Positions 1 to 64,000 of a stretch of 64,000 nucleotides of DNA are shown in pieces; position 1 is the stretch's first letter, and every line of letters begins with the position of its first letter. The stretch lies in the NCBI RefSeq assembly GCF_036345255.1, contig NZ_CP107783.1:744001-808000 (forward strand), given 5' to 3'. The notes beneath the pieces are model-generated. The model ran no database searches. It saw only the letters and a list, made by a program, of their open reading frames with translations, and was not told the DNA's origin. Origin of the DNA: Streptomyces sp. NBC_00569 (GTDB lineage Bacteria > Actinomycetota > Actinomycetes > Streptomycetales > Streptomycetaceae). The translations under genes were made by a program, and so were the position numbers.

Positions 1-597
1 GTGCCATCACTCCTGCAGGTCGGCGCCGGTGCCCCGCCCTTCTGGCCCCGCGTCGTCGGCGCCGTCCGTGACGACCTCCGGCACGTTCCGGACGGCAGCC
101 CCGTCACGCTCGTGGCGCACAGCAACGCGGGCTTGTTCCTCCCCGTGATCCGCGCGGCGCTCGACCATCCGGTGACCGGCTCGATCTTCGTCGATGCCGC
201 GCTGCCGGCCCGTGTCGGACCAACTCCCGTCGCACCACCCGAGTTGCTGGAGTTCCTCACGTCGATGGCCGTGAACGGCACCCTGCCGCGATGGACCGAC
301 TGGTGGGACGAGGCCGACGTGGCACCTATGTTCTCCGATCCGGCGGTGCGTCGGACCGTCGTCGAGGAACAGCCCGCTCTGCCGCTGTCCTACTACGAGC
401 AGCGCATCCCGGTCCCGGACGGGTGGGACGACCACCCGTGTTCCTACCTGCTCTTCGCCCCGCAGTACGAGGATGTCGCCGCCGAAGCGCGCGAGCGCGG
501 CCTGCGCGTGGCACACCTGCCGGGCGAACACCTCCACCAGATCATCGACCCCGAAGCCACGGCACAGCACCTCATCGAGCTCGCCCGCACACCTTGA
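1..597 (+). CDS. Alpha/beta hydrolase, 5'-truncated by the window edge
   Basis: The visible 198 residues match the C-terminal four fifths of a small alpha/beta hydrolase. The nucleophile elbow reads VAHSNAG near residue 38 (an H-S-N-A-G form of the G-x-S-x-G turn), and a late histidine in GEHLHQI near residue 177 fits the catalytic His. The first residues (PSLLQVG) look like an internal strand-loop rather than a protein start, so the gene probably begins upstream of base 1 and the GTG at base 1 is incidental. The substrate is unknown. It ends 63 bp before the GntR gene on the same strand, so the two could be co-transcribed. Confidence 0.7.
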   Translation: MPSLLQVGAGAPPFWPRVVGAVRDDLRHVPDGSPVTLVAHSNAGLFLPVIRAALDHPVTGSIFVDAALPARVGPTPVAPPELLEFLTSMAVNGTLPRWTDWWDEADVAPMFSDPAVRRTVVEEQPALPLSYYEQRIPVPDGWDDHPCSYLLFAPQYEDVAAEARERGLRVAHLPGEHLHQIIDPEATAQHLIELARTP

Positions 598-660
598 TGC
601 GCCGGCCGCCTCATCCCGGCCGCACACCGAACGGTTCCGTTCCCGTGCGAGACTCGGGCC

Positions 661-1299
661 ATGGCAGGTACAGGGGAGTTCGAGCCGGAGTCGGAGCGGG
701 TCACGCGGCAGCTCCGGGACGACATTCTCGACGGTGTGCGCAAGCCCGGCAGCAAGCTCGTCGAGCGCGAGCTGGCGGCGCAGATAGGGGTGAGCCGCGT
801 ACCCGTCCGCGATGCCCTGCGCGTGCTCGTCGCCGAGGGCCTGGTCACTCCGCGACCGCGGACGTGGGCGGTCGTCAGGGAGTTCACGGCTACGGACATC
901 GCCGATCTGAACGAGGTCCGCGAGGCCCTTGAGGTGATGACCTTCCGTCTCGCCGCGCAGCGGGGTGACCGCGCCGGCCTCGGGCGGCTCCGCTCGAACG
1001 TCGACGAGGAACTCGCGGCCGCCAGGGCGGGCGACGCGGTGCGCGCCCGGCGCGCGGCAGCCGACTTCCACGAGACGGTGACGTCCATGGCGGCCAACGA
1101 GTTGCTGAGCGAACTCGAAGGCACGTTGCGCAGCCGGATGCGGTGGTTGCTGGGCAGGCACGACGACCTCCTCGCCATGGCGCTGGAGCACGAGGGCCTC
1201 TACGCCGCTGTCGCGGACCGCGATGTGGCACGCGTCGAGGAACTCGTCGTCACGCACCTGGAGAACAGCCGGCGCGCCATCGCCGACAAGCGCCGCTGA
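661..1299 (+). CDS. GntR/FadR-type (FCD) transcriptional regulator
   Basis: This 212-residue protein has an N-terminal winged helix (TRQLRDDILDG, then SRVPVRDALRVLVAEGLV near residues 35-60). A helical FCD effector domain follows (DLNEVREALEVMTFRLAA, then a closing helix with VTHLENSRRAI). FCD regulators bind small carboxylates or amides and usually control adjacent catabolic or transport genes. It lies beside the importer/amidohydrolase locus. Palindromes of TTGGT-NN-ACC type at 8999 and 9202 are the kind of site FCD regulators bind, so it is the best candidate for controlling that locus. This link is inferred, because the gene is about 7.7 kb from those sites. Confidence 0.88.
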   Translation: MAGTGEFEPESERVTRQLRDDILDGVRKPGSKLVERELAAQIGVSRVPVRDALRVLVAEGLVTPRPRTWAVVREFTATDIADLNEVREALEVMTFRLAAQRGDRAGLGRLRSNVDEELAAARAGDAVRARRAAADFHETVTSMAANELLSELEGTLRSRMRWLLGRHDDLLAMALEHEGLYAAVADRDVARVEELVVTHLENSRRAIADKRR

Positions 1300-1319
1300 C
1301 GGCAGCCGCAGGGCCCGTC

Positions 1320-1553
1320 CCGGTTCAGCCGGCCCCAGGTGCAGGTCGGCGAGAACGTCCGGCGCGGGGCTCGCACGGTGATGTCGCCGCCGCGGGACTG
1401 TCCTGCGAGCCGGACGCGCAGGGGCCGGCTTCTCCGTGGAATCCGCTCCTCACTCGCGGCCGCCTGGAGGATCTCCATGACCTGCTCCCGGTCGCGGTCA
1501 GATGCCCGCGGTGTGCGGGACTCCGTGATCCTCGACCCGGATGCGGGCATGCC
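1320..1553 (-). pseudogene. Possible DUF1707-domain remnant
   Basis: On the minus strand, the stretch around 1470-1553 encodes RASDRDREQVMEILQAA, very like the start of the short actinobacterial DUF1707 domain (RASDADRE.V...L). The matching end of the domain (DVLADLHLG) appears in another frame near 1330-1360, so the sequence looks frameshifted and not functional. There is no credible start codon or ribosome site. Identification is by eye only; a profile search of all frames would settle it. Confidence 0.3.
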
Positions 1554-1586
1554 GGATCGTCGGTGATCACGCGAGGTCGAGACGTA

Positions 1587-1641
1587 CATCAGCCCTCCCC
1601 CGGCGACCCTGATCGACGTCAGGACGTGGGGAGGGCTGATG
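1587..1641. terminator. Long inverted repeat between convergent genes
   Basis: CATCAGCCCTCCCC at 1587-1600 is exactly complementary to GGGGAGGGCTGATG at 1628-1641, giving a 14-bp perfect stem. The 27-nt loop contains a smaller CCTG/CAGG hairpin. It lies between the ends of the GntR gene (plus) and the CodA-like amidohydrolase gene (minus), so it probably ends transcription in both directions. There is no long T tract, as is common in Streptomyces. Confidence 0.7.
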
Positions 1642-1674
1642 CACCGGGTTCGACCGTGGGCCCGAGGGCTCGGA

Positions 1675-2886
1675 TCAGCCCCGTACCAGCTCCAGTTGGT
1701 CGGCGACGACCACTCCGTCGTGCAGGACGGTGCGATCCGTGCCACGGTCCATCACCGCGCTCGACGGTGTCTCGCCGTCGACGAGGAGCAGATCGGCACG
1801 GTCACCGGCCGCAAGGCCGGGCCGGTCACCGACCCCGGCAAGGCGGGCGACGTCGTGGCTCATGATCGACGCCCCGCCCATCGTGGCGACCGCCAGGGAC
1901 ATCTCGATCAGCTCGTCACGGCGGAAGTTGTTGGTGAAGGCCAGCTGCCAGGTGCGGTCGAGCATGTCGCAGTTGCCGTACGGGCTCCAGTAGTCGCGCT
2001 GGCCGTCCTCGCCAAGGCCCACGCGGACGCCCGCCTCCGTCAGGTCCACCAGCGACAGCTGTCCGCGGGCCGAGGGCGCCACGGTGGCCATCGCGATGTC
2101 GAGCTCGGCGAATTCGTCGATGATGCGGCGGCTCACCGACTCGGAGACCGAGCCCAGTTCATAGGCGTGGGACATCGTGACCTTGCCCTGCATGCCCAGT
2201 GCCCGCGTGCGCTCAACGATCAGATCGGTGGAGAACACGCCCAGCTCGCCGGGCTCGTGCAGGTGGATGTCCACCTCGACCTGGTACTTCTCCGCGAGCC
2301 CGAACACGACGTCCAGGTGTCCCTTGGGATCCCGGTCCAGGGTGCAGGGATCGATGCCGCCCATCACGTCGGCGCCCGCCTTCAGCGAGGCCTCCAGGTA
2401 TGCGGCGGTGCCCTTCTCACGAAGGATGCCCGCCTGCGGGAACGTCGTGATCTGGACCTCGGCCTGACCAGCGAACTTCTCCTTCGCGGCCACCACCGCC
2501 TCGAACTTCTCGAGCTTGCAGTCCACGTCGACCTGGGCGTACGACCGTACACGGGTGGTGCCGCGCGCGATCATCCGCTCCAGGGTGCCGGCCACCCGCT
2601 CCACGAGAGGCACCTCCGCGGAGCGCCAGTTCTCCCGGTCGTTCATCGTCATCGTCCACACTCCCGGCCCGCCGGTGTGCGGCCGGAACGGCAGGCCGAT
2701 CCGGGTCGAGTCCAGGTGCACGTGCACGTCGCTGAACGACGGGAGCAGCAGCCGGCCACGGCCCTCCACCACTTCGCCGGACGGCTGCGCGGCCGGGTCG
2801 TGCGGGCGGACCGCCGCGATGCGGTCGCCGGACAGGACGACGTCGCTGCGCTCGCCACCCCACGGACGGACGTCACGGATCAACAC
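1675..2886 (-). CDS. CodA/AtzC-like amidohydrolase (cytosine deaminase-type)
   Basis: Metal-dependent hydrolase of the amidohydrolase superfamily, about 403 residues. Ligands match cytosine deaminase: HVHLD (residues 55-59), HLHEP (His208 and His210), SHAY (His240) and a late Asp in LGEDG (about 294), in the position of the CodA metal-binding Asp. Family members deaminate or deamidate cyclic ureides, pyrimidines or triazine derivatives. An ATG lies in frame at 2943, but AGAGAGGTGA is a strong ribosome site 5 nt before the GTG at 2886, so that start is preferred. It is the last gene of the dpp operon, suggesting it acts on the imported compound. Confidence 0.82.
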   Translation of the reverse strand: MLIRDVRPWGGERSDVVLSGDRIAAVRPHDPAAQPSGEVVEGRGRLLLPSFSDVHVHLDSTRIGLPFRPHTGGPGVWTMTMNDRENWRSAEVPLVERVAGTLERMIARGTTRVRSYAQVDVDCKLEKFEAVVAAKEKFAGQAEVQITTFPQAGILREKGTAAYLEASLKAGADVMGGIDPCTLDRDPKGHLDVVFGLAEKYQVEVDIHLHEPGELGVFSTDLIVERTRALGMQGKVTMSHAYELGSVSESVSRRIIDEFAELDIAMATVAPSARGQLSLVDLTEAGVRVGLGEDGQRDYWSPYGNCDMLDRTWQLAFTNNFRRDELIEMSLAVATMGGASIMSHDVARLAGVGDRPGLAAGDRADLLLVDGETPSSAVMDRGTDRTVLHDGVVVADQLELVRG

Positions 2887-2959
2887 TGCTGTCACCTCTC
2901 TGCTGTGCCTTGTGGTGCTCTGTTGCGCGGTTCTGCTGTTCATGTGGACAGGGATCGGA

Positions 2960-3964
2960 CTACCGGGACGTCGTCAGGGCCAGCATCTCGGCCGCGACGT
3001 CGGCGTGGTGGCAGGCGATGTCGCCGCTCGGCACACTCTCCGCGCACGACTGGCGCCGCTGCGGGTCCAGTTGCGTGTGCACAGGGCAGCGGGACTGGAA
3101 CACGCAGCCGCGCGGCGGGTCGGCCGGGCTGGGCAGATCGCCCTTCAGCCGGATCCGCCCACTACGGTCAGCGGCCGGGTCGGGCTGCGGCACGGCGGAC
3201 AGCAGCGCCCGCGTGTAGGGATGTTCCGGAGCGCCGAAGACCCGGGCGGTGTCGCCGTATTCCATGATCTTGCCGAGGTACATCACCGCGATGCGGTCGG
3301 CGAAGTGCTGGACCACGGACAGGTCGTGGGCGATGAAGAGGTAGGCCACCCCGGTGTCCCGCTGGATGTCCTCGAGGAGGTTGATGACCTGCGCCTGGAC
3401 GGACACGTCCAGTGCGGACACCGGTTCGTCGCAGATGATGAGTTGCGGATCCAGGGCGAGCGCCCTGGCGATGCCCACGCGCTGTTTCTGGCCGCCGGAG
3501 AACTCGTGCGGGAAGCGGTTGTAGTGGTCGGGGCGCAGCCCCACCCGGTCCATCAGGTCCCGCACCCTGGCCTTGACGCCGCCGGCCGGTGTGATCCGCT
3601 GGGCGAGGAGCGGTGCGGCGATCGCGCTGCCCACGGACTGGCGGGGGTTCAGCGACGACGACGGGTTCTGGAACACCATCTGCACCCGGCGCCGGTACTC
3701 CTGCAGTTCCGACGAACGCAGCTCGGCGATCTCCCGGCCATCGAGCCGGACGCTCCCGGAAGTCGGGTCGAGGAGGCGCATGAGCAGACGGCCGGTGGTC
3801 GACTTGCCACAGCCGGACTCCCCCACCAGGCCGAGGGTCTGTCCGGCGTCGACGGAGAAGCTGACGCCGTCCACGGCCTTGATCGCACCGCCGCCGGGCC
3901 TGAAGCCGCGGGAGCGGGTCGGGAAGTGCTTGGTCAGGTCGGTGACCTCCAGCAGCGGCGTCAT
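2960..3964 (-). CDS. dppF: Oligopeptide/dipeptide-type ABC transporter ATPase, DppF-like
   Basis: Second ATPase of a peptide/opine/nickel-type importer, 334 residues. It has Walker A GESGCGKST, a Q-loop, signature FSGGQKQRV, Walker B LIICDEPVSALD, and the C-terminal oligopeptide-transporter extension with four cysteines (CVFQSRC...C...C). The upstream open frame extends to 4297 but is the shadow of the previous gene. The ATG at 3962-3964 overlaps the dppD stop as ATGA, giving translational coupling. It works in the cytoplasm with DppD to power uptake through DppB/DppC. Confidence 0.93.
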   Translation of the reverse strand: MTPLLEVTDLTKHFPTRSRGFRPGGGAIKAVDGVSFSVDAGQTLGLVGESGCGKSTTGRLLMRLLDPTSGSVRLDGREIAELRSSELQEYRRRVQMVFQNPSSSLNPRQSVGSAIAAPLLAQRITPAGGVKARVRDLMDRVGLRPDHYNRFPHEFSGGQKQRVGIARALALDPQLIICDEPVSALDVSVQAQVINLLEDIQRDTGVAYLFIAHDLSVVQHFADRIAVMYLGKIMEYGDTARVFGAPEHPYTRALLSAVPQPDPAADRSGRIRLKGDLPSPADPPRGCVFQSRCPVHTQLDPQRRQSCAESVPSGDIACHHADVAAEMLALTTSR

Positions 3965-4974
3965 CGGGCCACCTCTCCGGTCGGTTGCAGCGTCTCGAGG
4001 TGGCACCGCGACGGGTGCCCGTCGAGGCCGGTCAGTGTCGGGCGGCGCGTACCGCAGGCGTCGTCGGGCACCAGGTGTGCCTTCGGGCAGCGGTCGGCGA
4101 AGAGGCAGCCGTCGGGCAGCGCCAGCAGCGACGGCGGGAAGCCCGGGATGGGGTTGAGCCGTTCGGACCGCTGCGCCAGCGACGGCATCGAGGCCAGCAG
4201 TCCCTGGGTGTAGGGGTGCCGCGGGTCCTTGAAGAGGTTCGCGACGGTCGCCTGCTCCACGCACTCCCCGCCGTACATCACCACGACCTGGTGACACACC
4301 TCGGCGACCACGCCGAGGTCGTGGGTCACCAGGATCACGGAGGTCCCGGTCTCGTCCTGCAGCTCGTTGAGCAGGTCGAGGATCTGGGCCTGCACGGTGA
4401 CGTCGAGGGCGGTGGTGGGTTCGTCGGCGATCAGCAGCTCGGGTTCGCAGACGAGCGCCATGGCGATCATCGCGCGCTGGCGCATGCCGCCGGAGAACTC
4501 GTGCGGGTAGGCGGCGTAGCGGCGCTTGGGGTCGGGGATCCCGACGCGGCCGAGCATGTCGACGGCGACCTGCGCCGCGGCCTTCTTGGACACGTGGTTG
4601 TGCACCCGGTAGGCCTCGGCGATCTGGGCGCCGACGGGGTAGAAGGGGTGCATGGCCGACAGCGGGTCCTGGAAGATCATCGCGATCTTCTTGCCGCGGT
4701 AGGCGCGCATCTGCGTCTCGGTGAGCGTGTTGAGATCCTGTCCGTCGAGGAGGATCTGTCCGGTGACCTCGGCTGTGGTGTCCTTGAGCAGGCCCATCAG
4801 CGCCTGGCTCGTGACGGTCTTTCCGGAGCCGGACTCGCCGACGATTCCGACGGTTTCCCCGCGCGCCAGGGTCAGGTCCATCCCGTTGACGGCGTGCACC
4901 ACTCCGTCGTCGGTCGGGAAGCTCACCCGTAGATCGCGGATGGCCAGCATGGGCGCGGCTTCGGGCGTGGTCAT
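3961..4974 (-). CDS. dppD: Oligopeptide/dipeptide-type ABC transporter ATPase, DppD-like
   Basis: First ATPase of the importer, 337 residues. It shows Walker [10 protein letters not shown], signature FSGGMRQRA, Walker [13 protein letters not shown], the H-loop, and the peptide-transporter C-terminal region ([11 protein letters not shown]). It starts at an ATG whose last base overlaps the dppB stop (TGATGA) and ends in a 4-bp overlap with dppF, so dppB, dppD and dppF are tightly coupled. Confidence 0.94.
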
Positions 4975-5975
4975 CAGGCGACCCTCACTCGCGGGTCGAT
5001 CACCGCGTAGGCGATGTCGACCAGGACGTTGGCGACAATGATGAAGAACGCGGCCATCATGGTGATGGCCATGGTGACCGGCAGGTCACCGGACTGAGCG
5101 GCGTGCACCGCGGTGAATCCGACGCCCGGCACCGAGAAGATCTGCTCGGTGAGCACGGCTCCGCCCAGCAGGCCGCCGATGTCGAGGCCGAGCATGGTGA
5201 CGACCGGAGTGATGCCGGCCCGCGCGCCGTGCTTGAACACGATGTTCCGGCGGGACAGTCCCTTCGCGCGGGCGGTGCGCATGAAGTCCTCGCCGAAGGT
5301 CTCCAGCATGTTGCTGCGGGTGACCCGGATGTACTGCGCGCTGAACAGCACGGCCAGCGCGACCCACGGCAGAAGGTAGTTGAGGAGCCAGCCGCCGGGA
5401 CCCGTCGCGTCGAAGGGCGTGGCTATCTCGTTGGTGGTGAACGGCAGCAGGTCCAGCGTGCTGACGAACAGGAGCAGCAGCAACAGGCCGGTCACCGGAA
5501 TGGGCAGCGATACGCCGACGGAGGCGCCGCCGACGATCAGTTTGTCGGCGAACCGGCCCTTGCGGAGCGCCGCGAGCAGGCCGAGGCCGACACCGGCGAC
5601 GGTCCACAGCACGATCGCACCGCTGGCCACCGACAGTGTGTACGGCAGGGCACGGCCGATGATCGTGGTGACGTCCTCGTTGGTCTGGAACGACTTGCCC
5701 AGGCACGGCCAGTTGCACAGGGTCTCGGCGCCGGGCGCGCCGACGGTGTGGCTGCTCACCAGCCCCGACATGTAGGTGAAGTACTGGGTGAGGAACGGCT
5801 TGTCCATCCCGAGCGCGATCCGGGCCTCGGCGATGCGCTGCGGTGTGCACTCCTGACCGCAGGCCGCCGCGGCCGGGTCCGCCGGGCCGAGCTGGAACAG
5901 ACTGAACGTCACGAAGCTGATGACAAACAAGAGCACGATCATCGCGACGAAGCGCCGCATCAGGAAACTGGTCAT
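4974..5975 (-). CDS. dppB: ABC transporter permease, DppB-like
   Basis: Integral membrane protein of 333 residues. A first transmembrane helix near residues 10-28 is followed by a periplasm-facing segment with CGQECTPQRIAEARIALGMDKP, typical of DppB/OppB. About five further helices follow, with the cytoplasmic EAA-type loop (FMRTARAKGLSRRNIVFKHG near residues 227-246) that docks the ATPases. It follows dppA by 62 bp and is coupled to dppD by a 1-bp overlap. Confidence 0.93.
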   Translation of the reverse strand: MTSFLMRRFVAMIVLLFVISFVTFSLFQLGPADPAAAACGQECTPQRIAEARIALGMDKPFLTQYFTYMSGLVSSHTVGAPGAETLCNWPCLGKSFQTNEDVTTIIGRALPYTLSVASGAIVLWTVAGVGLGLLAALRKGRFADKLIVGGASVGVSLPIPVTGLLLLLLFVSTLDLLPFTTNEIATPFDATGPGGWLLNYLLPWVALAVLFSAQYIRVTRSNMLETFGEDFMRTARAKGLSRRNIVFKHGARAGITPVVTMLGLDIGGLLGGAVLTEQIFSVPGVGFTAVHAAQSGDLPVTMAITMMAAFFIIVANVLVDIAYAVIDPRVRVA

Positions 5976-6037
5976 GGGTGCGACCTGCCGGCTCGGGATG
6001 AACTCACCGTTCGACTACCTCTCTTGTGCAGCGTGCG

Positions 6038-7756
6038 TCAGTGCTCGGCGCCGACGATCGACAGGTCTATGGCCCCGAAGAAGTAGCCCATCTGGGCGCC
6101 TCGGACCTTGGAGCCGACCACGCTGCTGGTGTAGCTGCGCACCAGCGGGACGAGCGGGTAGGCCTGCATGGTCCGGTCGAAGAGGGTGGCCCACTTCTTG
6201 CCCAGTTCCTCACTGGTCCCGTTGGTGCCGCGGAGCTTGTACATGTCGTGGGCGATCTTCGGGTCGTGGAAGCGCGGGATGTTGGAGAAGCCGTAGGTCT
6301 TGCCGTCCAGGCTCGGCCCCACGTTCGGGTCGACGGTGGTGCGCACCGAGCCGCTGTCCGCGCCGCCGCACCAGCCGCTGCGGGCGATGTCCGGCATCTG
6401 GTCACCGGCCAGCACGGTGTAGTAGTTGGCGGCCGGGATCGGGCGCAGTTGCAGGTCGATACCGAGCTTCTTGAAGTTCTGCTGGAGCACGGTGCCGACG
6501 TTCTTGTAGCGGGCGTTGGTGTCGGCGTAGCCGTAGACCAGCTTCTTGGGGACCTTCTTGCCCTTCAGGAGCTTCCTGGCCTCGTCCAGCTTCGGCTTGC
6601 CCGCGGGGTCCAGGTCGGTGTGCTGGGCGACGTAACCGCGCTGGGCGGGGTTGATGTACGACTGGGCCACCTTGCCGAAGCGTGCGCCGCCGTACTGGAC
6701 CTGGATGGAGCCGCGGTCGATGGAGAGCGCCATCGCCTTGCGGACGTCGGGGTCCTTGATGGTCTCGGTGTTGAAGTTGAGCACGTCCGTGCAGCCGAGC
6801 AGACCGGCCGCGGTGCGCTTCTTGACCTTGGGGTCGTTGAGCTTGGCCGCGTCGGACGCCTGCAGTCCGCCGTTGCTGTCCAGCGTGATCGCCGTGGGGT
6901 CCGAGTCGGCGAGCAGCTGCTGGCTGATGGTGGCCTGGGCGGTGGACAGTGTGAAGGTGAACGTGTCGGGCAGGGCCGGCCTGTTGGGGTCGGTCGCCGG
7001 GTCCCACCGGTCGTTGCGCACCAGCTTCATCGAGCGTCCGCGGTCGTACGACTTGATCTTGTACGGGCCCGAGGAGACGGGGTGGTTGGTGTAGTCGAGC
7101 TTGGTGTCCTTGTCCTTCGGCACCGGCGCCGTGTTCGACCGCGACACCAGCGCGGGGAACTCGGCGAACGGCTGCTTGAGGTGGAAGACGACGGTGTGGT
7201 CGTCCGGGGTGTCGATCCCCTTGAAGTCGCCGCCTGCGTAGGGGCCCTTGTAGCCGTCGTCGGCCAGGGCCGAGTTCAGCTCCTGCGGTGCCTGGGTGTA
7301 GACGTCGCGGGCGTAGGTGCGCTCGACGCCGTACTTGATGGCCTTGCTGGTGATCGGTGTGCCGTCCTCGAACTTCAGCCCCTTCTTGAGGGTGTAGGTC
7401 CAGGTGAGGCCGTCGGCGGAGGCCTTGCCGAGGTCGGTGGCCAGATCCGGCACGATGGTCGGCGGCCGGCCGGCGGTCTCCTTGGCCATGGTCAGGGTGC
7501 GGTAGTACAGCTGCCCGACGTTGGCGGTCTGGACGTAGTTGCTGTTGCCGGGGTCCAGGGTCTGGAAGTCCGAGGACATCAGGACGTTGATGTTCCCGCC
7601 CTTGGTGGCGTAGCCCTTCCCGACGGTCACCGGCGCGTAGGCGTCCGCCTTGGCGCCGGACTTGTCACCGGGTGTGGGCTTGGGGCCACCGCAGGCGGTG
7701 AGGGCCAGTCCGGCGCTCACCGTCAGGGCGAGCGCCGCCTTGGTGCTTCTGTTCAC
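6038..7756 (-). CDS. dppA: Extracellular solute-binding lipoprotein, family 5 (DppA-like)
   Basis: Ligand-binding lipoprotein of 572 residues. The signal peptide ends in the lipobox LTAC with the lipidated Cys at residue 22. The rest is a family 5 fold (LSTAQATISQQLLADSDP, VRKAMALSIDR and similar family landmarks). Family 5 proteins bind peptides, opines, nickel chelates or other amides, so the substrate cannot be read directly. The two amidohydrolases at the locus suggest an amide or cyclic ureide rather than a plain peptide. It sits between dppC and dppB, an unusual order (C-A-B-D-F). Confidence 0.92.
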   Translation of the reverse strand: MNRSTKAALALTVSAGLALTACGGPKPTPGDKSGAKADAYAPVTVGKGYATKGGNINVLMSSDFQTLDPGNSNYVQTANVGQLYYRTLTMAKETAGRPPTIVPDLATDLGKASADGLTWTYTLKKGLKFEDGTPITSKAIKYGVERTYARDVYTQAPQELNSALADDGYKGPYAGGDFKGIDTPDDHTVVFHLKQPFAEFPALVSRSNTAPVPKDKDTKLDYTNHPVSSGPYKIKSYDRGRSMKLVRNDRWDPATDPNRPALPDTFTFTLSTAQATISQQLLADSDPTAITLDSNGGLQASDAAKLNDPKVKKRTAAGLLGCTDVLNFNTETIKDPDVRKAMALSIDRGSIQVQYGGARFGKVAQSYINPAQRGYVAQHTDLDPAGKPKLDEARKLLKGKKVPKKLVYGYADTNARYKNVGTVLQQNFKKLGIDLQLRPIPAANYYTVLAGDQMPDIARSGWCGGADSGSVRTTVDPNVGPSLDGKTYGFSNIPRFHDPKIAHDMYKLRGTNGTSEELGKKWATLFDRTMQAYPLVPLVRSYTSSVVGSKVRGAQMGYFFGAIDLSIVGAEH

Positions 7757-7873
7757 TGCATCTCCTTGCGGACGGGAAAGGGACGGCGCACGTCATGGGC
7801 CGATCCGAGGTGGAGCAAAGAAAGAGAGGTGGGGAGAAGGATGAGAGGTGGGGCAGGGCTCAGCGGTGGTGGA

Positions 7874-8959
7874 TCAGCTTCGGGAGGACTTGGGGTCGAG
7901 GGCGTCCCGGACCGCGTCGCCGAGCAGGTTGAAGGCGAGCACGGTGATCACCAGTGCGCCGGCCGGGACGGCCAGGAACCACGGGTCGGAGAGGTACCAG
8001 TTCCCCGACTGGGCCGCGTTGAGCATCTGGCCCCAGGAGGGCGTGGGGTCCTTGACCCCGACGCCGAGGAACGAGAGGGCCGCCTCCGCGGTGATGTTGG
8101 TGGGGATCATCATGGTCGCGTAGACCAGCACGACCCCCATGACGTTCGGGATGATCTGCCGGAAGATGATGCTCCGGTGGGAGGCGCCGTAGGCCTGCGC
8201 GGCCTCGACGAACTCCTGCTGCCGGATCGAGAGCACCTGGCCACGCACGACTCTCGCCAGGTACGCCCAGCCGAAGAAGCCGAGGATGATCACCAGTGAG
8301 GCGATCGGCACCAGGCTGCCCGAGTCGAGGGAGGTGCCCCGCAGCCGGGACTGGAGGATCGGGGTCAGCGACAGGACGAGCAGCAGGTGCGGGAAGGCCA
8401 GGAACAGGTCCATCACGCGGCTGATCACCATGTCGACCTTGCCGCCGAAGTATCCGGCGGCCGCGCCGAGCACGGTGCCGAGGACGACCGACACCACCGT
8501 CGACAGCAGCGCGATGGTGAGCGAGATCCTCGCGCCGTAGGCCATGCGGGCGAAGATGTCGCGCCCGAGCCCTGGTTCGAGACCGAGCCAGTGCTCGCCG
8601 GACGGGAAGCGGTAGTACGACAGCGGCAGTCCCGGCGTGTCGAAGTCGTCCAGGAATTCGGGCCCGGTCCGGGCGCTGAACGGGTCGGAGCCCTCGATGG
8701 ACACCAACACCGGGGCCAGGACGGCGAACAGCACCATCAGGGCCACCACGATCAGCGCGGCGACGGCGATCCGGCTGCGCCGAATGCGAAGCCATGCCGT
8801 GCCGAGCAGCGATCGCGCGGTGGCGATCTCGGCGGTCGGCTCGCGCTCGGTTGGTGCGGCCTCGGGCTCCGGTGAGGGCAAGGTGGCCACCTGCCCTTCG
8901 GAGGGCTCCGGCGCGCTGGCGCGGCGCGTCCGACTCGTCGACTCATGCGGATCCGGCAC
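7874..8959 (-). CDS. dppC: ABC transporter permease, DppC-like
   Basis: Second permease of the importer. The membrane domain begins with WLRIRRSRIAVAALIVVALMV and contains the EAA loop (FVEAAQAYGASHRSIIFRQI) of DppC proteins. The open frame extends to 9052, but a GTG at 8957-8959 is preceded by GAAGGA with good spacing. Starting there (361 residues) leaves a typical soluble N-terminal tail and frees the GGTATACC palindrome at 8999 to lie in the promoter. First gene of the minus-strand importer operon. Confidence 0.88.
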   Translation of the reverse strand: MPDPHESTSRTRRASAPEPSEGQVATLPSPEPEAAPTEREPTAEIATARSLLGTAWLRIRRSRIAVAALIVVALMVLFAVLAPVLVSIEGSDPFSARTGPEFLDDFDTPGLPLSYYRFPSGEHWLGLEPGLGRDIFARMAYGARISLTIALLSTVVSVVLGTVLGAAAGYFGGKVDMVISRVMDLFLAFPHLLLVLSLTPILQSRLRGTSLDSGSLVPIASLVIILGFFGWAYLARVVRGQVLSIRQQEFVEAAQAYGASHRSIIFRQIIPNVMGVVLVYATMMIPTNITAEAALSFLGVGVKDPTPSWGQMLNAAQSGNWYLSDPWFLAVPAGALVITVLAFNLLGDAVRDALDPKSSRS

Positions 8960-8998
8960 GTCGATCCTTCGGTGCTCGGGGGTGTGGGTGGCCGGAAC

Positions 8999-9006
8999 GG
9001 TATACC
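8999..9006. promoter_or_regulatory. Candidate GntR/FCD operator upstream of dppC
   Basis: GGTATACC is a perfect palindrome about 40 bp upstream of the dppC start. Read on the minus strand it is TTGGTATACC, matching the left ten positions of the TTGGT-GT-ACCAA palindrome at 9202 across the divergent region except the middle. Palindromes with TTGGT/ACCAA arms are common targets of FCD-type GntR regulators. Confidence 0.55.
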
Positions 9007-9201
9007 AAGAATCAGGGTTTCCACCAGGGTGATGTGACATCCGGTGCAGCACCGTTGCGCAGGCCGCAAATCAGTCTTACTTCCCTAGTCATCGGCGGGT
9101 TATGGTCATGCGGAGCGTGGCGCGAGCCCGGCGTCGGCAACCCGCGCGACGGTGCGGCGCAGCCCCCCGCACCCCGGGACTCCGGCGGCTGATTCGCCTA
9201 C

Positions 9202-9213
9202 TTGGTGTACCAA
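9202..9213. promoter_or_regulatory. Candidate GntR/FCD operator upstream of second amidohydrolase
   Basis: TTGGTGTACCAA has perfect 5-bp arms around a 2-bp centre. It lies directly upstream of the ribosome-binding site (GAGAGGG) of the amidohydrolase starting at 9231. Together with the site at 8999 it suggests one regulator controls both divergent units. Confidence 0.6.
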
Positions 9214-9230
9214 ATCTGAGAGGGATGTCG

Positions 9231-10697
9231 ATGAGAACCTTGGTGACCGCTTCCTGGGTGATCGCCCACGACGGAAGCTCGCACGTGGAGATCGCCGACG
9301 GAGCCGTGCTGATCGACGGCGACACGATCGTCGACGTGGGCGCGCGCACCGAACTCACCCGCCACCAGGCCGACGAGCACATCGACCTCGGTGACGCGGT
9401 GATCACTCCCGGCCTCATCGACCTCGACGCCCTCACCGACATCGATCACCTGATCCTGGACTCCTGGGCGTCCCCCGACGTGTCCTCGGGCTTCACCTGG
9501 TCGACGGACTACTTCGCCGCGCCGCGCGCGGTGTTCGACGCAGCGCAGCGGCGCTCGGTGCGGGAGTACGCGCTGACCCAGCTCGCCCTGCACGGCGTCA
9601 CCAGCTACATGCCGATCGCCTCCGAGGTGCACAGCGACTGGGCCGAGACGTACGAGGACTTCGTCGCCATGACCGAGGTGTCCACGAAGCTGGGTCTGCG
9701 TGCCTTCCTCGGGCCGTCGTTCCGGTCCGGCGTCAACGTGATCGGCGCGGACGGCAAGCGCACGGTGCAGTTCGACGAGGAGGCCGGCCGGCGCGGCCTC
9801 GCCGACGCGCTGCGCTTCCTGGACCACACCTCACAGCTGGCCGACCCGCTGGTGACCGGGGTCCTGCTCCCCTGCCGGATCGAGACGCTCACCCCGGAGC
9901 TCCTGCGCGACGTCGCCCGGGCCGCACACGAACGCGGCGCGCTGGTACGCCTGCACGCCCTGCAGGGCATGTCCGAGCGCGACTTCATCCAGCACACCTA
10001 CGGGCGCACTCCGCTTCAACTCATCGCCGAGTCAGGGCTGTTGTCGGACCGGCTGATCGTTCCGCACGGTGTGGTTCTGGACGTACACCCCGAAGTGCTG
10101 GGAGCCGACACGGGAGATGTCGCGGTGCTCGCCGACGCAGGTGTGTCGATCGTGCACTGCCCACTGACCAACGCCCGGTACGCCCACAACCTGCACACGT
10201 TCGGCGGCTACCGGGCGCAGGGAGTGAACCTGTGTCTCGGCACCGACTCCTTCCCGCCGGACCTCGTCCGGGGAATCGACGTGGGCACCCAGGTCGCCAG
10301 GATCCAGGCCGGTGACCTGGGCCAGGGTCACCTCGCGGGCTACTTCGAAGCGCTCTGGACCGGTGGCGCGACCGCACTGCACCGGCCGGACCTCGGCCGC
10401 CTCGCCGCGGGGGCCACCGCCGACCTCGCGGCGTTCGCCCTCGACGACTTCCGCATGGGCGTCACCGAGGATCCACTGCGCACCCTCGTACTCAACGGCA
10501 CCGCGCGCGACGCGGTCCTGACGATGGTCGCGGGCAAGGTCGTCATGCGCGACGGTTCGATCCCCGGCGTCGACCTCCCCGCCCTGAGGCGCGCCGGGCA
10601 GGAGCTGTTCGACGTGATGCGCGCGGCGTATCCGGAGCGTGACCACCGCCGCCGCCCGGTGGACGAACTCTTCCCTCCGGTGTTTCCGCGGAGGTAG
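9231..10697 (+). CDS. Amidohydrolase of the chlorohydrolase/AtzB-like group with altered metal motif
   Basis: A 488-residue protein with the composite beta-sandwich plus TIM-barrel layout of the chlorohydrolase/SAH-deaminase group. It has an N-terminal beta domain, then VITPGLID near residue 57. Conserved barrel ligands are present later: His242 (VRLHAL), His279 (VPHGVV) and Asp339 (GTDSFPPD). The first-strand HxH pair is replaced by D64-L-D66 (DLDALTDIDH). This may be a subfamily trait or change metal binding. Start ATG 9231 is chosen because GAGAGG is 7 bp upstream. It is transcribed away from the importer operon and probably processes the same imported compound. Confidence 0.8.
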   Translation: MRTLVTASWVIAHDGSSHVEIADGAVLIDGDTIVDVGARTELTRHQADEHIDLGDAVITPGLIDLDALTDIDHLILDSWASPDVSSGFTWSTDYFAAPRAVFDAAQRRSVREYALTQLALHGVTSYMPIASEVHSDWAETYEDFVAMTEVSTKLGLRAFLGPSFRSGVNVIGADGKRTVQFDEEAGRRGLADALRFLDHTSQLADPLVTGVLLPCRIETLTPELLRDVARAAHERGALVRLHALQGMSERDFIQHTYGRTPLQLIAESGLLSDRLIVPHGVVLDVHPEVLGADTGDVAVLADAGVSIVHCPLTNARYAHNLHTFGGYRAQGVNLCLGTDSFPPDLVRGIDVGTQVARIQAGDLGQGHLAGYFEALWTGGATALHRPDLGRLAAGATADLAAFALDDFRMGVTEDPLRTLVLNGTARDAVLTMVAGKVVMRDGSIPGVDLPALRRAGQELFDVMRAAYPERDHRRRPVDELFPPVFPRR

Positions 10698-10750
10698 GGC
10701 ACCTGGCCTCTGCCCCCTCGATAATCGCCGGCGCGGCACGCGGCCCCCTG

Positions 10751-11779
10751 GTGGGGTGTGGGGATGAACGAAGACAAGGAGAGCCGGGCCGCCATGTTGC
10801 GGCTGCCCACGCTGGCACTCCGGCATCACGCCTCATCGCGGGCGCGCCCGGGGAGAAGCAGGTCGCGGCGTCCGTCGGTCCGGACGGGCAGGTCATCGCG
10901 TTGTGGTCGAAGCCCCGTGATCTCCCCGGGCTCTCGGCCACCACCACCGACGCCGGAGGGGCTACGTTCCCTGAACCGCGCGCGACGAAGGCGGTCGACA
11001 CCCACGTGTCGATACACGCGCCGCACCGCACGGCCTCCGTCGAACTCTCCGGCCTCAAGCTCGCCCACGTCACCGTTCAGCCGCTGCCCGGGGACCGGGT
11101 GCTTGTGGTGGGCGCCCGGGCCAGGTGGCGTCCGGAGGGCGCCGACCGCAACGCGATCGTCTACGACGCCGACGGCCACGTGGTCGCGGAAGCCACCCTC
11201 GGCGACGGCATCTCGCACGTCTTCGCCACACACACCGGCGACATCTGGGTGGGCTACTTCGACGAAGGTGTCTACGGCAACCTCGGGTGGGGCAACCCGG
11301 GCACACCGGCGCCCATCGGAGAGTACGGTCTGATCCGCTTCTCCTCCGACCTCGAGACGCAGTGGCGCTTCCCGTCGCACACGTCCGAGCCCTGGGGAGC
11401 GATCAGCGACTGCTACGCACTCAACATCGACGGCGACACCGCCTGGGCCTGTTACTACACGGACTTCCCGATCGTCAGCGTCCGCGACGGCGTGGTGACG
11501 TCCTGGCGCAACAGCGTGGCCGGAGCCACGGCTCTCGCCGTCAAGGACGCACGCGTCGCGCTGCTCGGCGGCTACGGACCACACCACGACCGGCTGTCCG
11601 TGGGCACCCTCGACAGCGAAGACCTCCGCGTCACGGACGAGTACCGGATCGTGGTGCCGGACGGCCGGCCCCTGCCGAAGCGCACCCAAGTGATCGGCCG
11701 CGGCCCGGACTTGCACGTCCTTTCGGGCGACGACTGGTACCGACTCGGCCTGGAGGACATCCCCCACACGACTGCCTGA
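10751..11779 (+). CDS. Hypothetical protein, beta-propeller-like; N-terminus probably frameshifted
   Basis: Residues from about 35 onward (QVAASVGPDGQVIALW... through VLSGDDWYRLGL) look like a real, repetitive beta-rich protein, possibly propeller-like; no function is recognised. The GTG start at 10751 gives an unnatural first 30 residues. In another frame, an ATG at 10794 behind an AAGGAG gives MLRLPTLALRHHAS, which would continue naturally into the main frame if one base were added near 10833. So the gene may carry a 1-bp deletion, or there is a sequence error. It lies 14 bp upstream of the dienelactone hydrolase gene. Confidence 0.6.
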   Translation: MGCGDERRQGEPGRHVAAAHAGTPASRLIAGAPGEKQVAASVGPDGQVIALWSKPRDLPGLSATTTDAGGATFPEPRATKAVDTHVSIHAPHRTASVELSGLKLAHVTVQPLPGDRVLVVGARARWRPEGADRNAIVYDADGHVVAEATLGDGISHVFATHTGDIWVGYFDEGVYGNLGWGNPGTPAPIGEYGLIRFSSDLETQWRFPSHTSEPWGAISDCYALNIDGDTAWACYYTDFPIVSVRDGVVTSWRNSVAGATALAVKDARVALLGGYGPHHDRLSVGTLDSEDLRVTDEYRIVVPDGRPLPKRTQVIGRGPDLHVLSGDDWYRLGLEDIPHTTA

Positions 11780-11792
11780 GAGACTGCACATC

Positions 11793-12548
11793 ATGACCGC
11801 CACACGCAGTGCAACTGTCGAGATCCCCACCGGGGACGGCACCGCCGACGCCTACCTCGCCCACCCCGACGACGACGCCGCCCACCCGGCCGTCCTGCTC
11901 TACATGGATGCCTTCGGGCTGCGCCCTCATCTGCGGGCGATGGCCGACCGGCTCGCGGCGGCCGGGTACACCGTGCTCGCCCCCAACGTGTTCTACCGTC
12001 ATGGCCCGGCGCCGGTCGTGGCCCTGCCCGACTTCATCACCGACGCCGAGCGGCCGGCGCTGTTCGAGCAGATCGTCCCGCTCATGGGCGACCTGACCGC
12101 GGACGCGGTGGCACGCGACTCCGCCGCCTGCCTGTCCTGGCTGGCCGACTGCCCCTCGGTGGCCGCCGGCCCCGTCGGCGTCACCGGTTACTGCCTGGGC
12201 GCCCGCCTGGCCCTGCTCACCGCGGGCAGCCATCCCGAGAGGGTCGCGGCGGCGGCCGGCTTCCACGGCGCCGGTCTGGCCACCGACGATCCCACGAGCC
12301 CTCACCTCCTCGCCGGCCGGATCACCGCTGAGCTCTGCTTCGGTCACGCCGACCAGGACCCGTCCATGCCGCCCGAGCAGATCGAACGCCTTGACAAGGC
12401 GCTCTCCGCGGCCGGCGTACGCCACCACTCGGAGGTCTACACGGGCGCCCATCACGGCTTCACCATGGCGGACACGGACCGCTTCGACGCCGAGGCCGCG
12501 GAGCGGCACTGGGGTGCGCTCCTCGACCTGCTGGGCCGCAACCTCTGA
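11793..12548 (+). CDS. Dienelactone hydrolase family protein
   Basis: Cytoplasmic alpha/beta hydrolase of 251 residues. It has the family's cysteine nucleophile in GYCLG (Cys134), an acid in HADQD (about residue 190) and a histidine in GAHHGF (about residue 220), the usual Cys-Asp-His triad. Family members open dienelactones or related esters in aromatic degradation, but many have unknown substrates. It closely follows the hypothetical gene at 10751 and may be co-transcribed. Confidence 0.88.
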   Translation: MTATRSATVEIPTGDGTADAYLAHPDDDAAHPAVLLYMDAFGLRPHLRAMADRLAAAGYTVLAPNVFYRHGPAPVVALPDFITDAERPALFEQIVPLMGDLTADAVARDSAACLSWLADCPSVAAGPVGVTGYCLGARLALLTAGSHPERVAAAAGFHGAGLATDDPTSPHLLAGRITAELCFGHADQDPSMPPEQIERLDKALSAAGVRHHSEVYTGAHHGFTMADTDRFDAEAAERHWGALLDLLGRNL

Positions 12549-12572
12549 TTCCGCGTCGAGCGGCTTGGACCT

Positions 12573-12680
12573 TCAGGCCGTGACCGTCTGCGCGTGAACC
12601 TCGGCGGATTCGGCGCCCAGCGCCGCGAAGCGAGGGTTTCGGCGCAGGGCGGTCACGGCCGTGGCCCTCGCGTGCGGGAG
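12573..12680 (-). pseudogene. C-terminal gene fragment of unknown origin
   Basis: The minus strand encodes ATAVTALRRNPRFAALG followed by about 13 more residues and a TGA at 12573-12575. The codon choice is normal for the organism, as at the end of a real gene, but no coding sequence precedes it in frame. It may belong with the flavin-monooxygenase fragment just upstream, from which it is frameshifted. Confidence 0.25.
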
Positions 12681-12689
12681 CGGCACCGT

Positions 12690-12915
12690 CACTCACAGGC
12701 TTGCCTGTAAGCAACTCCCTTACTGCATACATGAGTTCGCCGGTACGGAAACACCCCTCATCGTTGGGGAGCCGGTGGCCGTGCGCGAGCTGCTCGGCCA
12801 GGTCTCCGCCTGTGACGACATTCAGCGCTGTGCGGTCGCCGAACAACCTGCGGACGATGTCGGCCTGTTGGGCGAGAAAGCGTCGGCCGCGCGAGACCTC
12901 GCCCGGCCGGTCAGA
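12690..12915 (-). pseudogene. Remnant of an LLM-class (SsuD-like) flavin-dependent monooxygenase
   Basis: The minus-strand frame reads LNVVTGGDLAEQLAHGHRL, then NDEGCFRTGELMYAVRELLTG. This is close to the diagnostic internal segment of alkanesulfonate-monooxygenase-like enzymes (LNVVTGGD...GD.L..DERY.RT.E). Only about 70 residues are recognisable. There is no N-terminal half, and downstream sequence loses similarity after LLTGKP. A full enzyme has about 360-380 residues, so this is a relic left by deletion. Confidence 0.55.
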
Positions 12916-12937
12916 TCAACGCACCCGGGCAGTACAC

Positions 12938-13942
12938 CTAGCGCGTCGCCTGGAACGTGCGCCGGTACGCCAGGGGCGAGACGCCGATCGCGGCGTGCAG
13001 ATGCTGTCGCAGTGACGCGGCCGTGGCGAAGCCCACTTCACCGGCGATCCGGTCCACCGGCAGATCGCTGGACTCCAGCAGATGACGCGCCCTCGCAACC
13101 CGCTGCTGGGTGAGCCACCGACCGGGGCTCATCCCGGCCTCGTCCCGGAACCGGCGGGCGAACGTCCGCAGACTCATCTGCGCATGGTCCGCGAGCTCGG
13201 CCAGCGTCAGCGGCAGGTCGAGGTGGTCGAGTGCCCACTCCCTGGTGGCCGCCGTGCCGGCGACGGACGCCTCGGGAACGGGCTGCTCGATGTACTGCGC
13301 CTGACCCCCTTCGCGCCAGGGCGGCACCACACACCTCCGCGCCACCTGGTTGGCCACCTCGGCGCCGAAGTCCTGTCGTACGACGTGGAGGCAGACGTCC
13401 ACGCCGGCGCCCGCGCCGGCCGAGGTGAGAATGTCGCCGTCCTCGACGAAGAGCACATCGGGGTCGAGCTTCACCTGCGGGAAAAGACGCCGGAAGCGGT
13501 CGGCCAGGACCCAGTGCGTGGTGGCTCGACGGCCGTCCAGCAGACCGGCCGCCGCGAGGACGAAGGCACCGGTACAGATGGACATGATGCGAGTGCCGGG
13601 CGGGATGTGCGCGAGCGCGGCGGCCACCGGGCCCGGGAGCACGGCCCCGTTGGGCGGGTACTCGTCGACGGGCGGGATCACCACGGTGTCGGCCTCGGCC
13701 AGCGCTTCGGGGCCGTGCTCGACGGTGATCAGGAAGTCGGCGTCCGTACGCACCGGGCCCCCGTCGACACTGCAGGTGCGGATCTCGTACCGGCCGTCCG
13801 CGGCACCGAAGATCCGCCGCGGAATGCCCAGCTCGAACGGGTGCACCCCGTCGAGCGCGAGCACCACGACCCTGTGCACACCGCGAGGACCGCGGGCATC
13901 ACCGACGTCGCTGCCACTACTGCCATCGCTGCCACCACTCAT
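12938..13942 (-). CDS. GlxA-family AraC-type regulator with DJ-1/PfpI-like domain
   Basis: A 334-residue regulator. An N-terminal class I glutamine-amidotransferase-like domain covers about residues 22-195, with the Cys elbow SICTGAF (Cys123). An AraC DNA-binding domain covers about 225-330 (LTLAELADHAQMSLRTFARRF, then a second helix-turn-helix FATAASLRQHL). GlxA/FtrA proteins act as transcription activators; the amidotransferase-like part usually senses a ligand. It is divergent from the quinone oxidoreductase gene across a 69-bp region carrying the palindrome at 13963. Confidence 0.93.
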   Translation of the reverse strand: MSGGSDGSSGSDVGDARGPRGVHRVVVLALDGVHPFELGIPRRIFGAADGRYEIRTCSVDGGPVRTDADFLITVEHGPEALAEADTVVIPPVDEYPPNGAVLPGPVAAALAHIPPGTRIMSICTGAFVLAAAGLLDGRRATTHWVLADRFRRLFPQVKLDPDVLFVEDGDILTSAGAGAGVDVCLHVVRQDFGAEVANQVARRCVVPPWREGGQAQYIEQPVPEASVAGTAATREWALDHLDLPLTLAELADHAQMSLRTFARRFRDEAGMSPGRWLTQQRVARARHLLESSDLPVDRIAGEVGFATAASLRQHLHAAIGVSPLAYRRTFQATR

Positions 13943-13962
13943 GGCACGATCCTATCGAATGG

Positions 13963-13976
13963 TGGCAGTCATGCCA
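13963..13976. promoter_or_regulatory. Palindrome in the glxA-like/oxidoreductase divergent promoter
   Basis: TGGCA-GTCA-TGCCA is a perfect inverted repeat in the short divergent region. A related ATGGCA begins at 13941, over the start codon of the regulator. Candidate operator for the adjacent AraC-type regulator; AraC proteins more often use direct repeats, so this is tentative. Confidence 0.45.
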
Positions 13977-14011
13977 TTTTCTCGGGCGCCCGGCCACGGC
14001 AGGCTGGAGCC

Positions 14012-15001
14012 GTGAGCACTTCAGAGAACACCGCCCCCACCGCAACCACCACCCCCGCCGCCCCCACCATGCGGGCCATCAGCCAGGACACCCTCGGCGG
14101 CCCCGAGGTACTGAAGGAGGTCGAGCGCGAACGCCCGGCACCGGGACTGAGCGAGATCCTCGTCAGGGTCCATGCCGCAGGCGTCAATCCGACCGACTGG
14201 AAGCACCGGGCGCTCGGCATCTTCCTCGGCGAACCGCCGTTCGTCCTGGGCTGGGACGTGTCCGGCGTCGTCGAGGAGACGGGTCTCGGCGTGACCCTGT
14301 TCAAGCCGGGCGACGAGGTGTTCGGCATGCTGCCCTACCCGCACGGCGTGGGCTCGCACGCCGAGTACGTCACCGCGCCCGCCCGCGCCTTCGCGCACAA
14401 GCCGTCCGAGGTCGACCACGTGCAGGCGGGCGCCATTCCGCTCGCCGCTCTGACCGCCTGGCAGGCCCTGGTCGACACCGCCCAGGTGCAGCCGGGGCAG
14501 CGCGTCCTGATCCACGCCGCGGCCGGCGGCGTCGGCCATCTCGCCGTGCAGATCGCCAAGGCACGCGGCGCGTACGTGATCGCCACGGCCAGCGCGGCCA
14601 AGCACGACTTCGTGCGCGGTCTGGGCGCCGACGAGCTGATCGACTACCGGACGACCGACTTCAGCGAGGCGGTCCGCGACGTGGACGTCGTCCTGGACAC
14701 CATCGGCGGCGACTACCGCACCCGGTCCCTGCCCACGCTGCGCGCGGGCGGCCTGCTGGTCTCCATCCTGCCGACCGGCACCACGGAGCTGGCCGAGGAG
14801 GCCGAGCGGTTCGGCGTGCGGGGCGTGGAGATGCTCGTGGAGGCCGATCACGCCGGCATGAACGCGATCGCCGACCTGATCTCCACGGGCAGGCTCCGCG
14901 CGACGATCGCCGGCACCTTCCCGCTCGCCGAGGCCGCCAAGGCACACGAGCTGGGCGAGACCGGCCGCACGACCGGCAAGCTGGTCCTCGTCGTGCGCTG
15001 A
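14012..15001 (+). CDS. Zinc-type NADP-dependent quinone oxidoreductase (MDR superfamily)
   Basis: A 329-residue medium-chain reductase. The GroES-like N-terminal domain includes VNPTDWKHRA and GWDVSGVVEETG. A Rossmann domain follows with HAAAGGVGHLAVQIAK near residues 168-183. There are no structural-zinc cysteines, as in quinone oxidoreductases. Start GTG 14012 is preferred because GGAG lies just upstream, though ATG 14069 is possible. It is divergent from the GlxA-type regulator, its likely controller. Confidence 0.9.
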   Translation: MSTSENTAPTATTTPAAPTMRAISQDTLGGPEVLKEVERERPAPGLSEILVRVHAAGVNPTDWKHRALGIFLGEPPFVLGWDVSGVVEETGLGVTLFKPGDEVFGMLPYPHGVGSHAEYVTAPARAFAHKPSEVDHVQAGAIPLAALTAWQALVDTAQVQPGQRVLIHAAAGGVGHLAVQIAKARGAYVIATASAAKHDFVRGLGADELIDYRTTDFSEAVRDVDVVLDTIGGDYRTRSLPTLRAGGLLVSILPTGTTELAEEAERFGVRGVEMLVEADHAGMNAIADLISTGRLRATIAGTFPLAEAAKAHELGETGRTTGKLVLVVR

Positions 15002-15018
15002 TCACGTCCGCTCGTCCG

Positions 15019-15822
15019 TCAGCCCATGGTCGGGTCACCCTTGATGAGGGCGAAGGTGGCGCCGACGGGGTCCTTGACCATGGCCATGCGGCCGACACCG
15101 GGCACGTCCATGGGCGGGAAGAGCGTCGTGGCACCGCGCTCGGTGGCGGCCGCGTAGGTCGCGTCGCAGTCCTCGACGCCGAAGTACGGGTGCCACTCGG
15201 CTCCGGAACCGGCGTCGAGGTTCTCCTGCTGGAGCTGCATGATGCCGCCGTGCCCCGCCTCGCCCACGTCCGCGGAGCCGGCCGGGGCGACGACGGTGTA
15301 CTCGGGAGCGCCCTCGCCCATTGGCATGTCCTGGTACAGCCAGGAGAACACCTGGCGGTAGAAGTCCTTGGCCGCGCCGGTGTCGGTCGTGTAGAGCTCG
15401 GTCCAGCACAGGGCGTTGGGCCGCATGACCGTTCCGAGACCCTGGACGTCACCGGGCTGCCAGACCGCGAACTGCGCACCGGCCGGATCCGTGAACGCGC
15501 CCATCCGCCCCGAAGTGAAGACATCACCCGGGGGAACGCGGACCGTGCCTCCGGCCGCCTCCACCGCCTTGGCGACACCGTCCGCGTCGGGGGTGTGGAA
15601 GTAGATGGTCCAGGAAGGGGAGGCACCCTCCTCGGTCAGCCGACCGGCGGCGGCCACGTCCTTGCCGTCGAGCTGGAAGAACCCGTAGCCGCCCCCCTCG
15701 GGTCCGGCGGACCGGAAGGTCCAGCCGAACACTCCGCCGTAGAACGCGGCGGCCGCGTCCACGTCCGGCACACCGAGGTCGAGCCAGTTCGGCGCGCCCG
15801 GTACGTACGTCGTCGAAAGCAT
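15019..15822 (-). CDS. Two-domain VOC (glyoxalase/bleomycin-resistance fold) protein
   Basis: Two tandem vicinal-oxygen-chelate modules make up 267 residues. The first runs from PNWLDLGVPDVDAAAAFYGG to about residue 125. The second starts at ALCWTELYTTDTGAAKDFYRQ. This two-module layout is common in Streptomyces proteins related to hydroxylase CFP-30B-type proteins of unknown substrate. The ATG at 15822 is chosen over an in-frame start at 15885 because the first domain begins right after it. Convergent with the oxidoreductase gene. Confidence 0.88.
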   Translation of the reverse strand: MLSTTYVPGAPNWLDLGVPDVDAAAAFYGGVFGWTFRSAGPEGGGYGFFQLDGKDVAAAGRLTEEGASPSWTIYFHTPDADGVAKAVEAAGGTVRVPPGDVFTSGRMGAFTDPAGAQFAVWQPGDVQGLGTVMRPNALCWTELYTTDTGAAKDFYRQVFSWLYQDMPMGEGAPEYTVVAPAGSADVGEAGHGGIMQLQQENLDAGSGAEWHPYFGVEDCDATYAAATERGATTLFPPMDVPGVGRMAMVKDPVGATFALIKGDPTMG

Positions 15823-15905
15823 GATCACGCCTTTCGTGTACTGACGAATCCCGATGCGAGCCAGCCTGGCAGCCACCACTGACAATCGCCGCCCGCGACA
15901 CGGTC

Positions 15906-15940
15906 GGCACAGGTCGCAGGCGGTGCCTGCGACCTGTGCC
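15906..15940 (-). terminator. Perfect 16-bp hairpin
   Basis: GGCACAGGTCGCAGGC (15906-15921) and its exact complement (15925-15940) are separated by GGT. It lies 8 bp beyond the end of the AhpD-like gene and before the VOC gene on the same strand, so it probably terminates the former and insulates the latter. Confidence 0.8.
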
Positions 15941-15948
15941 GGCGCCGG

Positions 15949-16425
15949 CTACCCGAATTGGCCGGGCTGGTAGTCGCCTGCGGGCTGCTGAACGAGGACG
16001 TTCACTCGGTTGTAGGCGTTGATGAGGGCGATGAGGGACACCAGCGCGGTGAGCTGGTCCTCGTCGTAGTACTTGGCCGCGTTCGCCCATGCCTCGTCCG
16101 AGACACCGCCACTCGCGTCGGCGATACGGGTGCCCTGCTCGGTGAGCTCCAGGGCTGCGCGCTCGGCATCGTTGAACACCTTCGCCTCGCGCCACGCCGC
16201 GACCATGTTGAGGCGCGTCTGGTCCTCCCCGGCCGCCGTGGCGTCCTTGGTGTGCATGTCGGTGCAGAAACTGCAGCCGTTGATCTGGCTGGCGCGGATC
16301 TTCACCAGCTCCTGTGTGGCAGCCGGAAGCGTCGAGTCCGTCACCACCTTGCCGCCCGAGTTGATGTGCTTCAGGACCTTGGCCCCGACGTGGTTGGCGA
16401 AGAGGTTCAGGCGGGCTTCTTGCAT
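15949..16425 (-). CDS. Carboxymuconolactone decarboxylase / AhpD-like protein
   Basis: A 158-residue all-helical protein with the AhpD redox signature CSFCTDMH (Cys51, Cys54, His58). Such proteins act as peroxidases or reductant adaptors, or are uncharacterised carboxymuconolactone-decarboxylase relatives. The conserved helix SLIALINAYNRVNV is typical of the single-domain group. Monocistronic: a strong hairpin follows it, and a non-coding stretch precedes it. Confidence 0.9.
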   Translation of the reverse strand: MQEARLNLFANHVGAKVLKHINSGGKVVTDSTLPAATQELVKIRASQINGCSFCTDMHTKDATAAGEDQTRLNMVAAWREAKVFNDAERAALELTEQGTRIADASGGVSDEAWANAAKYYDEDQLTALVSLIALINAYNRVNVLVQQPAGDYQPGQFG

Positions 16426-16764
16426 GGCGAGCTCCTAGTTCGTGCCGGTGGTTACATCCCTCTGACGGAGCGGCTCGGCACGATGTGACGAGTCCAGATG
16501 TGACGCGCGCCACACAGGCCGTCCAGGCCCGGGCGCCGGCAGTGAGAGCCCTGCCCTCGGCGTCCCGTTAGGCAGTCTGCACGTCCGGCCCAGGTATCGC
16601 ATGACGTGAGCGCCGATCACGGGCAAGGCCTGATCGCGGGGAGGAAAGAGGGAGGGGGTGAGAGCGAGGGAGGAGAGAGCGGTGCCCGGCCCCCGCCGTT
16701 CGCCGGCGGATGCCGAGCCTCGTCCGGCAGGCCCCGCTCGCCCGGATCCCGGTAGCTTGGCCCT
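16426..16764. other. Intergenic stretch, no gene seen
   Basis: Divergent spacer of 339 bp between the AhpD-like gene and a small hypothetical gene. It contains a purine-rich patch at about 16637-16680 (GGGGAGGAAAGAGGGAGG and similar). No start with a ribosome site, repeat or hairpin was convincing. Confidence 0.5.
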
Positions 16765-17115
16765 ATGCCCTCTGCACTTGTTGTTGGTTACGACCCGGAG
16801 GCGATTCCCGGTGTCGACGCGGGAGCCCTTCGCAAGGGTCTCGACGAGGAGTTGGACCGGTTCGGCGAGCACGGCATCGATGCGGCCATGGCGCTGGTCG
16901 TGTTCGAGGATTCCGCCGAGGCCGTCCTCGTGGCGGCGCTGACGGAGCGCCCGTGGGACGTGGTGGTCGTCGGCGGTGGGATCCGAAAGGCGGAGCAGCT
17001 GCTTCCGCTCTTTGAAGAGATCATGAACCTGATCCGCCTCCACGCGCCCCAGGCCGCGATCGCGTTCAACACGAACGGCGGCGACAGCGTCGAGGCGGCA
17101 CTTCGCCGGATGTGA
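16765..17115 (+). CDS. Small conserved-looking hypothetical protein
   Basis: A 116-residue single domain starting MPSALVVGYDPEAIPGVD and containing WDVVVVGGGIRKAEQLLPLFEEI, then AIAFNTNGGDSVEAALRR. The alternating beta-alpha pattern suggests a small Rossmann-like or flavodoxin-like fold without a recognisable catalytic signature. Codon use is that of a normal gene. No function is proposed. It converges on the serine-hydrolase gene, 40 bp from its end. Confidence 0.7.
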   Translation: MPSALVVGYDPEAIPGVDAGALRKGLDEELDRFGEHGIDAAMALVVFEDSAEAVLVAALTERPWDVVVVGGGIRKAEQLLPLFEEIMNLIRLHAPQAAIAFNTNGGDSVEAALRRM

Positions 17116-17155
17116 GTCCGGCCGGCGCGGACGCAGCAGTCGGGGCGGGAAGCCG

Positions 17156-18055
17156 CTAGGAAGCCTGCGACAGGTTCAGGTCGCGGTTGACGGCGCGGGC
17201 CGCGCGCTCGACGGTCGTGACGCCGTCCTCCATCGTGCGGCTGCCATGGGAGAGCACAGCCATCCCGTAGTCGTGACCGCCGCCGGTGAACACGCCGACA
17301 CTGTTCACACGCCACCCGTTGGCCGAGCGCTGCAGCCAGCCGTTCTTGACGTGAACGGTCGCCGTTCCCGGCGCGCCGGCCGGCGTTCCCCAGCGCTGGT
17401 CGGGGACGACTCGGTTCATCAGCCGCAGGGCATAGGCACGGGCGCGCTCGCCGAGCACGTGGTTGTCCGAGGTCAGCAGCCGGAGGAGCTTCACCTGGTC
17501 GCCGGCCGTGATCTGGGTGAGCCCCCACGTGCCTTTCCGGCCGGGCACCGTGTCCCGCATCCCGGCCAGGTCGAGGAAGTGCTGGATGCCGGTGTGGCCG
17601 ATCTGGTGCCAGAGGGCGTTCGTGGCGGCGTTGTCCGACTTGGTGATCATGTCGGTGGTCAGGTCGACCTCGCGCGAGGTCAGCAGACGGTGTTCCTCCG
17701 CGGCCTGGCGCAGCAGCGCGCCAAGGATCGCGACCTTGACCACGCTCGCCGAGTCGAAGGCCGTGCTCGCCCGGAACGTGCACGAGGTGCCCGTGGTCCG
17801 GTCGTAGAGCGCGAGCGCCGAGGTCTTGCCGTGCCCGTGGAGCGCGGTGGCTATGTCGCGCTCCAGGCGGTCCGCCAGTCCGGGCCGGTGCGAGGTGCAC
17901 GTGACCGGGGAGCCTTCGACACTGCTCGTACCGGCCGGCGCGCCCGCCTGGGCAGGGACGCCGGCCGCGAAGGCGGTGAGCGCCGAGCCGGCGGCGAGGG
18001 CCGCGGCCAGTCCCTGCTTTGCGCGTCGCGTCAGCGGCATGTGCATTCCCGGCAT
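17156..18055 (-). CDS. Secreted serine beta-lactamase-like hydrolase
   Basis: A 299-residue exported protein with a signal peptide (RRAKQGLAAALAAGSALTA, then VPAQAG). Class A-like motifs: SVVK at 104-107 (nucleophile and Lys), SDN at 140-142, and K-N-G at 237-239 in place of KTG. The omega-loop glutamate motif (ExxLN) needed for deacylation in true class A enzymes is not evident; the region reads GRKGTWGLTQITAGD. It is therefore better called a beta-lactamase-related serine hydrolase, possibly a peptidase or slow acyl-enzyme. ATG 18055 is chosen because the signal peptide starts there; the longer frame to 18331 adds unlikely sequence. Confidence 0.85.
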   Translation of the reverse strand: MPGMHMPLTRRAKQGLAAALAAGSALTAFAAGVPAQAGAPAGTSSVEGSPVTCTSHRPGLADRLERDIATALHGHGKTSALALYDRTTGTSCTFRASTAFDSASVVKVAILGALLRQAAEEHRLLTSREVDLTTDMITKSDNAATNALWHQIGHTGIQHFLDLAGMRDTVPGRKGTWGLTQITAGDQVKLLRLLTSDNHVLGERARAYALRLMNRVVPDQRWGTPAGAPGTATVHVKNGWLQRSANGWRVNSVGVFTGGGHDYGMAVLSHGSRTMEDGVTTVERAARAVNRDLNLSQAS

Positions 18056-18467
18056 GGAGGTTCCGTCCTGCTCTGTGTCTGCGATCGCATCGGCAGTTGG
18101 CGCTCGCCGTCGGCGGCGAGGCCGACGTCCTGCGACACGGTCGGGGCTTCGCCGATGCCCCGAACCGGGGCGGCTGCGCGCCGTCGGCGGGGAGGTCCGT
18201 CCGTTGCACTCGGTGTGCGGCGCTTCCTCGCGCGCGCCGGGCGGTCGACTGTCGGACGAGCGACCCGGATCCCGAATGACGGCGACGCTACAGGGACGGA
18301 GGAGTCCGCCGGGCACAGAGAGAGCTGGCATGTCCGCTATGCGCGTTTTGGTGGCGTGTGATGTTGTTCATTGCCGGATGTGTCACCACAACGGTGATCG
18401 GCTCGGTGGACGGGGGCACGGAAGGGTGACGTGGCCGGTCAGGGGCACGAACGCCGAGCCACTTACG
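18056..18467. other. Intergenic stretch between divergent genes
   Basis: About 410 bp with the promoters of the serine hydrolase (minus) and the hypothetical gene at 18468 (plus). Open frames here are shadows or lack a ribosome site. Base composition drops in GC near 18340-18370 (GTTTTGGTGGCGTGTGATGTTGTTCATT), which may mark a promoter, but no clear -35/-10 pair was assigned. Confidence 0.4.
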
Positions 18468-18998
18468 ATGATCGAGATGCATCCCGCTCCGGCTCTCCAC
18501 CACCTCGACACTCCCTTCGTCAACTTCCGGGACTTCGACTTCGGCGGGGCCTCCCACGGGTACCGCTGGATCAGCACCAAGCGCTTCGGCCTGCCGCCGG
18601 ACGCACCGGACGACCGCGCCCTCCTCGCCGCCCTGATCGCACACCCTCAGTTCCGGGACACGTACGACGGCGCGGGGGTCCAGGACTGGCCGCGGCACGG
18701 GCAGTGGTGGCTCGAGCGCATCACCCCCGGCACCTACCAGACCATCGACGCCTCCACGGCAACCGGCCGAATCCGCGCCTGGGCCGGCCGGCACGGCGAC
18801 GTGCCGCAGGAGCTCGAAGCGCGGCTGGAGGAACACGTCTACGCCCCGATCCGCTCGGCGACCAGCCGATACGTACTGGGCGAGCTTCCCGAGGACGCCC
18901 TTCACGACTACGGCCCCATCCACATCGACTTCCACGAACTGGTCCTCGTCGACCGGCCCGCGGCCACCCTCAGCCTGCTCGTGGCGGCGGACGACTAG
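18468..18998 (+). CDS. Hypothetical protein of 176 residues
   Basis: A cytoplasmic protein starting MIEMHPAPALHHLDTPFVNF. Aromatic-rich stretches include GGASHGYRWISTKRFGLPPD and WPRHGQWWLERITPG, followed by a helical segment with RLEEHVYAPIRSATSRYVLGEL and a beta hairpin (DFHELVLVDRPAATLSLLVA). No known domain is recognised. The ATG at 18468 is preferred because similarity to a normal gene (codon bias) starts there; the frame is open further upstream without bias. Confidence 0.65.
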   Translation: MIEMHPAPALHHLDTPFVNFRDFDFGGASHGYRWISTKRFGLPPDAPDDRALLAALIAHPQFRDTYDGAGVQDWPRHGQWWLERITPGTYQTIDASTATGRIRAWAGRHGDVPQELEARLEEHVYAPIRSATSRYVLGELPEDALHDYGPIHIDFHELVLVDRPAATLSLLVAADD

Positions 18999-19166
18999 AG
19001 CGTGGCGCGCGGGTGGTCGACCGGTCCGTACTCGCACGGTCGGCTGAACTGGCCGACGCGCGTGGGTGGTTGAACAGGCACCCGCGCAGCACCCGTACGA
19101 GGACGACACGCACCCCCGGTACGAATAGGCTTGTCCGCCCTTCCCCGCCCGCATTACCGTGCAGCG

Positions 19167-19820
19167 GTGGATCTCTTCTCACGCTCCTGGACGGCGTTGC
19201 GCACCGCCGTCGCCGAAGTACCGGACGAAGACTTCGAGCGGGCCTCCGGCTGTGCGGGCTGGCTCGTGCGGGATCTCGTGTGCCACCTGGTCATCGGCGC
19301 CCAGGACGTCCTGATCACCTTGGTCACCCCGGCGGACTCCGAACCGACCGTGGACGCGGTCACGTACTGGGGCATCGTCGAACCTCCGACCGGCGAGGAC
19401 CCGCTCGACGCGCTGATCCCCCGGCTGGCAGCCGCCTACGGCGAGCCTCGGTGGCTCAAGTTCCACTTCGACGACGTCGGTTCCGCGGCGGGCCGCGCCG
19501 CCCAACTCGCCGATCCCGCCGCCCGCGTCAGCACGCGCGACGAGGTCCTGACCGTCGGCGACTTCCTGTCCGCGTACGTCCTCGAATGGACCTTGCACCA
19601 CCTCGACCTGATCGCACACCTGCCGTCGGCCGCCGAGCCGCCCGCCGAAACCCTCGCTGCGGTTCGCGCGACGCTGGAGAAGATCGCCGGGACTCCGTTC
19701 CCCGCCTCGTTCGCCGACACGGACGCGCTGTTGGTGGGCACCGGACGCCGCGCACCGACCGACGCGGAGAAGGCCGCGCTGGGCGACTTCGCGGCGAGGC
19801 TCCCGCTCGTCATCGGCTGA
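19167..19820 (+). CDS. Mycothiol-dependent maleylpyruvate isomerase-like (DinB-superfamily) protein
   Basis: A four-helix-bundle protein of about 217 residues. Helix 1 is DLFSRSWTALRTAVAEVPDEDFERASGC. Metal-ligand histidines lie in VCHLVIGAQ and in EWTLHHLDL, the DinB/MDMPI pattern. The actinobacterial TIGR03083 group mostly has unknown substrates; known members use mycothiol. A TTG at 19131 is also in frame, but the GTG at 19167 gives the usual family N-terminus. Neither has a clear ribosome site, so the start is uncertain. Confidence 0.78.
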   Translation: MDLFSRSWTALRTAVAEVPDEDFERASGCAGWLVRDLVCHLVIGAQDVLITLVTPADSEPTVDAVTYWGIVEPPTGEDPLDALIPRLAAAYGEPRWLKFHFDDVGSAAGRAAQLADPAARVSTRDEVLTVGDFLSAYVLEWTLHHLDLIAHLPSAAEPPAETLAAVRATLEKIAGTPFPASFADTDALLVGTGRRAPTDAEKAALGDFAARLPLVIG

Positions 19821-19891
19821 GTGAGAGGTTGCGCGACGGACGCGACCGGGTTCGGTGGCGCGCACCACTCCAGGCAGACATGGCCTCGCGC

Positions 19892-19914
19892 CAACGCGAC
19901 GTCCGAATGCCGCC
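19892..19914 (+). promoter_or_regulatory. Shared 23-bp element, copy 1
   Basis: The segment from CAACGCGACGTCCG (19892) through AATGCCGCC matches the copy at 20896 at 20 of 23 positions. It lies about 145 bp upstream of the first oxygenase gene. Only two copies were seen in the window, one before each transcription unit of the repair-like cluster, so it is probably a regulator or sigma-factor site. Confidence 0.5.
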
Positions 19915-20057
19915 GGCGTTCGCTCGCACGGGCGGCGAGTATCGATCACGCCGGAGGTGCCTGCCTGCGGTCACACGTCGTCCGGTGACGCCTCGGCCGC
20001 ACCCGGCGCGGCAGCACCTCGGACCCGCCCCGTACCGCCGCGCGAGAGACCCCTGCC

Positions 20058-20843
20058 TTGAACCAGCACACCCCCGGCCCGGACACACTCTTCAGCGACC
20101 ACACGCCGGCCGGCGCACCGCCCCGCATTCCCCACAGCCCAACGATCCCGGCACTCGGCGAACTCGACTGGGCCGACCTGTACGGGCAGTTGAACGACGA
20201 AGGCGTCGCCGTCACCCCGCCGCTGCTCTCCCGCGAACAGTGCCAGGAGATCATCGACACGTTCGAGGAACCCGGGCTGTTCCGGTCCACCGTGGTCATG
20301 CAGCGTTACCAGTTCGGCCGCGGCACGTACAAGTACTACGCCGACCCCGCCGCCGTACCGCTCGTCCAGACCCTTCGCGAGCGGCTCTATCCGCCGATGG
20401 CGTGGATGGCCAACCAGTGGGCGCCTCAACTCGGTGAGCGCACCTTCCCCGGCACGCTGGACGAACTGATCGACGAATGCACGGACAACGGTCAGAAGCG
20501 CCCCACGCCGCTGATCCTGCAGTACGGCAAGGGCGACTACGCCTGCCTCCACCAGGACATCTACGGCGACGTCGTCTTCCCGCTGCAGCTCGCCGTCATG
20601 CTCAACCGGCCCGGCGAGGACTTCACGGGCGGCGAGAACGTGTTCGTCGAGCAGCGCCCCCGCTTCCAGTCCCGCGCCATGGTGGTCAAGCCGCGGCTCG
20701 GCCAGGCAATGATCTTCCCGGTCCGCCACCGTCCGATCCGCGGCGAGAACGGGTTCCGCCGTCACGCCGTGCGGCACGGCACGAACGCCGTCGAGTCCGG
20801 CCACCGCAACACTCTCGGTCTCATCTTCCACAACGCCCGCTGA
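20058..20843 (+). CDS. COG3826-type 2OG-Fe(II) oxygenase (predicted DNA-damage oxygenase), paralog 1
   Basis: A 261-residue iron/2-oxoglutarate dioxygenase. The metal triad is H165-x-D167 in CLHQDIYG and a distal His240 (VRHGTN); R250 in GHRNTLG is placed to bind 2-oxoglutarate. FPLQLAVMLNRPGEDFTGGEN is characteristic of the family predicted to oxidatively demethylate damaged nucleic-acid bases. The partner gene, an O6-alkylguanine methyltransferase, supports that role. The start is a TTG with a weak GAGAG upstream. The protein is about 40% like the second oxygenase by eye, with an extra 25-residue proline-rich N-terminus. Confidence 0.85.
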   Translation: MNQHTPGPDTLFSDHTPAGAPPRIPHSPTIPALGELDWADLYGQLNDEGVAVTPPLLSREQCQEIIDTFEEPGLFRSTVVMQRYQFGRGTYKYYADPAAVPLVQTLRERLYPPMAWMANQWAPQLGERTFPGTLDELIDECTDNGQKRPTPLILQYGKGDYACLHQDIYGDVVFPLQLAVMLNRPGEDFTGGENVFVEQRPRFQSRAMVVKPRLGQAMIFPVRHRPIRGENGFRRHAVRHGTNAVESGHRNTLGLIFHNAR

Positions 20844-20895
20844 CCACCCCCGCCCGGCCCGCCGCGACCCCTCTCAACAGGGCACCGACCCCCGT

Positions 20896-20918
20896 CAACG
20901 TGATGTCCGAATCCCGCC
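20896..20918 (+). promoter_or_regulatory. Shared 23-bp element, copy 2
   Basis: CAACGTGATGTCCG (20896) through AATCCCGCC is the second copy of the element at 19892. It lies about 75 bp upstream of the methyltransferase gene and is followed by ACATAGCAGTACATAAGG, the most AT-rich patch nearby, which could hold a -10 region. Confidence 0.5.
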
Positions 20919-20993
20919 AGACATAGCAGTACATAAGGCGCAGAGTTGGTTGCAGGACATCACCGCACGAGGAGACCCGGAAGGAACAGACCC

Positions 20994-21500
20994 ATGACCG
21001 TCTACACGACGCTCGACAGCCCGCTGGGCGAACTGCTGCTCGTGGGCGAGGAGTCGGCCATCGCGAAGGGCGGCACCGCACTTGCCGCGCTGACCGTACC
21101 GGGCCGGAAGAACGGCGCCGTCGTCCAGGACGACTGGACCGAGGACACGGACGCGTTCGCCGAGATCAGCGCGCAGCTGCGCTCGTACTTCGACGGCAGG
21201 CTCACGCACTTCGACATCGAGTACACCGGCGGCGGCTCGGAGTTCCAGCAGCGGGTGTGGAAGGCCCTGGAGGCCATTCCCTACGGCAGCACCCAGACCT
21301 ACGGCGACGTCGCCGCGCACATCGGCGCCCCGAAGGCCGCCGTCCGCGCCGTGGGTACGGCGATCGGCGCGAACCCGCTGCTCGTCGTACGCCCCTGCCA
21401 CCGCGTGATCGGCGCCGACGGGGCCCTCACCGGTTACGCGGGCGGCCTTGAGCGCAAGCGGCAGCTCCTGGACCTGGAGAGCCCTCGCCGGACCGCCTGA
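20994..21500 (+). CDS. ogt: Methylated-DNA--protein-cysteine methyltransferase
   Basis: A suicide DNA-repair protein of 168 residues that moves an alkyl group from O6-alkylguanine to its own cysteine. The active site PCHRV has Cys135. IPYGSTQTYGDVA, the helix-turn-helix with the Arg finger (AAVRAVGTAIGANP) and the closing GYAGGLERKRQLL are all intact. The ATG at 20994 has GGAAGGA ideally placed; the frame upstream is not coding. It sits between two COG3826 oxygenases and near an Ada-type zinc protein, together a likely alkylation-response unit. Confidence 0.95.
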   Translation: MTVYTTLDSPLGELLLVGEESAIAKGGTALAALTVPGRKNGAVVQDDWTEDTDAFAEISAQLRSYFDGRLTHFDIEYTGGGSEFQQRVWKALEAIPYGSTQTYGDVAAHIGAPKAAVRAVGTAIGANPLLVVRPCHRVIGADGALTGYAGGLERKRQLLDLESPRRTA

Positions 21501-21599
21501 ACCAGAGACCTCCTGAACGACCCGTCTCCCCCGGTCCCGATGCGCATCCGCACCGTCCCGGGCCGGGGTGACACCATCATCGACCCGAGGATCCACACC

Positions 21600-22331
21600 A
21601 TGCTGGACACCACGCGCCTGACGGGTCCGGTCACGGACCGCGTCGCCCATGAGAAATGGGGCGCCCTGGCGGACGAGCTCAACACCTACGGAAACGCCCC
21701 TACCGGCCCCCTCCTCACACCCGAGGAGTGCCGGCGGATCGCGGACCTCTACGACGACACCGAACGCTTCCGCACCACCGTGGACATGGCCCGCCACCGC
21801 TTCGGCTCCGGGCAGTACCGCTACTTCACCCATGAACTGCCCGGCATCGTCGGCGAGTTGCGGGAGGCGTTCTACCCGAGGCTGCTCCCCATCGCCCGGG
21901 ACTGGGCCGGCAAACTCGGCAAGCCCGCACCTTGGCCCGACTCGCTCGACGAGTGGATCGGGATGTGCCACGAGGCCGGGCAGGACCGCTCGGCCCAGAT
22001 TCTGCTGCGGTACGGGCCCGGTGACTGGAACGCGCTGCACCGCGACGTGTTCGGTGACATGCTCTTCCCGCTCCAGGTCGTCATCGGTCTCGACGCACCG
22101 GGAACCGACTTCACCGGTGGCGAGTTCCTGATGACCGAACAGCGCGCCCGCGCACAGTCGAGGGGATCGTCCACCACCCTGCTCCAGGGCCACGGGCTGA
22201 TCTTCACCACCCGCGACCGGCCCGTCGCCTCGAAGCGCGGCTGGTCCAACGCGCCCATGCGGCACGGCGTGAGTACCGTGCGCAGCGGGCGGCGGCACAC
22301 CCTCGGGCTCGTCTTCCACGACGCGGCATGA
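21600..22331 (+). CDS. COG3826-type 2OG-Fe(II) oxygenase, paralog 2
   Basis: A 243-residue paralog of the enzyme at 20058. The metal triad is H147-x-D149 (ALHRDVFG) and His222 (MRHGVS), with R231/R232 before HTLGLVFHD. FPLQVVIGLDAPGTDFTGGEF is the family hallmark. ATG 21600 is preferred (GAGGA 8 bp upstream) over an in-frame upstream ATG. Its stop overlaps the start of the next gene as ATGA, so it is translationally coupled to the zinc-domain protein. Confidence 0.88.
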   Translation: MLDTTRLTGPVTDRVAHEKWGALADELNTYGNAPTGPLLTPEECRRIADLYDDTERFRTTVDMARHRFGSGQYRYFTHELPGIVGELREAFYPRLLPIARDWAGKLGKPAPWPDSLDEWIGMCHEAGQDRSAQILLRYGPGDWNALHRDVFGDMLFPLQVVIGLDAPGTDFTGGEFLMTEQRARAQSRGSSTTLLQGHGLIFTTRDRPVASKRGWSNAPMRHGVSTVRSGRRHTLGLVFHDAA

Positions 22332-22636
22332 ACCCCGACGGCGCACCCGCCCCGTCCGAGTCCGGGCGCACCTACACACTGCTCGGCCGGAACGGCACGC
22401 CCTATCGGAGCGCGACTCCCGGGACGCTCGGCGGACACCGCCGCGGACGCCTCTACGGGCGCCTGGACTGCCCGTCCGCATTGCGCGCCATCTCCCGGGG
22501 CCATTACGTCAGGCACCGGGTGTTCTTCCCGGACGAGGCCACCGCCGTCGCGGCCGGATTCCGGCCGTGTGCGGTCTGCCTGCCCGAGGAACACGCCCGC
22601 CGGCGAGCCGACGAGAGAGGACCCGTCACGCCATGA
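22328..22636 (+). CDS. Small Ada-type zinc-binding domain protein
   Basis: A 102-residue protein whose second half resembles the N-terminal metal-binding domain of Ada: Cys48 in LYGRLDCPSALRAI, then HRVFFPDEATAVAAGFRPC and Cys81/Cys84 in RPCAVC. Ada's domain uses four cysteines, one of which accepts a methyl group from phosphotriesters; here only three are present, with His59/His63 as possible replacements. It lacks an AraC or methyltransferase part. It starts in a 4-bp overlap with the oxygenase and ends in another 4-bp overlap with the next gene. Confidence 0.75.
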   Translation: MNPDGAPAPSESGRTYTLLGRNGTPYRSATPGTLGGHRRGRLYGRLDCPSALRAISRGHYVRHRVFFPDEATAVAAGFRPCAVCLPEEHARRRADERGPVTP

Positions 22637-23196
22637 ACGAGCTCTCCGACCGGGACGCGTCCCGCTCGCCCCTGATCAGCCCCGCGGAGCTGGCCGCGTA
22701 CGGCGACCTGCCCCGGCCCTCGACTCACACCGATGCAGAACTCGCCGCACTCATGCGTCTGTTGACACCCCCGAAGTCGCGGATCGAGACCGTCGCCGTC
22801 GGGCGCAGCCGTGACGCGGCGTCCCGTGCGGCCGCCGACGCGTTCGCCATCGCGTGGACGGCGCGGGGCGGCAAGGTGCTCACGATCGTCGACTGGCCCG
22901 AGAGCGCGGCCTCCTGGCTGCGACCGGCCACCCGGCTCACGGCCGGACTCCCCGACGCATGGGTGGTGGCCGCGGCCCCGCTCGGATTCGCCCAACTGGC
23001 CCGCCGCCTGCACCACTCCACCGACTGGGACCCGTCCCGCACCTACGCGTTCGCCTCCCTCGGCGACTCACGCCTCCCGGCACTCACCGGCCCGGACACC
23101 TTGCACGGCCTGCGCGGAGCCACCGCCGACGGCGGCACCTGGGAGGTGCGCCGCGGCTGGGTCACCACGTACGACACCGCCGGCTCGACCTCATGA
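22633..23196 (+). CDS. Unknown protein coupled to the alkylation-repair-like operon
   Basis: A 187-residue protein with no recognised domain. The middle (RIETVAVGRSRDAASRAAADAF, GGKVLTIVDWPESAASW, DAWVVAAAPLGFAQLARRL) shows a Rossmann-like beta-alpha alternation. The C-terminal third is beta-rich (YAFASLG, TWEVRRGWVTTYD). Its ATG overlaps the stop of the zinc-domain gene, so it is almost certainly made with the repair proteins and may be an accessory factor. No catalytic motif is claimed. Confidence 0.7.
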   Translation: MNELSDRDASRSPLISPAELAAYGDLPRPSTHTDAELAALMRLLTPPKSRIETVAVGRSRDAASRAAADAFAIAWTARGGKVLTIVDWPESAASWLRPATRLTAGLPDAWVVAAAPLGFAQLARRLHHSTDWDPSRTYAFASLGDSRLPALTGPDTLHGLRGATADGGTWEVRRGWVTTYDTAGSTS

Positions 23197-23307
23197 CCGC
23201 ACCGACAGCACCTCTCCGCGAGACGGAAACCTCGGCACTTCGTACAATTTGGCCCCGAACGATACCCTGCCGGGAACGCGCCGCGGTGGCGCCGAAGGAG
23301 TGTGCTC

Positions 23308-23880
23308 GTGCCAGGCCAACGATCCATCACCGAAGCCGAGAAGCTGGCGGAGGCGAAGCTCGGTGGAATGCCGGTCCGCCATGAACAGATGGCGGTGGTC
23401 GCCAACATCTACCGGGCCGCCTCGGCCGTCCGTCAGCATCTGGAGAACTCGGTCCTGCGCGAGGCCGACCTCACCTGGACCTCGTTCGTCGTGCTCTGGG
23501 TGATCTGGGTCTGGGGTGAGTCCGAGACTCGTCACGTGGCCGAGGAGGCCGGCATCTCCAAGGGCACGCTCACCGGGGTGTCCCGCACGCTGGAGGCACG
23601 GCACCTGGTGCGGCGTGCCGGGCACCCGAGCGACGGCAGGCTCGTGCTGCTCAGCCTCACGGACGAAGGTGAGGAGCTGATGCGGCGGGTGTTCCCGAAG
23701 TTCAACGAGGAAGAGGCCTTCGTCGCCGGGCAGCTCAGCGAGGAGGAGTGCCGCAGCGTCGCGGACGGGCTGCGCCGGGTGGTGCTCCAGGTCGAGGAGC
23801 ACGGCGAGGAGCGCAGGCTCGACCTCCTGGACGGCGCCGAGCCCGCCCCCCGCCGCAGCGGGCGCCGCCCCAAGGCCTGA
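23308..23880 (+). CDS. MarR-family transcriptional regulator
   Basis: A 190-residue dimeric winged-helix regulator. A long N-terminal dimer helix (VVANIYRAASAVRQHLENSV) is followed by the DNA-binding wing (TRHVAEEAGISKGTLTGVSRTLEARHLVRRAGHPSDGRLVLLSLT). GTG 23308 is chosen, 7 bp after AAGGAG; GTG 23302 is too close. It converges on the amide-hydrolase gene at 23899 and may belong to that catabolic region, but it has no divergent partner. Confidence 0.88.
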   Translation: MPGQRSITEAEKLAEAKLGGMPVRHEQMAVVANIYRAASAVRQHLENSVLREADLTWTSFVVLWVIWVWGESETRHVAEEAGISKGTLTGVSRTLEARHLVRRAGHPSDGRLVLLSLTDEGEELMRRVFPKFNEEEAFVAGQLSEEECRSVADGLRRVVLQVEEHGEERRLDLLDGAEPAPRRSGRRPKA

Positions 23881-23898
23881 CCGGCGCCGAGGGCAGCG

Positions 23899-24624
23899 TC
23901 AGCCGTGCGCGCGCGCCGCCCGGACCAGGGCGTCGAAGATGCCTTGCTGCGCGCCGTCCTTCTGTGCCGTGTCCTCCGGATGCCACTGCACTGCGGTGAA
24001 CCAGCCGCGCACCTCCGGGAGTTCGAGCGCTTCCACCGTTCCGTCGGCGGCACGGGCGGTGACCCGTAGTCCGGTGCCGAGCCGGTCCACCCGCTGGTGG
24101 TGGTAGCAGGACGCGTCCACCTTCTCGGTCCCGGTGGCCTGTTCGAGAAGCGACAGGCGCTCGATCGCCACCGGGTGCACGATGTGCCGGTGCTCGCGTT
24201 CGGGGCCGCCCATGTCCTGGTGCAGTGTGCCGCCGAGCGCGGTGTTGACCACCTGGAGTCCCCGGCAGATCGCCAGCAGCGGCATCGCGGCGCCCAGGGC
24301 CTGACGGGCGAGTTCGAGGTCGAAGGCGTCCTGGGTGTCGTCGACGTCGTAGACGCTGGCGTGTGCCGCGGCGACTCCGTAGCGGTGCGGTGCGATGTCG
24401 CCGCCGCCGGGCAGCAGCAGGCCGTCGAAGCGGGCCAGCCGGGCGGCCACCTCGCCGGGGTCGGCGGTTCCGCCGGGCGCGTGCGGGTGGAGGGTGACCG
24501 GTTCCCCGCCCGCGTTCCACACCGCCTCGATCAGGGCGCGTGCGTTGACCTCCGCGGCGTATCGAAGTGCTGAGGTGGAGTCGGCGAAGCGGGCCGGTAC
24601 GGCGATGAGGGGGCGGGTCGTCAC
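23899..24624 (-). CDS. puuD: Class I glutamine-amidotransferase-like gamma-glutamyl-amide hydrolase (PuuD-like)
   Basis: A 241-residue hydrolase with the Cys-His-Glu triad: Cys120 in AICRG, and His215 and Glu217 in WHPED. LLLPGGGDIAPHRYG and GGTLHQDMGG are typical of PuuD, which cleaves gamma-glutamyl-GABA. In aniline pathways a related protein hydrolyses gamma-glutamylanilide. Start GTG 24624 overlaps the stop of the dehydrogenase gene (GTGA), so the two are coupled. Paired with the glutamine-synthetase-like gene at 34480, it could remove the glutamyl group after an amine has been activated. Confidence 0.88.
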   Translation of the reverse strand: MTTRPLIAVPARFADSTSALRYAAEVNARALIEAVWNAGGEPVTLHPHAPGGTADPGEVAARLARFDGLLLPGGGDIAPHRYGVAAAHASVYDVDDTQDAFDLELARQALGAAMPLLAICRGLQVVNTALGGTLHQDMGGPEREHRHIVHPVAIERLSLLEQATGTEKVDASCYHHQRVDRLGTGLRVTARAADGTVEALELPEVRGWFTAVQWHPEDTAQKDGAQQGIFDALVRAARAHG

Positions 24625-26111
24625 AGCTGGATCCAGGTGGTCTTCAGTTCGGTGTACTTCTCCAGCGCGTGGGCGGACTTGTCCCGGCCGTTGCCGGACT
24701 GCTTCATGCCGCCGAAGGGCACGGTGAGGTCGCCCTCCTCGTAGCAGTTGACCCACACCGTTCCGGCCTTGAGGGCGCGGGAGACCTGGTGAGCGGTGGA
24801 CAGGTCGGAGGTCCACAGTCCGGCGGCGAGTCCGTACTCGGTGGCGTTGGCCAGCGCGACGGCCTCGTCGAGGTCGTCGAAGGTGAGGACGGACAGGACG
24901 GGGCCGAAGATCTCTTCTCGGGCGAGCCGCATCCCTGGGTCCACCTCGTCGAAGACGGTCGGCCGCAGGAAGCTGCCGCCGGTGTCGGACAGGGTGCGGG
25001 TGCCGCCGGTGCGCAGTCGCGCACCCTCGCTCGTGCCCGCGCCGATGTGGTCGAGTACGCGGCCGAGGTGGGCCTCGCCGACCAGGGCGCCCATCTCGGT
25101 GGCGGGGTCGAGGGGGTCGCCGACACGCAGTTCACCGGCCCGTCGCACGATCGCCTCGGTGACACGTTCGGCGACGGAGGTGTGGACGAGGAGGCGGGAG
25201 GGTGCGGTGCACATCTCGCCCTGGTTGAAGAAGATCCCCCAGGCGGCGGTCGCGGCCGCCTTCTCCAGGTCGGGGGCGTCGGGCAGGATGATGTTGGGTG
25301 ACTTGCCGCCCAGTTCGAGCCAGACGCGCTTGAGGTTGGAGTCCGCGGCGTAGTGCAGGAAGTGCCGTCCGACGGCCGTCGACCCCGTGAAGGCGAGGAC
25401 GTCGACGTCCGGGTGCAGTCCGATGGCGCGCCCGGCGGTGGGGCCGTCGCCGGTGACGACGTTCAGGACGCCGGGGGGCAGGCCCGCCTCGGTGGCCAGC
25501 CGCCCCAGTCGCAGCGCCGACAGGGGTGAGTTCTCGGAGGGCTTGAGGACGACGGTGCAGCCGGCCGCGAGCGCCGGGGCGACCTTCCAGGAGGCAATGG
25601 TCAGGGGGAAGTTCCACGGGACGACCGCACCGACGACTCCGGCCGGTTCACGGGTGACGAGCGCGAGCGCGTCGGGCGCGGTGCGCGGGGACTCGTCGGT
25701 GAGTTTGTCGGCCAACTGCCCGTAGAAGCGGAAGGTGTTGACGGCGGCACGCAGCTCGATGTCGTACGCGTCCGTGATGGGTTTGCCCATCTCCAGGCTC
25801 ACCGTGAGAGCGAGGCTGTCGCGCCGTTCCTCCAGGAGGTCGGCCAGGCGGAGCAGTGCGCGGCCGCGGTCAACGGGGGCGAGGCGGGGCCACGGGCCGG
25901 CGTCGAAGGCGCGGCGCGCGGCGGCCACCGCGGCGTCGACCTCGGCCACACCACCGTCCGCGACCTGTGCGAGGACCTGTCCGTCACGGGGAGACACGGC
26001 CGCGTAGGTCGCGCCGCCGCCCGGTTCGTCGGCGCCGTCGATGTGGTGGAAGCCGGACAGGTCCAGCTCCTTGGCGCGGCTCAGCCACTCGTCGTGGGTG
26101 AGTTCCAGCAT
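24621..26111 (-). CDS. puuC: NAD(P)-dependent aldehyde dehydrogenase (PuuC-like)
   Basis: A 496-residue aldehyde dehydrogenase. It has VPWNFPLTIASWKVAPALAAG (cofactor site), the glutamate in LELGGKSPNI and the nucleophile Cys in NQGEMCTAPSRLLVH. The C-terminus, PFGGMKQSGNGRDKSAHALEKYTELKT, is typical of gamma-glutamyl-aminobutyraldehyde and betaine-aldehyde dehydrogenases. First gene of a two-gene unit with the PuuD-like hydrolase. A GTTTG-N4-CAAAT operator-like site lies 27 bp upstream of the start, placing it in the TetR-linked regulon. Confidence 0.92.
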   Translation of the reverse strand: MLELTHDEWLSRAKELDLSGFHHIDGADEPGGGATYAAVSPRDGQVLAQVADGGVAEVDAAVAAARRAFDAGPWPRLAPVDRGRALLRLADLLEERRDSLALTVSLEMGKPITDAYDIELRAAVNTFRFYGQLADKLTDESPRTAPDALALVTREPAGVVGAVVPWNFPLTIASWKVAPALAAGCTVVLKPSENSPLSALRLGRLATEAGLPPGVLNVVTGDGPTAGRAIGLHPDVDVLAFTGSTAVGRHFLHYAADSNLKRVWLELGGKSPNIILPDAPDLEKAAATAAWGIFFNQGEMCTAPSRLLVHTSVAERVTEAIVRRAGELRVGDPLDPATEMGALVGEAHLGRVLDHIGAGTSEGARLRTGGTRTLSDTGGSFLRPTVFDEVDPGMRLAREEIFGPVLSVLTFDDLDEAVALANATEYGLAAGLWTSDLSTAHQVSRALKAGTVWVNCYEEGDLTVPFGGMKQSGNGRDKSAHALEKYTELKTTWIQL

Positions 26112-26137
26112 GGTGTGGCCTCCGGCTCACTGAACAT

Positions 26138-26151
26138 GTTTGAGGTCAAAT
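26138..26151. promoter_or_regulatory. GTTTG-N4-CAAAT operator, site 4
   Basis: GTTTGAGGTCAAAT lies 27 bp upstream of the aldehyde-dehydrogenase start. It matches the sites at 27718, 34244 and 34351 in arm sequence and spacing; the right arm ends in T instead of C. Confidence 0.6.
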
Positions 26152-26223
26152 GAAATCGTGTCCGCACGTCGGGGTGCGCCGGCGGCCTGCACGCCGGGCG
26201 CACCCCGACGGGAACGGACGACG

Positions 26224-27690
26224 TCAGGCCGTCGCGCCCCGCCGCGCACGGACAGCCCGGGCCGCGACGGCGCTCAGCACGAGGACGGCCGGGACGCTCA
26301 GCACGAGCCAGGTCGCCGTCTCGGCCGAACCGCCGATGAGTGTCGTGAAGTTGGCCAGGATCACCCAGATCGCGCCCCCGATCCCGAGCGCGCCGAGGGC
26401 CGGGGCGATCAGCGTGTTCCAGGGGCGGATGTCGAGGCGTTCGCGGCGGAAGAAGACGATCACGGAGACCGACGTCAGGAAGTACAGCAGCATCATCGCG
26501 AGGACGGCCACGCCGCTGAACCAGGAGAAGAGGCTCAGCACGGGGTCCTTGCCGAGAAGCGCGAACGGCACGACGAGCAGCAGCGCGAGCGCGGTCTGCA
26601 CGGTGCCGGCGGCCCAGGGCGAGTGGCGCCGGTTGAGCGTGCAGAGCCTGCGCGGGAGCACCCCCTCGCGGCCGAGCGAGAACAGGTAGCGGTTGGCGGA
26701 GTTGTGGAAGGCGAGGATGCCGGCGAAGAGCGAGGTGGCGAGCAGGACCGGCAGGACGTCGCCCGCCCAGCCGCCGAACAGGTCCGCGACGGGCGAGAGG
26801 ACGAACACCACGCCGTCGCCGCCCGCCAGCGCCTTGCCGGCGGCCGCGGTGGCGTGCGAGGCCCCGTAGGCGGAGACGAGCATCCAGGAGGTGAAGGCGA
26901 AGAAGCCGGTGACGACGGCGACGGACAGGTAGGTGGCGCGCGGAACGGTCTTCTTGGGCTCACGTGCCTCCTCTCCGTAGATGGCGGTGGCCTCGAATCC
27001 GAACATCGACGCCACCGCGAACATCAGCGCCACCCCCGGTGCCCCCTGCAGCGCGGCCTTCGGCGAGAAGCTCTCGGCGAAGCCGAGTCCTTCCGGGCCG
27101 CCGCCCTTGACCAGGGTGACCAGGGCGAAGACGAGCAGGATGCTGAACTCGGCGAGGACGAAGACAGCGAGCACCTTGGCGCCCATCTCGATGCCCGCGG
27201 CGCCGAGCACCTGGACGATCACCATCGTGACCACGGCCCAGACCCACCAGGGCGCGTCGAGGCCCGTGTACTGCGCCACGAGCCCGCTCACGATGGACCC
27301 GTAGAGCCCGTACATGGCGGCCTGGATCGTGCAGTAGGCGAAGAGTGCGACACCGGCGCTGCCGGTGCCTGTGGTCCGGCCCAGGCCCCTGCCTATGTAC
27401 GTATAGAAGGCGCCCGCGTCCACGACATGGCGCCCCATGGCGACGAAGCCGACCGAGAAGAGGAAGATCACCGCCCCGGCGACGGCATATCCGGCGGGGG
27501 CGCCCGCGCCGTTGCCGAGACCGACGGAGATGGGGAGGGCGCCTGCGATGCCGGTCAGCGGCGCCTGCGCGGAGAGGACGAAGAAGAGGATGCCCACGAC
27601 GCCGAGGGCGTTGGACTTGAGCTTGCCTGCTGTGGGCGGGTCCTGCACGGTCTGTTGCCTTGTGACCGTCTGACTGTCCACGCGGATCAC
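26224..27690 (-). CDS. APC-superfamily amino acid/polyamine-type permease
   Basis: A 488-residue membrane transporter with about 12 helices. The first contains GVVGILFFVLSAQAPLTGIAG, and the consensus amphipathic loop is FGFEATAIYGEEAREPKKTVPRA near residues 232-254. Relatives carry amino acids, putrescine or other amines. It is transcribed alone. The 14-bp palindrome at 27718 is about 28 bp upstream of its start, so it is probably induced together with the amine-catabolic genes. Confidence 0.92.
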   Translation of the reverse strand: MIRVDSQTVTRQQTVQDPPTAGKLKSNALGVVGILFFVLSAQAPLTGIAGALPISVGLGNGAGAPAGYAVAGAVIFLFSVGFVAMGRHVVDAGAFYTYIGRGLGRTTGTGSAGVALFAYCTIQAAMYGLYGSIVSGLVAQYTGLDAPWWVWAVVTMVIVQVLGAAGIEMGAKVLAVFVLAEFSILLVFALVTLVKGGGPEGLGFAESFSPKAALQGAPGVALMFAVASMFGFEATAIYGEEAREPKKTVPRATYLSVAVVTGFFAFTSWMLVSAYGASHATAAAGKALAGGDGVVFVLSPVADLFGGWAGDVLPVLLATSLFAGILAFHNSANRYLFSLGREGVLPRRLCTLNRRHSPWAAGTVQTALALLLVVPFALLGKDPVLSLFSWFSGVAVLAMMLLYFLTSVSVIVFFRRERLDIRPWNTLIAPALGALGIGGAIWVILANFTTLIGGSAETATWLVLSVPAVLVLSAVAARAVRARRGATA

Positions 27691-27717
27691 CTGCCGGGGA
27701 TGAGGGAGGGGCGATTC

Positions 27718-27731
27718 GTTTCAGGCCAAAC
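27718..27731. promoter_or_regulatory. GTTTG-N4-GAAAC operator, site 3
   Basis: On the minus strand this reads GTTTGGCCTGAAAC, flanked by CTC and GAA. The GTTTGGC left half is identical to the sites at 34244 and 34351. It lies just upstream of the permease gene. Confidence 0.65.
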
Positions 27732-27833
27732 GAGTTGCCCCATAGTCGGATGGGACCCGGCGTTTGGCAAGGCCCTGCGGGATGGTGTTCCGGTTGGGCT
27801 CCACCTGTCCCTCGACCCCGCGGGGGCGAAGGG

Positions 27834-28469
27834 TCAGGCGTCTTCTTCGGAGTCGGCCCCGAGCCCGCGCAGCAGGGACCTCAGCTCCTCCAGAGCGGCC
27901 TCGGTCATCTCCGGTTCGCCCAGCACCAGCTGGTGCAGGACGAGGCCGTCCAGCGCGGCGAAGACGAGCCGCATGAGCGCGGGGCTCGCATCCTTCGGAA
28001 GCATGCGGTTCAACTCGCGCTGGGCCGCGTCGAAGTACTCGTCGTACAGGGTGCGCAGCGGCGGCAGCAGCTCCGGCCTGCGACGGGACTCCAGCATCAG
28101 CTCGTACTGGAACGCCTGCAGGTCCGGGTTGCCGGCGACCATCTCCGACAGCCCTGCCGAGAAGTCCGCGGTCCTGCCGGTGCCGGACTCCATGGCGCTG
28201 GTGTGGAGGCTGGTGTGCACCGTGTGAGCCAGCGCCGCCTCGACGAGGGCGTCGCGGGAGCCGAAGTGGTGCACGACCAGACCGTGGGTGACACCGGCCT
28301 CCTCCGCGACGGCGCGGTAGGTCAGTCTGCGCAGGCCACCGCGGGCCACCACCCGCACGGCGGCGTTCAGGAGCGCGTCACGGCCCGCTCCGTAGTCCAG
28401 CCGTTTGCGCGCTCTGCCACGAGGGCTTCGGCTCGTCTTCTCGTCTGGCGCTTCGGCGGATTCGGTCAC
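27834..28469 (-). CDS. TetR-family regulator, likely controller of the amine/aromatic regulon
   Basis: A 211-residue repressor. The N-terminal helix-turn-helix is GLRRLTYRAVAEEAGVTHGLVVHHFGSRDALVEAAL near residues 45-80, and a ligand-binding all-helical domain follows. It lies between the permease gene and the six-gene ring-cleavage operon, both on its strand. No copy of the GTTTG-N4-CAAAC site was seen at its own promoter, so it may not autoregulate, but it is the only unassigned DNA-binding protein inside the cluster. The MarR gene at 23308 is an alternative controller. Confidence 0.9.
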   Translation of the reverse strand: MTESAEAPDEKTSRSPRGRARKRLDYGAGRDALLNAAVRVVARGGLRRLTYRAVAEEAGVTHGLVVHHFGSRDALVEAALAHTVHTSLHTSAMESGTGRTADFSAGLSEMVAGNPDLQAFQYELMLESRRRPELLPPLRTLYDEYFDAAQRELNRMLPKDASPALMRLVFAALDGLVLHQLVLGEPEMTEAALEELRSLLRGLGADSEEDA

Positions 28470-28582
28470 GTCAGGGACCCTACCTAGCCCGCGGTGGCTG
28501 CTCGTCGTTCGCGCAGCACCGCGCTCGGGCGCCGCGCCGGGCGGCTTCGGAGCCGGCCCGGCACGGCACGGTTCGTGATCCG

Positions 28583-29431
28583 TCAGCCCCGGTGGGGCGG
28601 GCGGATGCCGCGGAACTCCCAGTCGCCGCCCAGAGCGGTGGACAGGACCTCCTCGGACTCGGTGGGCTGGGCGCCCACGTCGGAGCGGATCGCGGTGGGG
28701 CCGGTGACGATGTGGTTGGTCAGCCGCCCCAGGCCCTCCACCTCCACCTCGACGATGTCACCGGGCTGTACGGGACGTGAGTTCGCCGGTGTGCCGGACA
28801 GCAGCACGTCGCCGGGGTACAGCGTGATGGTGCGGGCGATGTCGGCCACGAGGTAGTGCATGTCCCACTCCATCTCCGCGGTCGAGCCGTCCTGCACCAC
28901 CTCTCCGTTGACGTAGGTGCGCAGGTACTTGTCGTGGAAGTCCCAGTCGGTGACCAGGCCCGGGCCGAGCGGGCACAGCGTGTCGGAGCCCTTCACCCGC
29001 AGCATGGACCCCGCGTCGGTGTCGCGGAAGTCGTGCAGGCCGTAGTCGTTGGCGACCGTGTAGCCCGCGATGTACTCCCCCGCGTCGGCCGGCGAGATGT
29101 TGCGCGCCGTCCTGCCGATCACGATGGCGACCTCGCCCTCGTAGTTGAGCCACTTGCAGCCCTCGGGGCGCACGATCGCGCCCTTGTGGGCGTTGAGGGC
29201 CGAGGTGGGCTTGTGGAAGTACGTCGGGGTGGGCGTCAGCTCGATCTGGAACTCGTCGACGCGGCTGCGGTGGTTGAGATGGACGGCGACGACCTTCGAG
29301 GGGACGACCGGGGGAAGGTGCTGGGCGTCCTCCACCTTGACGCGGCGGCCGTCACCGGCGACCAGTTCGTCGTCCTCGCGGAGGACCTGGACGGCCGCGC
29401 CGTCCAGGAGGATGCGGCGGTACTCGGGCAT
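28583..29431 (-). CDS. hpaG: Fumarylacetoacetate hydrolase-family protein, HpaG-like isomerase/decarboxylase
   Basis: A 282-residue FAH-fold enzyme. The metal-binding signature includes WLNYEGEVAIVIGRTARNI (ligand Glu residues) and YTVANDYGLHDFR (ligand Asp). The ending GDVLLSGTPANS...PGDIVEVEVEGLG is diagnostic. In homoprotocatechuate degradation, HpaG-type enzymes decarboxylate and isomerise the ring-opened acid. Last gene of the operon that starts at 34134; 10 bp separate it from the dioxygenase gene. Confidence 0.9.
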   Translation of the reverse strand: MPEYRRILLDGAAVQVLREDDELVAGDGRRVKVEDAQHLPPVVPSKVVAVHLNHRSRVDEFQIELTPTPTYFHKPTSALNAHKGAIVRPEGCKWLNYEGEVAIVIGRTARNISPADAGEYIAGYTVANDYGLHDFRDTDAGSMLRVKGSDTLCPLGPGLVTDWDFHDKYLRTYVNGEVVQDGSTAEMEWDMHYLVADIARTITLYPGDVLLSGTPANSRPVQPGDIVEVEVEGLGRLTNHIVTGPTAIRSDVGAQPTESEEVLSTALGGDWEFRGIRPPHRG

Positions 29432-29441
29432 GAGGGGGCTC

Positions 29442-30386
29442 CTAGGCGCGGCGGTGGGGGTTGTGCGGGGCGGGTCGTGCGGGCAGGCCGCTGCCGGTCC
29501 AGCCGCCGGCGGGGCGGTCGAACCACAGGTGGACCTGGCCGGTGCCGATCGAGTTCTCGTACTCGCCGTACTGGCGTGCCCTGGCGACGCAGGCGCGCTC
29601 GCCGAGGGCGCCCGCCATCATCAGGTAGTGGAAGAACTTGGCCTCGGGCTTGAACTTCCAGAACTCGGCCATCGTGTCGATGACCTTGTCGTGGCGGCCT
29701 TCCTTGAACCAGGCGATGCGTTCGTGGTCGGCCTCGCGGGCCTCGGGGGTGAAGATGTGCGCGGGGTCGCTCGATTCGTGGTCACGCAGTTGCCGCAGCG
29801 GCCAGAAGGTGTGCGACAGGGCGCCCGAGGCGATGAGCAGGACGCGGCGGCCCGGGGTGGCGGCGATACCGTCGGCGAGCGCTCGTCCGAGGCGCAGGTG
29901 GTCCTCCATGTCACCGGTCTGGCAGACGCCGATGGTGACCCACTTCTTGTCGGGCAGGCCCTCGCCGAGGAACTTCCACAGGTTGGTCGTGGCGTAGTAG
30001 ATCGGCAGGTACGGGTCGTCGATCGCGGTGATCCAGGTCCCGTGCTTGTCCGCGAACCCGGCTATGTTCTCGGCGAGTTCCGGGTCGCCCGGGAAGTCGT
30101 AGGGCATCCGGCACATGCCGCGCGGCAGTTCTTCGGAGGTGAAGAGGCCGGCCCGGCGCTGCTGGGCGGTGACGACGAATTCGACGGTGGTGGCCCAGTG
30201 CGAGTCCAGGACGACGACGGTGTCGTACTCCTGGGGGGCATCCCGCTCGAAGACCTCGCGCCGCAGTTCGTGCAGGCCGGTGACGAGGGTGATCTCCTTG
30301 CCCTCGTTCAGTTCCAGGCGTGTCTCCTGCGGGAGCACGACGGTGGGCACGTGGGCGAGCAGCCCTGCCCCGACGATCTCACCCAT
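29442..30386 (-). CDS. hpaD: Class III extradiol dioxygenase, homoprotocatechuate 2,3-dioxygenase-like
   Basis: A 314-residue LigB-type ring-cleavage enzyme. Its layout follows enteric HpcB/HpaD: iron-ligand His in LLAHVP and VVLDSHW, then FTSEELPRGMCRMPYDFPGDPEL, an active-site His in ASGALSHTFWP and the terminal SIGTGQVHLWF. The reaction is extradiol opening of 3,4-dihydroxyphenylacetate or a related catechol. It overlaps the preceding dehydrogenase gene by 8 bp. A C-terminal tail of about 25 residues is low in complexity and not conserved. Confidence 0.9.
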   Translation of the reverse strand: MGEIVGAGLLAHVPTVVLPQETRLELNEGKEITLVTGLHELRREVFERDAPQEYDTVVVLDSHWATTVEFVVTAQQRRAGLFTSEELPRGMCRMPYDFPGDPELAENIAGFADKHGTWITAIDDPYLPIYYATTNLWKFLGEGLPDKKWVTIGVCQTGDMEDHLRLGRALADGIAATPGRRVLLIASGALSHTFWPLRQLRDHESSDPAHIFTPEAREADHERIAWFKEGRHDKVIDTMAEFWKFKPEAKFFHYLMMAGALGERACVARARQYGEYENSIGTGQVHLWFDRPAGGWTGSGLPARPAPHNPHRRA

Positions 30387-31842
30387 GGTCCCGCCAGCCC
30401 TTCGGCGCCGTCACTGTGTTCTTGAGGTCGCAGTAGAAGTCGAAGCTCCAGGTGCCTCCCTCGCGGCCCACTCCGGAGTGCCGGGAGCCGCCGAAGGGTG
30501 CTTGGAGGTCGCGTACGAAGAAGCAGTTGACCCAGACCGTGCCGGCGACGAGCCGGTCCGTGACGCGCTCGGCGCGCCCGCGGTCGCCGGTGGCGACGGT
30601 CGCGGCGAGCCCGAATCGGGTGTCGTTGGCCAGGCGGACCGCCTCGTCCTCGTCGGTGAACGTCTGCAGGGTCAGGACGGGGCCGAAGACCTCCTCCTGC
30701 ACGATCTCGGAGTCCTGGGCGACATCGGTGAGCAGGGTCGGCGCGTAGTACTGGCCTTCGCCCCGTCGGCCGCCGATGACGGCGCGGGCGCCGGCGGCGA
30801 GGGCCCGCTGCACGAAGCCGTCGATCTTCTCCAGCTGGCGGGTGTGAATGGTGGGGCCGATGTCCGTGGTCTCGTCGCGCGGGTCTCCCTGCCGCAGGGC
30901 CGAGGCCTTCTCGGTGAAGCGTCGGGTGAACCCCTCCGCGATCGTCTCCTCGACGAGGATGCGGGTCGCGGCCAGGCACACCTGTCCGGCGTTGTCGTAC
31001 TGCTCGACGGCCAGGTCGACGGCGAGGTCGAGGTCGGCGTCCGCGAACACCAGCAGTGGTGACTTCCCGCCGAGTTCGAAGCTGGCGGGCACCAGGTTGG
31101 CGGCTGCCGCGGCGGCGATGGTCTTCGCGGTGGGCACCGATCCTGTGAAGCTGATGCGGCGCACGTCGGGGTGGGTGACGAGGGCGCTGCCGGCCTCGGC
31201 GCCGTAGCCCTGCACGACGTTGAGGACTCCGGCGGGGAGTCCCGCCTCGGCGGCGATGTCGGCGAACACGGAGGCGGTGAGGGGCGACCACTCGGCGGGC
31301 TTGAGGATCACGGTGTTGCCGGCGGCGAGCGCCGGGGCGATCTTCCAGGTGGCCAGCATCAGAGGTGCGTTCCACGGGGTGATCAGCACGCAGGGGCCCG
31401 CCGGGTCCCAGCTGACGTGGTTGGTGTGGCCGCGGGTGTCGAAGTCGTCGTGGCCGAGGCCCACGAGCCAGTCGGCGAAGAAGCGGAAGTTGTGCGCCAC
31501 GCGTGGCATCACTCCGCGCCGGTGCGAGCGCAGCAGGGCGCCGTTGTCGTGGGTCTCGACGATCGAGAGGTCCTCGATGCGCTTCTCGACGGCGTCGGCG
31601 ACGGCGTGCAGGATCCGGGCCCGCTCGGCGCGCGGGGTGGCCGCCCAGCCGGGGAAGGCCGCGCGGGCCGCGGCGACGGCGGCCGACGCTTCTGCCGCCG
31701 TGCCGCGGGCGATCTCGCCGAGGACGCTCCCGTCGATCGGCGAGACGTCCACGAAGGTGTCGGCGGAGGCGACGCGTTCGCCGCCGATCCAGTGCCGGGT
31801 GTCGACGGTGACACCGGCCACGGTGAGGGTGTGTTCGCTCAT
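30379..31842 (-). CDS. hpaE: Aldehyde dehydrogenase, HpaE-like (carboxymethyl-hydroxymuconate semialdehyde type)
   Basis: A 487-residue aldehyde dehydrogenase with ITPWNAPLMLATWKIAPALAAG, Glu in FELGGKSPLLVF and Cys in DNAGQVCLAATRILVEE. It ends FFVRDLQAPFGGSRHSGVGREGG, a form common in hydroxymuconic-semialdehyde dehydrogenases. The partner ring-cleavage and FAH genes support the HpaE role: oxidation of the semialdehyde made by the dioxygenase. ATG 31842 has GGAG 7 bp upstream; the frame up to 32061 is shadow sequence. Confidence 0.9.
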   Translation of the reverse strand: MSEHTLTVAGVTVDTRHWIGGERVASADTFVDVSPIDGSVLGEIARGTAAEASAAVAAARAAFPGWAATPRAERARILHAVADAVEKRIEDLSIVETHDNGALLRSHRRGVMPRVAHNFRFFADWLVGLGHDDFDTRGHTNHVSWDPAGPCVLITPWNAPLMLATWKIAPALAAGNTVILKPAEWSPLTASVFADIAAEAGLPAGVLNVVQGYGAEAGSALVTHPDVRRISFTGSVPTAKTIAAAAAANLVPASFELGGKSPLLVFADADLDLAVDLAVEQYDNAGQVCLAATRILVEETIAEGFTRRFTEKASALRQGDPRDETTDIGPTIHTRQLEKIDGFVQRALAAGARAVIGGRRGEGQYYAPTLLTDVAQDSEIVQEEVFGPVLTLQTFTDEDEAVRLANDTRFGLAATVATGDRGRAERVTDRLVAGTVWVNCFFVRDLQAPFGGSRHSGVGREGGTWSFDFYCDLKNTVTAPKGWRDHG

Positions 31843-31876
31843 GTCCAGTCTCCAAGTGGCATGTGGTGGGCGGGAG

Positions 31877-32683
31877 TCACTCGGCTCCGGAGGTGCCGGA
31901 CTCGAGCAGCGTGCCGCCGTCCCACACGACGCCGACCTGCCGGTAGTAGGCGGCGATCGGCTCCCTGATCTCCAGTCGGGCCAGCTCCTCGGTGGGCGCT
32001 TCGAACAGCTCCAGCTCCGCGTCACCGATCCACGCCTGACCGGCCTCGAAGGACGCGGCACCGGTCTCGATCAGCTCGTCGAGAGCCAGTCCCTTGCCCT
32101 TCTCGACGGAGGGCAGCCAGCGGTGGTGGGCCATCGGGTGGCTGTTGACGAAGCCGTTGGTCTCGGACGGTTCGCGCAGGGTGACCACGGCCTGCGCCAG
32201 GCGGCGGTCGGCCGCGGCGAGGGTCGCGCCGAAGCGGGCGCCGGCTTCGATCCGCGGGGCGGGCCCGTAGGGGTGGGGGCGGGTCTGGTGGATGGAGCCG
32301 AGCTTCTTCGGGTAGCCCTGGTGCAGGCCGCGCGCGACGGCGAAGTCCTTGTCGACCCAGATGTACACGCAGCGTGAGTAGGTGCGGCCCTTGTACTGGC
32401 AGCGCACCACCGCGAAGGCTTCCTTGTACTGGGCGAGCACGGGGTCGAGCAGCTGGCTCCCGTCCGCGGCGCAGGACTGCCAGTCGGCCCAGATCAGCGC
32501 GACGGCGCCGGGGTCGTCGTCGGCCGGCTCCAGGGGTTCAGGCAGGAGTTCACGCACCCGGGCGGGGTCGGTGCGGTACTCGACGGTGAGCAGGTCGCCG
32601 GAGTAGTGCCACGGCGGGGAGGGAATCAGCGAGGCGTCGCCGGTCGCCGTCTTGGGGTGGAAGTATCCACGGACGCTGGCCAT
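31877..32683 (-). CDS. Acetoacetate decarboxylase-family protein
   Basis: A 268-residue protein of the acetoacetate decarboxylase fold. It contains YSRCVYIWVDKDFAVARG followed by GYPKKLGSI, where the lysine pair corresponds to the Schiff-base site (EPKK in the classical enzyme). Relatives include decarboxylases and Schiff-base dehydratase/aldolases of unknown role. Its place between the reductase and the dehydrogenase suggests it acts on a keto acid of the ring-cleavage route, perhaps in place of the usual hydratase or aldolase, neither of which is present. Confidence 0.85.
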   Translation of the reverse strand: MASVRGYFHPKTATGDASLIPSPPWHYSGDLLTVEYRTDPARVRELLPEPLEPADDDPGAVALIWADWQSCAADGSQLLDPVLAQYKEAFAVVRCQYKGRTYSRCVYIWVDKDFAVARGLHQGYPKKLGSIHQTRPHPYGPAPRIEAGARFGATLAAADRRLAQAVVTLREPSETNGFVNSHPMAHHRWLPSVEKGKGLALDELIETGAASFEAGQAWIGDAELELFEAPTEELARLEIREPIAAYYRQVGVVWDGGTLLESGTSGAE

Positions 32684-32696
32684 GACTGGGGGTTCC

Positions 32697-33944
32697 TTAC
32701 GAGATGAGGGCGGGCTGCGCGAGGAGCTGGGCGCGGTAGCGGGCGGCACCGGTGGTGGCGGCGGGGCCGCCGAGCGCGACCACCCCGACGAGCCGGTCGT
32801 CGCAGTGGTAGCCGACGAGGACGTCACCTTCCGGGTCGCCGTCCAGGACGCGCACGTCGGCGATGCCGAGGGCGGGTGCGCCGAAGGACTGCAGCCGGAA
32901 CTCGTGCTGGTCGCTCCAGAAGGTGGGCAACGGGGCGAACGGCGCGGGCTGCGCCACGCTGCCGACGAGATGGGCCACGAGGCTCTTCGCGGCGTGCTTG
33001 GCGGTGTCGGTGGGGATCGACCAGTGCTCGACGCGGCGGGGTACGCCGTCGTAGCGGGCGTTGGGGAAGCGGGCGACGTCGCCGACGGCGACGACGTTCG
33101 GGTGGCCGCCGACGCGCAGCTGCTCGTCGGTCAGGACCCCGTCGGACAGATCCAGGCCGTTGCCGTCCAGCCATTCGGTGTTGGCGACCGAGCCGACGGA
33201 CTCCACGACCACATCGGCCGGAAGCACCGTCCCGTCGGTCAGGACGACACCGGTCACCCGGTCCTCGCCCTCCAGGCCCGCGACACCCACGCCGAGGGCG
33301 AAGCGCACGCCGCGTTCCTCGTGGCGCCGGTGCAGCGAGCGGGCCAGGAGTTCGCCGAGCGGGCGGAGCATCGGCAACGGCTCGGGGTCGACCACCGTCA
33401 CCTCGCCGACGCCGAGGCCCTTGGCGGTGGCGGCGACCTCGCAGCCGATGAAGCCCGCACCGATGACGACGACGCGAACGCCGGGCCGGGTCAGTTCGTC
33501 ACGCAGGCCCCGGGCGTCGGCGAGGGTTCGCACGGTGTGCCGGCCGCTGCCGGGACCCGAGGGACCGTCGCAGCGCAGTCTGCGCGGCCGCATTCCGGTG
33601 GCGACGACCAGACCGTCGAAGGCGAGTTCCGTACCGTCGTCGAGCCCGACGACGCGCTCGTCGAGGCGGGCGGAGGCAACGGTCGTGCCCAGCCGCCACT
33701 CGACGTCCGCCGCGCTCGCGCGGGGCGTGAACGCGAGCGACTCGAAGGATGCGGTACCGGCCAGCACGTCCTTGCTCAACGGCGGCCGGTTGTACGGCAT
33801 ATGGGGCTCGTCGCCGATGACCGTGATCGTGCCCGTCCAGCCGGCTGCGCGCAGCTGTTCGGCGGCGCGCAGGCCGCCCATCGAGGCACCGGCCACGACG
33901 ACGCGCCCCGGACTCCGGGGGACGCCGTGTCCCGTCTCGGCCAT
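32697..33944 (-). CDS. FAD-dependent ferredoxin reductase
   Basis: A 415-residue pyridine-nucleotide-disulfide-type reductase. It has an FAD-binding N-terminus (VVVAGASMGGLRAAEQLRAAG), YNRPPLSKDVL, an NAD-binding motif (VVIGAGFIGCEVAATAKGLG) and an FAD site EQLRVGGHPNVVAVGDVARF. The C-terminal FWSDQHEFRLQSFG is typical of P450 and dioxygenase electron-transfer reductases. It starts 1 bp after the ferredoxin gene. Together they should pass electrons from NAD(P)H to the P450 encoded divergently at 35886. Confidence 0.93.
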   Translation of the reverse strand: MAETGHGVPRSPGRVVVAGASMGGLRAAEQLRAAGWTGTITVIGDEPHMPYNRPPLSKDVLAGTASFESLAFTPRASAADVEWRLGTTVASARLDERVVGLDDGTELAFDGLVVATGMRPRRLRCDGPSGPGSGRHTVRTLADARGLRDELTRPGVRVVVIGAGFIGCEVAATAKGLGVGEVTVVDPEPLPMLRPLGELLARSLHRRHEERGVRFALGVGVAGLEGEDRVTGVVLTDGTVLPADVVVESVGSVANTEWLDGNGLDLSDGVLTDEQLRVGGHPNVVAVGDVARFPNARYDGVPRRVEHWSIPTDTAKHAAKSLVAHLVGSVAQPAPFAPLPTFWSDQHEFRLQSFGAPALGIADVRVLDGDPEGDVLVGYHCDDRLVGVVALGGPAATTGAARYRAQLLAQPALIS

Positions 33945-33945
33945 C

Positions 33946-34134
33946 TCAGGCCTCGATCCGGATGGCCTGCAGCGGACACACGTCGGCGGCTTCCTCGACC
34001 TCGTCGCGCAGCGCGTCGTCGGGGTCGCTGACGTAGGCGAGGCGCCCGGTGTCGTCCAGCTGGAAGACGTCGGGGGCCGAGAAGACGCACTGTCCGTGGT
34101 CCTGGCACTTGTTCATGTCGACGACGACCTTCAT
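33946..34134 (-). CDS. Small P450-type ferredoxin (3Fe-4S class)
   Basis: A 62-residue ferredoxin starting MKVVVDMNKCQDHGQCVFSAPDVF. Cluster ligands are Cys10, Cys16 and Cys53; the position of a second-motif Cys is taken by His13 (C-x2-H-x2-C...CP). This arrangement is common in actinobacterial ferredoxins encoded beside cytochromes P450. First gene of the six-gene operon; the promoter region carries two operator-like palindromes. Confidence 0.93.
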   Translation of the reverse strand: MKVVVDMNKCQDHGQCVFSAPDVFQLDDTGRLAYVSDPDDALRDEVEEAADVCPLQAIRIEA

Positions 34135-34243
34135 GGCCGGTCCTCCTGGAGGTGAGGGCGTCGGGGCGCACTGAGGGAAGTGGGGCCCGGCTCCGTGGCC
34201 GGGCCCCTGCCAAAGGGGTACGGATGGCCGCACTCCCCAACTC

Positions 34244-34257
34244 GTTTGGCTTCAAAC
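34244..34257. promoter_or_regulatory. GTTTG-N4-CAAAC operator, site 1
   Basis: GTTTGGCTTCAAAC, flanked by CTC and AAC. Perfect 5-bp arms. It is nearer to the ferredoxin operon, 110 bp upstream of its start. Confidence 0.7.
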
Positions 34258-34350
34258 AACATAAGAAGCGAACGGACCCTGGTCAAGAGCTATCCAGATG
34301 GATAAATTCTTTCCCTGCACCCCTTGCGGAGCGGTGCGGCCGTCCATACC

Positions 34351-34364
34351 GTTTGGCACCAAAC
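34351..34364. promoter_or_regulatory. GTTTGG-N2-CCAAAC operator, site 2
   Basis: GTTTGGCACCAAAC has perfect 6-bp arms, the best copy in the window, and shares the AAC flank with site 1. It lies 116 bp upstream of the GS-like gene start. Confidence 0.72.
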
Positions 34365-34479
34365 AACGGGTGGACGCCGGTCTGGCGTCCGCAGCCCGAC
34401 GCCGGGCCCTCGCCGGGCGGGCCACCCCGCCCGGCTGCCGGCCACCACGCCCCCGTTCACATCCGCCGAGGAGACATCG

Positions 34480-35856
34480 GTGAGCGCTCAAGACACCCCA
34501 GAAGTCCGCACCGCCATGGACCGGCTCGCCGCCGACGGCATCGACGTGGTCCGGGTGACGTACCCCGACCTGATCGGCACCGACCGCGCCCGTGACGTCC
34601 TGCTCGACCATCTGCCCTCGGCCTGCGACCACGGCCTCGCCTTCTGCCGCGCGGTCTACCACACCACCCCGCAGGGCGGCGTGGTCCCGGTCCGGGGCGG
34701 CCTCGACGCGGGCCTTCCCGACGTGACCGTACGACCCGACCTCTCCACCGCCCGCGGGCTGCCCTGGGAGCCGGGCGTCGCCTGGTGCCTGGGCGAGACG
34801 ACCGACCCCGCGACCGGCTCCCCCAGCCCGGAGTCCCCGCGCGATCTGCTGCGCTCGGTGCTCGCCCGCTGCACACAGGCGGGGCTGCGACCTGTCGTCG
34901 GCCCCGAGCTCGAGTACTTCCTGCTCGAACAGGACACGGCCGCGCCGACCGGCTGGCGCCGCTACGGACAGGGCGTCGCCGGGGTCGTCTACACGGCCGG
35001 ACTGCGCGCCGACGCCGAGAACCACCTGCTGCCCACCCTGCGCAAGCTGCGCGATCTCGACATCGGCGTCATCAGCGCGAACCACGAGTTCGACGCGGGC
35101 CAGTTCGAGATCAACCTGACCCACTCAGAAGCGATGGACGCCGCCGACCGCGCCTTCCTCTTCAAGGCGGCCGTCAAGGAACTCGCCCGCAAGGACGGGA
35201 AGTTGGCCACCTTCATGGCCAAGCCCTTCAACGACGCGGGAGGCTCCGGCTTCCACCTCCACTTCTCCGGCGAAGCCGCCGGTGACTCCGTCGCCGAGGA
35301 GGGCGGCAACGTCTTCGACGACCCCTCGGGCGCCTACGGTCTGTCGGACACCGCCCGCCACGCCATCGCCGGCATCCTCGCCCACGCACCCGCGCTCGCG
35401 GCCCTGCTCAACCCGACCGTGAACTCGTACAAGCGCTTCGGACCCGACACGCTCGCGCCGTGGCTGATCGACTGGGGCCTCGACAACCGCAGCGCCATGG
35501 TCCGCATCCCGCCCGAGCGCGGTTCCGGCGCCCGCCTGGAGCTCCGGCTCGGCGACGCCAGCGCCAACCCCTATCTCGCGACCGCGGCGCTGTGCGCCGC
35601 CGCGCTCCTCGGCATCCAGGACGGCAAGGAGCCGCCGGCGCCCCTGGAGGGCTACGGCTACGACCCCGAGAAGTCCCAGATGCTGCCGACGACCCTGCCC
35701 GCCGCACTCGACGCCCTGGAAGCGGACGACGCGCTGACCGAGGTCCTCGGCAAGGACTTCACCGAGTCCTTCCTCACCTACAAGCGCGACGAGGTCGACC
35801 GCTTCAACCACCACGTCACGGACTGGGAGTTCACCGAGTACTCCTACCACCTCTGA
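34480..35856 (+). CDS. Glutamine-synthetase-like gamma-glutamylamide ligase
   Basis: A 458-residue member of the glutamine synthetase family. ATP/metal motifs are GPELEYF (141-147), NHEFDAGQFEINL (201-213), AKPFNDAGGSGFHLHFS (247-263) and NSYKRF. It lacks the adenylylation tyrosine loop of true GlnA I-beta. Its context with a P450, ferredoxin and a gamma-glutamyl hydrolase points to ATP-dependent glutamylation of an amine, as for PuuA (putrescine), the aniline GS-like proteins, or the mor/pip GS proteins. Start GTG 34480 has GAGGAG in good position. It is 29 bp upstream of the P450 gene. Confidence 0.9.
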   Translation: MSAQDTPEVRTAMDRLAADGIDVVRVTYPDLIGTDRARDVLLDHLPSACDHGLAFCRAVYHTTPQGGVVPVRGGLDAGLPDVTVRPDLSTARGLPWEPGVAWCLGETTDPATGSPSPESPRDLLRSVLARCTQAGLRPVVGPELEYFLLEQDTAAPTGWRRYGQGVAGVVYTAGLRADAENHLLPTLRKLRDLDIGVISANHEFDAGQFEINLTHSEAMDAADRAFLFKAAVKELARKDGKLATFMAKPFNDAGGSGFHLHFSGEAAGDSVAEEGGNVFDDPSGAYGLSDTARHAIAGILAHAPALAALLNPTVNSYKRFGPDTLAPWLIDWGLDNRSAMVRIPPERGSGARLELRLGDASANPYLATAALCAAALLGIQDGKEPPAPLEGYGYDPEKSQMLPTTLPAALDALEADDALTEVLGKDFTESFLTYKRDEVDRFNHHVTDWEFTEYSYHL

Positions 35857-35885
35857 CCTGCCGCACCACCTTCAGGAGCACCCTC

Positions 35886-37172
35886 ATGACGAACCCGACC
35901 GACGCCCTCGACCCGACCGAACCCATGCCGCTCGCCGACGTCGACCTCGCCGACCTCGACAACTTCACCGACGGCGTCACCCCCTGGCGCATGTTCCACA
36001 CCCTGCGCCACGAGGACCCGGTCCACTGGCAGCCGGAAGAGGCCCCCAACTCGGGCTTCTGGGCCGTCACCCGGCACGAGGACATCGCACGCGTCGACCG
36101 CGACGCCGAGACGTTCACCTCCACCAAATTCGTCAACCTCGAAGAGGTGGACGACGACCAGATCAAGACCCGCGCCTCGATCCTGGAACTCGACGGAGTG
36201 CGTCACCGCGCGATGCGCAGCCTGCTCCAGCGCCAGTTCGGCGCGAGCGTCATCAACAGCTACACCGACTTCCTGCGCGGGCTGACCGCCAAGACCCTGG
36301 ACACGGCGCTCGCCAAGGGCAGCTTCGACTTCGTCAAGGAGGTCTCCGCCGACTTCCCCATCAACGTACTGGCCCGCCTCCTGGACGTGCCGCCGGAGGA
36401 CAACCAGCAGCTCATCGACTGGGGCAACCGGATCATCGGCAACACCGACCCGGACTACGCGGACGTGCTCCTCGGCAGCGAGGAGAGCGAGAAGTACCGC
36501 CACCTGCCGTTCCGTTCCCCCGCCTCCCTCGAAGTCTTCGAGTACGGACGCGAGTTGGCCCGTCAGCGACGCGGCGGAAACGGCACCGACCTGGTCTCCA
36601 AGCTCGTCAACGAGACCCCCCGCGACGGACTGCCGCTGTCCGGACAGGACTTCGACAACTACTTCCTGCTCCTCGTGGTCGCCGGCAACGAGACCACCCG
36701 CCACACCATCACGCACTCCATGCTGGCACTGCTCCAGCACCCCGAGCAGCTGGCCCGCCTCCAGGAGGACCCCTCTCTGATCCCGACGGCGGTCGAGGAG
36801 TTCCTGCGCTGGGCGTCCCCCGTCTACCACTTCCGCCGCACCGCGACCCGTGACGTCGAACTGGGCGGGAAGCAGGTCAAGGAGGGCGACAAGGTCGTCA
36901 TGTGGTACGCCTCCGGCAACCGTGACGAGAAGGTCTTCGGCAACCCGTACGACTTCGACGTCGCCCGCGCGGACAACGACCACGTCACCTTCGGCAAGGG
37001 AAGCCCGCACCTGTGCCTGGGCAACCTCCTTGCCCGCACCGAGATCCGCATCATGTTCGAGGAGCTGATCCCGCGCCTGGCCGGCATCCGCCTCACGGGC
37101 GAGGTGCCGCGCGTCCGCTCCAACTTCGTCAACGGAATCAAGAAGCTCCCCGTGGAGGTCACACTGGCCTGA
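35886..37172 (+). CDS. Cytochrome P450
   Basis: A 428-residue soluble bacterial P450. The oxygen-binding I-helix motif is AGNETTR (266-272), the K-helix ExxR is EFLR (305-308), and the heme loop is FGKGSPHLCLG (369-379) with axial Cys377. The sequence around TFTSTKFVNLEE and PVYHFRRTATRDVELGG fits the class I actinobacterial P450s related to terpene- and steroid-oxidising groups; no CYP family is assigned. It needs a ferredoxin and reductase, supplied by the divergent operon. Encoded with the GS-like ligase. Confidence 0.94.
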   Translation: MTNPTDALDPTEPMPLADVDLADLDNFTDGVTPWRMFHTLRHEDPVHWQPEEAPNSGFWAVTRHEDIARVDRDAETFTSTKFVNLEEVDDDQIKTRASILELDGVRHRAMRSLLQRQFGASVINSYTDFLRGLTAKTLDTALAKGSFDFVKEVSADFPINVLARLLDVPPEDNQQLIDWGNRIIGNTDPDYADVLLGSEESEKYRHLPFRSPASLEVFEYGRELARQRRGGNGTDLVSKLVNETPRDGLPLSGQDFDNYFLLLVVAGNETTRHTITHSMLALLQHPEQLARLQEDPSLIPTAVEEFLRWASPVYHFRRTATRDVELGGKQVKEGDKVVMWYASGNRDEKVFGNPYDFDVARADNDHVTFGKGSPHLCLGNLLARTEIRIMFEELIPRLAGIRLTGEVPRVRSNFVNGIKKLPVEVTLA

Positions 37173-37206
37173 CAAGCCCTCCCCGACTGTCACCCGCCGC
37201 AGAGAC

Positions 37207-37235
37207 GCTGCGCGAGATCGATCAGCTCGCGCAGC
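37207..37235 (+). terminator. Hairpin downstream of the P450 gene
   Basis: GCTGCGCGAG (37207-37216) pairs perfectly with CTCGCGCAGC (37226-37235), loop ATCGATCAG. It lies 34 bp after the P450 stop and before the peptidase gene, so it probably ends the GS-P450 transcript. Confidence 0.6.
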
Positions 37236-37325
37236 CGCAACACCCGTCTTCCCGTCCGTGGCGGGCGACTTCGGCGCCTCATAAACCCCTGTCGGCCGCG
37301 CAGCGCTTCGTGCCAGAATCCGCGC

Positions 37326-38354
37326 ATGTCGGTTCGATATCCGCGCCCCCTGCGTCCCGGTGACCGTATCGGTGTCACCTCTCCGTCGAGTGGTGTCCCG
37401 AAGGAGATGAGTGCGCGCCTCCAGGTCGCTGTCCGTGAGGTGCAGGACCGTGGGTACGAGGTGGTGGTCGGGCGGTGCATGGACGGGTCCCGGCACGTCA
37501 GTGCCTCGGCCGCCGATCGTGCGGACGAATTGATGTCGATGCTGACCGATCCCAGCATCAGGGCGGTCGTCCCGCCGTGGGGCGGGGAGACGGCGATCGA
37601 TCTGGTCCCGTTGCTCGACTGGGACCGGCTGCGCGACGCCGAGCCGACCTGGTTCGTCGGGTTCTCCGACATCTCGACCCTCATCACGCCGCTGACCCTG
37701 CTCACCGGCACCGTGACCGTCCACGGCAACAACCTCATGGACACGCCCTATCGCGTACCCGAGGGACTGCTGACGTGGCTCGACATCGTCGCCGCTCCCC
37801 CGGGCCACCGCTTCACGCAGACTCCGCCCGGCCGCCACCGTTCCGGCGGCTTCGACGACTTCGCCGTCTACCCGGACATCCGCGACTACACGCTGAACGC
37901 CCAGGGCACCTGGACCCGGCTCGACGGCAGCGGTGACGTGGAGGCCGAGGGACGGCTCATCGGGGGCTGCATCGAGACGCTGTGCGATCTCGCGGGAACC
38001 CCCTACCTCGACGCCTCGGCCTTCGCCCGGGACGAGGCCCCCGACGGACTCCTCGTCTACGTCGAGGCGTGCGAGGACAACGCCTTCACCATCTGCCGGA
38101 ACCTGCACGGCATGAAGCTCGCCGGTCTCTTCGACCACGCGAACGCGATCCTCGTCGGCCGGACCAACGCACCGGACCGCCGCACCCTCACCCAGCACGA
38201 GGCCGTGCTCGACGCACTCGGCTCCCTGAACGTGCCGATCGTCGCCGACCTGGAATGCGGCCACATCCCGCCTTACATGCCCATCGTCAACGGCGCGCTC
38301 GGCCGCATCGTTCACACGTCGACCCGAAGCGAACTCACGCAGACATTGGCCTGA
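37326..38354 (+). CDS. S66-family peptidase (LD-carboxypeptidase / MccF-like)
   Basis: A 342-residue serine peptidase of family S66. Landmarks are GDRIGVTSPSSG, PPWGGETA, the nucleophile Ser114 in VGFSDIS, a catalytic Glu in YVEACEDN and the His in LECGHIPPYMPI. The MccF branch cleaves acyl-sulfamoyl-adenylate antibiotics such as processed microcin C; others trim murein tetrapeptides. There is no signal peptide, so a cytoplasmic MccF-like or recycling role is favoured. Single gene. Confidence 0.88.
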   Translation: MSVRYPRPLRPGDRIGVTSPSSGVPKEMSARLQVAVREVQDRGYEVVVGRCMDGSRHVSASAADRADELMSMLTDPSIRAVVPPWGGETAIDLVPLLDWDRLRDAEPTWFVGFSDISTLITPLTLLTGTVTVHGNNLMDTPYRVPEGLLTWLDIVAAPPGHRFTQTPPGRHRSGGFDDFAVYPDIRDYTLNAQGTWTRLDGSGDVEAEGRLIGGCIETLCDLAGTPYLDASAFARDEAPDGLLVYVEACEDNAFTICRNLHGMKLAGLFDHANAILVGRTNAPDRRTLTQHEAVLDALGSLNVPIVADLECGHIPPYMPIVNGALGRIVHTSTRSELTQTLA

Positions 38355-38361
38355 CGACGCC

Positions 38362-38402
38362 GGCGGGAGGGACCGGGCCCATCGGCCCAGAGCCCTCCCG
38401 CC
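38362..38402. terminator. Bidirectional hairpin between convergent genes
   Basis: GGCGGGAGGG (38362-38371) pairs with CCCTCCCGCC (38393-38402), and the loop itself holds GGGCCC/GGCCC. It lies between the end of the S66 gene (plus) and the permease remnant (minus). Confidence 0.7.
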
Positions 38403-38424
38403 CGAAGAAGCGCCCACTCCCCCG

Positions 38425-38862
38425 TCAGGCGATGTGACGGATCCGGCGCACGGCCAGGAAGACCAGGAGCGCCGCCAGAGCGAGGAAGACGCCCGTCTCG
38501 ATGCTCTGGAAGGCCCAGAACCTGTCGCCGGGCTGGTAGAGCTGCCAGTTGTGGGAGCCGGGTCCCAGTCCCTGATGAGCCATCTGGTCCAGGCACGAAC
38601 TCGCCCCGCCCTTGCCCTCGTTGGTGGGCGGGCACCCCACCTGGGCGTTCTCCCTCACGAGCTTCCCGGCGCCGTCGCGCAGCCCCTGGCTGAGAATCCA
38701 GTCGCTCGACGCGGGGTTCGGCCCCTGGGAGCTCGCCAGGCCGTAGTTCAGGGTTTTGGCGGGCATGTAGTGGGCCCGGCCGAGCGTTTCGACGGCGATA
38801 CGTACGACGGCGAATCCGGCGAGGGTGACCGCCATGGCCGGCAGGACCCGGCGTGCGAAGCG
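38425..38862 (-). pseudogene. N-terminally deleted ABC-2-type permease of a GntR-linked transporter
   Basis: The frame encodes FARRVLPAMAVTLAGFAVVR, an extracellular loop with ASSDWILSQGLRDGAGKLV and GDRFWAFQSIE, and a last membrane helix ending AVRRIRHIA. This matches the C-terminal half of the permeases found in Streptomyces YtrA-GntR/ATPase/permease operons. A stop lies just upstream in frame, so the membrane domain before FARRV is missing. The expected ATPase gene between this and the GntR gene is also gone: only about 30 bp separate them. A deletion has fused the ends. The remaining 136-residue frame from ATG 38835 might still be translated. Confidence 0.65.
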
Positions 38863-38893
38863 CCATGTTCGTCATGTCCGATCCCCCAACTGG

Positions 38894-39298
38894 TCACGAG
38901 ACGTCCTCGACCGGCGGTGCGTCGAGCGTGGTGCGCAGAGTGGTGTCGATCAGTGCGGTGATGTGCTCGCGGCCCAGACCCGCGGCCCGGGCCTTGTGCA
39001 GCCAAGCCAGCAGGTCCTCGCGCAGCCCGGCCTGGTGGGCCAGGGCCGGGCCGGCGAGGGTGCCGACGAGGAAGGTGCCCACGCCTGGGCGCCCCTCCGC
39101 CAGTCCTTCGAGTTCGAGCTCGCGGTACGCCTTCAGCACGGTGTTCGGATTGATCGCCAGCGACTGAGCCACCTGTCGCACCTTGGGCAGCTGGTCCCCG
39201 GGCTCGGCGAGACCGACCCGCAGAGCCTGGCGCACCTGGAGCACGAGTTGCATGTAGGTGGCCGCCCGTGAACGGCCGTCAAGTACGAACTCGATCAC
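38894..39298 (-). CDS. GntR regulator of the YtrA subfamily, orphaned from its transporter
   Basis: A 134-residue protein with the winged helix of GntR (ATYMQLVLQVRQALRVGLAEPGDQLPKVRQVAQSLAINPNTVLKAYRELELEGLAEGRPGVGTFLVG) and the very short C-terminal dimerisation tail of YtrA proteins. Start GTG 39298 lies 11 bp after a 24-bp palindrome, probably its autoregulatory operator. YtrA genes normally lead an ABC-transporter operon; here only a permease fragment follows. Confidence 0.88.
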   Translation of the reverse strand: MIEFVLDGRSRAATYMQLVLQVRQALRVGLAEPGDQLPKVRQVAQSLAINPNTVLKAYRELELEGLAEGRPGVGTFLVGTLAGPALAHQAGLREDLLAWLHKARAAGLGREHITALIDTTLRTTLDAPPVEDVS

Positions 39299-39308
39299 TG
39301 CTTCTCCC

Positions 39309-39332
39309 GTTGTCTTACGACAGTAAGACAAC
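39309..39332. promoter_or_regulatory. YtrA/GntR operator palindrome
   Basis: GTTGTCTTAC (39309-39318) and GTAAGACAAC (39323-39332) are perfect 10-bp arms separated by GACA, directly upstream of the GntR start codon. Autoregulation by the adjacent YtrA-type protein is very likely. Confidence 0.82.
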
Positions 39333-39372
39333 TTGCTGACAGCGGGGCTGAAGAAGGGGAAGCGATGGCCGT

Positions 39373-41259
39373 TCAGCGCCCGTCGGCGTCGATACGGAAG
39401 CGGAGTCGGCAGATCACCGCGTCGGTGTCGCGGTGCACCGCGTGCGCGACGACGGAGCCGCGCTGGTTCTGGAGAAGGCGCTGCCAGAGGCGCGCGGACT
39501 CGGTTTCGGGGATCAGTACGGTGATCTGGGAGTCCGGACGGGTGGCGGACAGTTCGCGTACGTAGGCGGAGACGGGGCGGCCGAGGGCGCGCGTGGGTGA
39601 GCTGAGCTCGACGAGATCGATGCCCGGGTTCCACAACTCCCAGTCGCGGTACAGCGCTTCGGCCTCGCGACGGTCCTCCGGGGCAGGATGGGTGACGGTG
39701 ATCGCCAGCACCTCGTCGCCCAGCGAACGGGCCGCGGTGAGCGCCTTGCACGTCAGCCTGGACAGGCCCGAGACGGGTACGACGACCAGCGAGTGGGTGC
39801 GCTTGGGCGGTTCGGGGATACGGCCGAGTTCGAGGCGCTCGCCGATGAGGCCGTAGGCGCGGTGCACCCGCTCGAAGCCGAGGACCAGCAGCGGCAGGGC
39901 GAGGACGACGAGCCATGCGCCCTCGGTGAACTTGGTGGCGGTGACGACCACTCCCGCGACGCCGGTCAGCAGGGCGCCGAAGCCGTTCAGCACGGCCTTC
40001 GCCCGCCAGCCGTTGACCCGGTCGCCGTACCAGTGCCGGACCATGCCGATTTGGCAGATGGTGAAGCCGATGAACACCCCGATCGCGAAGAGCGGGACGA
40101 GGGTGTTCGTGTCGCCGCCGGAGAACACCAGCAGCAGCGCGGAGACCAGGGCCAGCGCGAGCACCCCGTGCCGGTGCACCTGCCGGTCGGCCTTGAGGGC
40201 GAACACATGCGGGAGGTGGTTGTCGCGGGCCAGCAGGCTCATCAGTACGGGCAGTCCGCCGAAGGACGTGTTGGCGGCGAGTGCGAGGAGGACCATCGTC
40301 GCGAACTGCACCACGTAGAAGGCCACGTCGTGGCCGAACGAGGCGTCCGCGAGCTGCGCGAGGACCGTCACGCCTTCGACCGGCTGGAGATGGAAGCGGC
40401 CGATGAGGACGGAAAGGCCGATCAGCATCACGCCGAGGAGAGCGCCGAGCGCCACCTCGGTGCGCTGGGCGCGCCGGGCGGCCGGGGCGCGGAAGGACGG
40501 CACCGCGTTGGCCACGGCCTCCACTCCGGTGAGGGCGGAGCAGCCTGCCGCGAACGCCTTGAGCAGGAGCAAGGCCCCCACGGTGGTGGCGCTGTGGCCG
40601 AGACCGGACGGGTGGCCGTCGGCCGAAGCGGTGCTGACCGGGCCGTCCCGGAAGAGCCCGACCACGATCATCGCGAGGATCGAGCCGACGAACAGGGCGG
40701 TCGGCAGCAGGAACGCCCTGGCCGAGTCGACCACGCCCCGCAGGTTGATGGCCGTGACCAGGACGAGGACGCCGAGGCAGATCCAGGTCCGTTCGCCGTA
40801 GAGCTGTGGGAAGGCCGAGGTGAGTGCGGCGACTCCGGCGGTGACGGAGACCGCGACGTTCAGCACGTAGTCGAGGATCAGGGAGGCGGCGGCGACCAGG
40901 CCGGTGCGACGGCCCAGGTGCCGCTTGGCCACGGCGTACGAGCCGCCGCCGTCCGGGAACGCGGCGATGACCTGGCGGTACGAGGCCACCAGCACCGCGA
41001 GCAGCCCGGCGATCGCCAGCGTGACGGGAAGCGTGAACCCCATTCCGTAGGCACCGGCCACGGCCAGCACCAGAACGATCGACTCCGGTCCGTACGCCAC
41101 CGACGCCATCGCGTCCAGCGACAGCGCGGCGAGCCCCTGGAGCGCGGTGAGCTTGTGCCGGTCACCGGCGCGGGCAGCCGCCGTTCCGCCGGTATCAGGC
41201 GGTTCGTGGACTCCCCCGCCGTCCTCCGCCGTGTTCGCGCCGCCTGTCTGCATGGCCAT
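39373..41259 (-). CDS. kimA: KimA-like APC-superfamily potassium transporter
   Basis: A 628-residue membrane protein. The start of the membrane domain, KLTALQGLAALSLDAMASVAYGPESIVLVLA, closely resembles KimA/YdaO high-affinity potassium importers (KL..LKALA.LSSDALSSVAYG.E). About 12 helices are followed by a cytoplasmic C-terminal domain (HSLVVVPVSGLSRLTCKALTAARSLGDEVLAITVTH) as in KimA. ATG 41259 has GGAGG upstream. KimA proteins are often controlled by cyclic-di-AMP; no ydaO riboswitch could be recognised in the leader. The DUF4118 protein upstream on the same strand resembles a potassium-sensor domain. Confidence 0.85.
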   Translation of the reverse strand: MAMQTGGANTAEDGGGVHEPPDTGGTAAARAGDRHKLTALQGLAALSLDAMASVAYGPESIVLVLAVAGAYGMGFTLPVTLAIAGLLAVLVASYRQVIAAFPDGGGSYAVAKRHLGRRTGLVAAASLILDYVLNVAVSVTAGVAALTSAFPQLYGERTWICLGVLVLVTAINLRGVVDSARAFLLPTALFVGSILAMIVVGLFRDGPVSTASADGHPSGLGHSATTVGALLLLKAFAAGCSALTGVEAVANAVPSFRAPAARRAQRTEVALGALLGVMLIGLSVLIGRFHLQPVEGVTVLAQLADASFGHDVAFYVVQFATMVLLALAANTSFGGLPVLMSLLARDNHLPHVFALKADRQVHRHGVLALALVSALLLVFSGGDTNTLVPLFAIGVFIGFTICQIGMVRHWYGDRVNGWRAKAVLNGFGALLTGVAGVVVTATKFTEGAWLVVLALPLLVLGFERVHRAYGLIGERLELGRIPEPPKRTHSLVVVPVSGLSRLTCKALTAARSLGDEVLAITVTHPAPEDRREAEALYRDWELWNPGIDLVELSSPTRALGRPVSAYVRELSATRPDSQITVLIPETESARLWQRLLQNQRGSVVAHAVHRDTDAVICRLRFRIDADGR

Positions 41260-41476
41260 GTTGCCGGTCCTCCGGTTGAGCAATTCGAGGACCAGCGTGA
41301 GTGCCGTGCGGCGAAGGGCCCAGCCCTCTTGCCGTGATCCATACGGACGCCGGAGCACTCTTCACGCGCTCCATACGTCGCGGCAGGGAGCCGTGCTCAC
41401 CGGCCGTCTCCACGACGGTCGCGACGTGCCGGCCGCTGCCGGCCCCACGGCACCGCGCGAGCGTCTGCCCCGGCCC

Positions 41477-42241
41477 TCAGGCGCCCTTCGCCGGGCGTGT
41501 GATGTCCAGCGCCGCACCCGTCTGATCGGCGAGTGTCACGGCAACGAGGCGGGCCTGGAGCGACGGGGCGGGGCCGGGTCCGGGCGTGAGCATGTAGCGG
41601 CCGAGGTACTGGCCGTTGCCGTACGCGCGCAGTTCGACCTCGCCGTCGGGCCAGCCCCCGCTGTCGACGTCCCAGCGCCTGCGGCCGACCACCACGTTGC
41701 CGTCCTGCTCCAGGCGCGGCGGCCGCCCCAGGAGGGTGCCGTACTCGAATCGGCAGGCCCGCAGTCCGAGCAGTTCGGTCAGCTGCTCACGCACATGGCC
41801 GACGACCGCGTCCGCGGACGTGGTGGACTGGGCGAGGTCGGCGGTCCCGTGGATGCGCGCCAGGTACTCCGCGTCCGTCACCGTGACCACCTTCAGCCGG
41901 CGTGCGCGGGCCGCGAGCTGCGACACGATCACCCCGACGACCAGGAGCAGCACCGCCGTCTCGACGTCATCGGAGTCGGTGATGCTGAACCGCTGGTACG
42001 GACGGGTGAGGAAGAAGTCGAACCAGGCCGCCGCCGACAGCGCCGCGACAGCGCCCGCCGCACGACTGCCGACGGCCGCCACGGCGACGACCACCACGAC
42101 CAGGATCAGGGCGGCGTTGGTGGCCGAGAGGTCCGTGCGGAAGGGCACCAGCACCAGCGCGACGAGGAACGGGCCGACGAGGCCCACGGCGAGTGCGATC
42201 CGGTCCCGCACGGGGTGGCCGGTCAGCGGGTTGCCGGTCAT
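41477..42241 (-). CDS. DUF4118 (KdpD sensor-like) membrane protein
   Basis: A 254-residue protein with about four N-terminal membrane helices (RIALAVGLVGPFLVALVL, ATNAALILVVVVVAVAA, AVAALSAAAWFDFFLTRPY, VETAVLLLVVGVIVSQLAA). The motif FDFFLTRPYQRFSITDSDD belongs to the KdpD membrane domain. A GAF-like region follows (ARIHGTADLAQSTTSADAVVGHVREQL), but there is no kinase core. It lies upstream of the KimA gene on the same strand, 217 bp away, and may sense ions or turgor. Confidence 0.85.
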   Translation of the reverse strand: MTGNPLTGHPVRDRIALAVGLVGPFLVALVLVPFRTDLSATNAALILVVVVVAVAAVGSRAAGAVAALSAAAWFDFFLTRPYQRFSITDSDDVETAVLLLVVGVIVSQLAARARRLKVVTVTDAEYLARIHGTADLAQSTTSADAVVGHVREQLTELLGLRACRFEYGTLLGRPPRLEQDGNVVVGRRRWDVDSGGWPDGEVELRAYGNGQYLGRYMLTPGPGPAPSLQARLVAVTLADQTGAALDITRPAKGA

Positions 42242-42584
42242 ACGCGTCGCCTCCAGCTCTCGGGCACCGCCCCCAGAACTAGGTATCACGGGGGTACTCC
42301 GCCCGCCCCGCGAAGCGCGGGGGCGGCCGCGTGACCTGCCTTGCTTTCCAGTGTGCTGCGTGGCGTGAACACCGTCCATCGCCCGGTCGGCACCCCCGCC
42401 GGTTGCGCTCCGTCGCCGTGCCGATCCTCCGGCCGGTGGTGACAATGGCGGCACGGACGAGCGGCACCGTTCCTCTCAGCACGGAGCCGGGCGTGGGCCC
42501 GGGTCTCGCGAGCTGTGGACGTCGGCCCCGGTGTCCGTGTGATGGCCGGGACCCCGGGCTGGGCAGCACGTCAGGAGTACACCG
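42242..42584. promoter_or_regulatory. Divergent intergenic region with a GC-rich hairpin
   Basis: A 343-bp spacer between the DUF4118 gene and a large APC transporter. It contains CCCCGCG-AAG-CGCGGGG at 42306-42322, which could act as a leader hairpin or short terminator. No second open frame with a ribosome site was found. I looked for a cyclic-di-AMP (ydaO) riboswitch core and could not support one. Confidence 0.4.
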
Positions 42585-44537
42585 ATGGCCACCACCCACG
42601 GGCACCGTAAGAGTCGCCTGCGCGCGTGGATGCTCGAGGGCCTGTCCGACATGGCCAAGACCACCCCCCAGGGGGCGGCCGCCGAGCCGGAGCCGTCCCA
42701 CAAGGGGCAGCCCTGGTGGCGCGTGATGTGTCTGACCGGCGTCGACTACTTCTCCACCCTCGGCTACCAGCCCGGCATCGCGGCCCTCGCGGCCGGGCTG
42801 CTGTCGCCAGTGGCGACCATCGTGCTGGTGATCGTCACCCTCGTGGGTGCACTGCCGGTGTACCGCCGGGTCGCCGAGGAGAGCCCGCACGGAGAGGGCT
42901 CGATCGCGATGCTGGAGCGGCTGCTGTCCTTCTGGAAGGGCAAGCTGTTCGTTCTCACCCTGCTGGGCTTCGCCGCGACCGACTTCCTCATCACCATCAC
43001 TCTGTCGGCGGCGGACGCCTCCACCCACCTCGTGGAGAACCCTCATCTGACGGAGACCCTGCACAACAAGCAGATGGTCATCACCCTCTTTCTGGTGGCC
43101 CTGCTCGGCGCGGTGTTCCTCAAGGGGTTCCTGGAGGCGATCGGCGTCGCCGTCGTCCTCGTCGGCATCTACCTCTCGCTCAACGTCGTGGTGGTGGTGA
43201 CCGGCCTCTGGCACGTGATCACGAAGGAGCATGTGATCACCGACTGGTCCACGGCGCTCACCGCGGAACACGGCAACGCGTTCGCCATGATCGGCGTCGC
43301 TCTGCTGGTCTTCCCCAAGCTCGCCCTCGGCCTCTCCGGCTTCGAGACCGGCGTGGCGGTCATGCCCCACGTGAAGGGCGACCCCACCGACACCGAGGAG
43401 CGGCCGACAGGCCGTATCCGGGGCGCCAAGAAGCTGCTCACCACGGCCGCCGTGATCATGAGTGTGTTCCTCGTCTGCACCAGCTTCATCACCACGCTGC
43501 TCATCCCGGAGAAGGAGTTCGAGTCCGGCGGCCAGGCCAACGGCCGGGCGCTGGCGTATCTGGCGCACGAGTACCTGGGCAGCGCCTTCGGCACGGTCTA
43601 CGACATCTCCACCATCGCGATCCTGTGGTTCGCGGGCGCCTCCGCGATGGCCGGGCTCCTCAACCTGATGCCCCGCTACCTGCCGCGGTACGGCATGGCG
43701 CCGCACTGGGCCCGCGCCGTACGTCCGATGGTGATCGTCTTCACCCTGATCGCGTTCCTGGTGACCTGGATCTTCGACGCCGACGTCGACGCCCAGGGCG
43801 GTGCCTACGCGACCGGTGTCCTCGTCCTGATCTGCTCCGCCGCGATCGCCGTGACCATCGCCGCGCGCAAGGCACGGCAGCGCAACTGGGCCATCGGCTT
43901 CGGCGTCATCTCGGCGGTGTTCCTCTACACGACGGTCGTCAACGTCATCGAGCGCCCGGACGGCGTCAAGATCGGTGCCTGCTTCATCGCCGGCATCATC
44001 CTCGTCTCGCTTCTCTCCCGGCTGGCCCGCGCCTTCGAACTGCGCGTCACCCACGTCACGTTCGACGCCATGGCCGAGCGTTTCGTACGCGACATCGCCA
44101 GCCGCAGGATCAGGTTCATCGCGAACGAGCCCGACAACCGCGACATCGCCGAGTACCGCCAGAAGATCGACCAGATCCGCCACGACAACGACGTCCCGGC
44201 CCAGGAGGACTTCGTCTTCGTCGAGGTCACGGTGCTCGACCCGTCGGAATTCGAGGGGGATCTGAACGTACGCGGCGAGGTGTTGCACAACCGCTACCGG
44301 GTCCTCACCCTGGAGGGCTCCTCCATCCCCAACGCCCTGGCCGCCCTGCTTCTGCACATCCGCAACACCACCGGCCGGGTTCCCCACATCTACTTCGAGT
44401 GGACCGAGGGCAACCCCCTCGCCAACTTCCTGCGCTTCTTTCTCTTCGGCCAGGGCGAGGTGGCCCCCGTCACCCGCGAGGTCCTGCGGGAGGCCGAGCC
44501 CGACCCGGCCCGCCGCCCCCACGTCCACGTGGGCTGA
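42585..44537 (+). CDS. Large APC-superfamily transporter with C-terminal cytoplasmic domain
   Basis: A 650-residue transporter. After a hydrophilic 35-residue start, about 12 helices begin [28 protein letters not shown], whose pattern (SLGYGPGIA-like) is shared with potassium/amino-acid APC proteins. Residues from about 490 form a soluble domain ([44 protein letters not shown]). The substrate is unassigned. Position beside a KimA-like protein and a KdpD-like membrane protein suggests ion or osmotic physiology, though amino-acid transport cannot be excluded. Confidence 0.85.
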
Positions 44538-44568
44538 ACGCCTCCGCGGGCGTCGAGCCGGTCGTCAC

Positions 44569-44930
44569 TCAACTCACGTCCGGGTAGGCGTAGTTGGCCC
44601 AGTCCGCGACCACCCGCTGCCGCACGTCATCCGGGAACGAGTTCGCGAACGGGGCTGTGACTCCCGCGGCCCGGCCCTCGAACCGCCCGGGCAGCAGACA
44701 GCTCATGACGGACTTGCCACCTCTCCTCGTGCGCACCTCTTGCTCGGCGAGGTACAGGACCATCGGGATCCCCAGCGGCGCAAGCTCGTCACCATCACCG
44801 ACCCGGGCCGCGAGCCGGCCACGACCCTCGCGCCCGCCGTCGTCGGCATCAGCGAAGAGATGCCGGCCCACTGGGCGTCGGAGGACGACGTCGGGCAGCG
44901 AATCGGTAGACACGCGACGCCCCGGCAGTG
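44569..44930. pseudogene. Decayed gene fragments (MarR-like on plus, unknown on minus)
   Basis: On the plus strand, the frame through 44760-44870 reads RRKLVTITDPGREPATTLAPAVVGISEEM, like the wing and following helix of a MarR-type regulator. It has no recognition helix before it and no proper end. On the minus strand, 44569-44640 encodes FPDDVRQRVVADWANYAYPDVS and a stop, like the C-terminus of another protein. Neither has a full gene around it. The patch probably results from deletions. Confidence 0.35.
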
Positions 44931-44933
44931 CCG

Positions 44934-45494
44934 TCAATCGGCTGACGTCAGAGCGTCCCGTGCGGCGGTGAGGATCTCCTCGGAGAGCGGGAACTCCCTG
45001 GTGGCGCGGGCCAGGACGAGCGCCCCGACCATCGTGCACAGCCGGGCCATGCCGTCCTGATCGTCGGTGGCGAGCCAGTCGGCGAAGTCACCGACCCCCT
45101 CGCTGTACACGCGGCGCGCCTCGCGGTCGCCCGACCCGCGGGCCATGTCGGAGGCGAGAGCGGCGGCGGGACAGCCGTCCGCCGAGTTGTCGCGGTGCGC
45201 GACGGAGAGATAGACGTCGATCAGCGCCTGCTGCGCGGCATCGCGCTGCCCGTCGCTCTGCTCGAGGCCGGCCGCGCGACGCCGGGTGAGCTCGTCGAAC
45301 GCGTGGGCGGTGGCTTCGTCGACGAGCGCCTCCTTGGAGGCGAACTGCTTGTAGAAACCGCCATGGGTCAAGCCGGACGCCTTCATGAGGTCGGCGACGC
45401 TGACATGCGTCCCCTGCTCCCGGAACAGCCGGGAAGCGTTCTCCACGACGCGCCTGCGGTTCTCCAGCGCCTGCGCCTGCGATACGCGGCCCAT
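44934..45494 (-). CDS. TetR-family regulator (divergent from SDR)
   Basis: A 186-residue repressor starting MGRVSQAQALENRRRVVENASRLFREQG. The helix-turn-helix is SVADLMKASGLTHGGFYKQFASKEALVDEAT. The C-terminal cysteine-containing DGCPAAALASDMAR is typical of TetR regulators that control reductases and efflux. ATG 45494 is preferred over 45518. The divergent oxidoreductase and the palindrome at 45553 suggest autoregulation and control of that enzyme. Confidence 0.9.
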   Translation of the reverse strand: MGRVSQAQALENRRRVVENASRLFREQGTHVSVADLMKASGLTHGGFYKQFASKEALVDEATAHAFDELTRRRAAGLEQSDGQRDAAQQALIDVYLSVAHRDNSADGCPAAALASDMARGSGDREARRVYSEGVGDFADWLATDDQDGMARLCTMVGALVLARATREFPLSEEILTAARDALTSAD

Positions 45495-45552
45495 CGGCCA
45501 CCTCCCCGCTCTCCCCATTGGATGTCGGTTGCCATCTATCCTAGACCCTGTT

Positions 45553-45572
45553 TAGATTATGTACGTCATCTA
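45553..45572. promoter_or_regulatory. Candidate TetR operator in the TetR/SDR divergent promoter
   Basis: TAGAT (45553-45557) and ATCTA (45568-45572) form arms around a central GTAC palindrome (45561-45564). A further TAGA/ATCTA pair lies just upstream (45534-45545). This is the most AT-rich part of the 123-bp divergent region. Confidence 0.6.
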
Positions 45573-45617
45573 CTTGGCGGACCCGGTCACCGGGCCCCCG
45601 AATCACCGGGAGTGGAC

Positions 45618-46292
45618 ATGGAACTCAAGGGCGCGGTCGCTGTCGTCACCGGGGCCAACCGAGGGCTGGGCCGCCATCTGGCCGACCAGCTCGTACAGCG
45701 CGGAGCGAAGGTGTACGCGGCGGCGCGGCGCCCGGAGACCGTGGATCTGGCAGGCGTCACCCCGCTCCGCCTGGACGTGACCGACGAAGAGTCGGTCCGG
45801 GCCGCGGCCCGCGTCGCATCCGACGCGACACTGCTCGTGAACAACGCCGGGATCTCCACCGGAGCGACTCTCATCAGCGGCGAACTGGACGCGGTACGCC
45901 TTGAGTTGGAGACGAACTTCTTCGGGCCGCTCGCCCTGACGCGGGCGTTCGCCCCGGTCATCGAGGGCAACGGCGGAGGCGCGGTGCTGAACGTGCTCTC
46001 CGCGCTGTCCTGGCTGCACCCGGCCGGTCTCGGATCCTACGCGGCCACGAAGGCCGCGACGTGGGCGCAGACGAACGCCGTGCGCGAGGAGCTGGCCCCC
46101 CGCGGCATCACGGTCACCGCTCTGCACGTGGCCTACATGGACACCGACATGGCCACCCGCGTCGCGGCCGACCAGAAGGTCGACCCCGCGGATGTGGCAG
46201 CCCAGGCCCTCGATGCCGTGGCGGACGGCCTCCCGGAAATCCTCGCCGACGACGTCACACGGCAGGTCAAGCAGGGCCTCGCCGCCGCTTGA
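45618..46292 (+). CDS. Short-chain dehydrogenase/reductase (SDR)
   Basis: A 224-residue classical SDR. The cofactor loop is TGANRGLGRHLADQL (residues 11-25), the structural motif is NNAG, and the active site is Ser plus SYAATK (Tyr-x3-Lys). It probably prefers NADP because of AARRPE after the second strand. Substrate unknown. Controlled with the divergent TetR gene. Confidence 0.92.
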   Translation: MELKGAVAVVTGANRGLGRHLADQLVQRGAKVYAAARRPETVDLAGVTPLRLDVTDEESVRAAARVASDATLLVNNAGISTGATLISGELDAVRLELETNFFGPLALTRAFAPVIEGNGGGAVLNVLSALSWLHPAGLGSYAATKAATWAQTNAVREELAPRGITVTALHVAYMDTDMATRVAADQKVDPADVAAQALDAVADGLPEILADDVTRQVKQGLAAA

Positions 46293-46419
46293 ATGCGGCG
46301 CGAGGCCGACCGCCTCACGACGTGGCCGACAGCCGACCACCCTCCTCACGGGCTGCGTTGACAGCACCATCCCGCCGATTCCGATCACGCAGGCAGCCAC
46401 GGAGGGAGGGGGCGCGTGC

Positions 46420-47292
46420 TCAGCGGGGGCCGTTGCGCCAGACGAAGATCTCCGTGCTCGGCTGACGCTCGCAGAACCGGCCCGACGGGGAGGCCTCACG
46501 CAGGAGTTGGCGCAGGTCCGTCTCGAATGCGTAGCGGCGCGTGCCGAAGAGGTGCGGCGCCGAGAACGACATCGAGAACACCCCGGCGACCAGATCGTCA
46601 GCGCTGCGTTCCAGCGGCTGTCCGCCGGGCACGACATGGCGCTGTGGGCCGGAAAATCCCGCCCAGGTGAGCACCGCGGCCTCACCGCCCGGCGTCCCGT
46701 GCGGGAGAACGCCCCGGCCGGCCCGGCGGACGGGCCCGAGATACTGCCGCACCAGCTCGTCGATGGCCGAGCGGGGGGCCGCCGGATGAGGCAGCCCCCC
46801 GACGGTTCCCGTCTGCGTACCCGTACCTGTCTCTGTCCCCTGTCCTGTCTGCGTCTTCAGATCCGAGATGTGCGCGAGCACCCCGCCCGTCTTGAGCATG
46901 CCCTTGATGGTCACGGCAACCAGATCGCGGTCCATCCAGTGGAAGGACTGGGCGAAGGCGTCGAACGTGCCGAGGCCGGCCGGCAGATCCTCGGCCCGGG
47001 CCTGGACCCACCGCGCCTTCCCGGCCACGCCCTGTTCGGCGGCTTCACGCGCCGCTTCGGCGACCATTCCGCGGTCCGGGTCCACGCCGACGATCTCGCT
47101 GAACAGGTGCGCCAGGCTCAGCGCGATCACACCTGGTCCACATCCGACATCGATGAGCCGCCCTCGCCCGTCGAGCCGCAGAACCTCGGCGAGCGTGCCC
47201 GCCAGCCCTGGGGCGTACGGCAGCCGCCCGCGCCGGTAGTGGCGAGCGGTCCCCGCGAACAGGCTGTCGTCCCACTCCCAGCCCGCTCCCAT
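46420..47292 (-). CDS. Class I SAM-dependent methyltransferase with a TQ/TG repeat insertion
   Basis: A 290-residue methyltransferase. SAM-binding motif I is LIDVGCGPGVIALSLA (46-61), the acidic motif II is VGVDPD (69-73), and WVQARAEDLP and SFHWMD follow, as in the ubiquinone-methyltransferase-like group. After HISDLK the chain carries a low-complexity TQTGQGTETGTGTQTGT segment (147-163). It is encoded by short GTCTGCGT/CCTGTCTGC-type repeats at 46809-46860, probably a slippage expansion in a surface loop. The start is uncertain; ATG 47292 gives the usual N-terminus. Confidence 0.85.
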   Translation of the reverse strand: MGAGWEWDDSLFAGTARHYRRGRLPYAPGLAGTLAEVLRLDGRGRLIDVGCGPGVIALSLAHLFSEIVGVDPDRGMVAEAAREAAEQGVAGKARWVQARAEDLPAGLGTFDAFAQSFHWMDRDLVAVTIKGMLKTGGVLAHISDLKTQTGQGTETGTGTQTGTVGGLPHPAAPRSAIDELVRQYLGPVRRAGRGVLPHGTPGGEAAVLTWAGFSGPQRHVVPGGQPLERSADDLVAGVFSMSFSAPHLFGTRRYAFETDLRQLLREASPSGRFCERQPSTEIFVWRNGPR

Positions 47293-47469
47293 CCCCACCC
47301 ACCGCCCGTCAAAGAGTTCCCGCACGTGTCCGGCGGCCCGATGATTCCACGGCTGGAACCGGTGGGGTGCCGGGACACGGGCTGAGGTCCGTGTGGCCCT
47401 GACGAGCACGGGCGCTTCGACCGGACGGTAGCGTGCGGTCACATTCCGTTTCCCGATGGGATCGGCCCC

Positions 47470-48035
47470 GTGATGGTCGTCGACCACCGGCCGCAGTGGC
47501 CGCTGGAGTTCGAGCAGTTGGCCGGGCAGTCGCGGGCGGCCATGGGTGGGGTGGCGTGGGACATCGATCACGTGGGGTCCACCGCGGTGCCGGGTCTGGC
47601 GGCCAAGGACTGCATCGACGTCCAGATCCGGGTGCGGTCGATCGACGAGGGGCGGGACGTCGCCCCGCTCTCGGCGATCGGCTTCCGGTGTCGGCGCGAA
47701 CCCTGGAACCGTGCGGAAGTCTCCGGCGGGGTCCCGTGTCGCAAGCTCGTCTTCGCGCCTCCGGTCGGCGCCAGGCCCTGCAACATCCGTCTGCGGGAGG
47801 GCTCAGGCCTCAACGCCCGCCACGCGCTCCTGTTCCGCGACTACCCGCGCGCCGACGAGCCGGCCCGCGGGCGTGGGGAGCGTTCAAACAGCGGCTGGCG
47901 GCGAGCGTGTCCGACCTGTGCGAGTACGGCCAGATCAAGGCGCCCGCCACCGAAGTCCTGACGGCTGGGGCCGAACGGTGGGCCGCGGAGACCGCCTGGA
48001 CCGTCACACGCCGGAGTCCACCGGGGTCCGCGTGA
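47470..48035 (+). pseudogene. GrpB family (nucleotidyltransferase-fold) gene with a 1-bp frameshift
   Basis: The first frame gives VVDHRPQWPLEFEQLAG, DIDHVGSTAVPGLAAKDCIDVQI and RHALLFRDYPRADEPAR, the GrpB hallmarks. At 47866-47870 the expected CGC-CGG-GCG is reduced to CGC-GGG-CG, so one base is missing. The +1 frame then continues WGAFKQRLAASVSDLCEYGQIKAPATEVLTAGAERW to a stop at 48035. Restoring one base gives a full protein of about 188 residues. Either a recent mutation or a sequence error. GrpB proteins belong to the nucleotidyltransferase superfamily with poorly known function. Confidence 0.82.
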
Positions 48036-48112
48036 CTACGGAGGGCGGCCGTTGCACCAACTCCCGGTCGCAGGCGCCGATATCGCGCCTACCCGCACCC
48101 CGCGTCCCCACT

Positions 48113-48130
48113 CCATGATTTCGATCATGG
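48113..48130. promoter_or_regulatory. TTCG-loop palindrome upstream of the HAD phosphatase
   Basis: CCATGAT-TTCG-ATCATGG is a perfect 7-bp inverted repeat with a TTCG loop. It lies 78 bp after the GrpB stop and 35 bp before the phosphatase start; it could be a terminator for the former or an operator for the latter. Confidence 0.45.
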
Positions 48131-48164
48131 GTAATCCGTGCCGCTCGCCCTAGCATTGCGCGCC

Positions 48165-49265
48165 GTGAACAGACACCCGATGCGCAAGAAGCTCGTCCTC
48201 CTCGGCGTGGCGGGCGCCCTCACCGGCACGGTGGTCGCCGCGGGCGATCTCTGGCCGGACACCGAGGCCACGGCGGCGGCGGACGGCGCACAGCAGCGTG
48301 CCGTGGCGGCGGAGCTCAAGCACTGGCCGGCGCCGGTGGCGAAGAAGCTGGCGAAGGTCATCGCCGCGCACGACCACCAGGGCGCGTACGCGGTCTTCGA
48401 CGCGGACAACACCACGTACCGCAACGACCTGGAAGAGGCCCTGCTCCCCTTCCTGGAGATGAAGGGCGTCCTCACGCGCGACACCATGGACCCGTCCTTG
48501 AAGATCATTCCGTTCAAGGACACGGCCACGCACAAGGAGACGCTGACCGAGTACTACGCCCGCCTGTGCGACATCGACGACCAGGTGTCGTACCCGTGGG
48601 CCGCGCAGATCTTCTCCGGGTTCACGCTGAAGCAACTCAAGGGATACATCGACGAGTTGCTCGCCTACGACAAGCCGCTGCCCGGCGGGGTGAAGCCGCC
48701 GCAGTTCTCGACGGGCATGCAGGAGCTCTACCGCACGCTGAGCGCCCACGGCATCAAGGTGTATGTGGTGAGCGCCGCGAGCGAGGACCTCGTACGGATG
48801 GTGCTCGCCGACCCCGAGTACGGCTACGGCGTCCGGCCCGAGAACGTACTCGGAGTCTCCGCCCTCCTCAAGGACCGCAGGACGGGTGAAGTCACCAGCT
48901 CCCGCAAGGAGATCGCCGCCGGCCACTACGACCAGGCGAAGCTCGCCGACCACGAACTGACGTCCACTCTCTGGGCACCGTCCACCTGGTACGAGGGCAA
49001 GCCCGCCGCGATCAGCACGTACATCGACGCCTGGCAGAAGCCCGTCCTGGCGGCGGGCGACACTCCCAAGAGCGATGGTCCGATGCTGCTGCGATCGACG
49101 GACGTGGAGCACGGCGGCGTGCGCGTGTGGGTCAACCGCAAGGACAGCTACATGAAGGAGATCGACGGCATGAAGGCCGCGGGCGCGAAACGCCAGAAGG
49201 AGCTGGGCCAGAAGGTGACTGCGGACAAGCAGTGGCTGACCGTGACACCGGAACAGATCCGCTGA
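48165..49265 (+). CDS. Secreted HAD-family phosphatase, phosphorylcholine phosphatase-like
   Basis: A 366-residue exported HAD hydrolase. An N-terminal signal/anchor (RKKLVLLGVAGALTGTVVAA) is followed by motif I AVFDADNTTYRND (nucleophile Asp79 and Asp81), the same DxDNTT form seen in PchP. Motif II is in VYVVSAASEDLVR, and motif III/IV lie around KPVLAAGDTPKSDGPML. The reaction is probably release of phosphate from phosphorylcholine or a similar monoester outside the cell. GTG 48165 and ATG 48180 are both possible starts. Confidence 0.85.
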   Translation: MNRHPMRKKLVLLGVAGALTGTVVAAGDLWPDTEATAAADGAQQRAVAAELKHWPAPVAKKLAKVIAAHDHQGAYAVFDADNTTYRNDLEEALLPFLEMKGVLTRDTMDPSLKIIPFKDTATHKETLTEYYARLCDIDDQVSYPWAAQIFSGFTLKQLKGYIDELLAYDKPLPGGVKPPQFSTGMQELYRTLSAHGIKVYVVSAASEDLVRMVLADPEYGYGVRPENVLGVSALLKDRRTGEVTSSRKEIAAGHYDQAKLADHELTSTLWAPSTWYEGKPAAISTYIDAWQKPVLAAGDTPKSDGPMLLRSTDVEHGGVRVWVNRKDSYMKEIDGMKAAGAKRQKELGQKVTADKQWLTVTPEQIR

Positions 49266-49351
49266 CGCCGGCGAGATCCGTGTAGCCGCGTTCCGTGAGG
49301 AGCGCGGCCATGTCGGTCGTGGCCGCCTCGGCCTGACTGTTTCGGACGCGG

Positions 49352-50002
49352 CTATTTCGGGTGCGGCTGCTTGTGTGGTGCGCCCGCCCCCGGCGACAAA
49401 GGCTCCGAGACCGCGTCGATCAGCACGGGCAGGAAGGTGACGGCCAGTTCCTCGGGTGCCAACTGGTCGGGTTCCACGAGGCTCTGGGCCAGGGAGCCTT
49501 CGTGAACGGCAGTCGTCAGGCGGGCCAGGGAGTCCAGGTCGACTGTGGGGCTGCGGCCGATACTGGTGAAGAGGCGCGCGAGTATGCCGGCGATCTCCTC
49601 GCGCAGTCCGCGGTCCCGCTCCGCGAGGAGACGTGCCGTCTCGGGATGCCTGATGGCGTGCAGGGTGAACTCGGTGGACAGCAGGTACCAGCGGCGCTCG
49701 GCCGCGTCGACGGTGCCCGTTCTCGCGAGTACCGCACGCACGGGGTCGTCCGAGTGCTCGAGTTCCGCGACGGCCTGCGTCAGACGGTCGACGACGCTCT
49801 GGGCGTGCAGGTCGAACAGGGCGAAGAAAAGCTCTTCCTTGTTGCGGAAGTTGGAGTAGAACGCCCCGCGCGTGAGCCCGGCCCGCTCGCTGATCATCTC
49901 GATCGAGGTTCCGTAGAAGCCGCGCTCGGCGAACGCCTCCTGCGCCGCTTCCAGCAGCCGCGCAGTCGTCTGCGGGCGACGCTTGGTGGGCCCCTTCGGC
50001 AA
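49352..50002 (-). CDS. TetR-family regulator (divergent from class II aldolase-like gene)
   Basis: A 216-residue repressor. The helix-turn-helix is FAERGFYGTSIEMISERAGLTRGAFYSNFRNKEELFFALFD. The start is a TTG at 50002 with GGGAGGG 5 bp upstream; a longer frame to 50047 would run into the operator. Two exact GATACAG-NN-CTGTATC palindromes and a half-site lie in the divergent promoter, so it almost surely controls itself and the aldolase-like gene. Confidence 0.9.
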   Translation of the reverse strand: MPKGPTKRRPQTTARLLEAAQEAFAERGFYGTSIEMISERAGLTRGAFYSNFRNKEELFFALFDLHAQSVVDRLTQAVAELEHSDDPVRAVLARTGTVDAAERRWYLLSTEFTLHAIRHPETARLLAERDRGLREEIAGILARLFTSIGRSPTVDLDSLARLTTAVHEGSLAQSLVEPDQLAPEELAVTFLPVLIDAVSEPLSPGAGAPHKQPHPK

Positions 50003-50047
50003 CGCGTCCCTCCCTGGCCATTGACACCCCGATGTGACCCGCACCAC

Positions 50048-50063
50048 GATACAGCACTGTATC
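50048..50063. promoter_or_regulatory. TetR operator, site A
   Basis: GATACAG-CA-CTGTATC, a perfect 16-bp palindrome. With site B it is centred 17 bp away, about one and a half turns. Confidence 0.85.
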
Positions 50064-50064
50064 G

Positions 50065-50080
50065 GATACAGGTCTGTATC
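50065..50080. promoter_or_regulatory. TetR operator, site B (plus a half-site at 50091)
   Basis: GATACAG-GT-CTGTATC, perfect arms identical to site A. A lone CTGTATC half-site follows at 50091-50097. Confidence 0.85.
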
Positions 50081-50178
50081 TCATGCGGTGCTGTATCACA
50101 TACGGGTGCCCTCACCCCTTGTCCGGCTTGGCGCCGCACGCGCACCTGTGCCGTTCGGCGCTCACGAGGAGGCAATCG

Positions 50179-50991
50179 ATGGACACGTTCGCTGCGACAA
50201 CAGCACCCCACACCGGCGTCGGGCCGGTACCGCCGGGGTTCAAGGCGATGCTCCCGCCCACCTTCGATTCGGTGGAGCAGGAGAGGCTGCACCGCAAGCA
50301 GGAACTGGCCGCGGCCTTCCGGCTGTTCGGTAAGTTCGGATTCTCGGAGGGCGTGGCGGGACACATCACGGCGCGGGACCCGGAGAACCCGCGGTGGTTC
50401 TGGGTCAACCCCTTCGGCATGAGTTTCACCCAGATCAAGGTCTCCGACCTCGTCCTCGTCGACCACGACGGAAACGTCGTCGAGGGCAGTCACCCCGTCA
50501 ACCGCGCCGCCTTCTGCATCCACTCCGAAGTGCACAAGGCCCGCGAGGACGCCGTCGCCGCGGCCCACGCCCACTCCGTGCACGGCAAGGCGTTCTCCAC
50601 GCTCCGCCGGAGGCTCGACCCTCTGACTCAGGACGCCTGCGCCTTCTTCGAGGACCACGGGCTCTACGAGGATTTCCGCGGAGTCGTGAACGACACCGAG
50701 GAGGGCCGGCGGATCGGTGAGGCGCTCGGCCCGCACAAGGCCGTCATTCTCGCCAACCACGGCTTGCTGACGGTCGGTCAGAGCGTGGCCGAGGCCGCCT
50801 GGTGGTTCATCACGATGGAGCGGTCCTGCCAGGCGCAGCTCCTGGCCATGGCGGCCGGCACGCCGTACCCCATCGACCGGGACACGGCGCTCCAGGTACG
50901 GGAGCAGATCGGCAGCCCGTTGTCGGGGTGGTTCCAGCTCCGGCCGCTGTGGGACCAGATCATCGAGGAGCAGCCGGACCTCTTCGACTGA
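50179..50991 (+). CDS. Class II aldolase/adducin-family protein
   Basis: A 270-residue protein with the zinc-binding fold of fuculose-phosphate-type aldolases. SEGVAGHITARDPE and NPFGMSFTQIKVSDLVLVD form the N-terminal part. Metal-ligand histidines lie in AAHAHSVHGKAF (two) and in ILANHGLLTVG. Bacterial relatives without phosphate specificity often act in secondary or hydroxy-acid catabolism, so the reaction is unassigned. ATG 50179 has GAGGAGG upstream. Controlled by the divergent TetR with twin operators. Confidence 0.88.
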   Translation: MDTFAATTAPHTGVGPVPPGFKAMLPPTFDSVEQERLHRKQELAAAFRLFGKFGFSEGVAGHITARDPENPRWFWVNPFGMSFTQIKVSDLVLVDHDGNVVEGSHPVNRAAFCIHSEVHKAREDAVAAAHAHSVHGKAFSTLRRRLDPLTQDACAFFEDHGLYEDFRGVVNDTEEGRRIGEALGPHKAVILANHGLLTVGQSVAEAAWWFITMERSCQAQLLAMAAGTPYPIDRDTALQVREQIGSPLSGWFQLRPLWDQIIEEQPDLFD

Positions 50992-51099
50992 ACGCCCCCG
51001 CCCCGGGCCCACCGGCGGTTCGGCGCCGAACGGTACGCGGCCGTCGCCGCGCACCGAGCCGTGCCTGCTCGCGGTGACGCGTGAGGGGCACGTCCGTGG

Positions 51100-52065
51100 T
51101 CACGAGTATTTCCAGTAGTCACGCCGGGGCAGTTCGACCCACACGTCCGGTGGCCCGATGACGGCGCGCGCGTCGGTCAGGCGCAGGCCCGCACGGGCGC
51201 AGGAGTAGGCCACCGCGTTGTGCTGGAAGAGGTAGGAGAACAGGACCTCCTCCGACGTGTCGCCGTGGTCCGGTCCACCGCCCGGGTGGAGGTCCGAGCC
51301 TTCGATGACCCCGTCGCGCGCGATGATGCCCTGGTTCCCGCTTTTGGGGTTGGCGTACAGGCCGTAGCAGTAGGTGCCGGCGGACAGCATGGTCATCACA
51401 CCTGGCATCTGGGGTGCGTAGCCCCAGGGCTGGGTGACGACGCACCCGCCGGGCACGGTCGTCACTCCGATGGTCTGGAGGCTCTCGTCCTTGTCGTACG
51501 CGTAGGGGTCGTCCAGCAGTTCTTCCAGGTCCTCGCCGTCCGCGGGCTTCGCCTCCAGACGGCGCATCGCCTCCTGGGCGTCGATCCCGGCCACGCAGGC
51601 GAGGCCCGTGCCCTCGTAGTGGAAGGTGCCCAGCGCCTCGACGAGGCGTCTGCCCTCCCGCGCCATCGTGCGCTCGGCCTCGGTCAGGCCGCGTCCGCCC
51701 TCGGGCACCGGGAACAGGTCCGGTGCCGGTCCGGCCAGGCTCAGCCGGCCGGGCGACCAACCGCCGAGCTGGGGTCGCCATGGATCGGCCCCGGCGGCGG
51801 CCAACGCCCGTGCGTTGTCCGGCCGGTCGCCCATGACCGCCTCCCACAACGCGGTCGTCCCGTCGTCCAGCGCGTCCACATCCCGTACACGTCGCGCCAG
51901 TTCCGCCACGACCTCCGGTGAGCCGAAGGCCGCCGCCCGGTGCAACGGCCGCCCCCCGCCCCACGCCTCGGGATCGGCCCCCTGATCGAGACGACGCCGG
52001 ATGTTGTCCGCGTCCTGCCAGTCCTCCCACTTCACGTCCGACCAGCCGCCGTTGACCTGTGCCAT
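51100..52065 (-). CDS. Ankyrin-repeat domain protein of unknown function
   Basis: A 321-residue protein. The N-terminal third has two to three ankyrin-type repeats (NIRRRLDQGADPEAWGGGRPLHRAAAFGSPEVVAELARRVRDVDALDDGTTALWEAVMGDRPDNARALAAAGADP). The remainder (SLQTIGVTTVPGGCVVTQPWGYAPQMPGVM, AGTYCYGLYANPKSGNQG) is unrecognised and beta-rich. Such proteins are frequent in Streptomyces and have no defined role. ATG 52065 follows a GGAGG; the longer frame to 52524 is shadow. Confidence 0.8.
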   Translation of the reverse strand: MAQVNGGWSDVKWEDWQDADNIRRRLDQGADPEAWGGGRPLHRAAAFGSPEVVAELARRVRDVDALDDGTTALWEAVMGDRPDNARALAAAGADPWRPQLGGWSPGRLSLAGPAPDLFPVPEGGRGLTEAERTMAREGRRLVEALGTFHYEGTGLACVAGIDAQEAMRRLEAKPADGEDLEELLDDPYAYDKDESLQTIGVTTVPGGCVVTQPWGYAPQMPGVMTMLSAGTYCYGLYANPKSGNQGIIARDGVIEGSDLHPGGGPDHGDTSEEVLFSYLFQHNAVAYSCARAGLRLTDARAVIGPPDVWVELPRRDYWKYS

Positions 52066-52163
52066 CCTCCGCCCCTCCCGTGCCCGCACGAGCAGTTCGT
52101 TGCGCCGCCCCCGTACGAACACCATCGCAGAGGGGTCTGACAACGCAGGCCCGGCGGGGGCGA

Positions 52164-53108
52164 TCAGCCGATGCGTACGTCCGCCGAGCGCGACGGAACG
52201 GCGTCGAGCGCGGCGACCGTCGCTTCGTCGAGCGTGATCGCGCCCGCGGCGATGTTGGCCTCGAGATGGCCGGGGTCCGCGGTCCCGGGGATGAGCAGCG
52301 TGTTCGGGGAGTGCCGGAGCAGCCAGGCCAGGCCGACCTGTGACGGCGTACTGCCGAGGGACTGCGCGGCAGCCAGGACCGCGGGCTCCTCGGTCACCTT
52401 CGGAATGCCGGGGAACGCACCACCGAGCGGGAAGTACGGCACCCAGGCGATTCCCTCGGCGGCACACGTCTCCACCATGGCCTCGTCGTCTCGGGCCACG
52501 AGGCTGTACGCGTTCTGCACGCACACGATGCCCGCCGGGATCGCCCGGCGCAGTCCCTCGGCCGTCACACTGCTCAGACCGATCGCGCCGATCATGCCCT
52601 CGTCGCGCATCGCGGTCATGGCCGCGAGCTGGTCGTCGATGTCGACCGCCTGGTCACCCTCGGCCCGCAGCCCGGGCCCGGAGTCGAGCCGCCGCAGGTT
52701 CACGACAGGGACCTGGTCGACACCCAGGGATTTGAGGTTGTCCTCGACGCTCGCGCGAAGTTCCTCGGGCCGCTGCGCGGGGCGCAGGGGGATGCGACCG
52801 CCCGGATCCGGGTCGGCGCCGACCTTGCTCACGACGAGTACGCCGTCCTCGGGCCGGAGCGCCTCGCGCAGGAGCCCGTTGACGAAGCCGTTGCCGTAGA
52901 AATGGGCGGTGTCGACGTGGTCGACACCGAGCTCGACCGCGCGGCGCAGGAGGGCAAGGGCTCCGCGGCGGTCCTCGCGCAGGCGCTCCAGCTGCATCGC
53001 ACCGAAGCCGACGCGCGAGACGGTGCGGCCCGCGAGCTGTCCGGGGCCTCCGGGGCGTGCCGCGCCCGTGGCCGTGGTGTCGGGGGAAGATGTGCCGGTG
53101 GTCGTCAT
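52164..53108 (-). CDS. Aldo/keto reductase with atypical active site
   Basis: A 314-residue TIM-barrel oxidoreductase. The catalytic tetrad is partly kept: Asp66 (DTAHFYGNG), Tyr71 and Lys95 (VVSKVG). The histidine normally in the fourth position is Asn137 in VPVVNLRRLDSG. The C-terminal NADPH-binding part (LGSTPSQVGLAWLLRHSPNTLLIPGTADPGHLEANI) is intact. AKR members with this VNLRR form are common, so it may have altered specificity rather than be inactive. Start ATG 53108. Divergent from a TetR gene with two operators between. Confidence 0.9.
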   Translation of the reverse strand: MTTTGTSSPDTTATGAARPGGPGQLAGRTVSRVGFGAMQLERLREDRRGALALLRRAVELGVDHVDTAHFYGNGFVNGLLREALRPEDGVLVVSKVGADPDPGGRIPLRPAQRPEELRASVEDNLKSLGVDQVPVVNLRRLDSGPGLRAEGDQAVDIDDQLAAMTAMRDEGMIGAIGLSSVTAEGLRRAIPAGIVCVQNAYSLVARDDEAMVETCAAEGIAWVPYFPLGGAFPGIPKVTEEPAVLAAAQSLGSTPSQVGLAWLLRHSPNTLLIPGTADPGHLEANIAAGAITLDEATVAALDAVPSRSADVRIG

Positions 53109-53139
53109 AGGAAGTCGCTCCTGTGGGACGATTGGCGTA

Positions 53140-53157
53140 AGCGGAGGAACCTCCGCT
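53140..53157. promoter_or_regulatory. TetR operator upstream of the aldo/keto reductase
   Basis: AGCGGAGG-AA-CCTCCGCT is a perfect 18-bp palindrome, 32 bp upstream of the reductase start. It shares the CGGAGG/CCTCCG core with the site at 53177. Confidence 0.85.
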
Positions 53158-53176
53158 CTATCGACCGTACCATTAC

Positions 53177-53190
53177 CGGAGGGACCTCCG
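53177..53190. promoter_or_regulatory. TetR operator over the TetR ribosome-binding site
   Basis: CGGAGG-GA-CCTCCG is a perfect 14-bp palindrome whose left arm is also the Shine-Dalgarno (GGAGGG) of the TetR start at 53193. This suggests autorepression at the start of the transcript. Confidence 0.8.
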
Positions 53191-53192
53191 CT

Positions 53193-53831
53193 TTGACTCC
53201 GGAACCGACGCCCACCGGCGCACCCCCTGGCACACCTCCGCCCGCCGACGGGGCCGGGCGCGCCGAACGCCCTCTGCGGGCGGACGCACAGCGCAACCGC
53301 GAGAACCTCGTCACTGTCGCGCGGGCCGCCTTCGCCGCCGCGGACGACACCGTCGCGCTGGAGGGCATCGCCCGCGAGGCAGGCGTCGGGATCGGCACGC
53401 TCTATCGCCACTTCCCCACCCGCGAGGCGCTCGTCGAGGCCGTCTACGCCGCCGAGCTCGACGCCGTCACCACGAGCGCTCCCGCGCTGCTCGAGGAGTT
53501 CCCGCCCGATGTCGCGCTCCGCGCCTGGCTGGACAACTACGCGAAGTTCACGGCGACGAAGCGCGGGATGATCGACACGCTGCGCGCCGGCTGGGCCTCG
53601 GGACGGATCACGACCCCGACCACGCGCGAACGCATCACAGCGGCCATCGGCACGATCCTGACAGCGGGAGCCGAAGCGGGGTCGCTCCGCGGTGACGTCG
53701 ACCCGGACGACGTCACCGCGATCGTCTTCGGTGCGTTCCTGTCGACAGCCGCCAACAGCAACTCGCCGGAGCAGACCGGCCGGCTGCTCGATCTCGTCGT
53801 CGACGCCGTGCGCCCGAAGGCACACCCTTAA
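53193..53831 (+). CDS. TetR-family regulator (divergent from aldo/keto reductase)
   Basis: A 212-residue regulator with a proline-rich 30-residue N-terminal extension before the DNA-binding part (RADAQRNRENLVTVARAAFAAADDTVALEGIAREAGVGIGTLYRHFPTREALVEAV). The start is a TTG at 53193, 10 bp after GGAGGG. The core resembles the group that represses neighbouring reductases. Twin palindromes in the 84-bp divergent region support control of both genes. Confidence 0.9.
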   Translation: MTPEPTPTGAPPGTPPPADGAGRAERPLRADAQRNRENLVTVARAAFAAADDTVALEGIAREAGVGIGTLYRHFPTREALVEAVYAAELDAVTTSAPALLEEFPPDVALRAWLDNYAKFTATKRGMIDTLRAGWASGRITTPTTRERITAAIGTILTAGAEAGSLRGDVDPDDVTAIVFGAFLSTAANSNSPEQTGRLLDLVVDAVRPKAHP

Positions 53832-53850
53832 GGGCGATGGGGCCGCTGGG

Positions 53851-54480
53851 TCACTGCGCGTCGAACCGGCCCAGCAGCTCCAACGTCGTGTCCAGCGCCG
53901 CCTCCAGATGGGCGATGCCGCCGGTGGCCATGAGGACGGTGACCCCGCCCTGCACCGCGGCGATCAGGGCGGCCGCCGTACGGTCGGCGTCCAGCGCGGG
54001 ATCCATCCGCCCGCTGCGCTGCATGCACCGCACCCCGTCCCTCAGCGCGGACTGCCACTGGGCGAGCAGTTGCCCGGTCAGCTGCTGCGAGGCGGGCGTT
54101 CTGCGGCCGAGCTCAGTCATGAGCACGCCCAAGGGGCAGTTGACGCCCTGGCGTTCGTAGCGCCGGACGACAGTGTCACGCCAGTCGCGCCACGCCTGCC
54201 AGGTGTCAAGGCGGCCGAGGTCGTCCAGGTGGGGCTGCTGGTCCTCCAGGATCCGCTCCGCCTCCAGGGCGGCGACGGCGAGGAGCAGTTCGTCCTTGCC
54301 GCCCGGGAAGTAGTGGAAGATCTGGCTCTTGCTGGTCGCGGTGCGGGCGCGGATGTCGTCGAGCGTGGTCGTCGCGGCGCCCCGTTCCCTGATCTCGGCG
54401 GCGGCGCCCTCGACGATGCGCAGCCGGGTCGCGGCGCCTTTCGCGGTCAGGCGCACCACCGTCGTCCCGCTGGTGATCAT
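53851..54480 (-). CDS. TetR-family regulator, stand-alone
   Basis: A 209-residue repressor with helix-turn-helix ATTTLDDIRARTATSKSQIFHYFPGGKDELLLAV. The C-terminal GVNCPLGVLMTELGRRTPASQQLTGQLL is typical of the YxaF/LmrA-like group that controls multidrug efflux or quinone oxidation. ATG 54480 is preferred, with CGAGGA 5 bp upstream; GTG 54498 overlaps the operator region. It converges with the previous TetR gene, and no target gene is adjacent. Confidence 0.88.
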   Translation of the reverse strand: MITSGTTVVRLTAKGAATRLRIVEGAAAEIRERGAATTTLDDIRARTATSKSQIFHYFPGGKDELLLAVAALEAERILEDQQPHLDDLGRLDTWQAWRDWRDTVVRRYERQGVNCPLGVLMTELGRRTPASQQLTGQLLAQWQSALRDGVRCMQRSGRMDPALDADRTAAALIAAVQGGVTVLMATGGIAHLEAALDTTLELLGRFDAQ

Positions 54481-54500
54481 GGATTTCCTCGCTGCCACTG

Positions 54501-54516
54501 TGGACCTGCCGGTCCA
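54501..54516. promoter_or_regulatory. TetR operator (TGGACC palindrome)
   Basis: TGGACC-TGCC-GGTCCA lies 21 bp upstream of the TetR start at 54480. The GACC-N4-GGTC core is common for LmrA/YxaF-type TetR proteins, so autoregulation is likely. Confidence 0.75.
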
Positions 54517-54622
54517 TTTTACGCGGCAGCGGTCAGGTCACCGCGCCCCGGACGACCCGGTACGGAACCGGGCCCGCCCAGAGTGACCCGGGCGGGCCCA
54601 GCCGTGGTGTTCCGGCGCCGGA

Positions 54623-54859
54623 TCAGCCGTTGGCGCAGCCGCTGCCGAGAGCGGGGTTCAGCAGACCGATGACACTGACGGAGTCACCGCAGGCGTTGAT
54701 CGGAATGCCGATCGGCACCTGGATGACGTTGCCGGAGATGACACCGGGCGAGTTGCCGGCGACGCCGTCCGCCTCGTTGTCGGCGCTGGCCACGCCGGCA
54801 CCCGCGAGGACGGTGGCAGCACCCAGGGCGGCAGTGACGATAAGGGTCCGGATACGCAT
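54623..54859 (-). CDS. chp: Short chaplin (hydrophobic aerial-hyphae surface protein)
   Basis: A 78-residue secreted protein. The signal peptide ends ASA (about residue 26). A single chaplin domain follows: NSPGVISGNVIQVPIGIPINACGDSVSVIGLLNPALGSGCAN, with the two conserved cysteines at 57 and 75. Short chaplins (ChpD-H type) assemble into amyloid fibrils on aerial hyphae and spores. ATG 54859 has GAGGAG 4 bp upstream; upstream in-frame codons are unlikely. A single gene, as usual for short chaplins. Confidence 0.93.
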   Translation of the reverse strand: MRIRTLIVTAALGAATVLAGAGVASADNEADGVAGNSPGVISGNVIQVPIGIPINACGDSVSVIGLLNPALGSGCANG

Positions 54860-55139
54860 TCTGCTCCTCAAGTGAGATGACGGTACTTCCGGACCAATAA
54901 CACCCCTGTCACCCGCCGCGCGCGATTCATTGCACCCATCAGGGGCGTGGCGTCGGACCCCGGGGATTCCGTCAGCGGGTGGTGATCCCGTTGACGCAGA
55001 GGTCGCCCCAGGCGCGGTTGGCCTTCACCTGCGGTGGCAACGGCGCTCGGGAGGCTTGGCGACTCGCGTTCCACGGTTGTCTTGTTGCCCGTCCACCCGA
55101 TCTGTGCGTCGGCAGGCGAGGACCTGGCTGCGCGTCGAC

Positions 55140-55475
55140 AGCCGGAGCCGAGGACGTGGCGGAGCGGGTGTTCGCCTCGCGCCCGGGCCGGCGATCCGCT
55201 CGCGCAGGCCGCGGTCGAGCGCTTCTCGACCGCGGACGCGCAGGGAATCGTGGCCCGGTGTCTCACCGTCGACCCACAGCTCGTCGTACTAGGCGGCGGC
55301 ATCTCCCGCTCCGCCGGCATCGCGCTCGGACACATCACCGAGGAACGGGAGCGGGTCTGCATCAGGGGCCCCGGCTGCCGCCTCCGCGCTGGACCGGGAG
55401 ACCGTCGTGCTCGGGGCGGTACGGACCGCCCTGGACTTGGTCGACGGGCGGTACTTCACCCCCGGGCGGCCGAGC
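55140..55475 (+). pseudogene. ROK-family kinase/regulator remnant with frameshifts
   Basis: Three frames together give a ROK C-terminal domain. First frame: EDVAERVFAS (55148-55178). Next frame: ARAGDPLAQAAVERFSTADAQGIVARCLTVDPQLVVLGGGISRSAGIALGHI (55180-55340), with the family's LGGGIS. Third frame: VVLGAVRTALDLVDGRYF (55400-55455). At least two frameshifts and loss of the ATP-binding N-terminal half show decay. It stands next to a LacI regulator gene, a common partner for ROK proteins. Confidence 0.7.
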
Positions 55476-55596
55476 CGCTCGCGCCTCCGCAGGGACATGG
55501 GACCGCGCGCCGAAAGTGAACAGCGGACGGGACTTCTCACCAGGAATGCGGGACGTGCGGCTCAAGGGAGCAGGGCGCGCCGCGAGGGGCGCCCCG

Positions 55597-56610
55597 CTAC
55601 TTCCGCGTCGACGCCCTGGGCCGGAAACGAGCCGCGGTCACCCGGGGCGACGCCGCCTCCTCGCCGGTGATCAGCGCCTGGAGGATGTCCAGCAGGGCCC
55701 CCACGCTCTCCACAGGATTGAGTTCGACGGCCGAGATGGCCGGCCGGCTGTTGCGCGCGTGCTCGGAGTCCGACCCCGTCACCACCAGGGTCTGCCCCGG
55801 CACCTTCACTCCGCGCGCCATGAGCCCCTGCTGCACGCCGGCCGCGTGCCTCCCGGTGAGGCAGAAGACCGCGTCCGGCACACCGTCCTCGGCGATCTGC
55901 GCAGCCAGCCCCACACCGCCCTCGACACCCGCGCGCTCGGCCAGCGTGTACAGCCGGGACGGCACTTCGCGCTCGGCGCACCAGCTCAGGTAGGTCTGCT
56001 CGTGCTCGACGTTCCATGCGTTCGGGTCGGTACCACGCACCAGCGCGATGCTGCGCGCACCCGCTCCCTCCAGATGGGACAGGACCATGCGAGCGGAGGC
56101 GACGTCGTCCTCCGACGCCCAGTGCGGGAAGTCCGGGCGCCCGGGGACGCGGCCGTAGGTGACGTAGGGGATGCCCCGCTTCTCCAGGAGCGCGACGACG
56201 GGGTCGTCCAGGTGGGGGTTGGTGACGATGTAGCCGTCCATGGAGAACGTGAGCGGTGGCACCGGCGTCCGCGTCAGGTCCGGCACCAGCATGAGGCTCA
56301 GCCCTCTGGCCAGCGCCTGTGAGGCGGCCGCGCCCACGAACCGCTCGAAGACGTCCACGCCCGCCGGGGTGTAGTCACCCAGGGCGTCGAGGGAACGAAG
56401 TACCAGGCCCACCGCCCCCATCGTGGAGCGGCGCAGACCACGGGCGAGTGCGTCGGCCTCGTAGCCCATGTCGTCGGCGACGGCACGGATGTGCTCGCGG
56501 GTGGCCGCGCTCAGAGTGCCCTTGCCGTTGAGGGCGTGCGACACGGCGGTGATGGAGACTCCGGCCCGCCTGGCCACGTCCTTGATGGTGATGCCCTGTG
56601 TCCGCGCCAC
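55597..56610 (-). CDS. LacI-family transcriptional regulator
   Basis: A 337-residue repressor. The DNA-binding helix-turn-helix and hinge are GITIKDVARRAGVSITAVSHALNGKGTLSAATREHIRAVADDMGYEADALARGLR. A periplasmic-binding-protein-like ligand domain follows (GLVLRSL, DGYIVTNPHLDDPVVALLEKRGIPYV, TGSDSEHARNSRPAISAVELNP). GTG 56610 is preferred over ATG 56652: it gives the usual family length and leaves the operator palindrome at 56657 upstream. Divergent from the C45 hydrolase-transporter unit, its likely target. Confidence 0.92.
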   Translation of the reverse strand: MARTQGITIKDVARRAGVSITAVSHALNGKGTLSAATREHIRAVADDMGYEADALARGLRRSTMGAVGLVLRSLDALGDYTPAGVDVFERFVGAAASQALARGLSLMLVPDLTRTPVPPLTFSMDGYIVTNPHLDDPVVALLEKRGIPYVTYGRVPGRPDFPHWASEDDVASARMVLSHLEGAGARSIALVRGTDPNAWNVEHEQTYLSWCAEREVPSRLYTLAERAGVEGGVGLAAQIAEDGVPDAVFCLTGRHAAGVQQGLMARGVKVPGQTLVVTGSDSEHARNSRPAISAVELNPVESVGALLDILQALITGEEAASPRVTAARFRPRASTRK

Positions 56611-56656
56611 GGTCCCGCCCGAATTCTCGAAGAACCAATACCTGTCCGGCATTGTA

Positions 56657-56668
56657 TAAAACGTTTTA
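56657..56668. promoter_or_regulatory. LacI-type operator
   Basis: TAAAACGTTTTA, a perfect 12-bp palindrome with the central CG step usual for LacI/GalR operators and striking low GC for this chromosome. It lies between the LacI gene and the acyltransferase gene, 89 bp upstream of the latter. Confidence 0.85.
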
Positions 56669-56756
56669 CCTTTCTAGCGTGATCCGCGCCGCACCGAACT
56701 CGTCAGCGGCGTCGGGGGGTGACCACGTCCCCACGCCATGCCCGGAAGGATCCCCC

Positions 56757-57818
56757 GTGGAGCTGCACACCCTTAAGACCGAGACGGTCGATCCCGAAGA
56801 ACGCGGATCGGTCCTCGGCACCCGATACGGCGCTCAGATCCGGCGGGCCGGCGAGCTGTACCTGGAGCACTTCGCGCTGCTGGGCATCCCGGCGGACCGG
56901 GTGCGGGACATCGCGGAACGAAGCCGTGCGGCCCTGCGCGCCTGGGCGCCGGGCCTCGCCGAGGAGTCCGACGCCTGCGCCGACGCCGCCGGTGCCGAGC
57001 GCTGGACGGTGGCCGCCGTCGGAGCCCGTACCGAGATTCTCGCCGCCTGCCGGCCGGCCCCGGAGGGCGAGTGCTCGACGGCCGTGTTCGCGCCCGCGGG
57101 ACGCCGGCCCGAGACGATACAGACGTGGGACTGGCACGACTCGCTCGTGCCGGACGGCCTGCTGCACGAACTGACCCCGCGCGAGGGACGCACGGTGAAG
57201 CTGTTCACCGAGTTCGGCGCCGCGGGCAAGATCGGCGTCAACAGCGCGGGCCTCGGCGTGCACTTCAACATCCTTTTCCACCAGGCCGATTCCGACTCCG
57301 GCGGCGTTCCCGTGCACGCGATCGCCCGCCACATCCTCGACGAGGCGGACACCCTCGGCCAGGCCGTGGAGCTCGCGTCGACCGCACGCGTCAGCGCCTC
57401 GACCTCGCTCACCGTGGTCACCGCCGGCGCCGCCGCGAGCCTCGAACTCTCCCCCGCCGGAATCGCCGTGGTCCCCGCCGGTGACGACGGCTGGCTGCTG
57501 CACACCAATCACTTCCTCGACGCCGGACTCGGCGCCGGGGACGTCCACTCCCCCGAGTCATCGACGGCGGAACGCTTCGCGCACCTGCGCGCGGTCCGCT
57601 CCACACTGCCCGGGCTCGCCCCCGCCGAGCGCGCGAAGGCGCTGTGCGGCGGCCCCGGGCCGGACGCCGTCATCTGCATGCGGCCGGACGAAGGCAAGCC
57701 CCTCCACGAGCAGTGGGGCACCTTGCTCACCGTCGGCCTCGATGTCGCCGACTGCGCCCTCGATTACGTGGCCGGTACGCCGGACGAAGCCGCCCAGCTC
57801 GGCCTCACCCGTTTCTGA
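56757..57818 (+). CDS. C45-family acyltransferase/amidohydrolase (isopenicillin N acyltransferase-like)
   Basis: A 353-residue N-terminal-nucleophile enzyme of peptidase family C45. The likely autocleavage and nucleophile residue is Cys106 in APEGECSTAVFAP, preceded by the propeptide-like region (GTRYGAQIRRAGELYLEHF) and followed by the family's WDWHDSL and FTEFGAAGKIGVNSAGLGVHFNIL. Family members hydrolyse or transfer acyl groups on amides. Start GTG 56757 has GGAAGGA 6 bp upstream. It is followed by an MHS transporter gene and divergent from a LacI regulator, so it probably hydrolyses an imported amide. Confidence 0.88.
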   Translation: MELHTLKTETVDPEERGSVLGTRYGAQIRRAGELYLEHFALLGIPADRVRDIAERSRAALRAWAPGLAEESDACADAAGAERWTVAAVGARTEILAACRPAPEGECSTAVFAPAGRRPETIQTWDWHDSLVPDGLLHELTPREGRTVKLFTEFGAAGKIGVNSAGLGVHFNILFHQADSDSGGVPVHAIARHILDEADTLGQAVELASTARVSASTSLTVVTAGAAASLELSPAGIAVVPAGDDGWLLHTNHFLDAGLGAGDVHSPESSTAERFAHLRAVRSTLPGLAPAERAKALCGGPGPDAVICMRPDEGKPLHEQWGTLLTVGLDVADCALDYVAGTPDEAAQLGLTRF

Positions 57819-57893
57819 CCCCCTGGGCCTCCCCACCCCAGGCGTTCCTTCCCCATCCGCTCCGCCCCACCCCGTCCCCTGGAAGGACCTGCC

Positions 57894-59240
57894 ATGACGG
57901 ACACCGTCCGGCCCGGCCTGAAGGCACAGGTGGCCACCGCCACGCGCACCTTCTTCATCTCCGGCTTCGGAACCGCCCTGGAGTTCTACGACTTCATCAT
58001 CTACGGCCTCGCCGCCGCCATCGTCTTCCCGAGCGTTTTCTTCCCCGGCTTCGACCACACGGTGGGCACCCTCGTGGCGTTCGCCGCGTTCGGCAGCGGC
58101 TTCGTCGCCCGTCCCCTCGGCGGCATCGTGATCGGCCACTTCGGCGACCGTATCGGCCGTAAGTCCATGCTGATCCTCACTCTCGTGATCATGGGGAGCA
58201 GCACCTTCCTCATCGGCTGTCTGCCCGGCTACCGGAGTGTGGGCGTCGCCGCGCCGGTGATGGTCGTGGCGCTCCGCCTCATCCAGGGCTTCGCGGCCGG
58301 CGGTGAATGGGGCGGCGCGTCCCTCTATGGCATCGAGAACGCTCCGGAGGACCGCCGCGGCCTGTGGGGCAGTTTCACGAGCGCCGGAATCGGCATCGGC
58401 AGCCTCTTCGGAACCGGCGTCTTCGCCCTGATCACCCTGCTGCCGCAGGAGGATCTGAAGGCGTGGGCCTGGCGAGTGCCGTTCTGGCTGGGCGGTCTGC
58501 TCGTTCTGATCGGTGTCGTGGCACGCAGCCGTATGCCCCAGGAGGAACGCCGCGCCGAGCACGCTCCCCGGGTGCCGATCCTCGACTCCATCAGGCGCCA
58601 CCCGCGCCAGATGCTCCTGGCCATCGGCGTCGCCTTCGGCTACAACACCCTGGCCTACATCGGCTCCATCTTCACCGTGACGTACGCCGAGGAACTCGGC
58701 TACGACTACACGGAGTCGCTCCTGCTCCAGGTGGCCGGCTCGATCGCGTTCACGGTGGCCGTCCCGCTCATGGCCAGGCTCTCCGACCGCGTCGGCCGCA
58801 AGCCGGTCGTCATCCTCGGCACCCTCGCGTACGGGGCGTTCTTCTTCGCCTACTTCCCCATGGTGAACGGTCACGTCCTGGCGCTGGCGACCGTCGCCTA
58901 CGTCCTGGTGAACGTGCTGATGGCCGCTCCCCAGGGCTGCATCCCCGCCTTCCTCGGCGAGCAGTTCCCCGGCGGCACCCGCTACTCGTCGATCTCCGCC
59001 ACGTACCAGACCGGTGCGGCGCTCGGCGGCGGCACGGCAGCCACCGCCGCGACGGCCCTGCTCCTGGCCTTCGACGGCGACCCGATCGGTGTCGGCCTCT
59101 ACTCCGGCGCGGCCGCGGTCGTCCTGGCCCTGTGCGCCTGGGGCCTGCGGGAGACCTTCAAGGTCCCGACGGCAGAGCTCGGTTCGGCGACGACGGCGGA
59201 CCGCAGCGCGAAGGCGGTCGTCGACACGATGACCGGCTGA
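57894..59240 (+). CDS. MHS-family MFS transporter (metabolite:H+ symporter)
   Basis: A 448-residue 12-helix transporter. The start FFISGFGTALEFYDFIIYGLAAAIVFPSVFFPG and the loop GHFGDRIGRKSML (81-93) are diagnostic of the MHS group (shikimate, proline/betaine, dicarboxylate and alpha-ketoglutarate transporters). RLIQGFAAGGEWGGASLY is the usual second motif. It is 75 bp downstream of the C45 gene on the same strand, so it probably imports that enzyme's substrate or a related acid. Confidence 0.92.
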   Translation: MTDTVRPGLKAQVATATRTFFISGFGTALEFYDFIIYGLAAAIVFPSVFFPGFDHTVGTLVAFAAFGSGFVARPLGGIVIGHFGDRIGRKSMLILTLVIMGSSTFLIGCLPGYRSVGVAAPVMVVALRLIQGFAAGGEWGGASLYGIENAPEDRRGLWGSFTSAGIGIGSLFGTGVFALITLLPQEDLKAWAWRVPFWLGGLLVLIGVVARSRMPQEERRAEHAPRVPILDSIRRHPRQMLLAIGVAFGYNTLAYIGSIFTVTYAEELGYDYTESLLLQVAGSIAFTVAVPLMARLSDRVGRKPVVILGTLAYGAFFFAYFPMVNGHVLALATVAYVLVNVLMAAPQGCIPAFLGEQFPGGTRYSSISATYQTGAALGGGTAATAATALLLAFDGDPIGVGLYSGAAAVVLALCAWGLRETFKVPTAELGSATTADRSAKAVVDTMTG

Positions 59241-59264
59241 GGCGGTTCGGCGACGGTCTCGCCA

Positions 59265-59299
59265 CCTGGCCCGAGCGCGTGCCACGCACTCGGGCCAGG
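59265..59299 (+). terminator. Hairpin downstream of the MHS transporter
   Basis: CCTGGCCCGAG (59265-59275) pairs perfectly with CTCGGGCCAGG (59289-59299) over a 13-nt loop, 24 bp after the stop. Confidence 0.75.
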
Positions 59300-59395
59300 C
59301 CGCTTCCACCGGCCTGAGCCGACGCTCTGGCGTGCCACCACGGCTCACGCACGAACAGGCTCTCGTCGCTCGTGCAGCCCGGCAGGGGCGGACGG

Positions 59396-60181
59396 TCAGC
59401 TCGGGAACATCCCGGCCGTCGCGTTGATCCACGTACCCGTGACCGAGGGGGCGGCGTCGGACGCGAGGAAGGTCGCGAGCGCGGCGATGTCCGCGATGCG
59501 CGGCGAACGCTTCGTCATGCGCAGGCTGTCGAGGTGCGCGAGGACCCCTTGCAATGCCGCCTCGTCCATGGCCGGTGCGCCGGCCCCGGCCAGCTTCTCC
59601 GGTGTCAGCGTGTCCGCAACGCCGGCGGTCCAGATGCCAAGGGCACGCACCCCGGACGGGCCCAGCTCCTGCGCGAGCTGGCGGATCAGCGCGTCCGTCG
59701 CGCCGTCCGCGGCGCCGGTGCCACCCAGCATCGGGGTGCCGTGCCGGGAACCGCTGTCGAGGGAGAGGATCACTCCCCCGCCCTGGGCGACCATGCGCCG
59801 GGCGGCTGCTCGCGCGGTGATGAACTGGCAGGCGATGCCCTGTACGACCGGCCGCGTGTAGTCGTCGACGGACATCTCCGTGAGGGGGATGCCCTGCAGA
59901 TCGCCTCGCGGCACGAGGTTGAAGGAGATGTCGATCCGGCCGGCCCGCTCGACCACCGCGTCCGCGTGCGCCTCCACGGCCGCTTCGTCCAGGGCGTCGA
60001 CGACGTCGTACTCCGCACCCACCTCGGCCGAGACCTTCCGCAGGGTGTCCTCCGTGCGTCCCGCCAGGACGACCCGCGCGCCGGCGTCCGTGTACGCCCG
60101 TGCCACGCCCGCTCCCAGGGAGCCGGCTCCGCCGTAGATGACCGCGACCTTGTCCTTCAGCACGTCCGTGAGCGTGGGCAT
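59396..60181 (-). CDS. SDR-fold protein lacking the catalytic Tyr-x3-Lys
   Basis: A 261-residue Rossmann protein: cofactor loop VIYGGAGSLGAGVARAY, then RVVLAGRTEDTLR and DISFNLVPRG where NNAG is usual. The active-site region reads LSLDSGSRHGTPMLGGTGAADGATDALIRQL, with no Tyr-x3-Lys pair. It therefore resembles divergent SDRs rather than an active classical enzyme. It ends with the usual DIAALATFLASDAAPSVTGTWINATAG. Convergent with the MHS gene; the promoter side carries the palindrome at 60289. Confidence 0.85.
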   Translation of the reverse strand: MPTLTDVLKDKVAVIYGGAGSLGAGVARAYTDAGARVVLAGRTEDTLRKVSAEVGAEYDVVDALDEAAVEAHADAVVERAGRIDISFNLVPRGDLQGIPLTEMSVDDYTRPVVQGIACQFITARAAARRMVAQGGGVILSLDSGSRHGTPMLGGTGAADGATDALIRQLAQELGPSGVRALGIWTAGVADTLTPEKLAGAGAPAMDEAALQGVLAHLDSLRMTKRSPRIADIAALATFLASDAAPSVTGTWINATAGMFPS

Positions 60182-60288
60182 GGGGCGTCGTCCTTTCCTC
60201 GGCCGGACGCCGCGTGCGTCCGCTGCTTCACAGGACTCATCGTCCGCCGAATCTCATCGGCGCACCGGCAGATTGTGGATCGGAGCGG

Positions 60289-60302
60289 CACCCCATGGGG
60301 TG
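60289..60302. promoter_or_regulatory. 14-bp perfect palindrome in a divergent promoter
   Basis: CACCCCATGGGGTG lies in the 205-bp region between the SDR-like gene (minus) and the secreted protein gene (plus). It is a candidate operator; no adjacent regulator gene points to a specific protein. Confidence 0.45.
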
Positions 60303-60386
60303 AAGCTTGCGGGCTCACCCGCTCGCCGCCGAGGACATGTGGGAGGGGTATGGCCGTACCTCCCGCCACCGGAACGAGGTCGTCAC

Positions 60387-60899
60387 ATGCTCCGCAACAG
60401 GATCCTGTCCGTCACCGCCGCCTCCCTGCTTGTCTCGCTCGGTGGGGCGGCCCCAGCGGTCTCCGAACCGCCCGCCGCCACGATCACCGTCACGTCCCCG
60501 GCCGCCGACTCCGTGCACCCCGTGAACAGCAGTCTCTTCGTCGGCTGGCGCAACGACACCGGGCAGGAGGTCGACGTCTGGCTGGCGCAGGACGACGGTT
60601 CGGGCGGGACACGGCGCCTGTTCAAACTGGCCTCGAAGGCGAGCAGCAAGCCGACGAGTGAACTGGTCACGGCGGTGCCCCCGGCGCCGGACGGCACCGG
60701 TTACACCGTCGAGGTCACGGCCCGGGACACCGGTGTACGCGGCTACAGCGCCCCCTTCGCGGTAGGCCCTGTTCCGGCCGCCGGCCCGGTCGTCGGCACC
60801 AGCACAGACTCCGGCTCCGGCTCCGGCTCCGGCTCCGCAGGGGCGCAGGGGCCGTCACCCAGCTGGTTTCAGACGCAGGACGGGCACAGTCCCCGGTAG
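60387..60899 (+). CDS. Secreted beta-sandwich protein (Kre9/KNH-like domain)
   Basis: A 170-residue exported protein. The signal peptide is MLRNRILSVTAASLLVSLGG, with cleavage near AVS. The domain ITVTSPAADSVHPVNSSLFVGWRNDTGQEVDVWLAQD through SAPFAV resembles the Ser/Thr-rich Kre9/KNH-like surface domain. A GS repeat (encoded by GGCTCC units at 60811-60840) and a Gly/Ser tail follow. Its stop overlaps the 3' end of the Fur gene by 31 bp tail to tail. Confidence 0.8.
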   Translation: MLRNRILSVTAASLLVSLGGAAPAVSEPPAATITVTSPAADSVHPVNSSLFVGWRNDTGQEVDVWLAQDDGSGGTRRLFKLASKASSKPTSELVTAVPPAPDGTGYTVEVTARDTGVRGYSAPFAVGPVPAAGPVVGTSTDSGSGSGSGSAGAQGPSPSWFQTQDGHSPR

Positions 60900-61279
60900 G
60901 TCACCTCGGCCTTGGACACGTCGAAGCCGAACCGCTCCTGCGCCGGGAGGCCGGAGAGCGGGTCGCCGGTCGGGTGGACGTCGCGGATGATGCCGCAGCC
61001 GGAGCACACCAGGTGCTGGTGCGGCCGGTGCGCGTTCGGGTCGTAGCGTTTCGCGCGGCCGTCCGTGGAGACCTCCATGACCTCGCCCAGTGCGACCAGC
61101 TCGCCCAGCGCGTTGTACACGGTCGCTCTGGAGATCTCGGGCAGCCGCTGCACCGCGCGGGCGTGCACCTCGTCGGCCGTGAGATGCACGTGATCACCGT
61201 CGAGAACCTCCGCCACGACGCGCCGCTGAGAGGTCATCCGCCAGCCACGCCCCCGCAGTCGCTCAAGCAGGCCACTCAT
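60869..61279 (-). CDS. furA: Fur-family peroxide/iron regulator (FurA/CatR-like)
   Basis: A 136-residue metalloregulator. The winged helix is RMTSQRRVVAEVLDGDHVHLTADEVHARAVQRLPEISRATVYNALGELV. Regulatory-metal histidines lie in HRPHQHLVC, and structural-zinc cysteines are Cys92/Cys95 and Cys132/Cys135. This is the FurA/FurS/CatR type that represses catalase or catalase-peroxidase genes and is released by oxidation. It is divergent from katG, its probable target, across a 475-bp region. Confidence 0.93.
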   Translation of the reverse strand: MSGLLERLRGRGWRMTSQRRVVAEVLDGDHVHLTADEVHARAVQRLPEISRATVYNALGELVALGEVMEVSTDGRAKRYDPNAHRPHQHLVCSGCGIIRDVHPTGDPLSGLPAQERFGFDVSKAEVTYRGLCPSCV

Positions 61280-61365
61280 ATCGGTTCACCTTTTCAGGTT
61301 CGGTGGGACACCCGAGGTTGACCGGCGCACTCCCGGTCCCATGGGAAATGCGTTTGGTGCACTTC

Positions 61366-61393
61366 TTGACTTGGATTCTGTCCATCGTAGGAT
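61366..61393 (+). promoter_or_regulatory. Putative katG-side promoter
   Basis: TTGACT (61366-61371) and TAGGAT (61388-61393) are separated by 16 bp and fit a vegetative (HrdB-type) promoter. This is the lowest-GC part of the Fur-katG region and the likely place for Fur-family binding. The leader to katG would be about 355 nt. Confidence 0.6.
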
Positions 61394-61429
61394 CGGTTAT
61401 GGCGATAGCCAAGGGACAGGAAGACTCCA

Positions 61430-63986
<2,557 letters not shown>

Positions 63987-64000
63987 TCACGCATGATCCC

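Follow-up and report, generated by a model that had tools for sequence, protein, structure and literature searches.

A gamma-glutamyl-tagged catabolic route proposed for tyramine-type amines in a conserved Streptomyces gene cluster

Introduction

The gamma-glutamyl-putrescine (Puu) pathway of Escherichia coli (PuuA-PuuB-PuuC-PuuD) resembles the gene cluster described here in its tagging of an amine by a glutamine synthetase (GS)-like enzyme, in its terminal PuuC- and PuuD-like enzymes and in the GABA exit that we predict; gamma-glutamyl-4-aminobutanal is a known PuuC substrate. Unlike the Puu pathway, the cluster is without a PuuB oxidase, and we predict that its aldehyde arises when an aromatic amine is ring-opened and then split in a retro-aldol step. 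The HpaDEFGHI meta-cleavage pathway for homoprotocatechuate (HPC; 4-hydroxyphenylacetate degradation) shares with the cluster extradiol cleavage, a dehydrogenase and an FAH-type decarboxylase, in the same order, but the cluster has a LigB-type enzyme under the HpaD cut-off, carries an acetoacetate-decarboxylase (ADC)-like protein where HpaI was not found, and has a predicted substrate bearing a gamma-glutamylaminoethyl side chain. By sequence, the nearest solved structures to this ADC-like protein are MppR and Sbi00515, ADC-like aldolases with the same PK lysine motif, the lysine of which has a Schiff-base role in proteins of this type. MppR and Sbi00515 have a known role in forming such bonds, not in breaking them, whereas the cluster protein, which scores under the MppR cut-off, is predicted to work in the degradative direction within a meta pathway. 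When DOPA undergoes extradiol cleavage, as on the way to betalamic acid and lincosamide precursors, the amine cyclizes onto the ring-opened aldehyde. Finally, the amine ligases GlnA3 and GlnA4 of Streptomyces and PauA7 of Pseudomonas have the GS fold with loss of the flap Glu and the ammonia-pocket Tyr (for GlnA4 and PauA7 according to the accessible part of PMC6529630); the cluster GS differs in keeping D50 and in being linked to ring cleavage instead of an amine oxidase.

Results and discussion

The cluster lies in a window of 64,000 nucleotides from Streptomyces sp. NBC_00569 (NZ_CP107783.1, positions 744,001 to 808,000), to which all coordinates below refer. All families named by an initial annotation were recovered with Pfam and NCBIfam where it had placed them, and the interval 23899..37172 contains 12 genes; a 13th, for a MarR-family regulator (23302..23880, plus strand; nearest NCBIfam model HpaR, 48 bits versus a cut-off of 121), lies immediately beyond it and is probably part of the cluster. 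Also on the plus strand, the gene for the GS-like ligase (34480..35856; GTG start behind GAGGAGA) is followed by that for a cytochrome P450 (35886..37172). Divergent from these, on the minus strand, are the genes for a single-cluster ferredoxin (33946..34134; Pfam), a ferredoxin reductase (32697..33944), the ADC-like protein of the MppR/Sbi00515 clade (31877..32683; supported by alignment), an HpaE-like aldehyde dehydrogenase (30379..31842; supported by a residue check), the LigB-type extradiol dioxygenase (29442..30386) and an FAH-fold protein resembling the C-terminal part of HpaG (28583..29431). The same strand continues with a TetR-family regulator (27834..28469), present in 73 of 80 Streptomyces-type loci, an APC-family permease (26224..27690) that is a candidate amine importer, a PuuC-like aldehyde dehydrogenase (24621..26111) and a PuuD-like peptidase C26 resembling gamma-glutamyl-GABA hydrolase (23899..24624), the GTG start of which overlaps the PuuC stop.

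Conservation as one unit

This cluster is real and is a single unit. Among 150 same-genus genomes, LigB (at least 74% identity) and the GS-like ligase (at least 64%) occurred in an identical set of 34, which places the grouping far beyond chance, in a Fisher test that ignores relatedness among genomes; the GS/P450 and Hpa parts thus co-occur in the genus, so that the initial annotation is not refuted by its own condition that homologous clusters never keep them together. A full-length P450 was present in 31 of the 34, and the 116 other genomes held, as their sole case, a partial P450 (88% identity) in G352, without LigB or GS. ADC-like copies (at least 79% identity) and PuuC-like copies (at least 73%) were found in 33/34 and 30/34 cluster genomes, respectively, and in 0/116 others, PuuC being restricted to cluster genomes even when on a separate contig (e.g., in G413 and G378).

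Departures from this layout, which weigh against the route proposed below, were found as well. No GS was found within 20 kb at one locus (L029), and two loci (L139 and L140) were without PuuC and PuuD nearby, their genomes (G349 and G385) having no cluster-type PuuC. In G158, G177 and G256, the best PuuC match shares a contig with LigB at a distance of 19 to 24 kb; a second GS is close by, and this PuuC may therefore serve that one. In clusters of other genera, PuuC is located outside the locus. Outside the class, the ADC and FAH genes were each present in only 6 of 14 loci, and the in-locus GS is only 34 to 43% like the window GS, hardly above the window genome's own GS paralogues (32 to 36%). 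LigB relatives are encoded in at least 580 stretches of one-per-species genomes; the use of any LigB homologue as a cluster marker was rejected, since LigB proteins of 56 to 58% identity in G312, G339, G351 and G353 had no partners around them, the sole other match being a 28% P450 in L138.

In a Streptomyces variant, the P450 is exchanged for an aromatic-amino-acid-type decarboxylase. Of 86 Streptomyces loci with GS and LigB, 78 had only the P450, 5 only a decarboxylase, none both and 3 neither; L022 to L024 repeat the contigs of L050, L053 and L054, so that these tallies and the catalytic-residue counts below include a few duplicates. Two loci (L121 and L141) carry neither gene. Six P450-less Streptomyces loci carry the decarboxylase, the nearest solved structures of which are tyrosine decarboxylases; its best PDB matches are 5hsi, 6ebn and 7cwx, of which 5hsi and 7cwx are tyrosine decarboxylases. 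In this variant, the genes for HpaE, LigB, FAH, the PLP decarboxylase, ADC, PuuC and PuuD can run consecutively on one strand (L060, L085 and L088). Five loci from other genera have, alongside the P450, a decarboxylase of a second type (about 33% identity to the first), best matched by 7xin (named "DOPA decarboxylase"). A decarboxylase replacing the P450 is what would be expected for entry at DOPA or dopamine.

A shared operator-like palindrome

The operator-like palindrome CGTTTG-N4-CAAAC was found in promoters of both halves of the cluster. Its only two exact copies on the chromosome (34241..34258 and 34348..34365) lie between the ferredoxin and GS genes, in their divergent promoter, and pattern matching placed a one-mismatch copy upstream of the APC permease gene (27716..27733) and a degenerate one upstream of that for PuuC (26136..26153). 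Allowing at most one mismatch, the operator was present between GS and ferredoxin in 71/71 loci, between TetR and APC in 51/54 and between APC and PuuC in 23/65, against 0/74 and 3/80 coding control regions; in L142 and L144, the PuuC and HpaE genes diverge and the operator is found between them. In a shuffle test, the window's 9 matches with at most two mismatches were equaled in 1 of 100 shuffles, a post hoc result since the pattern had been derived from the window before counting; we therefore gave weight to the cross-locus counts, the TetR-less loci and the exact chromosomal copies. Together with the co-occurrence across the genus, an operator common to both halves favors the proposal, already made in the initial annotation, of one regulon.

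As for the cognate regulator, TetR was set aside, since the operator is retained in TetR-less loci that carry MarR. This persistence makes MarR the likelier shared regulator and a candidate for control of the whole unit, with MarR found in only 45 of 80 loci. In the Streptomyces form, no operator was seen immediately before either regulator gene (FAH to TetR, 0/73; PuuD to MarR, 0/40).

Catalytic features of the encoded enzymes

The HpaD-, HpaE-, HpaG-, PuuC- and PuuD-like labels hold as resemblances, but each protein scores below its NCBIfam equivalog cut-off: LigB reached 117.1 of 315.95 bits with the LigB-type HpaD model TIGR02298, the HpaE-like protein 539.6 of 638.35 with TIGR02299, the FAH protein 209.6 of 276.4 with TIGR02303 (HpaG decarboxylase domain), and the PuuC- and PuuD-like proteins 559 of 850 and 80 of 266, these last two models still being their best NCBIfam matches. 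The GS-like ligase likewise fell below the PuuA model NF045547 (269 versus 650 bits), and the ADC-like protein fell below the MppR equivalog (174 versus 380). Catalytic residues are intact throughout: H12, H63, H192 and E248 of LigB in 122/122, the FAH metal ligands in 115/115, the PuuC-like catalytic Cys in 82/82 and the PuuD-like Cys-His-Glu in 88/88. The lysines of the QGxPKK motif, aligned with those of MppR and 6eej, were found in 111/111 ADC-like proteins.

The GS-like ligase keeps the core catalytic residues (four positions counted) and has lost two ammonia-site residues, with Glu at the E327 (flap) position absent in 107/107 and Tyr at the Y179 position absent in 106/106 aligned sequences. 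Both are also missing from PauA7 and GlnA4, which have in addition lost Asp50 (accessible part of PMC6529630); a point against the proposed role is that the cluster GS keeps Asp50, in 106/106 aligned sequences, with one gap.

Membership in the canonical HPC pathway was rejected, as the HpaD, HpaE and HpaG scores lie below the cut-offs and the cluster is without HpaI: PF03328 matched none of the 12 cluster genes, and tblastn with one HpaI-family protein from the same genome matched 0/100 related loci (L022 to L121). With the window FAH protein as query, in place of a proper HpaH query, each of these loci gave one match. The ring-cleavage enzyme of the cluster belongs to the LigB rather than the VOC type; a separate, canonical pair of VOC HpaD and HpaE, both over the cut-off (HpaE, 666 bits), is encoded at about 8.42 Mb. 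Among the 12 genes, Pfam and NCBIfam revealed no amine oxidase and, as to a PuuB-like FAD oxidase, no DAO-family protein, a weak secondary DAO match in the ferredoxin reductase aside.

A proposed protected route and its alternatives

We consider it probable that the cluster is a regulon for the breakdown of tyramine or a closely related phenethylamine (e.g., dopamine), which would be protected, hydroxylated, cleaved, trimmed and deprotected; substrate, reactions and reaction order are all inferred. The amine would be imported by the APC permease and joined to glutamate by the GS-like enzyme at the expense of ATP, giving gamma-glutamyl-tyramine (or, from dopamine, gamma-glutamyl-dopamine). Gamma-glutamyl-dopamine would then be formed by the P450, with ferredoxin and its reductase, through ring hydroxylation ortho to the phenol; the closest sequences to this P450 are of the CYP124/125 type, a likeness that lends phenol hydroxylation no support. 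LigB is predicted to open this ring beside the side chain by extradiol cleavage (cf. the 2,3-cleavage of homoprotocatechuate), after which the HpaE-like dehydrogenase would convert the semialdehyde to the acid and the FAH protein would isomerize and decarboxylate it. The ADC-like protein could hydrate the resulting 2-oxo-enoate and split it into pyruvate and 4-(gamma-glutamylamino)butanal, which PuuC would oxidize to gamma-glutamyl-GABA and PuuD would hydrolyze to glutamate and GABA. The glutamyl tag, retained through ring cleavage, would stop the free amine from cyclizing onto the ring-opened aldehyde.

That the ADC-like protein can fill the hydratase/aldolase gap is suggested by its place in the MppR/Sbi00515 clade. 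In Saccharolobus, induction of a meta-cleavage pathway is accompanied by that of MppR-type ADC proteins, for which a reverse aldolase function has been suggested (accessible part of PMC7820114). With the tag kept on, the retro-aldol product is itself the PuuC substrate, so that no amine oxidase would be needed; HpaH and HpaI would be equally dispensable. Much of the initial interpretation thus survives, namely, the regulon, the amine-glutamylating role predicted for GS from its lost flap Glu and Tyr179, a putative tyramine- or phenethylamine-type substrate and predicted extradiol cleavage; its order of reactions, with deglutamylation before ring opening, and its view of the route as incomplete were not supported.

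In that order, which we regard as unlikely, the glutamylated amine would first be oxidized and deglutamylated, and the Hpa-like enzymes would then open the ring of free homoprotocatechuate, genes elsewhere in the genome providing hydratase and aldolase. The resemblance of the LigB, HpaE and FAH proteins to HPC enzymes and 8 HpaI-family matches elsewhere in the genome speak for it, but the missing amine oxidase, the separate canonical HPC pair, the HpaI-family query without a match in the related loci and the low HpaD score of LigB speak against it, and it offers no role for the ADC gene, which 33 of 34 genomes retain. A tagged route acting on an O- or N-methylated substrate (e.g., 3-methoxytyramine), with the P450 as demethylase instead of hydroxylase, also has little probability, if a trace more. 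The decarboxylase in P450-less loci would suit it, as would VanA/VanB-type oxygenase genes (L028, L030 and L038) and formyl-THF deformylase genes (L032, L033, L035 and L038); the VanA/VanB-type genes, however, accompany the P450 and do not replace it, and no one-carbon gene is constant across Streptomyces-form loci.

Far less probable is an aminophenol route, in which GS would activate an aniline-type amine, the P450 would yield a 2-aminophenol and LigB would act like 2-aminophenol 1,6-dioxygenase. Pairs of GS-like and amidotransferase-like proteins are known for aniline, and LigB weakly matches the dioxygenase structure, but it scores twice as high against that of HpaD (61 versus 32 bits), the FAH protein is HpaG-like, and the aromatic-amino-acid-type decarboxylases and PuuC/PuuD would have no role. 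Equally hard to credit is the mere adjacency of two unrelated units, one a Puu-like set for polyamines and the other HPC-like: PuuC and PuuD are indeed separated from the Hpa-like operon and adjoin the permease, and the best PuuC of G158, G177 and G256 is near another GS, yet the common operator, the co-occurrence of GS with LigB, the restriction of PuuC to cluster genomes in the genus and the single-strand arrangement in L060, L085 and L088 tie the halves together.

Returning to the protected route, we lean, by a small degree, toward its fuller form: a complete actinobacterial tyramine/dopamine pathway, extending beyond one class, in which N-gamma-glutamyl protection lasts through ring cleavage, the ADC-like protein serves as hydratase-aldolase, the products are pyruvate, CO2, GABA and recovered glutamate, and a P450 form (tyramine entry) exists beside a P450-less decarboxylase form (DOPA entry), some genomes having both. 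We found no description of such a pathway in the open-licence literature, including the accessible parts of PMC7820114, PMC6529630 and PMC9397018; subscription papers lay mostly outside this search, so novelty is not proven. If correct, the proposal would explain the role of a widespread, unassigned gene cluster and give ADC-like proteins a testable degradative role. It would also amount to a protecting-group strategy in catabolism, the tag keeping a reactive amine from cyclizing at ring opening, and would predict which actinobacteria need no amine oxidase to degrade tyramine and dopamine.

Organization of the locus

Family scans of positions 23302 to 37172 of the window, which spans 744001 to 808000 of a single 10.3-Mb chromosome (G000:C1), identified genes for MarR, a PuuD-like C26 hydrolase, a PuuC-like dehydrogenase, an APC permease, TetR, an FAH protein, a LigB dioxygenase (whose nearest named relatives, among the matches listed, are from Streptomyces), an HpaE-like dehydrogenase, an ADC-like protein, a ferredoxin reductase (FdR), and a ferredoxin (Fd). 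The glutamine synthetase (GS)-like ligase (34480 to 35856) and the P450 (35886 to 37172) lie on the opposite strand; the gene families named at this place in the initial annotation were thereby borne out. The genes from ferredoxin to FAH almost abut (gaps of 1, 13, 34, and 10 bases and one 8-base overlap), and the start of PuuD is located within the 3' end of PuuC. An LD-carboxypeptidase (S66) gene (37326 to 38354) adjoins the P450; just 2 of 80 loci share it, so that it probably does not belong to the unit.

Against PDB chains, the P450 scored 401 and 396 bits with 8vxi and 8vxg ("CYP125MRCA"), versus at most 253 bits with the other CYP125 chains listed. Elsewhere on the chromosome (~8.418 to 8.420 Mb; L122:12674-15435), there is a separate, canonical homoprotocatechuate pair, with HpaE at 666 bits (cutoff, 638) and a VOC-type HpaD at 388 bits (cutoff, 321).

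Conservation as one unit

The grouping of GS and the Hpa-like genes proposed in the initial annotation recurs in other genomes: among 150 same-genus genomes, counting only hits within each search's E-value limit, LigB (≥74% identity) was found in 34 and GS (≥64%) in the identical 34. A full-length P450 was present in 31 of these, ADC (≥79%) in 33, and PuuC (≥73%) in 30; at those thresholds, neither PuuC nor ADC occurred in any of the 116 genomes outside the 34. In G413 and G378, PuuC is on a different contig from the cluster; its copies were nevertheless confined to cluster genomes in this draw. Outside those sets, one genome (G352) has a partial P450 at 88% identity and six (G321, G339, G354, G408, G410, and G424) have ADC paralogues at ≤44%. 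LigB at 56 to 58% in four further same-genus genomes (L135 to L138) was accompanied by none of the cluster partners.

Class-wide, 20 loci around LigB homologues (6 from the same genus and 14 from other genera) contained HpaE and FAH without exception, ADC in 18, GS in 17, and P450 (≥60% identity) in 16; the three GS-less loci were L031 and L037, on contigs of <10 kb, and L029. Among the best 80 of at least 580 LigB relatives, with loci taken from named genomes (L042 to L121), ADC, HpaE, LigB, and FAH were each present in 80/80, GS in 75, Fd and FdR in 75, TetR in 73, PuuC and PuuD in 72, APC in 70, and the cluster's own P450 (≥55%) in 70. All five loci without GS are shorter than 15.4 kb and start with ferredoxin or ADC. 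A second P450, mostly with a ferredoxin and <35% like the cluster P450, directly follows TetR in some of the Streptomyces loci, namely L023 (6020-7383), L024 (5997-7353), and 15 of L042 to L121.

A phylum-wide draw yielded the LigB family in 23/198 genomes, 20 of the 23 outside the class. Fourteen of those 20 loci were fetched, with HpaE in 12, GS in 9, P450 (≥44%) in 7, ADC in 6, FAH in 6, and a PLP decarboxylase in 7 (in one, at only 29% identity). Whether the out-of-class GS is an ortholog of that in the window is uncertain, because an identity of 34 to 43% hardly exceeds that of the window genome's own GS paralogues (32 to 36%).

In other genera, the best PuuC match falls beyond the fetched locus, being located in G158, G177, and G256 on the LigB contig, 19 to 24 kb off and near a second GS, and in 11 further genomes on other contigs, at 44 to 57% identity. 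In one same-genus genome (G269), PuuC is ~15 kb away, at 80%, and PuuC and PuuD were absent near the L139 and L140 loci. In three other-genus genomes (L124:12584-17036, L125:8375-14233, and L126:8959-14864), PuuC, an amidotransferase, and an additional GS lie no farther than ~25 kb from the cluster, as if a polyamine-type set adjoined it. A second class I glutamine amidotransferase gene, perhaps for another gamma-glutamyl hydrolase, was also observed in or near the cluster in L030 (15291-16022) and 23 more loci, in other genera often next to GS.

A shared operator and its candidate regulator

In the Streptomyces-type loci, we found an operator-like palindrome, GTTTG-N4-CAAAC, frequently with TCG and CGA flanks. 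Allowing one mismatch at most, it occurs in the GS/Fd intergenic region of 71/71 loci (138 sites in total, with 64 loci having an exact copy), in 51/54 TetR-to-APC gaps, and in 23/65 APC-to-PuuC gaps, compared with 0/73 FAH-to-TetR gaps, 0/40 PuuD/MarR gaps, and 0/74 and 3/80 in coding controls. On the whole chromosome, exact CGTTTG-N4-CAAAC is limited to two sites, both within the GS/Fd promoter; with up to one mismatch, 19 distinct places remained after merging of overlapping strand hits, 4 of them in this cluster (hit totals, 25 versus 7 for a reversed control pattern). The operator or a near copy is also retained in some other genera; no copy was observed in L028, L032, L033, L037, or L041, nor in 11 of the 14 out-of-class loci. 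Since TetR-less variants with MarR keep the operator, at GS/MarR, MarR/HpaE, and PuuC/HpaE, MarR, which only 45 of the best 80 (of at least 580) loci contain, is favored as its candidate regulator.

Catalytic residues and the proposed ADC and GS steps

Residues whose functional roles we take from their families were counted with the window included, after exclusion of four LigB paralogue loci, P450 hits at ≤44%, PuuC hits at ≤50%, and hits covering less than half the query. Fully conserved were LigB His12, His63, His192, and Glu248 (122/122), both lysines of ADC QGxPKK (111/111), the FAH metal ligands (115/115), PuuD Cys-His-Glu (88/88), the dehydrogenase cysteines (HpaE-like, 120/120; PuuC-like, 82/82), and the P450 heme cysteine (95/95).

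The window ADC matches MppR (4jm3) and 6eej/4zbo, presumably Sbi00515, at an E value of ~1e-47. According to PMC7820114, two Saccharolobus ADC-superfamily genes are upregulated ~80-fold on phenol, and a possible role in phenol degradation is suggested for them, citing MppR and aldolase reversibility. These genes are the closest precedent that we found for the hydratase/aldolase step (step 7) proposed for ADC.

At the flap glutamate position of GS, Glu is present in 0/107 sequences, and at the ammonia-pocket tyrosine position, Tyr is present in 0/106 aligned; Asp50 is kept in 106/106 aligned. According to PMC6529630, PauA7 and GlnA4 have lost E327, D50, and Y179, and PauA7 is able to glutamylate aromatic monoamines. 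Loss of the flap Glu and the ammonia-pocket Tyr is thus common to those enzymes and the cluster GS, whereas Asp50, lost there, is retained here.

Exchange of P450 and decarboxylase

Streptomyces loci lacking the P450 and its Fd and FdR have a PLP decarboxylase instead (L060, L085, L088, L139, L140, and L144/L145, the last being one locus divided between two contigs). In a set of 86 Streptomyces GS-plus-LigB loci, including a few duplicates, 78 have the P450 without such a decarboxylase, 5 show the reverse, none has both, and 3 have neither (L062, on an 8-kb contig, L121, and L141). One locus of each form is found together in Streptomyces sp. A012304 (L060 and L099), S. dysideae (L085 and L082), and G327. 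The best solved relatives of this decarboxylase are 5hsi and 7cwx, which we take to be the tyrosine decarboxylases of Lactobacillus brevis and Enterococcus faecalis, and 6ebn (named non canonical aromatic amino acid decarboxylase). A second type, ~33% identical to the first and with 7xin (named DOPA decarboxylase) as its best solved relative, stands alongside the P450 in L032, L033, L034, L038, and L041. Because tyramine requires a hydroxylase and dopamine does not, the exchange fits entry via DOPA to dopamine.

In L034 (12730-17355), a decarboxylase is followed by a 538-amino-acid protein that matches no Pfam or NCBIfam family and then by a TPP enzyme; L038 holds relatives of both of the latter. 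A VanA/VanB-like Rieske oxygenase and reductase, as for O-demethylation, adjoin the cluster in L028 (16714-18717), L030 (10484-12497), and L038 (12137-14133). Given the genes for VanA/VanB-type oxygenase, formyl-THF deformylase, and F420-type oxidoreductase near some clusters, methylated relatives may be additional substrates.

A proposed route that retains the gamma-glutamyl tag

In the homoprotocatechuate pathway, the CH2-COOH side chain ends up in succinate semialdehyde through cleavage, oxidation, decarboxylation, hydration, and retro-aldol splitting. With CH2-CH2-NH-gamma-Glu in its place (i.e., gamma-glutamyl-dopamine), equal steps would yield pyruvate and 4-(gamma-glutamylamino)butanal, a C4 aldehyde predicted to be obtainable from an arylethylamine only. 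In the putrescine pathway, as outlined in PMC9397018, this aldehyde is the substrate of PuuC, and its acid is that of PuuD; the PuuC substrate of that pathway is thus the very aldehyde predicted here after ring cleavage. In L060, L085, and L088, HpaE, LigB, FAH, decarboxylase, ADC, PuuC, and PuuD are aligned on one strand, with GS divergent, an order that would place PuuC and PuuD immediately after ring cleavage. A route in which the gamma-glutamyl group put on by GS stays in place would employ all enzymes of the cluster and would make amine oxidase, HpaH, and HpaI unnecessary.
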